From contig JAUSPT010000076.1 of assembly GCA_030652805.1 (NCBI GenBank), positions 1 through 41,295 of the forward strand: a stretch of 41,295 bases of DNA. Reading direction: 5' to 3'. This stretch comes from a bacterium (GTDB taxonomy: Bacteria; JAHJDO01). The notes beneath the pieces are model-generated. The model was not told the DNA's origin, did no database searches, and worked only from the letters and a program-made list of their open reading frames with translations. This document shows positions 1 to 41,295 of this stretch, piece after piece (within the stretch, counting starts at the first letter, position 1; each line of letters opens with the position of its first letter). Position numbers and translations under genes: made by a program.

Positions 1-951
1 GAGTTTGCAAAAAATTGCGGGGCAGACTTGGTCGGAATTGCTTCAATGGATAGATTTGAGGGAGCACCTATGGAAATGGACCCTAGATACATTTTTCCTG
101 AAGCGAAATCGTTGATTGCTCTGGCTTTTCGCATTCCTCGGGGTTGTTTTCGTGGGATTGAGGAAGGGACTTACTTTTCTGCCTATCCAGCCATGGGGTA
201 TGCCAATATCAACCAAATTCACGCTCCTATTGTTCTAAGAGCCGTCTCCCTTTTTTTAGAAGACAACGGCTATGAAGCAGTCCCTATTCAGAATGTGCTT
301 GTCGGAGAAGGAAATTTAAGAGATGTAAATACCGGCAAATTGCGTCAGAGATCAGCAAAACGGGTCTCTCCCGATAAACCAGCGCCAGATGTATTTTTTC
401 ACTTTCGAATTGCCGCCTTTATTGCTGGCTTGGGAGAGATTGGTTACAGTAAGTTACTCCTTACTCCAGAATTTGGTCCCAGGCAGAGATTTGCGTTTAT
501 TCTTACTGATGCTCCTTTAGAACCAGACCCGCTCTTTGAAGGTAAAATCTGTGATCGGTGTATGCTTTGCGTCCGGGATTGCAGTGGAAAAGCAATCAGC
601 AGGACAGAGACAGTAAAGATTAAAGTGGCCGGAAGAGAAATAGAGTGGGGAAAGTTAGATGAACTGAAATGTTCTGTGGCATATCTTGGGGGCAACAAGG
701 AAACCAATCCTTTTCTGCTTGAAAATGTGGACGAGAATGAATACAACAAGGAATTCTACGGATGGGGTAAGATTTCCAGGTGCATGGTAGACAATTACCT
801 GGATCACTGCTATCAGGAACTTCATCATATGCCGGCAATTGAAGGAGCTAAAGGATGTATCAGGGCTTGCATGATTCATTTAGAGGAGACGGGAAAAATC
901 AAAAAAACTTTTAAAAATCCCTTCAGGAAAAGAAAGCCCTGGAAACTATGA
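1..951 (+). CDS. QueG-like 4Fe-4S protein, 5' end outside window
   Basis: The reading frame is open from base 1 (it reads EFAKNCGADLVGIAS), so the true start lies upstream and the TTG at 28 is not needed. The protein has the epoxyqueuosine-reductase/reductive-dehalogenase-like layout: an N-terminal 'GADLVGIA' segment, 'PEAKSLIALAF', 'GLGEIGYSKLLLTPEFGPRQ', and then CDRCMLCVRDC, a C-x2-C-x2-C-x3-C site for one [4Fe-4S] cluster. Later cysteines (CSVAY, GCIRAC) could hold a second cluster. The C-terminus is a basic tail, FKNPFRKRKPWKL. It overlaps the next gene by ATGA, which implies translational coupling to its fused paralogue. True QueG acts on tRNA; membership of that exact family is doubtful because the C-terminal CP-type cluster motif is atypical. 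The substrate is unknown, and a redox role with a corrinoid or Fe-S cofactor is inferred. Confidence 0.8.
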   Translation, partial: EFAKNCGADLVGIASMDRFEGAPMEMDPRYIFPEAKSLIALAFRIPRGCFRGIEEGTYFSAYPAMGYANINQIHAPIVLRAVSLFLEDNGYEAVPIQNVLVGEGNLRDVNTGKLRQRSAKRVSPDKPAPDVFFHFRIAAFIAGLGEIGYSKLLLTPEFGPRQRFAFILTDAPLEPDPLFEGKICDRCMLCVRDCSGKAISRTETVKIKVAGREIEWGKLDELKCSVAYLGGNKETNPFLLENVDENEYNKEFYGWGKISRCMVDNYLDHCYQELHHMPAIEGAKGCIRACMIHLEETGKIKKTFKNPFRKRKPWKL

Positions 952-3347
952 AAATGAATTTGAGCAGGAAAACAATGGATGCATATCTGACTTTGAAAGT
1001 TAAATCTCTTATGCAGGATGAAGGAGCGGATTTGGTGGGGATAGCCGATGTTGGGAGATTTACAAAAATGTCCCTGAAAGTTGGGCCGAAACCTCAAGAA
1101 GTATATCCTGAGGCTAAATCGGTAATTGTAGCGGCAGTACGTATGACCGATGCCTGTATGGAAATGTCGGCACGGAATCACTACCAGAATCCCGGCCCAG
1201 GTATTATAAATCACCAAATGTCCAATAGGCTAAACTGGATAGCAATGAAAACCGTTCATTTTCTGGAAAATAGTGGGTATCCTTCTCTGGGTATATTCTC
1301 AACGTGCTTCTGGAGATACAGGCCATATAAACAGTATCCTACCCCATTTACAGCAGATGTATCCCACCGTCATATGGCAGTCGGTGCTGGTTTGGGTGAG
1401 TTTGGTTGGAATGGGCTTCTATTGACTCCCGAATACGGTCCCCGGATACGGCTAATAACGGTAATTACAACCGCATCTCTTGAACCTTCTCCTATGTATG
1501 AAGGTCCTGCCTTATGCGACAAATGTATGAAATGTGTAGAAGCCTGTAAGAAACATCTGAAAGGACTTACTAAGGAGGTGCACGGTAAGGTTCAGATTGA
1601 AATAGGCGGTAAAAAGTTTGAGTATGCTAATAAAAATTTATGGCGCTGTGCCTGGACAGAAAATTTTGGATTGGACTGTGCGATTGAATTACCGGATAAA
1701 ATTGATGAAAAGGTAATGACTGAAATATCTAAAGAAGCAACCCTTCATCATCCTGAATGGTGGAAGACATGGACAATAGAACCATGCTGGCGCTACTGTT
1801 TGCCACCTCATTTGAGGTTTAATGACCCTGAATATACTGACGTACCGAGAAGGAAAAAGCCCATAATGGTGACCGATAACTCCATAATGAAAAACAAGAT
1901 AATTGCAGAAATTGAATCGTGTCTTGTTAAAGGTGGAGTTAATGAATTTGGTGTTATTTCTATTGAGGAAAGTGGTAAAGAATTAAGTATTTTTAAAAGA
2001 TATCTTCCCGACGCTTCCTCTGTCTTGATTTTTTCTTTGAAATATCCGTTACACTTTAAAGAATTGAGAGGTTATCTTAGCCAGCGCCGGGACTATTTAG
2101 AGATGGATGTAATTAACTACCTGGATAATTTGGGATACTCCGCTATTCAGATGAGTTACTTGCAGAACTCGCCAAATCGAAGCACTGAAGATGAACGGGC
2201 ATTTGCTCTGGCAATGAAAACCTGCCGTTTAACGAGAGACAATGATAAGGAAACGGATGTTTTCGGCGGAGTAATCACCAGCGCTCAGTTGCAAATCACC
2301 ATGTTCGCACCCCGGAAACAACGAAAAATAGCCGTAAAAAACATTTCAGCGAATAAGGATACTTCGCAAGAGCTCCGAGACAAAATCAAGGCGATTGCGT
2401 ATCAAAACGGCATTGATTTGCTTGGTATTGCGCCAGCAGAAAGATTAGAAAACATAACCGCTCAACTGAGGAACTTGTTTGAAAAGGAATATTATTTTGA
2501 AGCTAATGACACCGGATTTTATAAAGGTCCAACCCTTCCGCAGATCAAAAGAAAAATGATAACGGTCAAAAAACCCAGTGATTATCTTGGAAAAGCCAGG
2601 TCCGTTGTAGTTCTGGGTTTGCACTTTTCAGATGCTGCAGTGGATTGGGCGGCAAAATCTCCTTCTGAATCTGTGGGACCATACTGTTTTAGCCAAACCT
2701 GGGATTATTTTTTTCTCTCCGAATCTGCTTTTCAGATATCTAATTTTTTAGAAAGTAAAGGCTACCTTGCTGTTCCTGTTGCTGACCTTTCTGGAATTGC
2801 ATCAAGAGTGATAAGTTCTTATGTTGGTTCATATCCGGATATTAGTGCTAATCGATTCGCCGCTATCGCTGCTGGTCTCGGAGAATTAGGTTGGCATGGA
2901 AGGGTACTTACTCCGAAATTTGGCGTCCGGCAAAAATTTTTCGCTATTATTACCGATGCCGAATTAGAATCAGACCCTCTTTATCAAGGGCCCAGTCTGT
3001 GTAAGAGGTGTTTTAAATGTGTAAAAACCTGCCCGGTCCAGGCTATTTCCAGAAGAAAAGTTTCCCTTAATGTAGAGGGGAAAATTTTTGAATTTGGGAT
3101 TTTTAATAGACTGCGCTGTGACTGGGCAATAAGATATGGATTAGTAGGTGATGAAGGACCCGGTTTTGTGGGTTCAGAAACAGATATAAAACCTCCGAAA
3201 AATATAACTAAAAAAGCGCTGGATAAAGCACTAAAGCAAATGGACCCTATACAAAAAAATTATTTAGCTATCCGAGAAAATTGTTTGGTTAATTGTCCTG
3301 CCGTTGTTCCCGCCATTTCTGAATTTCCGGGTAGAGAAGGATTATGA
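948..3347 (+). CDS. Three-module QueG-like 4Fe-4S fusion protein
   Basis: This 799-residue protein holds three copies of the fold seen once in the upstream gene. Module 1 (about 10-305) has 'GADLVGIADV', 'GLGEFGWNGLLLTPEYGPR' and CDKCMKCVEAC. Module 2 (about 310-455) keeps the N-terminal half ('VNEFGVISIEE', 'DASSVLIFSLKYP', 'YLDNLGYSA') but has no cysteine cluster. Module 3 (about 472 to the end) has 'NGIDLLGIAPAERL', 'GLGELGWHGRVLTPKFGVR' and CKRCFKCVKTC near residue 683. Two cluster-bearing modules thus flank one that lost its Fe-S sites. The ATG at 948 overlaps the previous stop. The frame ends early at 3345-3347; the expected basic tail lies in another frame (see 3345-3414). Single-module relatives are normally 300-380 residues. 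Function is not known beyond probable electron transfer. Confidence 0.75.
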   Translation: MKMNLSRKTMDAYLTLKVKSLMQDEGADLVGIADVGRFTKMSLKVGPKPQEVYPEAKSVIVAAVRMTDACMEMSARNHYQNPGPGIINHQMSNRLNWIAMKTVHFLENSGYPSLGIFSTCFWRYRPYKQYPTPFTADVSHRHMAVGAGLGEFGWNGLLLTPEYGPRIRLITVITTASLEPSPMYEGPALCDKCMKCVEACKKHLKGLTKEVHGKVQIEIGGKKFEYANKNLWRCAWTENFGLDCAIELPDKIDEKVMTEISKEATLHHPEWWKTWTIEPCWRYCLPPHLRFNDPEYTDVPRRKKPIMVTDNSIMKNKIIAEIESCLVKGGVNEFGVISIEESGKELSIFKRYLPDASSVLIFSLKYPLHFKELRGYLSQRRDYLEMDVINYLDNLGYSAIQMSYLQNSPNRSTEDERAFALAMKTCRLTRDNDKETDVFGGVITSAQLQITMFAPRKQRKIAVKNISANKDTSQELRDKIKAIAYQNGIDLLGIAPAERLENITAQLRNLFEKEYYFEANDTGFYKGPTLPQIKRKMITVKKPSDYLGKARSVVVLGLHFSDAAVDWAAKSPSESVGPYCFSQTWDYFFLSESAFQISNFLESKGYLAVPVADLSGIASRVISSYVGSYPDISANRFAAIAAGLGELGWHGRVLTPKFGVRQKFFAIITDAELESDPLYQGPSLCKRCFKCVKTCPVQAISRRKVSLNVEGKIFEFGIFNRLRCDWAIRYGLVGDEGPGFVGSETDIKPPKNITKKALDKALKQMDPIQKNYLAIRENCLVNCPAVVPAISEFPGREGL

Positions 3348-3414
3348 ACAGCAGGGTAAACTGAAAAATGTTTTCAAAGGACCTTTTAGAAAAAGGAAAC
3401 CCTGGAAGTTATAG
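3345..3414 (+). other. Out-of-frame conserved C-terminal tail of the fusion gene
   Basis: Dropping one G of the GG at 3339-3340 makes the frame read EFPGREDYEQQGKLKN and then VFKGPFRKRKPWKL before a TAG at 3412-3414. That ending matches the end of the upstream paralogue (FKNPFRKRKPWKL) although the two DNA stretches differ at many third positions. So the tail was a selected protein segment, and the TGA at 3345-3347 arises from a one-base shift. It may be a recent mutation, a base-call error or a programmed frameshift. Confidence 0.75.
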
Positions 3415-3429
3415 GGTCAAAGGAATGCA

Positions 3430-4455
3430 ATGAGATTTGCGTTCGGCTATCAATTACCCGAAGAGGGTGAAGAATCAATCGTTGATATCGCAAAGGAGTT
3501 CAGGGAACATATAGAAGAAGTCTATTTTCCCTGGCTGTATCTACCCAGTGGCAGATCTCCTATGACTGTCCGTGACGGCTTTGTGAACTGGACAGGTCAA
3601 CATAAACAGGAGGAGGAACTGAAAGAGATAAAAAAGATGGGCATAAAACTTGATTTATTACTTAATGCCAACTGTTACGGAAGACACAGTTTATCCAAAC
3701 ATTTTAAAAACTTTATCGGTTCCCTTATTTCCTATTTACAAGAGACCATTGGACTGGATATAATTACAACCGCATCTTTGATGATTGCCAACACAGTAAA
3801 GGAAAATTTCCCGGAAATAGATGTTCGCGCTTCCGTTAATATGAAAATCGGTACCATAAAAGGGGCAGAGTATATTTCAGATCTTTTTGACAGTTTTTAT
3901 ATCCAGAGGGAATACAATCGGAACCTCAAAAGAATTGCGGAATTGAAGGAATGGGCGGATAGAAACCATAAAGATATTTATATCTTAGTCAATAGTGGCT
4001 GTTTAAATTTTTGTTCCGGTCAGACCTTTCATGACAACCTGGTTGCCCACGAAAGAGAAATAAGTGAAATGGACAACGTGACAGGATGGAATCCATGTCT
4101 CTGCTGGAATTACTACGCTAAGAAGAATAGATGGGTATCTTTTTTACAAAATTCCTGGATTCGTCCGGAAGATCTACATCATTATAGACCTTACTTTTCC
4201 GTGGCTAAACTTGCTACCCGGATGCACTCAAACCCGAGGAAAGTGATTCAATCTTATGTAGAAGAAAAGTTTCGGGGTAATCTATTAGACCTGCTGGAAC
4301 CAGGACACAGCTCTCTATTTTCTCCATATATTATAGATAACTCCGAATTTCCAGAAGATTGGTTTCAGAAAACAACCGACTGCGAGATAAGAAGATGCCA
4401 TCAGTGTGAGTATTGTTCATCAGTACTAAAAAAAGTATTAAAAAAGGTCGTGTGA
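3430..4455 (+). CDS. U32-peptidase-like / UbiU-like protein with cysteine clusters
   Basis: 341 residues, ATG at 3430 behind AAAGGA. The layout resembles the U32 'collagenase-like' TIM-barrel family: an early 'VYFPWLYLPSG', 'LLNANCYG', 'ITTASLMIAN..KENFPEIDVRASVNM', and then the cysteine-rich stretch SGCLNFCSGQTFHDN, which corresponds to the family's C-x(n)-C...H block. Further cysteines (NPCLCW and C-x4-C-x2-C-x2-C near the C-terminus) make an Fe-S cluster likely. In UbiU and UbiV, U32 relatives bind [4Fe-4S] and help oxygen-independent hydroxylation; others modify tRNA or rRNA. It follows two Fe-S proteins and abuts the GH1 gene with a 1-base gap, so it belongs to the same transcript. The exact role is unknown, and the family call rests on motif layout only. 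Confidence 0.6.
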   Translation: MRFAFGYQLPEEGEESIVDIAKEFREHIEEVYFPWLYLPSGRSPMTVRDGFVNWTGQHKQEEELKEIKKMGIKLDLLLNANCYGRHSLSKHFKNFIGSLISYLQETIGLDIITTASLMIANTVKENFPEIDVRASVNMKIGTIKGAEYISDLFDSFYIQREYNRNLKRIAELKEWADRNHKDIYILVNSGCLNFCSGQTFHDNLVAHEREISEMDNVTGWNPCLCWNYYAKKNRWVSFLQNSWIRPEDLHHYRPYFSVAKLATRMHSNPRKVIQSYVEEKFRGNLLDLLEPGHSSLFSPYIIDNSEFPEDWFQKTTDCEIRRCHQCEYCSSVLKKVLKKVV

Positions 4456-4456
4456 A

Positions 4457-5794
4457 ATGCATTCAAAAACAAAATTTCCAGCTGATTTTCTATGGGGTGT
4501 GTCCACCAGCGCCTATCAGATAGAAGGTGGCTGGAATGAGAATGGTAAAGGAGAATCCAACTGGGATAGATGGGCTCATCTTGGGAAGATAAAAAATGGA
4601 AACACCGGAGACATCACCTGCGACCATTACCATTTATGGAAAGAAGATGTAAGATTGATGAGAGAAATTGGTATAAATGCCTACCGTTTCTCCATTGCCT
4701 GGTCAAGGGTTCTTCCTGATGGCAAAGGGAAAATAAACCAAAAAAGCATTGACTTTTATAGTAATCTTGTTGATGAACTTTTGAAAAATAATGTTAAGCC
4801 TTTTATTACTCTACATCACTATGATATGCCCGTAACACTTGAAGAAGAAGGAGGCTGGGTTAACAGACAAACCATTGGCCATTTTGCTAAATATGCGGAA
4901 ATAATGGCAAAGCATCTTGGTGACAGAGTCAAATATTGGACGACCCACAATGAACCTATTTGTATCGCCGGTCTTGGTTATTCGGGAACCTCTGAACCAC
5001 CCGGTTTAGGTGACTCCAAGGCTGGCGCCCAGGCTTTACATAATCTCCTGGTTGCTCACGGTAGTGCCGTAAAGTCAATTAAAACAGAAAGAAAAGGGGC
5101 AAAAGTCGGTATTGTCCTGAATCTTTATCCGGTTCAGCCATTTAATAAAGAATCGGAAGATGACAGAAAGGTCGCCCGGACTAAGGATGGTATTTTAAAT
5201 CGCTGGTTTCTTGACGCCCTGTATCTTGGTAAATATCCCGAAGATGTGTGGGCATATCAGAAGGAAAACCCGGAGATTAAACCGAACGATATGGGAACAA
5301 TCTCAACACCTACAAATTTCCTCGGGATTAACTATTACTCCCGGTATGTGGTAAAAGGAAAAAGGGAAGAGGGGAAATTGAAGATTGTCGACGTGTCACC
5401 TGAAGAATTGGGAACCCCTTTCAGCACGATGGGCTGGGAGATTTATCCGGAAGGTCTGGGCATTCTCTTAAGAAGAATCGGGAAGGATTATAAAAATCCG
5501 GTTATCCTGGTTACCGAAAACGGCGTTGCCCTTGATGACAAAATAGAACCGGACGGTTCCATAAATGACCCGGTGAGAATAGATTTTTTGAAAAGACACA
5601 TTGAAGAGTTAAAAAATACAATTTCAGGGGGTGTTGATGTAAGGGGATATTTTGTCTGGACCCTTATGGATACCATTGAATGGGAACTTGGTTTTACCCA
5701 AAGATTTGGATTAGTTTACACAGATTTTAAAACATTGAAGAGAACAGTAAAGGCAAGCGGAAGATGGTATAAGAATTGGATTAATCAGACATAA
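4457..5794 (+). CDS. GH1 beta-glucosidase
   Basis: 445 residues, the normal length for a cytoplasmic GH1 enzyme, with no signal peptide. It begins FPADFLWGVSTSAYQIEGGW, the family signature. The acid/base Glu166 lies in THNEP and the nucleophile Glu354 in VTENG. The usual C-terminal 'FVWTLMDTIEWELGFTQRFGLVYTDF' replaces the common 'WSLLDNFEW'. The enzyme removes terminal beta-linked glucose, galactose or related sugars from small glycosides by a retaining mechanism. The start ATG lies one base after the previous stop. With the GH2, GH38 and sialidase-like genes downstream it points to breakdown of a mixed glycan or glycoconjugate, probably imported as oligosaccharides because these enzymes lack export signals. 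Confidence 0.95.
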   Translation: MHSKTKFPADFLWGVSTSAYQIEGGWNENGKGESNWDRWAHLGKIKNGNTGDITCDHYHLWKEDVRLMREIGINAYRFSIAWSRVLPDGKGKINQKSIDFYSNLVDELLKNNVKPFITLHHYDMPVTLEEEGGWVNRQTIGHFAKYAEIMAKHLGDRVKYWTTHNEPICIAGLGYSGTSEPPGLGDSKAGAQALHNLLVAHGSAVKSIKTERKGAKVGIVLNLYPVQPFNKESEDDRKVARTKDGILNRWFLDALYLGKYPEDVWAYQKENPEIKPNDMGTISTPTNFLGINYYSRYVVKGKREEGKLKIVDVSPEELGTPFSTMGWEIYPEGLGILLRRIGKDYKNPVILVTENGVALDDKIEPDGSINDPVRIDFLKRHIEELKNTISGGVDVRGYFVWTLMDTIEWELGFTQRFGLVYTDFKTLKRTVKASGRWYKNWINQT

Positions 5795-5929
5795 TTAATA
5801 AAGAGAATTTGACAAAAGGGAAAGAAAAAGATTATCTGGTTTGAATCCAGTGGGAATGTTGTCTTTAACGGCGCAGGAACATAACGAAAAAGGATGGACG
5901 AAGACTTTTGCTTTTGAGGAGAAACAGTT

Positions 5930-7267
5930 ATGCCATATGCTGAAGGACAGTCTGTATCGCCCCGCGTGACCAAAGAGATTCTTCACCCAAAATCCATGGA
6001 TGCTGCTGATGCCTGCAGTGTTATCATCGACGGCGAGCCGGGCCCAAGATTCTTCAATTACCAGGTACAGCTCTGCGTGACCCCCAAAGGTACCTGGATT
6101 GCCTGCTGGACACAGGGAAGCTATGAGGCTGATTCTGATCAGCGTGTCGTGGTAGCGCGAAGCGAAGACAATGGTCAAACCTGGAGCAAGGAAATTGTGA
6201 TTGAGGGTTCCGGGGGCACCTATCATGTGCCGGCGTGGATTGTCAGTTTCGTAGTTCCAGGCACGGGGCGGATATACATGTTTTATTGGTACAATATCAA
6301 TGGCGTTTTCCTGCGCGATGCAGGCGATATTTTCTATCGGTGTTCTGACGATGACGGTTTTACATGGTCACCGCGGTACCGTGTTGAGATACCCCGCACA
6401 GCCATGGATGATCCGGAAGGCGATATCCACGGCTGGAATTTCGGCCAGCCGTGCCTTTTGGCGACGGGGCAGGTGATGATGACATATACTAAGATCAATC
6501 GCTCAAGTCTTTATCCAAAAGGTTGGCGTCTGGATCTGAACAATGAATGGCAGGTGGAGCCGGGTGCGGATTCTGCTACCAAACCCAAGAATGAGCAGGG
6601 GGGAGATCCAAACAACTGGGTAACGGAGGTTTTTTTTCTTGAACTGACCAATATCCTCACTGAAAATAATCCGGCCAGATTAAATTTCCGGTTCTTGCCG
6701 GAAGGACATAAGGGACTCTGGATGCCCTACCCGGGTACTGATCGTCATTTTGGTCAGGAAGGAACACTTGTAGATCTTTCCGGCGAACGATTGCTTTGTG
6801 TCTTTCGGTCGAGACTGGGGCATCCTTTTTTTGCCATCAGCGAGGATTGTGGGGCAACCTGGAGTAAGCCCGATATTCTCCGAATTTGCCCTGAGGGAGA
6901 GCCGTTTAATCAACCCTGCGCCCCATGTCCTATGACTAAACTGCCGGATGGCCGATTTGTATTTATTTTTCACAATGTGAAACCCGAAGGCCTGGGCTGG
7001 TATCCGCGGGATCCTCTTTGGATTACAGCGGGACGGGAAGCGCACGGCGTTACCAACAATGCCGGTCTGCACTTTGCCAAACCTAAAGTAGTTATTTTTA
7101 ACGATGGCAAACCTGGCGGACCTTTTAAGGATCCTGAGATTGGTTATCCGTCATTTTACAGGATAGGCGGCAGACATTATATCGCTTACGCTAACAAAAC
7201 CTGCCAACTTCGAATTAATGAAGTGCCCGATGAATTATTGGATGACTTTGGTTTGCGGGTTGAATAG
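5930..7267 (+). CDS. Sialidase-superfamily Asp-box protein
   Basis: 445 residues, ATG at 5930 preceded by GAGGAG; an in-frame stop just upstream fixes the start. Three Asp-box (BNR) motifs are visible: SEDNGQTWS, SDDDGFTWS and SEDCGATWS, the mark of the six-bladed propeller of GH33 and related exo-glycosidases. Between them are 'WIACWTQGSYEADSDQRVVVARS' and 'GQEGTLVDLSGERLLCVFRSRLGHPFFAIS', typical of these propellers in environmental bacteria. No signal peptide is visible. The substrate need not be sialic acid, since many such proteins act on other terminal sugars. The gene is clearly richer in G and C than its neighbours, and a 135-bp spacer separates it from the GH1 gene, so it may have a different origin. 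Confidence 0.75.
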   Translation: MPYAEGQSVSPRVTKEILHPKSMDAADACSVIIDGEPGPRFFNYQVQLCVTPKGTWIACWTQGSYEADSDQRVVVARSEDNGQTWSKEIVIEGSGGTYHVPAWIVSFVVPGTGRIYMFYWYNINGVFLRDAGDIFYRCSDDDGFTWSPRYRVEIPRTAMDDPEGDIHGWNFGQPCLLATGQVMMTYTKINRSSLYPKGWRLDLNNEWQVEPGADSATKPKNEQGGDPNNWVTEVFFLELTNILTENNPARLNFRFLPEGHKGLWMPYPGTDRHFGQEGTLVDLSGERLLCVFRSRLGHPFFAISEDCGATWSKPDILRICPEGEPFNQPCAPCPMTKLPDGRFVFIFHNVKPEGLGWYPRDPLWITAGREAHGVTNNAGLHFAKPKVVIFNDGKPGGPFKDPEIGYPSFYRIGGRHYIAYANKTCQLRINEVPDELLDDFGLRVE

Positions 7268-7337
7268 TAAAGGTCAATACGGTTGTTAGGGGCGGAAACG
7301 CAGATAAACGAATAACGATTGAAATATAGGGTAGAGC

Positions 7338-8492
7338 GTGAAATTGCTTATTGCAAAAGTAATAGATATGGGTTTACAAATGGACAAACTGCGTAAAGAG
7401 ACGCTTGCATTTGTCGAGACTAATCGGGTCTTAGGTGGGGAGATGGGTGAATATCGCTATTCAAGCGTGGTTACACTGCCTACGCTATATTCATCAACTT
7501 ATGCGGTTATGACCCGCTCACTTTACAATGATCTGGATGTTTTGACAAGCGCTGAGCGACAAGCATGGATTGATTATTTCAACAGATATCAGGATGATGA
7601 CGGTCTATTCCGCGATCCTGTTATATTTAACCAATATTCCTATAAAGGTGATTATTTTGGGAATGGAAGACCACATTTAACATGTCATATTTTAACAGCT
7701 TTGACATGTCTGAAAGGAGTTGCAAAAAAAAGCTTTGCTTTGGTTAAAAAGTTTTCATCGAGAAAGAATCTGGAGTCATGGTTAGAATCACGCGACTGGG
7801 GAAAAAGGGTGGCAAGCACAGGTAATGAGATAATGAATTTAGGCACAATTCTTCAGTATGCAAGGGATTTTCAGAATGATGCCCGTGCAGGAAGCGCTGT
7901 GGAATTTCTCCTTAATTGGCTGGATACGCACTATATCCATTCTGATACAGGTGTTTGGGGCGATATAGATATTGTTGAGCCACAGCAACGGTCTCATGCG
8001 GTTCAGGCAGCATATCATTGGTGGGCACTCTATTTCTATGACCATCACCCTATTCCTTATGTAGAACGTGCCATTGATACACTGCTTGCAACGCAGAATC
8101 AAGAAGGTGGATTTGGCTGGGGCGTACATAATTCTTCTGAGCCGTATAAAAGCAGTGCGTGTGAGGATATTGATTCGATAGATCCACTGGCCAGAATGTC
8201 TTTTTATACTGATTACCGTAGAGAAGATATCAAACAGAGCCTTGAAAAAGCATTAGGTTGGGTAAAACAAAATCAAATGCCGGATGGTGGATTCGTATTC
8301 ATGCTGGATAAAGCTTACCAGTATGGACATCCTGAATTGAATGGTGAGAAGAATGCAGGAGCTATGTTCCCGACCTGGTTCAGAACTCTTTGTCTGGCCT
8401 ATCTTGGAAAAACAATTACTAATAACCCGATTTGGAGTTTTCCCTGGCATTTTTGTAATTGTCCCGGGTATCAATTTTGGGAACATGAATAA
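7338..8492 (+). CDS. Alpha/alpha-toroid protein with squalene-cyclase/prenyltransferase-type repeats
   Basis: 384 residues. The start is GTG at 7338 (an ATG at 7368 is an alternative). The clearest features are two repeat motifs, QNQEGGFGWG near residue 251 and QNQMPDGGFVF near 310, of the QW type found in squalene/oxidosqualene cyclases and protein prenyltransferases. Between them are helical segments with aromatic residues (AYHWWALYFYDHHP). It lacks the DxDD motif of squalene-hopene cyclase and is about 250 residues too short for one. The context (sialidase fold before, GH2 after) suggests a sugar-active or lyase-like toroid rather than terpene chemistry, but that is inference. It is 9 bases from the GH2 gene and co-transcribed. 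Enzyme activity is not assigned. Confidence 0.55.
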   Translation: MKLLIAKVIDMGLQMDKLRKETLAFVETNRVLGGEMGEYRYSSVVTLPTLYSSTYAVMTRSLYNDLDVLTSAERQAWIDYFNRYQDDDGLFRDPVIFNQYSYKGDYFGNGRPHLTCHILTALTCLKGVAKKSFALVKKFSSRKNLESWLESRDWGKRVASTGNEIMNLGTILQYARDFQNDARAGSAVEFLLNWLDTHYIHSDTGVWGDIDIVEPQQRSHAVQAAYHWWALYFYDHHPIPYVERAIDTLLATQNQEGGFGWGVHNSSEPYKSSACEDIDSIDPLARMSFYTDYRREDIKQSLEKALGWVKQNQMPDGGFVFMLDKAYQYGHPELNGEKNAGAMFPTWFRTLCLAYLGKTITNNPIWSFPWHFCNCPGYQFWEHE

Positions 8493-8501
8493 GGAGAAAT
8501 C

Positions 8502-10220
8502 GTGAAAAGAATTGACCTTAACGGAACGTGGGATTTTCTTGTCGACCTTGACCCAAAATATCATAAGAAAAACAAGAATACCTATGCTTATGCTCAAACG
8601 GATTGGAATCGGCGACACTGGAAGAAAGTAGAAGTTCCGGGAGTCTGGAATAAATATGGACCTGAACTTGATATCTATGAAGGAGTCTGCTGGTTCTCAC
8701 GCACCTTTCAGGTGGACAAGTTGTTAACGAAAGCAACGTCATTATTACGTTTTGGGGCGGTAAATTACCTGTGTGAAGTTTTCGTTAACGGCGAATGCGT
8801 GGGTATGCATGAGGGAGGTTATACGGAATTTACCTTTGATGTATCAAGTTTTTTACAAAAAGGAGAAAATACCATTGCCCTAAGAGTAGATAATCGCGCC
8901 TTTATTATGAAATTACCACCTGTACTTGGTTATTTTAATTATGGCGGTATTCATCGGGACGTGAGTCTTGAAATATATCCTGATTCATTCATGGAAAATT
9001 TATTCATAAGCGCAGAACCTATCCGGCGAGGAGGCAGACTGACTATCAGGGGTTTTGTTGAAAAGAAAACAAAGGAGATTCTCAATATAAAAGTTGCCTG
9101 TGAAGGTGTTTCAGGTCAGGTTACTGTAAAGGCAGACAGCAGTTTTGAAATGATATTAGATACAGAGAATGTAAAAACGTGGACTCCCGAAAACCCCGTT
9201 CTTTATGATACCAAAATTATACTGCTTTCAGGTGAAGAGATAGTAGATACAAGGGAAGTGCGTATAGGTTTTCGTTCTATTACAGCACAAAGTGATGAAA
9301 TTCTATTTAATGATAAGCCAATACAGTTGAATGGCATCTGTTATGTTTATGATAGTCCTGCTTATGGTCTCGTTATGAAGAAAGAACAATTTTTGACTGA
9401 TATTTCACTTTTAAAAGAACTAGGCGTCAACATTATTCGCAGTCATTTTCCTTTTCCCAACGAATTTTATGAGGCTTGCGATAGAGCAGGTATTATGGTC
9501 TGGGTTGAAACTCCGGTCTATTGCATTAATCCGGGGAAAGAAAAAATCAATACCGTATTTTCTGATCCGTCATGGTTATTACTTGCCAAACAAATGATTA
9601 AGGAGATGATTATTCAGGCACGCAACCATCCATGCGTGGTTATTTATAGCATTGGTAATGAGTGCAACGTTGACTGCCCTGAAGCAGAGCCGTTTTTTAG
9701 CAAATTGGCAGCTACTGTGCGTGAACTTGATACAACACGTCTAGTTTCTTACGCTGCGCTTTACGGAATGGTCGGCCCTATAGGTGACATGGTGGATGTC
9801 ATTGGTGTAAACGAGTACTGGGGCTGGTATGATCGACTAAAGGGTGGTGGCACGCCAAAAGCAGGCGCTCAAGGCCTGCCTGACCTAAAGATTGTCGAGA
9901 AAAAATTAACAGAGCTGTCAAAACAATTTAAAAAACCTTTATTACTAACGGAATTTGGTGCGGATTCAATTCCTGGATTTCGTTCAGAGAGTCTTGAATT
10001 GTGGTCGGAGGATTACCATGCTGAACTCCTTAAGCTTACAATTGAACTGGCAAGAACATTGCCTCGAGTGTGTGGGACATTTCCATTCTGCTTTAGCGAT
10101 TACCGGGACCCATCCAAGTTTGTCGGAACTCATTGGGATGCTGTGAATTATAAAGGTGTGGTTAGTTATAATCGGACAAAAAAGATTTCGTTTAAGTATT
10201 TGAAAGCACTATATAGGTAG
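8502..10220 (+). CDS. GH2 beta-glucuronidase/beta-galactosidase-type enzyme
   Basis: 572 residues, GTG start behind AAGGAG. The order of domains is the GH2 one: N-terminal jelly-roll (with LGYFNYGGIHRDVSLEIYP, very like beta-glucuronidases), an immunoglobulin-like domain (about 170-265), then the TIM barrel. The acid/base is Glu387 in SIGNECN and the nucleophile Glu484 in LLTEFGAD. The barrel motif 'LLKELGVNIIRSHFPFPNEFYEACDRAGIMVWVETPVY' is standard. The size matches UidA (about 600) and not LacZ (about 1000). No signal peptide is seen. Glucuronide is the favoured substrate from the FNYGGIHR and TEFGAD pattern, but galactoside is possible. It belongs to the same operon as the toroid and UroD-like genes. 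Confidence 0.9.
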   Translation: MKRIDLNGTWDFLVDLDPKYHKKNKNTYAYAQTDWNRRHWKKVEVPGVWNKYGPELDIYEGVCWFSRTFQVDKLLTKATSLLRFGAVNYLCEVFVNGECVGMHEGGYTEFTFDVSSFLQKGENTIALRVDNRAFIMKLPPVLGYFNYGGIHRDVSLEIYPDSFMENLFISAEPIRRGGRLTIRGFVEKKTKEILNIKVACEGVSGQVTVKADSSFEMILDTENVKTWTPENPVLYDTKIILLSGEEIVDTREVRIGFRSITAQSDEILFNDKPIQLNGICYVYDSPAYGLVMKKEQFLTDISLLKELGVNIIRSHFPFPNEFYEACDRAGIMVWVETPVYCINPGKEKINTVFSDPSWLLLAKQMIKEMIIQARNHPCVVIYSIGNECNVDCPEAEPFFSKLAATVRELDTTRLVSYAALYGMVGPIGDMVDVIGVNEYWGWYDRLKGGGTPKAGAQGLPDLKIVEKKLTELSKQFKKPLLLTEFGADSIPGFRSESLELWSEDYHAELLKLTIELARTLPRVCGTFPFCFSDYRDPSKFVGTHWDAVNYKGVVSYNRTKKISFKYLKALYR

Positions 10221-10236
10221 CAAAGAAGGGGAAATA

Positions 10237-11340
10237 ATGACTTCCAGAGATAGAATGAAAACAGTTCTTTCAGGCAATATTCCTGATAAAGTTCCGTTTT
10301 CCCCAACAATTTATATTGACTATGCTTGTGTGTTATGTGGTAAAAATTTTGAAGATGCACTTATCAATCCATCTTTAGGCGCAGAATGTATGCTTGGTGC
10401 GGCTTTGAAGTATAATACGGATGTTGTACGTTTTGTTATGGGACCTGATGAGTCGTGGTATAGTGACAAGACTGTGAAAAAAGAAGATGGTATACTTATA
10501 CAGTATGATAAGAAGACAGGGACAAAAGAAGGATACTATGATTTTGTGGGTGGAGGATATTATTTCCCTTTTGAAAAACAACGTTTTGTGCAGTGTATTA
10601 ATGAAGTACGTGATATAAAAGTGATAAGTTCTAAGGAGTATATAGAACGTGGTTACCTGAAAGATATCAAACGATATATTGAAAAAGCACATGATAATGG
10701 ATTGTTTGTAGTTGGCATGTGTGGTGGGCAGACAATAAACTTTATGGTTGAGAAATTGGGTAGTGTTGATACTGCGCTTATGAGTTTTTATGATTCGCCT
10801 GATCTTGTGTATGAACTTATTAACAAAGCAGTAGAAATTTCTATCCAGAAAGGTAAAGCATTTATTGAAGTGGGAGTGGATTGTATTTACATTGGTGATT
10901 CCTTTGCGTCTTCCAGTGTTATATCGCCTGATATATATAAACGTTTCTGTGCTCCGGCATATAAAGAAGTTACGCAAGAATTTCATAATTCAGGTGTTTT
11001 TTGTTATATGCATTGCTGTGGGAATTATAATCCCTTACTTGAATTTTTACCTTCAATCGGAATAGATGCTATGGATGGGATAGATCCTACAAGCGGTATG
11101 AGTGTAAAACGCACAAAAGATGCAATTGGTAAAGAACTTACATTAATGGGAGGAATAAGTTGTCTTACACTTCTAAATGGTTCTTCTGAAGAGGTGTATG
11201 ATGAAGCAAGGAAGTGCATTGAAGAAGGTAAATCAGGTGGAAGATATGTCCTTGGAAGTGCATGTGCAGTACCAAGAGCAACCCCTACAAAAAATATAAT
11301 TGCGGCACAAAAAGCGATATTTGAATATGGTTGGTATTAA
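10237..11340 (+). CDS. UroD-family methyltransferase-like protein (MtaA/CmuA type)
   Basis: 367 residues, ATG behind AAGGGG. The fold is that of uroporphyrinogen decarboxylase, but the key residues are those of the corrinoid-linked methyltransferase branch: H259-x-C261 in YMHCCGN, and Cys343 in the C-terminal GSACAVPRATP. MtaA- and CmuA-type enzymes use a His-x-Cys...Cys zinc site. The N-terminus 'TSRDRMKTVLSGNIPDKVPFSP' is typical of these 'UroD-like' proteins in anaerobes, and no other heme gene is nearby. Such proteins move methyl groups between a corrinoid protein and a thiol or other acceptor, so a role in demethylating sugar or aglycone O-methyl groups is an attractive inference here. 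No corrinoid protein gene is in the window. Confidence 0.8.
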   Translation: MTSRDRMKTVLSGNIPDKVPFSPTIYIDYACVLCGKNFEDALINPSLGAECMLGAALKYNTDVVRFVMGPDESWYSDKTVKKEDGILIQYDKKTGTKEGYYDFVGGGYYFPFEKQRFVQCINEVRDIKVISSKEYIERGYLKDIKRYIEKAHDNGLFVVGMCGGQTINFMVEKLGSVDTALMSFYDSPDLVYELINKAVEISIQKGKAFIEVGVDCIYIGDSFASSSVISPDIYKRFCAPAYKEVTQEFHNSGVFCYMHCCGNYNPLLEFLPSIGIDAMDGIDPTSGMSVKRTKDAIGKELTLMGGISCLTLLNGSSEEVYDEARKCIEEGKSGGRYVLGSACAVPRATPTKNIIAAQKAIFEYGWY

Positions 11341-11358
11341 AATCCAATACAGGAAGGG

Positions 11359-14016
11359 ATGATTAAGAAGTTATTTGTCGTTCATCATACTCATACAGAC
11401 ATTGGCTATACAGATATCCAGACTAAGATAATGAATGACCATGTTGATTTTATAGATAAGGTCTTGGATTATTGCAAAGAGACGGATAATTATCCAGAAG
11501 AATCAAAATTTAAATGGACATGTGAAGTTTCATGGACAGTTAAAAATTATTTAAAAAAAAGACCTGAAAGGATTAATGAGTTCATTCAAAGGGTAAAAGA
11601 AGGGAGAATAGAAGTAACCGGACTTTATCTGAATGTTACTGAATTATATACTGCCGAGGAACTTATTCGTTCTCTCTATTTTGCTAAGAAGTTAGAAAAA
11701 AATTATGGAATTAAAGTAGTTTCTGCAATGAACTCCGACGTGCCCGGCTTATCCTGGGGTCTTCCGCAAATTTTTCCCGGAGCAGGTATTAAATATCTTT
11801 CTATGGCTCCTAATAGTATCAGGGCTAAAAGGATTTCAGTTCCCCAGCCTTTTTATTGGATTTCTCCTGATGAAAGCAGGGTTCTTGTCTGGACCAATAA
11901 TGATTCTTATGGAGCAGGATATAATCTTGGACTTGGAAGTAGTTATAAAACATTTTCTAAAAAGCTACCTGAATATCTCAGACATCTTGAAAATAAAAAT
12001 TATCCCTACGATGCTTATTGCCTGCGAATGGCCATGGATAATGTTGATCCTCATATTGAACTCTCCAAAATTGCTAGAGAATGGAACGAGAAACATGTTT
12101 CTCCTCAAATTATTGTCTCCACAAACAAAGATTTCTTTGAGTATATGGAGAAGAAATACAAAAACAAATTTCCGTCTTATAAACTTGCCTGGCCGGACTG
12201 GTGGGCTGACGGGAGTGCATCCGCTGCTTATGAGACAGGGCTATCAAGGAAGACAAAAAGAAGGTTAAAGGTCGCAGAAGCGCTCCTTGCTCTGCAATCG
12301 TTCTATCAAAGCCCTTATCCTAAAAGAGAGATTGATAATATCTGGGATAATTTAATGTTTTTTGATGAGCATACATGGGGAGCAACATCAACATACGGAC
12401 TCGAATCCCCTATAGCAAAAGGGAGCTGGGCGATAAAGTCTTCCTTTATTTATAATGCCGTCGTAGAGGCCGAAAGGCTTCTGAAGAAAGCAAAGATTCT
12501 GACTAATAGGAAAGATTCTGCAGGGAAAAAGGACGTTTTTAATTTAGAATTATTACTACTTCAGGAACACAGTGACTCACTTAAGGAGATAGTTGTATTT
12601 AGCCCGTTCTTTCAGAGCAGAAAATCTCTTATTTCTTTTACAATGGGCCGTGAAGCATTGAAAGAAAAGTTTCATGTTAAAGATGGAAAGGAGATTTTGC
12701 CGATTCAGGTAGAAAAGATAGATAGAGAGGTTCCATGGAAAAAAGAAGAAGCAAAAGTTTCTTTTGTAGCCACCATTCCATCTTTTGGCTATAAAACCTT
12801 TGAGGTGATTTCCCGGGGTTCAGCTTATCAGTCTGATTTCTCTTTTGGAAAAGATAGCATTGAGAATAATTTTTATAAAGTTTCTCTTGACCATATCACC
12901 GGCGGGATAAAAAGCATCTATGATAAGCAGCTTGGAAGAGAATTGGTGGAGCAAAAAAGTCCCTATAGAGTTAATCAGTGTATCTATGAAGAGGCAGCCT
13001 TCGCCGGAGGAAAAAATCCTTTGGAACAGAGAGAGACAATTTTCAATGCTATCAAGTTTTATGGTGTTACTTCTGCAATAAAAGAAAGAGACACAAAATT
13101 TCGCAGGTTTAGTCCAACAATTTCTGAAATAAAGAGAGGCAAGGATGGCACTGTGATGGGCAGCTTAATCTCAGAGGCCAAGTTAAGAAAATGCCGTAAA
13201 ATCATCCAGGAGGTTATTCTTTATCATGACCTGAAGAGAATAGATATAGTGAACACCATCTTCAAGGAAGAAACCCTAAATCCAGAAGCTGTTTATTATG
13301 CTTTTCCCTTTAATTTTAAGAATCCAGAGATAAAATTTGAAATTGCCGGGGCATCAATGAGACCGGAAATTGACCAATTACCCGGTTCAGCCAAGGATTA
13401 TTATTCTATTCAGGACTGGGTCTCTATTTCAGATAAAGATTGTAGTGTAGTCTGGACTGCAAAAGAGGCTCCTCTGGTTCAGTTTGGGGAAATAAATACA
13501 GGAAAATGGCTTAGTAATGTCCGAATAAAAAATGGCACTCTTTTCTCATGGATAATGAATAATTACTGGTTTACGAATTTTAGGGCAAGCCAGGGAGGAA
13601 AATCTGTTTTTCATTATTCCCTTACAAGTTGTAAAGGGAAGATTAATAACTCAACAGCTTCTCTCTTTGCCCAAGAGTGCAATAACTCCTCAATTAGTCT
13701 AGCAATTGATAAAAACCTAAAAGTAGCTTTGCCGAAAAAATACAGTTTTATTTCTTTGGATAAGAAAAATGTTTCTCTTTTAGCCTTAAAAGGGGCTGAG
13801 GACAAAAAAGGATTGATTCTTCGTCTAATAGAGACAGATGGTAGGGATACTGTTATAAAAATAACCTTACCGTTTCTTGAAATTAAAAAGGCCTATCAAA
13901 CGAATCTAGTGGAGGAGAATCAAAAAGAAATTTCCGCAGGAAAGCATTTAATAAACATGTCTATTAAATCATTTGGTATTGCTACGATCAGGATTCAGCG
14001 CTTTGAAAAATCCTAA
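11359..14016 (+). CDS. GH38 alpha-mannosidase-like enzyme
   Basis: 885 residues, ATG at 11359 after AGGAAGGG. The N-terminal catalytic barrel carries the zinc-binding HHTHTDIGYTD (His and Asp ligands), the nucleophile Asp127 in NSDVPGLSWGLP, and the later zinc-site FFDEHTWGA. The C-terminal half (about 400-885) is the beta-rich GH38C region. GH38 enzymes are retaining alpha-mannosidases with a catalytic-site metal. The 'HTHTDIGYTD' start marks the divergent bacterial subgroup often annotated only as 'glycoside hydrolase family 38 N-terminal domain protein', so the exact linkage is unknown. No signal peptide is visible. It is the last gene of the catabolic run; the next gene has its own promoter about 50 bases downstream. 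Confidence 0.88.
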   Translation: MIKKLFVVHHTHTDIGYTDIQTKIMNDHVDFIDKVLDYCKETDNYPEESKFKWTCEVSWTVKNYLKKRPERINEFIQRVKEGRIEVTGLYLNVTELYTAEELIRSLYFAKKLEKNYGIKVVSAMNSDVPGLSWGLPQIFPGAGIKYLSMAPNSIRAKRISVPQPFYWISPDESRVLVWTNNDSYGAGYNLGLGSSYKTFSKKLPEYLRHLENKNYPYDAYCLRMAMDNVDPHIELSKIAREWNEKHVSPQIIVSTNKDFFEYMEKKYKNKFPSYKLAWPDWWADGSASAAYETGLSRKTKRRLKVAEALLALQSFYQSPYPKREIDNIWDNLMFFDEHTWGATSTYGLESPIAKGSWAIKSSFIYNAVVEAERLLKKAKILTNRKDSAGKKDVFNLELLLLQEHSDSLKEIVVFSPFFQSRKSLISFTMGREALKEKFHVKDGKEILPIQVEKIDREVPWKKEEAKVSFVATIPSFGYKTFEVISRGSAYQSDFSFGKDSIENNFYKVSLDHITGGIKSIYDKQLGRELVEQKSPYRVNQCIYEEAAFAGGKNPLEQRETIFNAIKFYGVTSAIKERDTKFRRFSPTISEIKRGKDGTVMGSLISEAKLRKCRKIIQEVILYHDLKRIDIVNTIFKEETLNPEAVYYAFPFNFKNPEIKFEIAGASMRPEIDQLPGSAKDYYSIQDWVSISDKDCSVVWTAKEAPLVQFGEINTGKWLSNVRIKNGTLFSWIMNNYWFTNFRASQGGKSVFHYSLTSCKGKINNSTASLFAQECNNSSISLAIDKNLKVALPKKYSFISLDKKNVSLLALKGAEDKKGLILRLIETDGRDTVIKITLPFLEIKKAYQTNLVEENQKEISAGKHLINMSIKSFGIATIRIQRFEKS

Positions 14017-14066
14017 GTTCTAAATTTCAAATCCAAATAAATTCCTAAATGCCCTGAAAAAAGTGA

Positions 14067-14095
14067 TTGTTACTCTATATCAAATACGCTAAAAT
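14067..14095 (+). promoter_or_regulatory. Sigma70-type promoter of the envelope gene unit
   Basis: TTGTTA at 14067-14072 and TAAAAT at 14090-14095 are separated by exactly 17 bases. The expected transcript start (about 14102) lies upstream of the ATGs at 14142 and 14151 and downstream of the longest in-frame start at 14067. It therefore supports the shorter protein with the signal peptide. Confidence 0.55.
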
Positions 14096-14118
14096 AGCCA
14101 AAATAGTAAAGACAGGTG

Positions 14119-14141
14119 TCATTGCGATTTGTGACTGCAAG
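14119..14141 (+). repeat. Partial copy of the TCATTGCGA repeat family
   Basis: The leader before the first giant gene contains TCATTGCGA followed by a diverged remainder ending in GACTGCAAG. The first nine bases match the arm of the palindromic element at 23499-23593. It is short, so chance is possible. Confidence 0.3.
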
Positions 14142-14150
14142 ATGCATTCT

Positions 14151-17100
14151 ATGAAGATTAATTCAAAAAATTTGTTTTTCGTTATTCTCTCAATACTTTT
14201 TATCAGTGTCCCCCTCTATTCAACACCAAAGATAGAAAATATATTAGCACTAGAAAAAGCCGGGCTGTCTGAGGAAGCAAAGGGGCATTATGATAAGGCA
14301 TTTGCATTGTATGAAAAGCTAATTAGAGAGACTTCCGATGGCGTACAGCAGGAGATATATCTAAGAAGAATTTTTGATATGCGTTTCAGTATCAGTAATA
14401 AAACAAACGTCTTAAAAATCTGTAAATATATAAGAAAAGGCAGAAAATCTAACCAATCACTAAAATCTCTTGCTAAATGGTTTATGCTGCAGCTATACCT
14501 TGAGGACGGAAAAATTGAGGCGGCAAAGAGCTTGTGCAAAAAACTCGGTTTTATTCAAAACTGGTTTGCAATAGGTCCTTTTGACAATGATGGGAAAACA
14601 GGTTTTGACAAAGAATACCCGCCTGAGACGGAAATAAAAATTTCTTCCGAATATCAGGGTAAGGATAGAGAAGTAAAATGGAGACATATAAATATTGAAT
14701 CTCCGTCAGGATTTGTTGACCTTGGAGCTATTTTCAGACCAAATAAAAATACGTGTAGTTACTTACTAACATTTGTTAAATCAAGCAAGAAAAGAGAAGT
14801 TGCATTTAGAATGGGACACGATGATGCAATTAAGATATGGCTAAATAACAGCTTAGTTTTTAGCAATAATAATTATCATGCTGCACGATTTGATCAGAGT
14901 CATGCAAGAGTCCTTCTTAACAAAGGATGGAACAAAATCCTGATTAAGCTCTGTCAAAAACAGGAGAAATGGGGATTGCTTTTTAGAATAACATCTCCAA
15001 ATGGCAACCCTATATCAAGACTAAAGGTCAGGGCAAATCTGCCCGCAAAGATAGCAGAACATGTTCCTGTGGAAGATACTGTCAGAACTGACTCAGGAAG
15101 TATATCCTGTCTTGAAGAAAGCATCAAAACCGACGCGGGTAATGCGCAACTCTATTATTATTTATCATATTTATACAACAAAAGTCTGCCATATGACGAA
15201 ACCGAACATAAGGATTTTCTATGTATAACAAAGGCTATTCAGCTAAATCCCAATAATCCCTTTTACACCCATCTTGGAGCAAATCTTGCAGATCAACCAA
15301 ACAAAAGAAGAGAGCTGCTGGAAAAAACGATTAAATTAGATCCTTATTTTATAATAGCATTTTATCAATTAGCGGAATATTATTTAAATGCCGATAATCT
15401 GACAAAAGCTCTGCATACAGTTAATAAATGTCTTGATATTAATCCATCATTTCTCCCGTCAATTTGTCTAAAAATCTCTATTTACTCAAAACAAGGATTA
15501 ACCCCGCTTATTTCTCCTTTGCTTGAAGAGGTAAAAGATGCTCCTACACATAAGAAAGAAACACGGAATAATATAATCCGCTATTATGAGTATCATCGTT
15601 CACAGGAAGAAACCTTAGCACAACTCCGAAAGCTTTCAGAGATAGATTTTACAGATAACTGTGCAAGAGACAAGATCGTTAAAATTTTACTAGATACGAG
15701 CAAGGATTCAGAAGCATTGAATAGACTATGTGAAATGTCGGCCTTGAGTCCGTATGATACGAGCATATATCTTCGCAGAGCAAAGATATATGCTAACAGA
15801 TACCAATTCCATAAAGCCATTAAAGTATGTAATCAAGCAATTATTATCTGTCCAGAGAACTATGAAATACTTTCAAGTTTAGGACTTCTGTATCGACGCA
15901 TTGGTAATTACGAAAAGTTTGAGGGGTTTGTCAATGAGGCGTTGAAAATAAAGCCTGACTATACATGGCTCAGAAAATACGCTGAATTTGTGAGTCCAAA
16001 GAAAGAAGCGTATGAAGAGAATTTTACAGAGAACATAGCAGCAATAATCAATTCTGCAAATAACCTAAAACAGACTGATAGCGAAGCTGTTTATCTACTT
16101 GATAAAGCAATCTCACGGGTATATATGGATGGCACTTCGTCTGAATATATACATCAAGTCATTAAAATTCTTACAGATAAAGGCGTAAGGGATTTCAATC
16201 ATCTCAACATATATTATGTGCCTGGAGACCAGGAAGTTATTATTAAAAAAGCATGCATTATAAAAAAAGATGGAACAATAAGAGATTATTATAAATTCTC
16301 TGACGTGTCCACATCCAGCCCACAGTACAGAACATACTATGATTACAGAAGAAAAACCATTAAGTTTAGTTCTCTTGAAAAAGGGGATATTATTGATTTT
16401 GAATACAATGTCAACGATATAGGGGGCAATATATATGGTGATTACTTTGGAAATATGTTCCTGTTTAAAGATACAAATCCTATAATTTTTTCTAAATACA
16501 TTCTCATTGCTCCAAAACGCCGCAAATTTTATTTTTATAGCCCAAAGCTCCATATCATTCCCCGAAAAATTTATGATAAACATGCAGATACTATTAGCTA
16601 TATTTGGGAGAAAAGGAACATTGGAAAAATAGACAAAGAGTTGAGTATGCCTCCTTACCAAGAGATTACTCCGTATCTGCTTATATCTACATTTAAGGAT
16701 TGGACAGATATGGCCAGGTGGTACGCTGATCTTACAAGGGATCAGATGGAATCATCTCCTGAAATAAAAAAGATAGTAGCCTCATTAACAGAAAATAAGA
16801 ATACAGAAATTGATAAGATTGAAGCTATATACAATTATGTTGTTAAGAAAATTAGATATGTAGCTCTGGAATTCGGCATACATGGTTATAAGCCATATAA
16901 AGCATGCCAGGTATTTAGCAGGAAATTCGGTGACTGCAAGGATAAAGCTCTACTGATTATGACAATGCTTAAAGAAGCTGGGATTCCTTCAGAAATTGTA
17001 CTTGTAAGAACAAGATCCCTGGGCAGGTTTGATTTCTCCCAAGCCTCTCTTGGCTTATTTAATCACGCAATATGTCATATCAGACTTAAGGGTGGAAAAG

Positions 17101-17882
17101 AGCTCTGGCTGGATGGCACTGCTGAATATAGCAGTATCAATGAGATACCATGGATGGATCAGGGGGCTCGTGTGTTTGTAGTAGACCTGAAGCGGAGAAA
17201 GGGCATATTATCTGAAATACCTGTTAGCGCAGGCATTCATAATAATCGCATTTCAGATAAAAATGTATTATTAAAAAACGATGGCAGCGCATACATTGGC
17301 GGAACAGAAATAGTTAGTGGAGCATTCTGTTCTGGAATTAGATACTTCTTCCAAATTCCTTCAAAGCAAAAGGAGGAGTTTGAAAAATTATTAAACACCG
17401 TATTTGAAGGTGTGCAAGTAATAAATATCCATTTCCCTGATTTATCAGGACTGGATACTCCTATAAAATACAATTATGCTGTTAGTGTGCCAAAGTTCTT
17501 AAAACCTGTTTCCGAAGGCTTTTCATTTAATCCTGTTATGTTAAGGCACAAACTTACTCAAAGGTATGCTTCAAGTAGTATACGAAAACATGATTTCTTA
17601 CTTTCGTATCCATTTATGGATAACAAAACAACTGAATTCTTACTCCCACAAGGTTATGAAGCAATTCACTTGCCTCAAGATGTTGAGCTGAAAAGTAAAT
17701 TCGGCTCTCTATCAATGATATATGGTAAATTACCTGATAAGATTATAGTTAAAATAAAGCTTCAGTTAGATGTCTCAAGAGTTTTGCCTGAAGAGTATTC
17801 AGAATTTCGCAAATTTGTTGCAGACGTAGATAAGAACGAAAACAAGGAAATAATAATTAAAAAGATACCTGTGGCTGAATGA
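14151..17882 (+). CDS. Exported TPR/jelly-roll/DUF3857/transglutaminase protein, active-site triad intact
   Basis: Starting at the ATG at 14151 gives 1243 residues with a signal peptide (KNLFFVILSILFISVPLYST). Order: short TPR-like helices; a jelly-roll of the 'WFAIGPFDND...EYPPE...GWNKILIKL' type (about 137-290) common in PVC exported proteins; TPR repeats (about 325-600); a DUF3857 domain (about 665-820; 'KILTDKGVRDFNHLNIYYVPGDQEV'); then a transglutaminase core. The triad is complete: Cys929 in FGDCKDKA, His972 in FNHAICH, Asp988 in LWLDGTAEY. Its role is probably a periplasmic or outer-membrane protein-processing or crosslinking enzyme. It overlaps the next gene by ATGA. A paralogue of similar size lies at 22515-26276 with the triad lost. 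No substrate is known. Confidence 0.85.
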   Translation: MKINSKNLFFVILSILFISVPLYSTPKIENILALEKAGLSEEAKGHYDKAFALYEKLIRETSDGVQQEIYLRRIFDMRFSISNKTNVLKICKYIRKGRKSNQSLKSLAKWFMLQLYLEDGKIEAAKSLCKKLGFIQNWFAIGPFDNDGKTGFDKEYPPETEIKISSEYQGKDREVKWRHINIESPSGFVDLGAIFRPNKNTCSYLLTFVKSSKKREVAFRMGHDDAIKIWLNNSLVFSNNNYHAARFDQSHARVLLNKGWNKILIKLCQKQEKWGLLFRITSPNGNPISRLKVRANLPAKIAEHVPVEDTVRTDSGSISCLEESIKTDAGNAQLYYYLSYLYNKSLPYDETEHKDFLCITKAIQLNPNNPFYTHLGANLADQPNKRRELLEKTIKLDPYFIIAFYQLAEYYLNADNLTKALHTVNKCLDINPSFLPSICLKISIYSKQGLTPLISPLLEEVKDAPTHKKETRNNIIRYYEYHRSQEETLAQLRKLSEIDFTDNCARDKIVKILLDTSKDSEALNRLCEMSALSPYDTSIYLRRAKIYANRYQFHKAIKVCNQAIIICPENYEILSSLGLLYRRIGNYEKFEGFVNEALKIKPDYTWLRKYAEFVSPKKEAYEENFTENIAAIINSANNLKQTDSEAVYLLDKAISRVYMDGTSSEYIHQVIKILTDKGVRDFNHLNIYYVPGDQEVIIKKACIIKKDGTIRDYYKFSDVSTSSPQYRTYYDYRRKTIKFSSLEKGDIIDFEYNVNDIGGNIYGDYFGNMFLFKDTNPIIFSKYILIAPKRRKFYFYSPKLHIIPRKIYDKHADTISYIWEKRNIGKIDKELSMPPYQEITPYLLISTFKDWTDMARWYADLTRDQMESSPEIKKIVASLTENKNTEIDKIEAIYNYVVKKIRYVALEFGIHGYKPYKACQVFSRKFGDCKDKALLIMTMLKEAGIPSEIVLVRTRSLGRFDFSQASLGLFNHAICHIRLKGGKELWLDGTAEYSSINEIPWMDQGARVFVVDLKRRKGILSEIPVSAGIHNNRISDKNVLLKNDGSAYIGGTEIVSGAFCSGIRYFFQIPSKQKEEFEKLLNTVFEGVQVINIHFPDLSGLDTPIKYNYAVSVPKFLKPVSEGFSFNPVMLRHKLTQRYASSSIRKHDFLLSYPFMDNKTTEFLLPQGYEAIHLPQDVELKSKFGSLSMIYGKLPDKIIVKIKLQLDVSRVLPEEYSEFRKFVADVDKNENKEIIIKKIPVAE

Positions 17883-18466
17883 TGAAAACAAGAAGAAAGA
17901 GACAACTTTGGAAACTTGAAGTCGCAGTTGTTCTAGCCGGAGTAGTTATGCTTATCTCTTTAGCTGACTGTAACTCGCTAAAACTCATTACATTTACTGA
18001 CATACAAGGACATACTGAACCAACAGTTGTGGTAAAAAAAGAATATAGTTATCAAGAAATGCTAAAGGTTATTAAATCAGCTAAAGAATCTCTATGGATC
18101 TGCGACATTAAATATGAAGATAATCTTTCAGATGAGGTCAATCCCGGAATAGTTAATACAATTCTTCAAGCGGAGCAGCGTGGAGTAGATGTCAGAATTA
18201 TGCACAGAGAGACAGGTACTCTCTGGCTTAATAAATTAAGGAGAGCGGGAATTGTAAATATCTTGGTCCCTCCGTGTGAAAGCAAGATGGTAAGAGAGAA
18301 ATCAAAATATGTAATCGCAGATAAAAAAGTTGTGTTTGTGCAGGACGACAAGCTTGATCATCGTCCAAGAATAATAAGGCACTATTCGCGTGTTAGAGAT
18401 TATATCATAGATTTTAGTGAGAGGTGGAATGAATCAGAGAGGAGAATTAGAAAATATGGTAACTAA
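17879..18466 (+). CDS. Membrane-anchored PLD-like protein with degenerate HKD motif
   Basis: 195 residues beginning with a basic stretch and one hydrophobic helix (LEVAVVLAGVVMLISLADC). The LADC is a poor lipobox, so an N-terminal membrane anchor is more likely. The soluble part resembles one half of a phospholipase D fold: 'YQEMLKVIKSAKESLWICDIKY', 'ILQAEQRGVDVRIMHRE', and then KSKYVIADKKVVFV where the family has H-x-K-x4-D. Here the His is replaced by Lys, leaving K-x-K-x4-D, so catalysis is doubtful. Only one such motif exists, whereas active PLDs need two (by dimer or repeat). It may be a binding partner. The start overlaps the giant gene's stop by four bases. Confidence 0.5.
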   Translation: MMKTRRKRQLWKLEVAVVLAGVVMLISLADCNSLKLITFTDIQGHTEPTVVVKKEYSYQEMLKVIKSAKESLWICDIKYEDNLSDEVNPGIVNTILQAEQRGVDVRIMHRETGTLWLNKLRRAGIVNILVPPCESKMVREKSKYVIADKKVVFVQDDKLDHRPRIIRHYSRVRDYIIDFSERWNESERRIRKYGN

Positions 18467-18977
18467 ATTAGTATATCTAAAATTGGGTTTATTGAGTCTT
18501 TTGGTCTTTTTATTAACAGGGTGCGCTTGTATCCCCGGAGGTATTTCAGCTTCAAGTACGCCTCTTAACAATAGGCCATATCATATACTTGGGCATACCT
18601 CGGCAACTGATAGTAGATTTCTTATACTGGGATTTATACCAGTAACAGGAAGTAACTCAACAAGAGACGCGCTTAATGAGGCAATTAAGGATGCTGGAGC
18701 TGATGCGTTAATTGATGTAACGGTAGAAGCATATGGACAATGGTTTATACTATTTTCCAGGGTAGTAACAAAAGTAGAAGGAATTGGTATTCGGTTTGAG
18801 CATTATAAGCAAGAGCCTGAGAATATAGGCGTAAAGAGCAAAAATACGGATAGTGAAGCTATTGCAGATTATATTACAGAAGCAGTAAAAGAAAAGAGAG
18901 AAAGAGAGAGCAAAAAGCAAAAGCAGAAAACGGATCCTGAAAAAACGGGAATGTGGGATAAGATTAAAATTGATTAA
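18456..18977 (+). CDS. Small lipoprotein of unknown function
   Basis: The ATG at 18456 (173 residues) is chosen over 18417 because GAGAGGAG lies just upstream and the protein then starts with a lipoprotein signal: LGLLSLLVFLLTGC, lipobox LTGC with Cys23. It overlaps the PLD-like gene by 11 bases. The middle 'TRDALNEAIKDAGADALIDVTVEAYG' recalls the small TRL/DUF6567-type lipoproteins in which a repeated 'GADALIDVTV' strand is conserved. The C-terminus (about 135-173) is highly charged and helical, rich in Lys, Glu and Gln. An outer-membrane-attached protein is inferred. The family match is weak. Confidence 0.7.
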   Translation: MVTKLVYLKLGLLSLLVFLLTGCACIPGGISASSTPLNNRPYHILGHTSATDSRFLILGFIPVTGSNSTRDALNEAIKDAGADALIDVTVEAYGQWFILFSRVVTKVEGIGIRFEHYKQEPENIGVKSKNTDSEAIADYITEAVKEKRERESKKQKQKTDPEKTGMWDKIKID

Positions 18978-18992
18978 CGTAGGAGCTCAAAA

Positions 18993-20387
18993 ATGAAAGC
19001 ACATAGCAAGTATTTGACAATCCTGTGTTTATTTCTGGTAGTTTCAATAGTTGGTTGCGGCGTAATTAAGAAACGTCCATCTAACGATCTTATTCGAGGC
19101 GCGTTAAAGTACAAATTACCTCCAGCGCTGAAAATAGTAGATTTGAAAGCAGATGAATGGAGTTCATCAGGTAAACTCGGAGAAATTATCACTATTTTTT
19201 CTGCGCAGGTTATTCCTAAAGAAGACCTTGTAGAACAGGTCGATTATATTGAAGGGACTTCCATTGTAAAGATTGTTTTTCCAAAAACAAAAAGCGTTCC
19301 AATTAGTGGTAAGGCGTTTGCCAAACAATTTGGAGATCAATGGGAAGTTCAAGTAGAAATTAGCGAAAAGCACAAAGTGCTGTATTTTGTAGAAGAACCA
19401 ATATCAAAATATCAACCGGCAATTCTAGCAGGAAGCAAAGAAGCAGAGAAATTAAAATTAGCGGAGATAAACAAAAATTTGCTTATAGAGTCTAAAAAAC
19501 TTGATGCAGAAAAGAAGTTGGAAGAAAAAAAAGAGCAAATAAGACAGCAACAGCTTGAAGAAGAAGGACAAAGGGATCTTGTTTTACGAAGCAAAATGTT
19601 CTCAGCAATAATCAATGCACCAGGTCTTGTTGGAGGGCCAGAGAAAAAGATACGCGATTGGTATATCTTTATTGAAAACAAAGATCCTAAAAAACTTCTT
19701 TTTACCGGTACTATTATTAAAGAACTTATAATTGGTGGATCTGTCCCTTTTTCGGGTAGAATTGAAAAGGGTGGGATAGCAGTCTTGGAAACAGTTGCCG
19801 ATGACGAAACAAAAAATATTATACTTAACCAGGTAGATGTAACCGGCCGTGTGACAGGAAGATACTTTGCTTTTATGCCAATATCAGAAAATAAGGCAAA
19901 AGAAGTAAAAGGAACATTAGAATATATGAAAGCATGGGGCGAAAGAGATTTTATTATTAAAACACTGAGTAAAGAGGACGCCATACTACTTCTTGATCAA
20001 ACTGAGTATTATACTCCAAAGGGAACAGCAACGAATTCAAGTTATCAAGATCATTCTATGATGTTAGATAATGATTTTAGTACATGGCAGCGTTTAGGTG
20101 ATAAAACTGGATGGCTTAATGTTTATTTTAAAACGCCGCAAAAATGTATGGGAATTTTGTTATACAGACCCGGTTCCAAAACAATAATCAAATCCGCAAA
20201 TATAAAGATTAATAATGGGAAAAGGATTTCCTTCTCAACTACAGCAGAAAAAGGGAGTCTTTTAATTCCTTTCACAAAAGAGGAATCTATTAAAAACATT
20301 AGGATAAATATTATCCAATCGGATAAAATCACTGGATTTGCAGAAATAGTTTTTATTTCTCGCTTGAAAGATAATAAGGGAAACTAA
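18993..20387 (+). CDS. Lipoprotein with coiled coil and discoidin-like C-terminal domain
   Basis: 464 residues, ATG behind AGGAG. A lipoprotein signal ends with IVGC (Cys22). Residues about 30-135 form a small alpha/beta domain I do not recognise. Residues about 150-200 are a charged coiled coil rich in Lys, Glu and Gln. The C-terminal part (about 335-455) looks like an F5/8 type C (discoidin) jelly-roll: 'GTATNSSYQDHSMMLDNDFSTWQRLG..GWLNVYFKTPQKCMGILLYRPG' is the familiar opening in which a tally of solvent-exposed strands binds sugar or lipid. It is placed between a small lipoprotein and a polytopic protein in the same operon, so it is likely an exposed or periplasmic binding protein. Function is not known. 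Confidence 0.75.
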   Translation: MKAHSKYLTILCLFLVVSIVGCGVIKKRPSNDLIRGALKYKLPPALKIVDLKADEWSSSGKLGEIITIFSAQVIPKEDLVEQVDYIEGTSIVKIVFPKTKSVPISGKAFAKQFGDQWEVQVEISEKHKVLYFVEEPISKYQPAILAGSKEAEKLKLAEINKNLLIESKKLDAEKKLEEKKEQIRQQQLEEEGQRDLVLRSKMFSAIINAPGLVGGPEKKIRDWYIFIENKDPKKLLFTGTIIKELIIGGSVPFSGRIEKGGIAVLETVADDETKNIILNQVDVTGRVTGRYFAFMPISENKAKEVKGTLEYMKAWGERDFIIKTLSKEDAILLLDQTEYYTPKGTATNSSYQDHSMMLDNDFSTWQRLGDKTGWLNVYFKTPQKCMGILLYRPGSKTIIKSANIKINNGKRISFSTTAEKGSLLIPFTKEESIKNIRINIIQSDKITGFAEIVFISRLKDNKGN

Positions 20388-20414
20388 AATAAGAATAAAC
20401 AAGCAGGAGGGAAA

Positions 20415-20891
20415 ATGGAACAAAAAAAGGTTAAAAAATTTTCGCATTCGCTTTTTGGAATTATCCTTATTTGTTTTTTATTACCGTTTATAAGTGTTTC
20501 TTGTAACGGTCAGAAGTGTCTAACTTTAAGTGGGAGACAACTGATTACTGGCACAACTATTAAATATCCAAGTGGATTTGGTTATACCCAAGAGCAGAAA
20601 ATAGATGGAGAGCCACTGGCACTAATAGTCTTTCTGTGCGCTACTGGTGGTTTATTATTGAGCTTTGCAAAACATAAAAGCGGAATTATCGGCACTACAA
20701 TCAGTGGCGTTGCTGGCTTAATAGCCCTTTTGTCGCTTAAAGGAAAACTTAACAATGATATTGCAAGGGAAGGTATGGGATCTTATTTTGAATATCTTAT
20801 AGGATATCAACTAATGTTGCTGTGCTTTCTTTTAGCTATAGGCTTAAGTATTTATCTTATTATAAATTATAAAGGGAACGAAAAGTTGTGA
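20415..20891 (+). CDS. Four-helix membrane protein of unknown family
   Basis: 158 residues, ATG behind CAGGAGGG. Four hydrophobic segments are visible: about 10-30 (LFGIILICFLLPFISVSC), 68-86 (ALIVFLCATGGLLLSF), 93-108 (IIGTTISGVAGLIALLSL) and 130-152 (YQLMLLCFLLAIGLSIYLII). The loop after helix 1 contains 'SCNGQKCLTLSGRQLITG', which would face outward. The 'PFISVSCNG' opening followed by a soluble loop and three helices is often seen in small bacterial envelope proteins annotated only as hypothetical. The stop codon overlaps the next gene's GTG. Confidence 0.7.
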   Translation: MEQKKVKKFSHSLFGIILICFLLPFISVSCNGQKCLTLSGRQLITGTTIKYPSGFGYTQEQKIDGEPLALIVFLCATGGLLLSFAKHKSGIIGTTISGVAGLIALLSLKGKLNNDIAREGMGSYFEYLIGYQLMLLCFLLAIGLSIYLIINYKGNEKL

Positions 20892-21112
20892 GTGATGGTT
20901 GGGGCGTTTTTTATTGTATTTGTTTTTTGATTTATTTCATTCCTACGTTTGTTGCGTTTTCCAGAGACCATGAAAATAAGGGGTGGATTACGTTGGTTAA
21001 TATCATAATTGGTTGGACTGGTCTTGGTTGGCTAGCAGTGCTTCTCTGGGCAGGATTAGGAAATAAAGCGCAGAGGATTAAATCTTCTAATGAAGGGTCG
21101 AATGAGAAATGA
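20888..21112 (+). CDS. Superinfection-immunity (Imm, PF14373-like) membrane protein
   Basis: 74 residues starting at a GTG that overlaps the previous stop (GTGA). The pattern 'FYCICFLIYFIPTFVAFSRDHENKGWITLVNIIIGWTGLGWLAVLLWA' is the core of the phage T4 Imm family: two helices, a short charged loop with 'H.NKGWI..LN', and the GWTGLGW signature. In T4 the protein blocks DNA entry of a second phage. Most bacterial members occur in small envelope operons without phage context, and their role is not known. Here there is no phage gene nearby, so either a defence role or a general membrane role is possible. It is the last gene before the 20-bp repeat. Confidence 0.8.
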   Translation: MSDGWGVFYCICFLIYFIPTFVAFSRDHENKGWITLVNIIIGWTGLGWLAVLLWAGLGNKAQRIKSSNEGSNEK

Positions 21113-21130
21113 TGAAAAGAAAGGACAGTT

Positions 21131-21150
21131 TTAGATGAGATTATTTAAAA
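21131..21150 (+). repeat. Left copy of 20-bp direct repeat flanking the AlbA_2 gene
   Basis: TTAGATGAGATTATTTAAAA occurs here and again, identical, at 22511-22530. The two copies are 1380 bases apart and bracket a single gene. The right copy covers the start codon and first codons of the second giant gene. The left copy retains the strong AAAGGA site (about 21118-21124) at proper spacing. The pair indicates insertion or local duplication. Confidence 0.85.
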
Positions 21151-21170
21151 TGTATTGGTTTAGATATTAA
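21135..21170 (+). pseudogene. Abandoned start of the second DUF3857 giant gene
   Basis: ATG at 21135 follows AAAGGA by a normal distance and reads MRLFKMYWFRY before a stop at 21168-21170. The first five residues equal those of the protein at 22515 (MRLFK). It is the original 5' end, cut off from its body by the inserted regulator gene. Confidence 0.7.
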
Positions 21171-21174
21171 AATT

Positions 21175-22518
21175 ATGAAAACCGAAGAATTAAAGCTCAT
21201 AATCAAAGAAGGCGAAGGCTTAACGGTTGAGTTTAAGGAGAAATACACCTCAAAGATTAATCGTGATATTGTTGCTTTTGCCAATTCAAAAGGCGGATTG
21301 TTGCTTCTTGGAGTTAACGACAGTGGGAAAATAGTCGGTGAGATGCTAACGAACAAGATGAAATCTGAAATAAATACGATTGCCAGAAATTGTGAGCCGT
21401 CAATCCACATTAAGAAAATTCAGCAGGCTGAAGAGATTGTTGTTGTTGAGATCGCCGAAGGAGATGAAAAGCCGTATAGCTGTTCCGCTGGATATTTCCG
21501 CAGGCTTGACGCTGTTACGCAGAAGATGACACAACGAGAAGTGCACTCTATCTTCCGTGAGACGGGTACTATTTCTTTCGAGGACATCACTTGCAAAGAT
21601 TTAAGCCTTAATGATATTTCATTTAAAAAAGTAAAATCATTTCTGCAGGTAGCGAATACATCCTATAAGGTTAGCAAAGCAAATATTCCTTCTTTTCTTA
21701 CAAGTCTAAGCATATATAGGAAAGGCAAAATCAGTAATGCAGGGACGTTGATGTTTGCGTCTAAAGTTAAGAGATTTATCCCTCATGCAGAAAGTATTCT
21801 AGGAGCTTTTAAGGGAAGGGATAAGACGAATATTTACGACCGCAAAGATGTTCAGGATGATTTATTGACGCAATTTAATGAAGCTGAGACTTTTCTTAAG
21901 AAACATTTAAACGTAAGGAGCGAAATAAAAGGATTTAACCGTCAGGATATTTATGAAATTCCTCTGGACGCCTTAAGGGAAGCGGTAGTTAATGCGATAG
22001 TTCATCGAAATTATAGCATAAAAGGCACGAGTATATATGTAAGGATTTATGATGATCGCTTGGAGATAGAAAATCCCGGCGGGTTGCCTGATGGCGTTAC
22101 AAAGCATAATTTCGGTAAATCATCAGTAAGAAGAAATCCAATTATTGCGGATTTATTCCACCGCATGGGTAAGGTTGAACGTATGGGCTCTGGAATTGAT
22201 CGTATGAGAGATCTTATGCGTGAAGCCGGTCTGAAAGAGCCTGTGTTTGAAATGGGTGGGTTTTTCCGTGTTATCTTCTATCGCGACCCACGCTATTCGC
22301 TTAAAGTTGGAGAAACTAGGGAGAAAACTAGGGAGAAAACTAGGGAGAAAATATTGCGGTTGATGCAAGAAAATCCCGGGGTTACCACGAAAGAATTGAC
22401 TGGAATGGTCGGGATAACTTCCAAAGGAATAGAATGGCATATCAAAAAGCTAAAAAAAGAAGGCTTTATTAAGCGTATCGGCTCGGCAAAAGGTGGACAC
22501 TGGGAAATAATTAGATGA
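21175..22518 (+). CDS. AlbA_2 (Schlafen-like)/HATPase transcriptional regulator
   Basis: 447 residues. N-terminal AlbA_2 domain (about 12-125): 'EGLTVEFKEKY', 'DIVAFANSKGGLLLLGVNDSGKIVG', then 'RRLDAVTQKMTQREVHSIFRE'. A HATPase_c_4-like domain follows (about 255-345) with 'LREAVVNAIVHRNYSIKG' and 'ENPGGLPDGVT'. The C-terminus (about 385-447) is a winged helix: 'ILRLMQENPGVTTKELTGMVGITSKGIEWHIKKLKKEGFIKR'. These proteins, often mis-labelled RecG-like, are taken as DNA-binding regulators and are frequent near mobile or defence genes. There is no clear ribosome site before the ATG. The TGA overlaps the next gene's ATG. The gene lies between exact 20-bp repeats and seems to be a recent arrival. 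Confidence 0.85.
   Translation: MKTEELKLIIKEGEGLTVEFKEKYTSKINRDIVAFANSKGGLLLLGVNDSGKIVGEMLTNKMKSEINTIARNCEPSIHIKKIQQAEEIVVVEIAEGDEKPYSCSAGYFRRLDAVTQKMTQREVHSIFRETGTISFEDITCKDLSLNDISFKKVKSFLQVANTSYKVSKANIPSFLTSLSIYRKGKISNAGTLMFASKVKRFIPHAESILGAFKGRDKTNIYDRKDVQDDLLTQFNEAETFLKKHLNVRSEIKGFNRQDIYEIPLDALREAVVNAIVHRNYSIKGTSIYVRIYDDRLEIENPGGLPDGVTKHNFGKSSVRRNPIIADLFHRMGKVERMGSGIDRMRDLMREAGLKEPVFEMGGFFRVIFYRDPRYSLKVGETREKTREKTREKILRLMQENPGVTTKELTGMVGITSKGIEWHIKKLKKEGFIKRIGSAKGGHWEIIR
22315..22350 (+). repeat. 12-bp tandem repeat, three copies, inside the AlbA_2 gene
   Basis: ACTAGGGAGAAA is repeated exactly at 22315, 22327 and 22339, with part of a fourth copy before it. It encodes T-R-E-K units (REKTREKTREK) in the linker just before the winged helix. 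As a multiple of three, copy-number change would lengthen the linker without breaking the frame. Confidence 0.9.
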
Positions 22519-22530
22519 GATTATTTAAAA
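22511..22530 (+). repeat. Right copy of 20-bp direct repeat flanking the AlbA_2 gene
   Basis: It is identical to 21131-21150. It contains the TGA of the AlbA_2 gene and the ATG of the giant gene in ATGA overlap. No good ribosome-binding site lies before this ATG, unlike the left copy. Confidence 0.85.
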
Positions 22531-25500
22531 ATTTCGCTCTAGTAATACTTATATGCTTAATAACAGCAAACGCAACTGCTGATTCTTTGTCTCGAGGCTG
22601 GAAGGCTCTTTATCAGAACAGGTATGACGAAGCCATTGAATATTTCTCTAAAGACATTGGCCAGAATAAAAATGCAGTGTCTGCATATGAGGGGATGGCT
22701 TTTGCCTATGAAGCCAGAGGTAAATATGACGAGATGCTGAATAGCTGGCTGAAAATATTAAAGGAGGATCCTGATTCTGCAAGAAGCACGGTTATATTGC
22801 AAAGCATGTTGAACTCATCTAACAAGTTTAATAAGTTAACGGATTATAAAAAAGCTATTAAGGTTCTTGCGAAGACATTAAAAAAAGGAATAAGTAATCA
22901 GAGAAACAAGTTTCTCATAAAACAGGTTATTGTAAAATTCTATAACCTCACTCATCAGTTAAAAAAGGCTGAAAAAATATATGCTTCTTTTGGATATGTA
23001 ACTGAATGGGCAGTAATAGGTCCGTTTGGCAGATTTGGACGCTCATGTTTCTATGAGGAATTTCCTCCAGAACAAGAGATCAAATTCGATGCCAGTTATC
23101 AGGGATATACCGGAGAGATTCGCTGGAGACGTTTTGATGGCATCTTCAGAAATGGCTTAGTCGACTTTAAACAGATAGTTAAGCCAAATGTTGGATGTGC
23201 TTATGCGCTGACGTTTATATATTCTCCTTTTAGGCAGGATGTGATTTTCAAGCTCCAAACACCGCATGCTTGGAAAGCATGGGTCAACTATCAATGCGTC
23301 TCTGTATGTGACAGATATAAGAATTTCTATCCTCTTACTAATTCGTTTCCTGTTTCCCTGGAGGAAGGGTGGAATTCTCTGCTTATCAAGTCTGTTTGTG
23401 ATGTAGAATTAGGCAGCTGGACACTTAAGTTAAGAGTAACTGACCTGAAAGAAAAAAACTGTACAAATCTAAAGTTTACGGATAACTTATCAACTGCGTC
23501 ATTGCGAGGAGTTCCAAAAGTCCCGAAAGCTTTCGGGAGTACGACGTGGCAACCTGAAACTGAGTTGCTTCGGGAGTCTCTCCCTCGCAATGATATTGAA
23601 TGTTTAGATGATAAAGCGCTGAATTATTACTATACCGGCATGCTTCTTTATTTCCAAGGACTGCAAGATAAGGGGATAAAATACCTAAAGAATGCGGTAG
23701 AGCTTCAGCCCAAATTCTCAGGATTTTTGTATGCAATCGGCAAGACGTATGAACAAGCCAGATTTCTCCCAAAAATAGAAAGAGAAAACAAAGCAAAGGA
23801 TTTTTACAATAAAGTTATCGAATATGACAGCCAGTATGTACCCGCTTTAGGAGCCCTGGGCCTATATTTTGAGAGAAACAAGTTGTATGAAGAAGCAATA
23901 GAGAAATTTAGACATACAATAAAAATAAATTCTGAGTTTGCTCATGGCTATGTTGATCTTGGAAGAGTTTACAGGAATAGAGGATGGGATTTAGAAGCCA
24001 CAAAATCCATTGATTTTGCTTTAAAAATCAATCCAGAGCTAAAAGATGCCTTAGTGCTTAAAGCAAAGTTATACACTGACAGAACCCAGTTTAATAAAGC
24101 AGAAAGGATCTATAAAAAAATCGGCAATATACCTGTCTCTTTATTACTCAGGCAAGGCAAATATGATCAGGCAGTAGAGCAATATAATGCCAGTATAAAA
24201 GCTAATCCATTGAGAACAGATCTACGGCTGGAATTGGGTAGATTATATTCTAAATTGGGAGACCAGAGAGGCGCATACAAACAGTATAAAGATATTCTGG
24301 ACATTATACCAACATACAGTATGTGCTATAAACTATTGGGAACCCTCCTCTATGCTGAGCATATGACTAATAGTGCAATAGAAGCATGGGAATCTGCCTT
24401 AAAGCTTAATCCACGTGATTATGAACTCAGAAACCTGTTAGCTGAAATAAAAACAAGTACAGCACCCTATACTTTAAAGAAATTTAATACAGTAAAACTA
24501 ATTTCGGATAATAAAGATCTGAGCGAACTTCCCAATGCCTACACTGCTGCTTTATATAATGGGAAGGTTATAATTCTTAATACAGACGGCAGTTACAAGG
24601 AGATAGTACACAGGATAGTTAAAATCCTCAGTGAAATAGGGATAGAAAAATATGGTGAAATTTACATCCCTGGGAACCTGGAAGAATTAAGGGTATTCCT
24701 TAAAGACGGAACAATATTGGAACCTGTAAAGATAAAGGGGAAAAATACCTACTCTATTCATGGATTAGAGAAGGATGCAGTGATAGAGTATAAATATACA
24801 GTCGAACATAAATCATATAATATTGCTAAAGATTATTTTAGATTACCTCCATTCTATTTCCAGGCATTTAATGAAGCTCTCCTCTGGTCTCGTTATACCG
24901 TAATATTACCCTCAGACATTAATGTGTCATATATATCTAAAAATTTAGGGGGGAACATAGTAAAGGAAGAAAAAAACTTGGAAGGCAATAAAAAACTTGT
25001 TCAGTTCGAATGCCATAACATTCCAGGTGTTACAGAAGAGGTTATGATGCCTCCAGAAGAAGATGTATTACCAAATATTATTATAACGGCTTCTATGAAA
25101 TTGGATAAAGTGAGTGATCTATACAGAAGTTTAATTATGGGAACATCTGTTGTTACGTCTATACTTAAAGACACAACTTATGAAATTATAAAGGCTTGTA
25201 ACACCCCTCATGAAAAGGCAGAGGCAATATACTACTATATAAACAGGACTATTAAACATAACAGCGCTAAGTTTGAACCTGCAATATCTACGTTAGCAGA
25301 AAAAAGTGGAAATAAAGCTATTTTGCTAAAAGTAATGTTGGATATAGCAGGGCTGGATGCAACTTATGTTCTTGTAAGACCCAATACATTTGCAAAAATG
25401 GCTACACCCTATTATGGCGCTTTTTCAACACCACTTGTAAAACTTAATCTTCAGGGGAACAATGTTTGGCTTGACATAAGCAACAAATATCTTAAGTTTG

Positions 25501-26276
25501 GCGAAATTTCTTCGAGTTTAACAAATGGAGATGCACTTGTTTTTAATACAACTAATTATCAGACATGCAAAACTCCTCCCTTGGATCTTTCAGCTAATGG
25601 CGCAGAAACAAGTCTAGTTATAAATATTAACAGAGATATTAACGGAAAATCTGATTGTTTGGCAGAGGAAACCTATCCGGGCAATTTATCCGGTTTATTT
25701 CGCCTTGTTTTTCTTGAGGGCATAGAAAAAAATCTATGGGGTAAATATATTGAAAAAGGTCTGGCAAACTCCTTTGGAGAGCCTGTATTAGAAAAGGCAG
25801 AATTCCCAAATATAGATAATCCTGAAGAGCCATTTCGTATAAAATATAAATTCAAGATATCCGATTTTCTCCAACAGGTATCGGGACAAGATGATGAGTT
25901 TATATTCAACCCTATTCCTTTTAAACTTGAACTCAGCAAAAAATATATACAAAAAACCCAGCGAAAATTCCCAATCAAAATAAAGCTTGAATTTACTCCT
26001 CTATATCTAGATCAGCAGTTTGATATAAATATCCCTGACAATTTTATCATTAAGGATACGCCTCAAGATATTACTGAAGAGAGTAAATTTGGTAAATATC
26101 TAGTTAAATTTACTTTCAATAAGAACACACTGAAAGTAAAACAGCACTTTGAACTTTTCCCTCAAGAAATCTCTGCCTTGGATTATCCCAAGTTTGTAGA
26201 TTTCTGCCGCAGGATTGATGCTCTGGAAAAGAAAACTATTTCGCTTCAGATAAAAACGGTCTCTGAGATAAAATAA
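22515..26276 (+). CDS. Exported TPR/jelly-roll/DUF3857 protein with inactive transglutaminase-like domain
   Basis: 1253 residues with a signal peptide (NFALVILICLITANATA) followed at once by TPR-type helices. The layout matches the protein at 14151-17882: jelly-roll (about 165-312; 'WAVIGPFGRF...EFPPEQEI...GWNSLLIKS'), TPR repeats (about 370-655), DUF3857 (about 690-845; 'KILSEIGIEKYGEIYIPGN') and a transglutaminase-like fold. The catalytic Cys aligns with Ser931 (EKSGNKA) and the His with Thr972 (FSTPLV); only Asp987 (VWLD) remains. It is thus probably a non-catalytic partner or substrate-binding protein. Residues about 328-360 are encoded by a palindromic repeat. The start overlaps the AlbA_2 stop, and translation now seems to depend on that gene. 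Confidence 0.85.
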   Translation: MRLFKNFALVILICLITANATADSLSRGWKALYQNRYDEAIEYFSKDIGQNKNAVSAYEGMAFAYEARGKYDEMLNSWLKILKEDPDSARSTVILQSMLNSSNKFNKLTDYKKAIKVLAKTLKKGISNQRNKFLIKQVIVKFYNLTHQLKKAEKIYASFGYVTEWAVIGPFGRFGRSCFYEEFPPEQEIKFDASYQGYTGEIRWRRFDGIFRNGLVDFKQIVKPNVGCAYALTFIYSPFRQDVIFKLQTPHAWKAWVNYQCVSVCDRYKNFYPLTNSFPVSLEEGWNSLLIKSVCDVELGSWTLKLRVTDLKEKNCTNLKFTDNLSTASLRGVPKVPKAFGSTTWQPETELLRESLPRNDIECLDDKALNYYYTGMLLYFQGLQDKGIKYLKNAVELQPKFSGFLYAIGKTYEQARFLPKIERENKAKDFYNKVIEYDSQYVPALGALGLYFERNKLYEEAIEKFRHTIKINSEFAHGYVDLGRVYRNRGWDLEATKSIDFALKINPELKDALVLKAKLYTDRTQFNKAERIYKKIGNIPVSLLLRQGKYDQAVEQYNASIKANPLRTDLRLELGRLYSKLGDQRGAYKQYKDILDIIPTYSMCYKLLGTLLYAEHMTNSAIEAWESALKLNPRDYELRNLLAEIKTSTAPYTLKKFNTVKLISDNKDLSELPNAYTAALYNGKVIILNTDGSYKEIVHRIVKILSEIGIEKYGEIYIPGNLEELRVFLKDGTILEPVKIKGKNTYSIHGLEKDAVIEYKYTVEHKSYNIAKDYFRLPPFYFQAFNEALLWSRYTVILPSDINVSYISKNLGGNIVKEEKNLEGNKKLVQFECHNIPGVTEEVMMPPEEDVLPNIIITASMKLDKVSDLYRSLIMGTSVVTSILKDTTYEIIKACNTPHEKAEAIYYYINRTIKHNSAKFEPAISTLAEKSGNKAILLKVMLDIAGLDATYVLVRPNTFAKMATPYYGAFSTPLVKLNLQGNNVWLDISNKYLKFGEISSSLTNGDALVFNTTNYQTCKTPPLDLSANGAETSLVININRDINGKSDCLAEETYPGNLSGLFRLVFLEGIEKNLWGKYIEKGLANSFGEPVLEKAEFPNIDNPEEPFRIKYKFKISDFLQQVSGQDDEFIFNPIPFKLELSKKYIQKTQRKFPIKIKLEFTPLYLDQQFDINIPDNFIIKDTPQDITEESKFGKYLVKFTFNKNTLKVKQHFELFPQEISALDYPKFVDFCRRIDALEKKTISLQIKTVSEIK
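23499..23593 (+). repeat. Palindromic repeat element inside a coding sequence
   Basis: The outer arms TCATTGCGAGGAG (23499-23511) and TCCCTCGCAATGA (23581-23593) are inverted copies. A perfect 18-bp palindrome TCCCGAAAGCTTTCGGGA lies at 23521-23538, and GGCAACCT/AGTTGCTT forms another hairpin. The element keeps the frame of the host gene open and encodes about 32 residues between the jelly-roll and the TPR region, where the paralogue has unrelated residues. This resembles the protein-embedded palindromic elements known in Rickettsia. Confidence 0.8.
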
Positions 26277-26319
26277 CTATTTTTTAACAGAAAAGATAAT
26301 TGTGTGTAAGAGATTAACT

Positions 26320-27201
26320 ATGAAGAAACATAAAAAAACTGAGAATGATGCAAAACGCATGTATTGGAAGGATCAGATGGAGAAAGCGTATACAATGATG
26401 ATGGATGTGCGTAATTATCCAGTTGAGGAATGTATGGAAGCATTAGTCTTATTGCAAGAGGCTGTTTCAGGGACAGGGGTAGACGTTGTGTTTTCAACAA
26501 CGAAAATTTCAAATAAATACAATCGCCTATTTTACCTTCGTGAAGGATTGCTTGATGATTTTCTCAAAATAGCACAGGATATGAATGATAATGACTGGGT
26601 ATTGAAAGTGGAGGATGCATTTCGGACCCTTCAGATGCAAAGACATCTTGCACGCGCAGAGTACACCTTTGATGTTATTCTAAATCGTGTTATATGGGAA
26701 TCCAAGGGTACTATCCCATCGTCTGATTTTCTTATGCGTCGTCTCACTGCTCTCGTTGCCACTACGGCTAAAATAGGAACACACATTTCTGGAAGCGCAA
26801 TTGACATTTCTGTTCTGGATATGAATACGAGGCAAGAGATTGATAGAGGTGGTCCATATATAGAGCTTTCAGAATTAACGCCTATGAATTCTCCGTTTGT
26901 CTCCAGGAAAGCCCGGGAAAACCGCATTAAAATCACAAATATAATGAGCCGTAACGGCTTTACAGCCTACCCGTTTGAGTTCTGGCATTATAGTAAAGGA
27001 GACGCATATGATCACTATTTAAATAAAACTGGCAGGTCTGCTCGTTATGGGCCCGTAGACTGGGACCGGAGTACAAATACACTAAACCCCGTTCCTGATC
27101 CATGTAAGCCACTAATTACACTTGATGAAATTCAGGAACACATAAAAAAGGTAGTGGAACGATCCGATTTACAGAAAACAGATCGCTCTGTTATCTATTA
27201 A
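26320..27201 (+). CDS. VanX-like D-Ala-D-Ala dipeptidase (peptidase M15)
   Basis: Starting at the ATG at 26320 gives 293 residues (a GTG at 26302 adds six). The M15D zinc motifs are present: His155 and Asp162 in GTHISGSAIDISV (H-x6-D), and Glu220 and His223 in EFWHY. VanX enzymes cleave D-Ala-D-Ala released in the cytoplasm and are zinc dependent. No signal peptide is seen, so the site is cytoplasmic. The protein is longer than VanX (about 200) by an N-terminal helical region of about 85 residues. No vanH, vanA or two-component genes are here, so resistance is not implied; peptidoglycan dipeptide recycling is more likely. An RBS-bearing but ruined GH20 gene follows 10 bases later. Confidence 0.8.
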   Translation: MKKHKKTENDAKRMYWKDQMEKAYTMMMDVRNYPVEECMEALVLLQEAVSGTGVDVVFSTTKISNKYNRLFYLREGLLDDFLKIAQDMNDNDWVLKVEDAFRTLQMQRHLARAEYTFDVILNRVIWESKGTIPSSDFLMRRLTALVATTAKIGTHISGSAIDISVLDMNTRQEIDRGGPYIELSELTPMNSPFVSRKARENRIKITNIMSRNGFTAYPFEFWHYSKGDAYDHYLNKTGRSARYGPVDWDRSTNTLNPVPDPCKPLITLDEIQEHIKKVVERSDLQKTDRSVIY

Positions 27202-27211
27202 AGAGGAAATT

Positions 27212-27377
27212 ATGAAAATTATCCCCAGACCTAAGCATGTAACAATTTCCACAGGCAGGTTTTGTCTGCGGAAAGATACTGAAATCTTTATCGTTGATAG
27301 ACCTTATAGAAAAAGAAAACAATAAGTGGATTATTCCAGAATTCGAAATTAGGGATTTACCTCAGATATCGTTTTAA
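27212..27377 (+). pseudogene. GH20 beta-N-acetylhexosaminidase remnant
   Basis: An ATG at 27212 behind AGAGGAA opens a 37-codon frame reading MKIIPRPKHVTISTGRF, the usual GH20 N-terminal start ('iiPkP..v...G.F'). From 27294 a different frame reads LIDLIEKENNKW and then IIPEFEIRDLP, which matches the segment just before the GH20 barrel ('..tLlqLle...ipe..I.DyPrf'). About 80-100 residues between the two are missing, and everything after 27377 is lost where the toxin gene begins. So both an internal deletion and a 3' truncation have occurred. The alignment is by eye only. Confidence 0.6.
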
Positions 27378-27638
27378 ACTTTTATAAAACCCCTCGTGGG
27401 TATTTAGTGCGATCAAATATCTAACTTTGGAATCCCACTGGTAAGCAAGGAGCAATAGTTGGGGACCTACCTTAAATTTATGTATCCATATCCCCTTTAA
27501 ATCTCCCTTTTTTTGTTCGCCGACTTCAGGATTTTTGATAAGCTTTTTAATTTCTCTATCCAATACTTCTATTTGATTTTTATGAAGTTTCTTTTTCTGC
27601 CTAGAGAATAAAGGAGATTGTAAAACAGGAACCGTCAC
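27357..27638 (-). CDS. RelE/ParE-family toxin
   Basis: 93 residues starting at GTG (27638), which overlaps the antitoxin stop as GTGA. The sequence 'SPLFSRQKKKLHKNQIEVLDREIKKLIKNPEVGEQKKGDLKGIWIHKFKVGPQLLLLAYQWDSKVRYLIALNTHEGFYKSLKRYL' has the RelE/ParE beta-sheet core with 'NP..G..KKGDLKG.W.HKF' and a C-terminal 'FY..LKRYL'. Such toxins cleave ribosome-bound mRNA or inhibit gyrase. Which of the two cannot be told. It forms a pair with the upstream antitoxin. Its last codons run into the GH20 remnant on the other strand. Confidence 0.85.
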   Translation of the reverse strand: MTVPVLQSPLFSRQKKKLHKNQIEVLDREIKKLIKNPEVGEQKKGDLKGIWIHKFKVGPQLLLLAYQWDSKVRYLIALNTHEGFYKSLKRYLR

Positions 27639-27862
27639 TTAGCCTCTCCAAAAACATAGGGAGTAGCTAAACCATGGTTTATTTCTTCCCTTCCTTGCAG
27701 AATATCATGGATAAAGGACAGCGAAAGCTCTGGATTATCTTCTGCTATTTTCCCCATCTGCGCCCAGTATTCTATCTGTTTAGCTACAGATCGATGCTCA
27801 ACTTTTGCATAAATTCTAGCTGTGGCTAAAAGTTCACTTGATATTTTAACCGCATTACTCAT
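27635..27862 (-). CDS. ParD-like antitoxin
   Basis: 75 residues starting at ATG 27862, behind GGAGGG at a good distance. The N-terminus 'NAVKISSELLATARIYAKVEHRSVAKQIEYWAQMGKIAEDNPELSL' is typical of ParD-like antitoxins with a ribbon-helix-helix DNA-binding end ('R S v a k Q I e y W a'). The C-terminus (about 50-75) should wrap the toxin. It is the first gene of the pair and overlaps the toxin by four bases. The promoter just upstream has an inverted repeat at its -35 region, fitting autorepression. Confidence 0.85.
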   Translation of the reverse strand: MSNAVKISSELLATARIYAKVEHRSVAKQIEYWAQMGKIAEDNPELSLSFIHDILQGREEINHGLATPYVFGEAK

Positions 27863-27885
27863 ATAACTCCCTCCATTTTCAAAAC

Positions 27886-27914
27886 ATTATACTATAAAAT
27901 GCAACCTTTTGCAA
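27886..27914 (-). promoter_or_regulatory. Promoter and probable operator of the toxin-antitoxin pair
   Basis: On the minus strand TTGCAA (27914-27909), a 17-base spacer and TATAAT (27891-27886) precede the antitoxin. A short inverted repeat TGCAA/TTGCA (27900-27913, 4-base spacer) overlaps the -35 box and could be the operator. The promoter begins five bases after the ftsK stop. Confidence 0.8.
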
Positions 27915-27918
27915 CTTA

Positions 27919-30030
27919 TTATTCTTCCGATTCATAAGAGTCTATGAGGATTTCTCTGCCTTTACTGCCTTTGAGGTGGCCTACAATGTCTTCAGCTTCC
28001 ATCATATCAATAAGTCTCGCCGCTCTTGCGTATCCGATCCTGAGACGGCGCTGCAGGACCGACGAGGAAGCCTGACGTGTATCTAAAACTACTTTGACTG
28101 CATCTTCAAACAGTTCGTCTTTTTCAAATAATTCCTCTTGTCCATTTTCAACCCGAGGTTCTTCTAGAATCTCCTTCCTGTATGAAGGGCCCGCCTGCTT
28201 CTTTAGGAAGTTAACCGTCCTTGATATTTCCTTATCAGATACAAAGCACGCCTGTGCCCTCACAGGCTTTGGTAAGCCGGCAGGCAGAAATAACATATCT
28301 CCTTTGCCAAGGAGAACCTCTGCTCCATTCATATCAAGAACAGTTCTGGAATCCACCTTAGAAGAAACCTGAAACGAGAGTCTACATGGAAAATTAGCTT
28401 TAATAACACCTGTTATTACATCAACAGATGGTCTCTGAGTAGCCAGAATAATATGAATTCCAGCAGCTCTTGAGAGTTGCGCCAGTCTTGTAATTGAATC
28501 TTCAACATCTCTACGCGCTACACTCATTAAATCTGCTAATTCGTCAATAATTACAACAATATACGGCATGTTCTCCATATGTTCCTGAGATCCATTTGAT
28601 TCGGAAACTATCTTGTTATATCCAATGATATTGCGTACGCCTGCTTTTGCAAGCTTTTGATATCTATCCTCCATCTCTCCCACGATCCATTTCAAAGCAT
28701 TAGCTGCTTTCTTTGCATCAGTTACTATTGGAGTTATGAGCTGAGGAATATCTGAAAAAGCAGCTAATTCCACCATTTTTGGATCTATCATCAGAAATTG
28801 AACTTCAGTTGGATATGCGTTATATAACATGCTCATTATAAGACTATTAATACATACAGATTTGCCTGACCCGGTAGTTCCTGCAATTAAAATATGAGGC
28901 ATATCTTCAATATCTGCAACCAGGCATTCTCCCTGAATATCCTTTCCAAAGGCTAGTGCAAGTTTTGACTTAATATCCCTAAAAGCTTTTGATTCCAGTA
29001 CTTCTCTCAGATACACAGGCTGCCTCTTCTTATTTGGGATTTCAATCCCTACAACATCCTTTCCAGGAATTGGTGCAACAATACGTACGCTTTGTGCTTT
29101 GAGATTCAAGGCTATGTCATTTGCAAGGGAAACAATATTATGCACCTTTACGCCGGGCGCAGGTTGCAGTTCATAACTCGTAATAACAGGCCCTTGATTG
29201 ATCTGAGTAACCTTTGCCTCTATGCCAAAATCATGAAGTGTATGTTCCAGTATTTCAGAGTTTGAATCTAACATGCCTGCATCATCGCTCGCCATCTCAG
29301 ACTCTGAAGGTAATTCTAATAGTGTTAATGGCGGTAACTGAAATACATCAGGCTGAACTGAAGCAACAGTTTCTTTAGATACAGACTGGTTTTCTGAAAC
29401 ATCTTCTGTTTGAACTTGTTTTAGTCCTGTAGTTCTAATCTTTCTTGTAACATTTTTATTAATAATTAAGTCCTTTTTTGAGAATTTGTGGACAATAAAT
29501 GAACTAAAAACAGAGAGAGAAAACTCTGTACATAATAGAAAACCTGAAATAAACACTGTTACTGTTACAATATAAGCTCCTGTTTGCTGCAGATACATTT
29601 TCAGCTGTTCCGCCAAAAAAACCCCTAATATGCCGCCTGCTTTAAACCTGCTTGTCAAAAGAAAAATTTTTAATGACGGCACATTGATCAGTGCAAATAA
29701 AGATGCTCCTCCACATAGAAGCAAAACTATTCCCAGTATTTTCACATATAGATTCTGTGACGGTTTCTGTCTGAATTTATTGATACTTGAAATAAAGCTT
29801 ATAAGAGGGACAAAATAGGCTGCAAATCCCAGAGCGAGAAAAAGCCCAAACCCAATATATGCCCCGGTTATACCAATATAATTGTGCGCAGGACTATTAG
29901 GAGTTGATATATTAAATGCGATATCAGCTGAATCATAGGATTTTAAGCTAAGAAATATAAGAATGCTAAAGGCAAGAAGCAGGACTCCAATTAAGTCATT
30001 TCTCTGTTTTTCTTTCAAAAAAATAAACAA
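27919..30030 (-). CDS. ftsK: DNA translocase FtsK/SpoIIIE
   Basis: 703 residues, start TTG at 30030. Four N-terminal membrane helices (about 12-170), a short linker rich in Ser, Glu and Val (about 190-270), then the motor: beta domain around 'VTQINQGPVITSYELQPAPGVKV', Walker A in GTTGSGKSV near residue 385, Walker B in VVIIDELADLM near 495, and RecA-fold motifs 'RAAGIHIILATQRPSVDVITG'. The C-terminal gamma winged helix (about 640-700) has 'DTRQASSSVLQRRLRIGYARAARLIDMME'. The protein moves chromosome ends into daughter cells at division. The TTG lies two bases after the stop of a duplicated dut 3' end, so it was once coupled to dut. No ATG is available nearby. Confidence 0.95.
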   Translation of the reverse strand: MFIFLKEKQRNDLIGVLLLAFSILIFLSLKSYDSADIAFNISTPNSPAHNYIGITGAYIGFGLFLALGFAAYFVPLISFISSINKFRQKPSQNLYVKILGIVLLLCGGASLFALINVPSLKIFLLTSRFKAGGILGVFLAEQLKMYLQQTGAYIVTVTVFISGFLLCTEFSLSVFSSFIVHKFSKKDLIINKNVTRKIRTTGLKQVQTEDVSENQSVSKETVASVQPDVFQLPPLTLLELPSESEMASDDAGMLDSNSEILEHTLHDFGIEAKVTQINQGPVITSYELQPAPGVKVHNIVSLANDIALNLKAQSVRIVAPIPGKDVVGIEIPNKKRQPVYLREVLESKAFRDIKSKLALAFGKDIQGECLVADIEDMPHILIAGTTGSGKSVCINSLIMSMLYNAYPTEVQFLMIDPKMVELAAFSDIPQLITPIVTDAKKAANALKWIVGEMEDRYQKLAKAGVRNIIGYNKIVSESNGSQEHMENMPYIVVIIDELADLMSVARRDVEDSITRLAQLSRAAGIHIILATQRPSVDVITGVIKANFPCRLSFQVSSKVDSRTVLDMNGAEVLLGKGDMLFLPAGLPKPVRAQACFVSDKEISRTVNFLKKQAGPSYRKEILEEPRVENGQEELFEKDELFEDAVKVVLDTRQASSSVLQRRLRIGYARAARLIDMMEAEDIVGHLKGSKGREILIDSYESEE

Positions 30031-30092
30031 GTTTATAGCCCTGTATGCCCAAATCCTCCCGCATTCCTGGAGGTTTTGGTTAATTTGTCAAC
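30028..30092 (-). pseudogene. Duplicated 3' end of dut (remnant)
   Basis: Minus strand reads [19 protein letters not shown] and a stop, the dUTPase motif-5 tail. It matches 36791-36855 in 60 of 65 bases. Just upstream an extra base breaks the frame and homology fades by about 30125. It marks the far end of the block inserted between dut and ftsK. Confidence 0.85.
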
Positions 30093-30122
30093 TATGCCCT
30101 AAATTGAATGCTCGGCGAATTA

Positions 30123-30153
30123 CGTTATTGCAGGCGTTAGCGAAGCAATCTCG
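30123..30153 (+). repeat. Degraded copy of the TCATTGCGAG repeat family
   Basis: The stretch reads CGTTATTGCAGGCGTTAGCG followed by AAGCAATCTCG. The order (GTCATTGCGAGG.., then GAAGCAATCTC) matches the repeat unit of the element at 23499-23593, with several changes. The surrounding spacer (30093-30289) shows no gene. Confidence 0.45.
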
Positions 30154-30289
30154 CTCGTACCACTTATGAATTTTTCAACGCTTTTTGTTCTGGTTTTGTG
30201 ATGGTTTTTATCATTTTGTGTTCCATCCTCTCCCAATGTACCACAACACACAACCTACGGTCATAGCATATTATCCCATTTTTGCAAAA

Positions 30290-31066
30290 TTAATCTACTA
30301 TCCTCTTAAACAGAAACTCATTACATCCAATTGAATTTGTTCTATTGCATTTTAATAAATCAAATCCCCGTGATTCTATATATGAACATACTTCCTTATA
30401 TGGAGCGAATTCATATGGGAATCCCCCTGCCCAATCAACGGCATCATAATAAATAGACATTCCCCTTTTTTCCTTAAATGGATGTTTGAATTTGATTAGT
30501 CTCGCTAGGACTCTGGGAAGAAAAATAATCCATACCATAATGCTTTTCTTGATCCTTCTTGATTTATTGTACAAGCGTTTATATTTCAACCAGAAATTTG
30601 ACATCAGCGTCTGGTTGTAAATAGCAATACCAAATAGACCATTAAGCTTGACTAAGTCAGTTGCACTATTTATCGCTTCCCACATCCTGCCTGTATGATG
30701 CAGAACTCCCCAAGCATAAACAATGTCAAACTTCCCTAATCTAGAAATAAAATCATTATTAACAACTGAACCTTCAAAAACTTCCCAATTCTCAGGATTG
30801 TTTGCTTTTTTGCGGAGATGTCTACAACATTCTACTGAGAAAGTGTCCAGATCAAAACTAACAATCTTATCAGCACCAAGACTAAAAGCAGCATAGGAAA
30901 AAAGACCGCTGCCACAACCCACATCCAAAAAGCTTTTGCCCTGCATATTCTCTAGCCCCAAAAATTCAGTAAGGGATAATTTTGCATTTCTAAATTTATC
31001 CTCACTAAGACTTATTAAAAAATTTTGCCAATTTTTACCAAATGAAAAAGTTATCTTTTCTTGCAC
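30290..31066 (-). CDS. Class I SAM-dependent methyltransferase
   Basis: 258 residues, GTG start behind GGGAA. The Rossmann-fold SAM motif I is FLDVGCGSGLFSYAA (about 40-54), followed by motif II 'KIVSFDLD' and the 'FDIVYAWGVLHHTGRMWEAI' segment typical of the UbiG/Methyltransf_11 group. Residues beyond about 180 are rich in Lys and Arg and contain 'YYDAVDWAGGFPYEFAPYKEVCSYIESRGFDLLKC', seen in methyltransferases acting on sugars or lipids of surface polymers. Substrate is unknown. It lies 17 bases after the phospholipase C-like gene, within the inserted block. Confidence 0.85.
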   Translation of the reverse strand: MQEKITFSFGKNWQNFLISLSEDKFRNAKLSLTEFLGLENMQGKSFLDVGCGSGLFSYAAFSLGADKIVSFDLDTFSVECCRHLRKKANNPENWEVFEGSVVNNDFISRLGKFDIVYAWGVLHHTGRMWEAINSATDLVKLNGLFGIAIYNQTLMSNFWLKYKRLYNKSRRIKKSIMVWIIFLPRVLARLIKFKHPFKEKRGMSIYYDAVDWAGGFPYEFAPYKEVCSYIESRGFDLLKCNRTNSIGCNEFLFKRIVD

Positions 31067-31083
31067 AAATAATTCCCAACTTT

Positions 31084-33720
31084 TTATTCTACAATTATAA
31101 GCAATGAGTAAGATTGAAAACTCTGCAATCCATGCATTTTTCTCTGGTAATATTTTCCATCTATAATTCTTTCTTTATAGAATTGAGATGTTTCAACCTG
31201 CGATTCATTTCCATATTTCAATTGTGTGTATAATGGAGTTTTATTGTCATAAGTTTCCTGTATCTTTGATAAGTTATTAATTTCAGCAATAGTCTTTTGT
31301 GGCTGAACCCAACTAGAAGATCCACCTCCATACCAATGTAGAGAAGCTAACTTTGCGCCTACATTACCATTAAGCCCAAAATTTCCAATTGCAGAAGATG
31401 GAGATACATGAAAGTCTATTGTATACATAGGAGAATTAGAAGAAGTGCTCCAGCTTCCCCAATGATGCCAACTTTCATTATTCCAATTATAGCTAGCATT
31501 AGATCTAAACTTAGCAGCTACTATTTTTAATCCCTCAATTGGTATTTGATTACCGATATCATAGGAAAACAACAGTCTATATGCCTGAAGACTCGTATGA
31601 CTATATATTTCAGGATTATCATCTGAGAATATAAAGCTACCAGGTCCCCATCCACCAGCTTGTCCCCAAGTAATAGACTCTGGTGTGCCATCATAATAAA
31701 TGTCATGTGTTCTATATCTGCTCTCTATTAAAGACGGGCTTATTACAATAGGATTTACCATTAACGCATTATTACCGTTTCCCGTTCCGTCTGAAGCAGA
31801 GATAATTAGAAATAGATGATTATCTCCTATATTTCCATCTTCTGCTTTTATTACTACACCTGATATTGATCCTGTTCCATCTACAAGTTCCAATGTCTCC
31901 AGCTTCTCTCCGCCTACGTATAATTCATACCCTGACGTATTTATTCCAAAACTTACCTCTCCAGTGTAATCGTTCTTTTCCCACTCTTCAGGGGCGATAC
32001 AATTCGGATTGATCTTCTCTTTTCGCCATTCATCAATGCTTTCCCCTACATTAACATAATGCCACCAGCTCTCTGTGCCTTCTTTCTTATCTACATATCT
32101 TTCGCCCTCTACCTCTGGCTTTGTTTCCGATGTTCCATAGTTATAACACTGAACTTTTATTGTGAATGTTTCTGTTTGTAATACAGGACTGCCTGTTTCT
32201 ACATATTCCGGGGAGAGTTGGACGTGGAAGTAGTAGGGGGGGATTTCTTCCATTTCATCAAAAACTTTTCCAATCGTTACGCTTGACTCCTGCCCGAGTC
32301 CTCCGCTATACGCAAGTGTAAATTCTATCTTGCTGAAATCATCTTGTTTAAACTCATCCTTTGCATATTCAGGCATTTCTATTATTGCATCGTTTATCAC
32401 CCACTCTTTCGTCTCCGCTCCGTTGGGAAGTTCTGTTACTCCTGTCTCAAGAAGCTCAGAGAGACTTTTTGTGTTTCCAAGTTGCGCATATTCCGTTTCA
32501 CTCTTCTTATACATCAACACAAAACTACCACCGCTCATCCCCTCGCCGGAATCGTTTTTTATCTTCAGTGTTATATCATAGCTCCTGTTATCAGCACTTT
32601 CCCTCTTTGCTTCCTTCTTTGTAATCTCCAGCTTCCCTCTGAAAAAGTGATTGAGCAGTCCCGCAGAATAGCCAACTGAGCGGGGAATTAAATATTGAGA
32701 GTATTCTGCATGGCATTTATTATTTAGCGAGTATACTTCCTTGCCAGTTTTTTTCTTTGATTCAAAATTCCAGTAAGAATACGCAGTCAAATAATTAAAA
32801 GGATCTACGCTTTGAGCAGGTTTATAAGCATCTTTTATTATCGATCGCGTATATTTGATAGTAGGACTGTGTGTATTTCCCTTTTTGTCTTCAAACGTGT
32901 ATATCTCTTCCCACCTATCCGGATAAATATTATTTTTAGGGTAAAGATAAGCGTTGAGTTTATCATCAAGATTTGTATCTTTGCTTAAAAAATTGAAATT
33001 AGTAAATTCTGCCAATCCAATTCCTATATCAGCTCCCGGATTTTGTGGAGACCGTTTCTCGTCCCAGAGGTATTTTACATCATCATTTGAAAAACTTACA
33101 GCTTCATAACTGCCTGTTGGCAATATTGCAACATTTTGCTCTGCCCATGTCTCATAAGGATCACCCGGTATATGTTGGTCATTTCTCACATGCGCAGGAA
33201 CTGCCATATCTTCTAATAAATGCATACTACGTCCAAGAGAATGGAACATTAAACCAAAATTCACTGACCTTTTTAGTTTTGTGTCTGCTGTAAGTGCGTT
33301 ATATAAATAGATTTTTGCAATAGAATATTTATCATCTGTCCCTCTCACCATTGCGCTGGTAAGCCCAAACAAACCTCCGCCTGTCGTTGGATCATAGAAA
33401 TGGAAACGACAGTTACGCGAAGGGATATCTTCGCTCCATCCACCTGAAGTTATCAAATCGCTGTACGTCCCTTCAAATCTCTTAACAATAGTATTGCCAT
33501 CTTCCTGAAGTTCTGAAAACTGTATCTTGAATCTTTCGCTTGATTTTAGTTTCCATTCATCGGTTACAACGTTATTTATTTTTGATTTGACACTTTCAAT
33601 CGCTTCCTTTGTTATCCTGACGTGTGTTCTCTTTTCATATGCAAACAGATTAATCGAAAATATTAACGATAGACATATACCAATTGCACAAACCCACAAT
33701 ATGTTTTTTCTTTTGCCCAT
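31084..33720 (-). CDS. Secreted zinc phospholipase C/S1-P1-nuclease-like protein with long beta-rich C-terminus
   Basis: 878 residues with a signal peptide (ILWVCAIGICLSLIFSINLFA). Next comes 'YEKRTHVRITKEAIES', the opening of zinc-dependent phospholipase C-like folds, and near residues 160-177 'FHSLGRSMHLLEDMAVPAHVRND', with His160, His167, Asp171 and His177 as likely metal ligands. In this superfamily the trinuclear zinc site uses such His/Asp residues. After about 360, two or three beta-sandwich-like regions follow ('EITKKEAKRESADNRSYDITLKIKNDSG', 'YVETGSPVLQTETFTIKVQCYNYG') and a Ser/Gly/Trp-rich end I do not recognise. It is exported, with an unknown substrate. It is 12 bases downstream of the small exported protein. 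Confidence 0.6.
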   Translation of the reverse strand: MGKRKNILWVCAIGICLSLIFSINLFAYEKRTHVRITKEAIESVKSKINNVVTDEWKLKSSERFKIQFSELQEDGNTIVKRFEGTYSDLITSGGWSEDIPSRNCRFHFYDPTTGGGLFGLTSAMVRGTDDKYSIAKIYLYNALTADTKLKRSVNFGLMFHSLGRSMHLLEDMAVPAHVRNDQHIPGDPYETWAEQNVAILPTGSYEAVSFSNDDVKYLWDEKRSPQNPGADIGIGLAEFTNFNFLSKDTNLDDKLNAYLYPKNNIYPDRWEEIYTFEDKKGNTHSPTIKYTRSIIKDAYKPAQSVDPFNYLTAYSYWNFESKKKTGKEVYSLNNKCHAEYSQYLIPRSVGYSAGLLNHFFRGKLEITKKEAKRESADNRSYDITLKIKNDSGEGMSGGSFVLMYKKSETEYAQLGNTKSLSELLETGVTELPNGAETKEWVINDAIIEMPEYAKDEFKQDDFSKIEFTLAYSGGLGQESSVTIGKVFDEMEEIPPYYFHVQLSPEYVETGSPVLQTETFTIKVQCYNYGTSETKPEVEGERYVDKKEGTESWWHYVNVGESIDEWRKEKINPNCIAPEEWEKNDYTGEVSFGINTSGYELYVGGEKLETLELVDGTGSISGVVIKAEDGNIGDNHLFLIISASDGTGNGNNALMVNPIVISPSLIESRYRTHDIYYDGTPESITWGQAGGWGPGSFIFSDDNPEIYSHTSLQAYRLLFSYDIGNQIPIEGLKIVAAKFRSNASYNWNNESWHHWGSWSTSSNSPMYTIDFHVSPSSAIGNFGLNGNVGAKLASLHWYGGGSSSWVQPQKTIAEINNLSKIQETYDNKTPLYTQLKYGNESQVETSQFYKERIIDGKYYQRKMHGLQSFQSYSLLIIVE

Positions 33721-33732
33721 TTACTTATCCCT

Positions 33733-34305
33733 TTATTGTTCTTTTTTATGCCACAAATCAGAGGCTCTTTCTTCTTCTCTTTTAATAATTTCTATCCACT
33801 TTGTTCCTGAAAAGAATATTGACACATTAATCATATTGCTGACATATTCTCTTGTTCCCTCATACCCCTCAGGCAATTTTTTGAGTTTAATGGTAGGAGA
33901 TTTCAGACCTCCAGACATACTATATAACCCTCTTGTTCTGCTAACGGTAAGTCTAGGAGGCCCTCCTAACGTGTATCCTCTTTTCCAAGCATTTATCCAT
34001 AAATATTTACCATACCTCTTCTTTTTCTCAAAGGGATGAAATTCTCCACTCTTATCTGTCTCAAATTCTATAATCTCAGTTGTCCTTGAATTTGGTCCGC
34101 CAACATTTAATCGTTCACAAAAGGGTATTTTCTCCCACTTTATCACTACCCACGCTCCCTCAATCGGCTCTCCTGTGTTCGCATCAACCACCTGCATTGT
34201 CTCATAATTCTTCATCCACTTTGTGCCGAAGCCAAAAGAAAAAGCGGATGTTGTAAAAATAAAGATTAAAGCAAATGCTAGTAATGCTGTCTTTGTTTTA
34301 TACAT
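33733..34305 (-). CDS. Small exported protein with carboxypeptidase-regulatory-like fold
   Basis: ATG at 34305 is chosen (190 residues) because GAGGAG precedes it and a signal peptide (KTALLAFALIFIFTTSAFS) then opens the protein; the longer start at 34341 would overlap the upstream gene. The mature part begins 'MQVVDANTGEPIEGAWVVIKWEK', the usual start of carboxypeptidase-D regulatory-like beta-sandwiches, with 'FETDKSGEFHPFEKKKRYGKYLWINAWKRGYTLGG'. Such proteins often bind or stabilise surface structures. It has no catalytic motif. The gene sits between two other exported proteins in one transcript. Confidence 0.65.
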   Translation of the reverse strand: MYKTKTALLAFALIFIFTTSAFSFGFGTKWMKNYETMQVVDANTGEPIEGAWVVIKWEKIPFCERLNVGGPNSRTTEIIEFETDKSGEFHPFEKKKRYGKYLWINAWKRGYTLGGPPRLTVSRTRGLYSMSGGLKSPTIKLKKLPEGYEGTREYVSNMINVSIFFSGTKWIEIIKREEERASDLWHKKEQ

Positions 34306-34319
34306 AATAAATCTCTCCT

Positions 34320-36734
34320 CTAAAATGATTGTAGCTTCCACTCCCCATTTTCATCTCTCTTAAAATAGATAAAATATCCTATTCCCTCCCCATCTTCTAT
34401 TCTTGTTATTATGTATTCGGCAACATCTCCATTTATGGATATTAAAGTCATATCATCCATATCCTGAGCTATTTGAGGAAGTTCATCTTCTAAATCTGTC
34501 AGAATTTCTCTATATTTCTCTTTTACCTCTTCTGAAAAATATTCTAACGCGCCTTCTACATTTTTATCGGTTAGCTTGTCTTTCATCGGATTCAATGCAG
34601 TTTCTTCCGCAGACTTAATCGGTATCTCAACTCTCAATACCCTGTTATTTCCATTATCCGCTATGTATATTATTTCTCTCTTCAGGTCACTATCTATTGC
34701 AATTGCTGTTGGATTGTTTAGACTCAGGTTGTCAAATTTAGCTTCAAATGGCCTTTGAGACTCCGTCTCCTTTCTTGGCTCTGTCAGGAATTTCTGAACT
34801 CTCAGATTTCCATTGTCAATAACATAGATGTAATAAAGACTTACTGCCGCATCTACAGGATTTTGAAACTCGCCATCTCCTGTTCCCTCAGAACCTATAA
34901 TGACATTCAAAGCACTGGCTGAACTCTCCTGTATCTGGTTATTTCCGCTGTCTGCTACATATATTGTCCCATATCCTGTTGATGTAATTCCTTTTGGATT
35001 ACTGAATGGATGTTCTATGATTTCAGTATCGCTTATTGCTTCTTCCGTCCTGTCAAAATCTGTTATATACTTTCCTTGTCCATCAAATTCTATTACCTTA
35101 TTTGCTTGATTATCTGTTACATAGATATTTATATCATTGATATTTGTATCATCATCAACTGTTATTCCCCATGGACTAATGAGCGTATCACTGACAATCC
35201 CATCTATTCCAAAATCTGTATCAAGCTGGTAGGCAAATAAATCCGGCTCTATTAATTTAAGTTTCTTTATACGGTTATTTCCTGTATCTGTTATATAAAG
35301 ATTATTATCCTTATCCAGCGCTATTCCTTTTGGATCTATTATATTCTCAAGCTGAATATATGTTATGTAGGCTGCATCCTTATCATAAATGTATATTCTT
35401 GCTGGCCCTGATTCCAGTATGTATAGGTTTCTGCTCGTATCTATCGCTAAATCTTGCGGATCATTACTGGAAATCTCATTTAATATCTTTGCTCCTCCCT
35501 CTACTGTAAACGTCCATGTCTTTATTGCTGTGTTACCTGCAATGTCTTTGATTTCCAGTGCTACTGTATGTTCCCCGCTTTCTAAATCCTGAGCAGGAGC
35601 ACATGTTATCTTTGTATCCGTTACTGTGGCATTACCCGTTACATCTTCGCCATCTAATAATAAATTAACTGAACTTACATCTATTCCTGATAGGCTATCC
35701 AAGTATTCTGCTGATATGGTTGGTTTTGGCTCCTCAATTGTACTTCCGTCTTCCGGCTGAAGATTTGTTATCACAGGTGGAGTTGCATCTACTGTGAAGG
35801 CTGATGTTGCGCTCGCTTTATTTCCTGCATTGTCCTTCACTTCAATAGAAATTGTATGTGTTCCGTCTTCAAGCACTATGGAAGGTGTATAACTTATTTT
35901 TCCTGTTATCTCATCATAACTTGCAGCTACTTCTACATCATCAAGCTTTAATATGATAGTTTCTTTATCTATCCCACTTGTTGCATCTTCTAATACTGCT
36001 GAGATCTCTGGCTGGTTGTTGTTTAGTAAAGCATTATCTGCTGGAGAAATATCCGAAATCGCAGGCGAAGTATTGTCTAAAATAAATGTTATTTCTTTAG
36101 ATTCTGCTTTGTAGCCTCTTCTCCTGTGTGATCTATATGCAATTGCTTTGAGCTTGTGCTCTCCGTCTTCCTGAGACGAAAGATCTATATTGAACGTATG
36201 ATTCCCTGACCTGTGCCACCAACGCCATGTTCTGTAACTTCCAGCTAAACTATCGTCTAAATATAAATCTATTATTCCTGCTCTGCCTTCCCATGATACA
36301 TTTACATCTAAACTTGTTCCTCTTATGTATGAATTATCTTCAGGTGAAGTTATGTTGACTAATATTAGCGGCTTTTTAGGTCTTAATCTGAAGTTTAATG
36401 TATATGTTCTTCCTTTTCTTACATATATCCATCTGGAACTTGAGTAATATCCATTTACTTCGGCTTTTACTCTATATATCCTTCCCCAGAACCATACTTT
36501 AATATTCTTTATTGAATAATTACCACTTGCATTTGTTGTAGCTCTGTAACTGCCTGCCTGGACTGCTGCGCCAGATATGGCTTGATTTGTTAGAGAATCT
36601 GTTACCCTGCCCTGGATTGTTGCCGTTTTTATGGGAACTGGTTTGCGATTCTTTGACCACGGCCAACTATATGCAGGAGTTATGCTACCTAAGATTATTG
36701 AAAATATGAGTAAAAATACTGAAAGTTTTTTCAT
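34320..36734 (-). CDS. Exported protein with CarboxypepD_reg-like, Ig-like and NHL repeat regions
   Basis: 804 residues with a signal peptide (KLSVFLLIFSIILGSITPAYS). Domains in order: carboxypeptidase-regulatory-like sandwich (about 35-120; 'GRVTDSLTNQAISGAAVQAG'), three Ig-like domains (about 125-405, each opening 'PVITNLQPEDGSTI' or similar with 'SGID' and 'LDG' motifs), an NHL beta-propeller (about 410-695; repeated 'PKGIALDKDNNLYITDTGNNRI'), and a C-terminal NTF2-like region ('ALEYFSEEVKEKYREIL'). The mix suggests cell-surface adhesion or scaffold function. It begins from a promoter next to the dut stop. AAGGAGA precedes the ATG. Confidence 0.8.
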   Translation of the reverse strand: MKKLSVFLLIFSIILGSITPAYSWPWSKNRKPVPIKTATIQGRVTDSLTNQAISGAAVQAGSYRATTNASGNYSIKNIKVWFWGRIYRVKAEVNGYYSSSRWIYVRKGRTYTLNFRLRPKKPLILVNITSPEDNSYIRGTSLDVNVSWEGRAGIIDLYLDDSLAGSYRTWRWWHRSGNHTFNIDLSSQEDGEHKLKAIAYRSHRRRGYKAESKEITFILDNTSPAISDISPADNALLNNNQPEISAVLEDATSGIDKETIILKLDDVEVAASYDEITGKISYTPSIVLEDGTHTISIEVKDNAGNKASATSAFTVDATPPVITNLQPEDGSTIEEPKPTISAEYLDSLSGIDVSSVNLLLDGEDVTGNATVTDTKITCAPAQDLESGEHTVALEIKDIAGNTAIKTWTFTVEGGAKILNEISSNDPQDLAIDTSRNLYILESGPARIYIYDKDAAYITYIQLENIIDPKGIALDKDNNLYITDTGNNRIKKLKLIEPDLFAYQLDTDFGIDGIVSDTLISPWGITVDDDTNINDINIYVTDNQANKVIEFDGQGKYITDFDRTEEAISDTEIIEHPFSNPKGITSTGYGTIYVADSGNNQIQESSASALNVIIGSEGTGDGEFQNPVDAAVSLYYIYVIDNGNLRVQKFLTEPRKETESQRPFEAKFDNLSLNNPTAIAIDSDLKREIIYIADNGNNRVLRVEIPIKSAEETALNPMKDKLTDKNVEGALEYFSEEVKEKYREILTDLEDELPQIAQDMDDMTLISINGDVAEYIITRIEDGEGIGYFIYFKRDENGEWKLQSF

Positions 36735-36763
36735 ATTAGATTGTCTCCTTGAATGTTATGAAC

Positions 36764-36793
36764 AAAATAGCATATAAATAAATGTGGTGTCAA
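36764..36793 (-). promoter_or_regulatory. Promoter of the inserted block
   Basis: On the minus strand TTGACA (36793-36788), an 18-base spacer and TATTTT (36769-36764) precede the Ig/NHL gene. The -35 box starts at the very edge of the dut repeat, so the block brings its own expression signal. AAGGAGA follows before the ATG at 36734. Confidence 0.55.
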
Positions 36794-36855
36794 ATTTATA
36801 GTCCTGTATGTCCAAAACCTCCCGCATTCCTGGAGGTTTTGGCTAATTTGTCAAC
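36791..36855 (-). repeat. Original dut 3'-end copy of the direct repeat
   Basis: This copy matches 30028-30092 at 60 of 65 bases in the same orientation and lies at the end of the intact dut gene. It holds a 9-bp inverted repeat, AAAACCTCC/GGAGGTTTT, which is also nearly kept in the other copy. The two copies bracket about 6.7 kb. Confidence 0.8.
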
Positions 36856-37245
36856 ATACACTAAATCAGCTCTGCTAACTTTGTTAATTATGAGCTGTGC
36901 TATCCGATCCCCTCGATGGATTAAAAAATCCTTTTCCCCGAGATTCACCACTATAACACCTATTTCGCCCCTGTAATCCGCATCAATAGTGCCGGGGCTG
37001 TTGACAATACTTATCCCATGTTTAAGAGCAAGACCGCTTCTTGGCCTGACCTGTCCCTCATATCCGGGGGGAATGGCTATTTGAACACCTGTAGAAACCA
37101 GTTTAATTTCACCTGGCTTCAAAACCATATCTTCCTTAACAGCAGCTAAGAGATCCATGCCGCTCGCATGCTCAGTCATATATTTGGGAAGAGACATATC
37201 CTCTGCCCCAGAGATATGTGTTACCTCTACTTTTATCTCTTCCAA
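36796..37245 (-). CDS. dut: Deoxyuridine 5'-triphosphate nucleotidohydrolase
   Basis: 149 residues, TTG start behind AGGAG. All five motifs of trimeric dUTPases are present: 'HASGMDLLA', '[11 protein letters not shown]', '[20 protein letters not shown]', '[10 protein letters not shown]' and '[12 protein letters not shown]'. The enzyme cuts dUTP to dUMP and pyrophosphate, keeping uracil out of DNA and feeding dTMP synthesis. It starts 9 bases downstream of the pnp stop, whose TAG overlaps the AGGAG, so pnp and dut are probably co-expressed. The final 62 coding bases are duplicated at 30028-30092. Confidence 0.96.
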
Positions 37246-37254
37246 AACTAGCTC

Positions 37255-39348
37255 CTAATTATCTTGTTTTTCTTCATCCATTACTGCCTTGCGGCTTAGA
37301 TTGATTCTGCCCTGGGAATCTATTTCCATTACTTTGACAGTTAGCTTGTCTCCAACCTTAACCACATCATCGACGTTTTTTATATATGCATTAGATAATT
37401 GAGATACATGAATAAGTCCTTCCTGCCCTGGAAGCACCTCTGCAAATGCGCCAAAATTTGTAACTTTCTTTACTACGCTATCGTATGTTTTTCCCACTTC
37501 CACGTCTTCCACAAGTTTCTTAACAATATCAATAGCTTTATCAAGCTGCTCTTTATCAGCGGAGGCAATAGATACCTTGCCTTGATCGTCAATATCAATC
37601 TTAACACCTGTATCCAAGACAATCTTTTTTATCGTTTTTCCACCAGGTCCAATGACTTTCCCGATTTTATCAGTATTAACCTGCATTGTAAAAATCCTTG
37701 GAGCATATAGAGATACTTCTTTACGCGGCTCAGAAATTGCATCTGCCATTTTATCAAGAATTTTTAAACGCGCTTCTTTTGCTTGACTTAGACACTTTCC
37801 CATAATTTCGTGAGTAATCCCTTCCATTTTTATATCCATCTGAAAAGCTGTTATTCCTTCTCTGGTACCAGTAACTTTAAAATCCATATCTCCAATATGA
37901 TCCTCCAGCCCGCTGATATCCGTGAGTACAACAAACCTGTCTTCTTCCTTTATTAAACCCATTGCAACTCCTGCTACAGACTCTTTTATTGGTACCCCGG
38001 CATCCATAAGAGAAAGCACACCACCGCACACCGTTGCCATTGAAGAAGAGCCGTTTGACTCCAGAATATCTGATACTATTCTTACTGTGTATGGAAAATT
38101 TTCAGAAGAAGGCATTACCGGTCTTATAGCGCGTTCGGCAAGCGCGCCGTGACCTATTTCCCGCCTGCCTGGACCTCTGTTAGGCCTTGCTTCTCCAACA
38201 CTAAATGCCGGGAAGTTATAATGCAGCATAAATGTTTTTTCAGAGTCTCCCCTTAATCCATCTATACGTTGTCCATCTTCAGATGTGCCCAGTGTTGTTA
38301 CTGCCAGACTCTGTGTTTCTCCTCTTGTAAAAACCGCTGAGCCGTGCGTTCTTGGCAAAACGCCAATCTCACAGGTAATAGGTCTAATCTCTTCCGGCGA
38401 CCTGCCATCGATTCTTTTCCCATCATCCAAAATTTTTCTTCTTACTTCCTCTTTTTCTATCTTATCAAAAACATAAGATATTGCGTTCTCCTGTTCAGGG
38501 TATTTCTCTGAAAGTTTGTCCTTAATCTCGGTCAACAAATTATCCAGAAGATCCCTGCGCTTGGATCTATCGGTCATCTTATTTGCCTGTAGTATCTTGT
38601 CTACAGCTAATTCTTTTATAGCGCTCTCCAGTTCTTGCGATATATTCATTATTTCAATTGTACGCTTAGTCTTACCGCACTTAGCTATTAATTCTTCAAT
38701 TACTTCTGTAATCTTTACGATATGGGTATGCGCTACTTTTAAAGCATCTAAAGAGACTTCCTCTGATACTCCTTTCCCGTCCCCTTCAACCATTGTTATT
38801 GCATCCTTTGTGCCTGCAACAACAAAAGCTAACTCGCTCTGTTCAATCTGTTCATATGACGGATTTATAATAAATTCCCCATTGATTCTGCCTATCCTTA
38901 CCGCTCCAATTGGTTTAAAAAAAGGTATATCAGATATTCCCATCGCTGCTGAAGCGCCAACCATTGCAAGAACATCAGGATCTGTGAATTCATCAGCAGA
39001 CAGAACAGCTATCATAATCTGCAGCTCGTTCCTGAACATATCAGGGAAAAGAGGTCTTATTGGTCTATCTATCAGTCTTGAAGTCAAAATTTCTTTTTCT
39101 GTTGGCCTTCCTTCCCGTTTAAAAAATCCTCCTGGAATCTTCCCTGCAGCATATGTCTTTTCTCTATAATCAACAGACAATGGGAAATAATCCATCCCTT
39201 CTCTAGTTGTTTTAGAACAAACAACTGTTGCAAGAATAATAGTATCGCCGCATCTAACTGTAACAGCTCCATCTGCCTGTTTTGCAAGCTTACCTGTTTC
39301 TATAATTAAGTCTCTATCGCCTATTTTTACCTCTACCTTCTCATTCAT
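37255..39348 (-). CDS. pnp: Polyribonucleotide nucleotidyltransferase
   Basis: 697 residues, a normal length, ATG behind AGAGAAG. Two RNase PH cores are seen: the first about 10-225 (TVRCGDTIILATVV...FFKREGRPTEKE), the second about 310-540 with 'GSAVFTRGETQSLAVTTLG' and 'VTGTREGITAFQMDIKMEGI'. A KH domain (about 553-610, KIGKVIGPGGKTIKKI) and an S1 domain (about 620-690, 'NFGAFAEVLPGQEGLIHVSQLS') follow. The enzyme degrades RNA by phosphorolysis within the degradosome. It is 25 bases after thrS. rpsO, the common upstream neighbour, is absent here. Confidence 0.97.
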   Translation of the reverse strand: MNEKVEVKIGDRDLIIETGKLAKQADGAVTVRCGDTIILATVVCSKTTREGMDYFPLSVDYREKTYAAGKIPGGFFKREGRPTEKEILTSRLIDRPIRPLFPDMFRNELQIMIAVLSADEFTDPDVLAMVGASAAMGISDIPFFKPIGAVRIGRINGEFIINPSYEQIEQSELAFVVAGTKDAITMVEGDGKGVSEEVSLDALKVAHTHIVKITEVIEELIAKCGKTKRTIEIMNISQELESAIKELAVDKILQANKMTDRSKRRDLLDNLLTEIKDKLSEKYPEQENAISYVFDKIEKEEVRRKILDDGKRIDGRSPEEIRPITCEIGVLPRTHGSAVFTRGETQSLAVTTLGTSEDGQRIDGLRGDSEKTFMLHYNFPAFSVGEARPNRGPGRREIGHGALAERAIRPVMPSSENFPYTVRIVSDILESNGSSSMATVCGGVLSLMDAGVPIKESVAGVAMGLIKEEDRFVVLTDISGLEDHIGDMDFKVTGTREGITAFQMDIKMEGITHEIMGKCLSQAKEARLKILDKMADAISEPRKEVSLYAPRIFTMQVNTDKIGKVIGPGGKTIKKIVLDTGVKIDIDDQGKVSIASADKEQLDKAIDIVKKLVEDVEVGKTYDSVVKKVTNFGAFAEVLPGQEGLIHVSQLSNAYIKNVDDVVKVGDKLTVKVMEIDSQGRINLSRKAVMDEEKQDN

Positions 39349-39373
39349 ATCTTCTCTCTTTCTTTTTTTATTG

Positions 39374-41098
39374 TCATTTTCTAGTTTCTATTTGCTTACT
39401 AATCCGGTCTATAAATTGTTTAATATCCATTCCCGCACAATCCCTGTTTCCGTGCTTTCTAACAGATACTGTCTTCTCTTTAACCTCCCTGTCTCCTATT
39501 ATAAACATGTAAGGAATCTTATCCAGCTCTGATTCCCTTATTTTTAATCCTATTTTTTCATCTCTATTATCAAGTTCTGTTCTTATTTGGTTGCATTGCA
39601 ACAAACTCTGCATTTCTTTTGCATAAGGAATATTATTCTCTCCTATCGTCAATATTTTAACCTGAACAGGTGAAAGCCATACTGGAAATGCCCCCCCATA
39701 ATGCTCAATAAGAGTCCCCACAAACCTTTCCATGGAACCAAGAACAGTACGGTGAACCATCATTGCATAATGTTCTTTCCCATCTTCTCCAATATAGGTA
39801 ACATTAAAACGACGCGGCAGATTAAAGTCAAATTGCACAGTTGGCCCCTGCCACAATCTGCCAAGAAAGTCCTTCATTTTTATATCAATCTTCGGACCAT
39901 AAAAAACTGCCTCTCCCTCTTCAACCTCGTATGTCATTTTCTTCTCTTTCAATACATCTTCAAGGGCGTCTGTAGCATTCTTCCATTCTTCAAGACTTCC
40001 GGCAAATTTATTGCTTTTATCTCTTGTGCTCAAAAATACTTTATATTCGAATCCAAATGTTTTCATCATATAGTCCATAAGCTCTATTACTTCTTTTATT
40101 TCATTTTTAAGCTGATTCGAAGTGCAAAAAATATGTGCATCATCCTGAGTAAAACCACGAACCCTCAGCATACCGTGAAGCACTCCCGATTTCTCGTATC
40201 TATAGACTGTCCCGAGTTCTGCGTAACGTATTGGCAGTTCTTTATAACTACGTAATTTTGTTTTGTAAATCAATATATGTCCGGGACAGTTCATGGGCTT
40301 AATTATATAATCCTGAGAATCTATTTTCATTGGAGAATACATATTGTCTTTGTAAAAATCCAGATGTCCGCTGGTCTTCCACAAATTGATATTTGAGATA
40401 TGAGGTATATTCACAAACTGATATCCGCGCTTCATATGCTCCTCATACCAAAAGTCTTCGATTAACCTGCGAATCATAGCTCCCTTTGGATGCCAGAAAA
40501 TAAGACCTGCGCCTGCTTCCTTATGTATGCTGTATAGATCAAGCTCCTTTCCAAGTTTCCTGTGATCGCGCTTTTTGGCCTCTGCCAGTTTATTTACATA
40601 CTCGTCAAGCTCCTCTTTTGTATACCATGCTGTGCCATATATTCTCTGAAGCATTTTCTTCTTCTCATCTCCACGCCAATAAGCGCCGGCAATACTAAGC
40701 AGCTTAAACGCCTTTATGTCATCTGCGCTTTCAACATGCGGACCGCGGCAGAGATCAATAAAATCACCTGTTTTATACAAGCTTACATTTTTATCAGGAA
40801 TCTCATCAAGCAATTCTAATTTATACGCTTCATTTCTCTCCTTAAATATATTTTTAGCTTCATTCTTAGAGACTTCAATCCGCTCAAATTGGATGTGTTT
40901 ATCTATTATCTTCTGCATCCTATTCTCAATCTTTTCCAAATCTTCCGGAACAAATGGAGTTTCTTTATCAAAATCGTAATAAAACCCATCTTCAATAGCT
41001 GGCCCTATGCCTATCTTTGCACCAGGGAATAGCTGCTGGACAGCTGAAGCCATTATATGGGTGGTACTATGCCGATAAACATCTAACGAGAATTTCAT
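39374..41098 (-). CDS. thrS: Threonyl-tRNA synthetase lacking the TGS domain
   Basis: The ATG at 41098 gives 574 residues; the in-frame start at 41137 would lie inside the tRNA gene. The protein begins directly at the editing domain (YRHSTTH, with CRGPHV keeping the editing Cys and His), so the usual N-terminal TGS domain (about 60 residues) is missing. The class II core has IIKPMNCPGHILIYK (motif 2 region), 'GVLHGMLRVRGFTQDDAHIFC' and the motif 3 'MVHRTVLGSMERF'. The C-terminal anticodon domain is present ('VKILTIGENNIPYAKEM'). It charges tRNA-Thr. It is preceded by tRNA-Val with only two bases between, so the mRNA is probably leaderless after tRNA processing. Confidence 0.95.
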   Translation of the reverse strand: MKFSLDVYRHSTTHIMASAVQQLFPGAKIGIGPAIEDGFYYDFDKETPFVPEDLEKIENRMQKIIDKHIQFERIEVSKNEAKNIFKERNEAYKLELLDEIPDKNVSLYKTGDFIDLCRGPHVESADDIKAFKLLSIAGAYWRGDEKKKMLQRIYGTAWYTKEELDEYVNKLAEAKKRDHRKLGKELDLYSIHKEAGAGLIFWHPKGAMIRRLIEDFWYEEHMKRGYQFVNIPHISNINLWKTSGHLDFYKDNMYSPMKIDSQDYIIKPMNCPGHILIYKTKLRSYKELPIRYAELGTVYRYEKSGVLHGMLRVRGFTQDDAHIFCTSNQLKNEIKEVIELMDYMMKTFGFEYKVFLSTRDKSNKFAGSLEEWKNATDALEDVLKEKKMTYEVEEGEAVFYGPKIDIKMKDFLGRLWQGPTVQFDFNLPRRFNVTYIGEDGKEHYAMMVHRTVLGSMERFVGTLIEHYGGAFPVWLSPVQVKILTIGENNIPYAKEMQSLLQCNQIRTELDNRDEKIGLKIRESELDKIPYMFIIGDREVKEKTVSVRKHGNRDCAGMDIKQFIDRISKQIETRK

Positions 41099-41100
41099 AG

Positions 41101-41174
41101 TGGGCGGTACTGGGCTCGAACCAGTGACCCCCTGCACGTCAAGCAGGTACTCTAACCAGCTGAGCTAACCGCCC
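41101..41174 (-). tRNA. tRNA-Val (GAC)
   Basis: 74 bases with a full cloverleaf: acceptor GGGCGGT pairs with ACCGCCC, the anticodon stem CCTGC/GCAGG encloses loop TTGACGT (anticodon GAC, reading GUC), and the T arm has GGTTCGAGCC. The discriminator is A; the CCA end is not encoded (the next bases are CT and then the thrS ATG). Confidence 0.95.
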
Positions 41175-41185
41175 TAAGCTGCGCT

Positions 41186-41214
41186 AGTATAACGAAAAGG
41201 AATACTGTTTACAA
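41186..41214 (-). promoter_or_regulatory. Promoter of the tRNA-Val-thrS transcript
   Basis: Minus strand: TTGTAA (41214-41209), 17-base spacer, TATACT (41191-41186). The -10 ends about 11 bases before the tRNA 5' end, as expected for a direct tRNA promoter. No other promoter is seen between it and thrS, so thrS shares it. Confidence 0.7.
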
Positions 41215-41228
41215 GCCAAATGTCAACC

Positions 41229-41269
41229 ACATTTAGAAATGTCCGCTTTTAAAACATTTAGAAATGTCC
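41229..41269. repeat. Two copies of ACATTTAGAAATGTCC near the window edge
   Basis: The 16-base sequence occurs at 41229-41244 and 41254-41269, 25 bases apart. Each contains the inverted arms ACATTT/AAATGT. This could be a transposon end or a pair of protein-binding sites upstream of the tRNA promoter. The window ends 26 bases later, so the continuation is not visible. Confidence 0.6.
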
Positions 41270-41295
41270 TATTTTGTTAAGATTAGTAGTAGTAA

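What the first reader, a model, noticed from the sequence alone, without database searches (positions are those of the whole stretch)
14151..26276. Two giant paralogues, one with an intact and one with a lost transglutaminase triad
Both proteins share signal peptide, TPR, jelly-roll, TPR, DUF3857 and transglutaminase order. The first has Cys929, His972 and Asp988; the second aligns Ser931, Thr972 and Asp987. An active/inactive pair in one operon recalls pseudoenzyme partners that regulate or present substrate. The substrate and target are unknown.
Basis: partly seen in the sequence, partly recalled or inferred. Interest (0 to 1): 0.75.

Follow-up and report, generated by a model that had tools for sequence, protein, structure and literature searches.

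The report
Paired live and dead transglutaminase-like proteins
Two large exported proteins, one with an intact transglutaminase-type active site and one that has lost it, turn out to be an ancient two-gene unit kept together in several bacterial phyla, which suggests the inactive copy is a working partner of the active enzyme rather than a decayed duplicate.

Summary
Genes 14151-17882 and 22515-26276 encode full-length paralogues (25% identity) with the same order: signal peptide, TPR, beta-sandwich (jelly-roll), TPR, DUF3857, transglutaminase-like (TG) fold, DUF3858. The first has Cys929/His972/Asp988. The second has lost the Cys through a 3-residue deletion and has Thr for His. This is not local: of 93 second copies with a readable TG region, none has Cys at the site, 90 show a gap there, and none has the triad. 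First-type copies read C-H-D in 141 of 145. Of 86 loci with both, 84 have active then inactive adjacent and co-directional, never reversed. The second-type gene occurs in 91 of 97 sampled Myxococcota genomes with the first type, and never alone there. Planctomycetota and Acidobacteriota agree. Inactive long forms form one tree clade; a second active/inactive tandem arose in short forms elsewhere. Both genes are under purifying selection; the TG domain is the most conserved part only in the active protein. Best reading: an exported enzyme-pseudoenzyme pair. Physical contact, substrate and chemistry are untested. In this window the pair is split by a 4.6-kb insertion.

The parts
14151..17882 (+). 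Active paralogue: signal peptide, short N-terminal TPR, jelly-roll, TPR array, DUF3857, TG-like domain with Cys929-His972-Asp988, DUF3858 (the frame opens at TTG 14067; ATG 14151 starts at the signal peptide)
   Evidence: C-H-D read in 141 of 145 first-type copies
22515..26276 (+). Inactive paralogue: same domain order, TG fold kept, catalytic Cys removed by a 3-residue deletion, His replaced by Thr
16128..16622 (+). DUF3857 domain of the active paralogue
   Evidence: PF12969, 91.2 bits in the genome search; residues 688-852 of the 1271-aa frame, 86.4 bits
24540..25040 (+). DUF3857 domain of the inactive paralogue (approximate; Pfam matches its second half, 24750-25028), its most conserved domain across 61 pairs
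   Evidence: PF12969, profile positions 82-168; mean pairwise identity 0.28 against 0.18-0.23 for its other domains
16653..17240 (+). TG-like domain of the active paralogue (approximate), including EFGIHGYKPY...FGDCKDKA, FNHAI and WLDGTAEY
   Evidence: PF01841 43.7 bits; most conserved domain of the protein, 0.41
25056..25574 (+). Inactivated TG-like domain of the second paralogue (approximate); catalytic-helix motif reads EKSGNKAILL
17879..22518 (+). 4.6-kb stretch inserted at the gene junction (PLD-like ORF, small envelope/lipoprotein-like ORFs, DUF7402-like ORF, SLFN_AlbA_2 gene). Not part of the conserved pair
   Evidence: Genus mates G001-G003 have the two genes adjacent; parts of it lie at other loci in G002 and G001

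Best explanation
The two genes form a conserved, exported enzyme-pseudoenzyme module. SHOWN by sequence: an ancient duplication of a TPR/jelly-roll/DUF3857/TG protein gave one lineage that keeps the Cys-His-Asp triad and one that lost the Cys, almost always by a single deletion at the catalytic-helix cap. The two are co-inherited, in the order active then inactive, in Myxococcota, Planctomycetota, Acidobacteriota (Aminicenantes included) and the window's own lineage. INFERRED: the first protein is a periplasmic or outer-membrane-facing papain-fold cysteine peptidase or amide transferase acting on an envelope polypeptide. The second works with it as a non-catalytic subunit, binding substrate or partner through its TPR and jelly-roll parts and its conserved DUF3857 surface, and positioning, gating or anchoring the enzyme. 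In many Myxococcota it appears to be a lipoprotein.
For: Triad status: 93 second-type copies, none with Cys at the site, none with the triad; 141 of 145 first-type copies C-H-D. Adjacency: 84 of 86 loci, never reversed. Co-occurrence: Myxococcota 91 of 97 genomes with a full-length active copy also have the inactive one, none has it alone; Planctomycetota 37 with both (one only partly seen) and none with a strong full-length active copy alone; Acidobacteriota phylum 11 of 11; own genus 5 of 5. Single clade of inactive long forms on a tree built without the TG columns (72 rows on one side, SH-aLRT 94). Mirrored divergence of the two proteins over 61 pairs, r = 0.94, permutation maximum 0.11. 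Purifying selection on both, dN/dS 0.17-0.24. TG is the most conserved domain in the active protein (0.41) and drops to background in the inactive one (0.23), while DUF3857 stays conserved in both (0.29, 0.28). Independent recurrence: in another small phylum tandem short forms again pair a C-H-D copy with a copy lacking it.
Against: No direct evidence of physical contact. Correlated divergence and gene adjacency also follow from vertical co-inheritance. Stand-alone full-length active copies exist: G050 has only one copy, and three Myxococcota genomes carry only a separate 'type 2' active copy. In sampled Myxococcaceae-type genomes the two genes are tens of kb apart. Enzyme activity of the active copy has not been shown for this family in the papers searched.
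Confidence: 0.55

Rival explanations
1. Subfunctionalised neighbours: the inactive protein is an independent peptide- or glycan-binding envelope protein in the same pathway; it never touches the active one and co-occurs because both serve one process.
For: Its TG domain has relaxed to background conservation while other parts stay; the genes can be tens of kb apart in Myxococcaceae-type genomes without loss of either; many inactive copies look like lipoproteins while active copies mostly do not (30 of 86 against 14 of 113 by a crude pattern), so they could sit in different places.
Against: Overlapping stop/start codons in many unrelated loci, fixed gene order and repeated evolution of active/inactive tandems fit a fixed-ratio complex better.
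Confidence: 0.25
2. The inactive protein inhibits or chaperones the active one, keeping it off until the correct place or signal (an inhibitor, not a co-factor or presenter).
For: Active-first/inactive-second overlapping genes suit stoichiometric co-production; a catalytically dead copy could occupy the same partners.
Against: No data separate inhibition from activation.
Confidence: 0.13
3. The second protein has a relocated or different active site, so it is an enzyme with another chemistry.
For: The TG fold is kept; an Asp remains at the triad position in 43 of 93 copies.
Against: The Cys position is empty in 90 of 93, the His position is random (A, T, E, H, G, Y, N, S...), no Cys column in the TG region is shared by more than 10 of 93 and no His column by more than 12.
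Confidence: 0.06
4. The second gene is a decaying duplicate without function.
For: TG-site residues lost and divergence slightly higher (mean distance 0.79 against 0.72).
Against: Open frames of about 1200-1300 aa kept across several phyla, dN/dS about 0.21-0.24 between sister species, conserved DUF3857 motifs.
Confidence: 0.01

Closest known systems
DUF3857 / Transglut_core / DUF3858 proteins, solved example 3KD4 (BDI_1141, Parabacteroides distasonis, 'putative protease')
   Same: Same C-terminal three-part fold: 3KD4 is the top Foldseek hit for both models (TM-score by target 0.83 active, 0.69 inactive).
   Different: 3KD4 has 506 residues, too short for the TPR and jelly-roll parts; the window proteins add about 650 N-terminal residues, and one has lost the catalytic residues.
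RloB of Pseudomonas aeruginosa (inactive transglutaminase domain with seven TM helices; PMC12239564)
   Same: A catalytically inactive transglutaminase domain facing the periplasm, in an operon with a peptidase.
   Different: RloB is an integral membrane protein and its partners are an aspartic peptidase and an ATP-grasp protein, not an active TG paralogue; no TPR, jelly-roll or DUF3857 part is described in the passages read.
Erythrocyte band 4.2 (own knowledge, not checked here)
   Same: An inactive transglutaminase homologue with a structural role.
   Different: Eukaryotic, another branch of the superfamily, not produced as a tandem with its active paralogue.

Membership tests
DUF3857-TG-DUF3858 family | PF12969 above its gathering score | tested here: met
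   86.4 and 36.5 bits, cut-off 24.6
DUF3857-TG-DUF3858 family | Transglut_core (PF01841) and DUF3858 (PF12970) by profile | tested here: inconclusive
   Active: 43.7 and 34.3 bits, both over the cut-off. Inactive: no PF01841, PF12970 19.8 below 27. Fold similarity to 3KD4 and full-length homology to the active copy still place it in the family
Catalytically competent transglutaminase-like (papain-fold) enzyme | Cys-His-Asp triad, window 14151-17882 | tested here: met
   C929/H972/D988; C-H-D in 141 of 145 first-type copies, the rest cut frames and one unrelated short form
Catalytically competent transglutaminase-like (papain-fold) enzyme | Cys-His-Asp triad, window 22515-26276 | tested here: not met
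   Cys deleted, His replaced by Thr; Cys missing in all 93 second copies
Catalytically competent transglutaminase-like (papain-fold) enzyme | Measured peptidase or acyl-transfer activity | not testable with these tools
   No assay; one paper in the library mentions DUF3857 and none DUF3858
Enzyme-pseudoenzyme pair | Active and inactive paralogue consistently co-inherited | tested here: met
Enzyme-pseudoenzyme pair | Physical complex or regulation of the enzyme by the pseudoenzyme | not testable with these tools
   No complex prediction available
RloB-type inactive transglutaminase | Fusion to seven transmembrane helices | tested here: not met
   Model and sequence show a soluble multi-domain protein behind one signal peptide

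The most novel reading that the evidence does not exclude
An undescribed, cross-phylum envelope machine in which a transglutaminase-fold enzyme works only together with a dedicated dead paralogue, a solution that arose at least twice in the DUF3857 family (long TPR forms and short forms).
Probability: 0.4. Interest if true: 0.75.

Novelty: new variant of a known kind. Interest (0 to 1): 0.62.

Why it matters
DUF3857-transglutaminase proteins are widespread and almost unstudied; in the held literature only one paper mentions the domain. Showing that a large branch nearly always comes as an active protein plus a dead paralogue, conserved across several phyla, turns 'unknown function' into a concrete test: do the two bind, and does the dead copy control or feed the live one? 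Here co-occurrence, gene order, site loss and selection all point the same way.

Tried and rejected
Conserved neighbours: clustering of flanking ORFs found no gene other than the partner that travels with the active copy across phyla. Alternative catalytic residues in the inactive copy: no shared Cys or His column. Decay: rejected by dN/dS and retention. Solved-structure sequence search with the inactive C-terminal half gave nothing; only the fold comparison placed it. NCBIfam gave only sub-threshold TPR matches. Literature searches for DUF3857, DUF3858 and inactive bacterial transglutaminases found no description of this pair. First attempts at sub-domain references were out of frame and were redone.

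Full report
WHAT IS THERE. The window holds two large co-directional genes, 14151-17882 (1243 aa from the ATG; the frame opens at TTG 14067) and 22515-26276 (1253 aa). They are paralogous along their whole length (BLASTP E = 7e-68; 25% identity by MAFFT). Pfam and AlphaFold2 models made from 30-sequence alignments (mean pLDDT 88.3 and 87.8) give both the same order: signal peptide, short TPR stretch, beta-sandwich, TPR array, DUF3857, TG-like fold, DUF3858-like C-terminus. Foldseek puts 3KD4, a DUF3857/TG/DUF3858 protein, first for both.

THE TRIAD. In the second the aligned stretch is EKSGNKA: alignments place a 3-residue gap exactly at D-C-K, and the His position is Thr. In the models both TG folds keep the same order of helices and strands; the inactive one is shorter in the stretch that reads EFGIHGYKPY in active copies and lacks the Cys at the head of the catalytic helix.

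RELATIVES. One scan of genome contigs with the active C-terminal half, plus whole-genome searches, gave loci from several phyla. In most long-form loci a second gene of similar size follows the active one, often with overlapping stop and start. Read against one alignment, 93 second-type copies have no Cys at the site: 90 a gap, 2 Ser, 1 Thr. None has the full triad. The His position holds 18 different residues, with His in 8. No other Cys or His column of the TG region is shared by more than 10 and 12 copies respectively. First-type copies are C-H-D in 141 of 145; the rest are frames cut by contig ends or breaks (3) and one unrelated short form. Of 86 loci with both kinds, 84 have active then inactive next to each other on one strand and none has the reverse order. 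A few loci are re-fetches of the same genome, so these are not fully independent counts.

CO-OCCURRENCE. Myxococcota, 116 genomes: 97 hold a strong full-length active copy; 91 of these hold the inactive copy and no genome holds the inactive copy alone. Of the six exceptions, three have the contig end just after the active gene and three hold only a separate 'type 2' active copy. In Myxococcaceae-type genomes the two genes lie tens of kb apart, in most cases on one contig. Planctomycetota, 98 genomes: 37 with both (in one, G264, only an active-type fragment at a contig end), none with a strong full-length active copy and no inactive one; G237 is in fragments and was not read. Acidobacteriota phylum, 80 genomes: 11 with the inactive type, all with an active-type neighbour; the triad was read directly in three of these. 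Own genus: 5 of 5.

ORIGIN. A tree of 175 rows built without the TG columns puts 72 inactive long forms on one side of a branch (SH-aLRT 94) and all active copies on the other, so one ancient loss explains the long forms (quick method, long branches present). Three inactive short forms sit among short active forms. In that small phylum tandems of a C-H-D copy and a degenerate copy (SRD, TRD, SEY, RNE and so on) recur in most genomes examined, so the arrangement evolved at least twice.

SELECTION. Between sister species dN/dS is 0.17-0.19 for the active and 0.21-0.24 for the inactive gene. Across 61 pairs the TG domain is the most conserved part of the active protein (0.41 mean identity) but falls to 0.23 in the inactive one, where DUF3857 is highest (0.28; 0.29 in the active protein). 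This is what is expected if the inactive copy lost catalysis but kept a binding surface. Divergence of the two proteins is strongly correlated (r = 0.94), which shows long joint inheritance but not contact. Both types carry export signals in most copies; a crude pattern finds lipoprotein boxes in 30 of 86 inactive and 14 of 113 active copies, to be rechecked with a proper predictor.

THE WINDOW'S OWN ARRANGEMENT. In three sister species the active stop and inactive start touch or overlap. In the window and in G004 other genes lie at the junction; in the window it is 4.6 kb, parts of which lie elsewhere in G002 and G001. 'One operon' is therefore true of the ancestral arrangement and only possible here.

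MECHANISM. Shown: exported active/inactive paralogue pair, ancient, co-inherited, both selected. Inferred from the superfamily: the first is a papain-fold cysteine enzyme cleaving or transferring amide bonds in the envelope. Inferred from conservation and gene order: the second is its non-catalytic partner. Not known: substrate, direction of control, complex.

KNOWN OR NEW. The domains are known; the family is nearly absent from the held literature. An inactive envelope transglutaminase, RloB, has been described (PMC12239564) but belongs to a different system. The conserved active-plus-dead pair was not found described, hence a new variant of a known kind.

Noticed in passing
17879-22518; loci L061, L062, L058, L059, L063: The junction between the two genes looks like an insertion hot spot: empty in three sister species, filled with a PLD-like ORF, small envelope ORFs and an SLFN_AlbA_2 gene here, and in G004 filled with partly different genes. 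In G004 the inactive gene's first bases (ATGAGATTATTTAAAA) recur upstream of the SLFN gene.
   Followed up: partly
Loci L071, L072, L250-L253: Short DUF3857-transglutaminase forms in a small unrelated phylum also occur as tandem active/inactive pairs, with the site lost by substitution (Cys to Ser, Thr or Arg) rather than deletion.
   Followed up: yes
Loci L152, L208, L211, L213: A separate 'type 2' full-length active copy that stands alone, without an adjacent inactive partner, in some Myxococcota.
   Followed up: partly
26302-27201: A Peptidase_M15 (D-Ala-D-Ala dipeptidase-like) gene follows the inactive copy by 25 bases on the same strand.
   Followed up: no
10237-14016: Directly upstream lie a URO-D family gene (10237-11340) and a GH38 alpha-mannosidase-like gene (11359-14016) on the same strand.
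   Followed up: no
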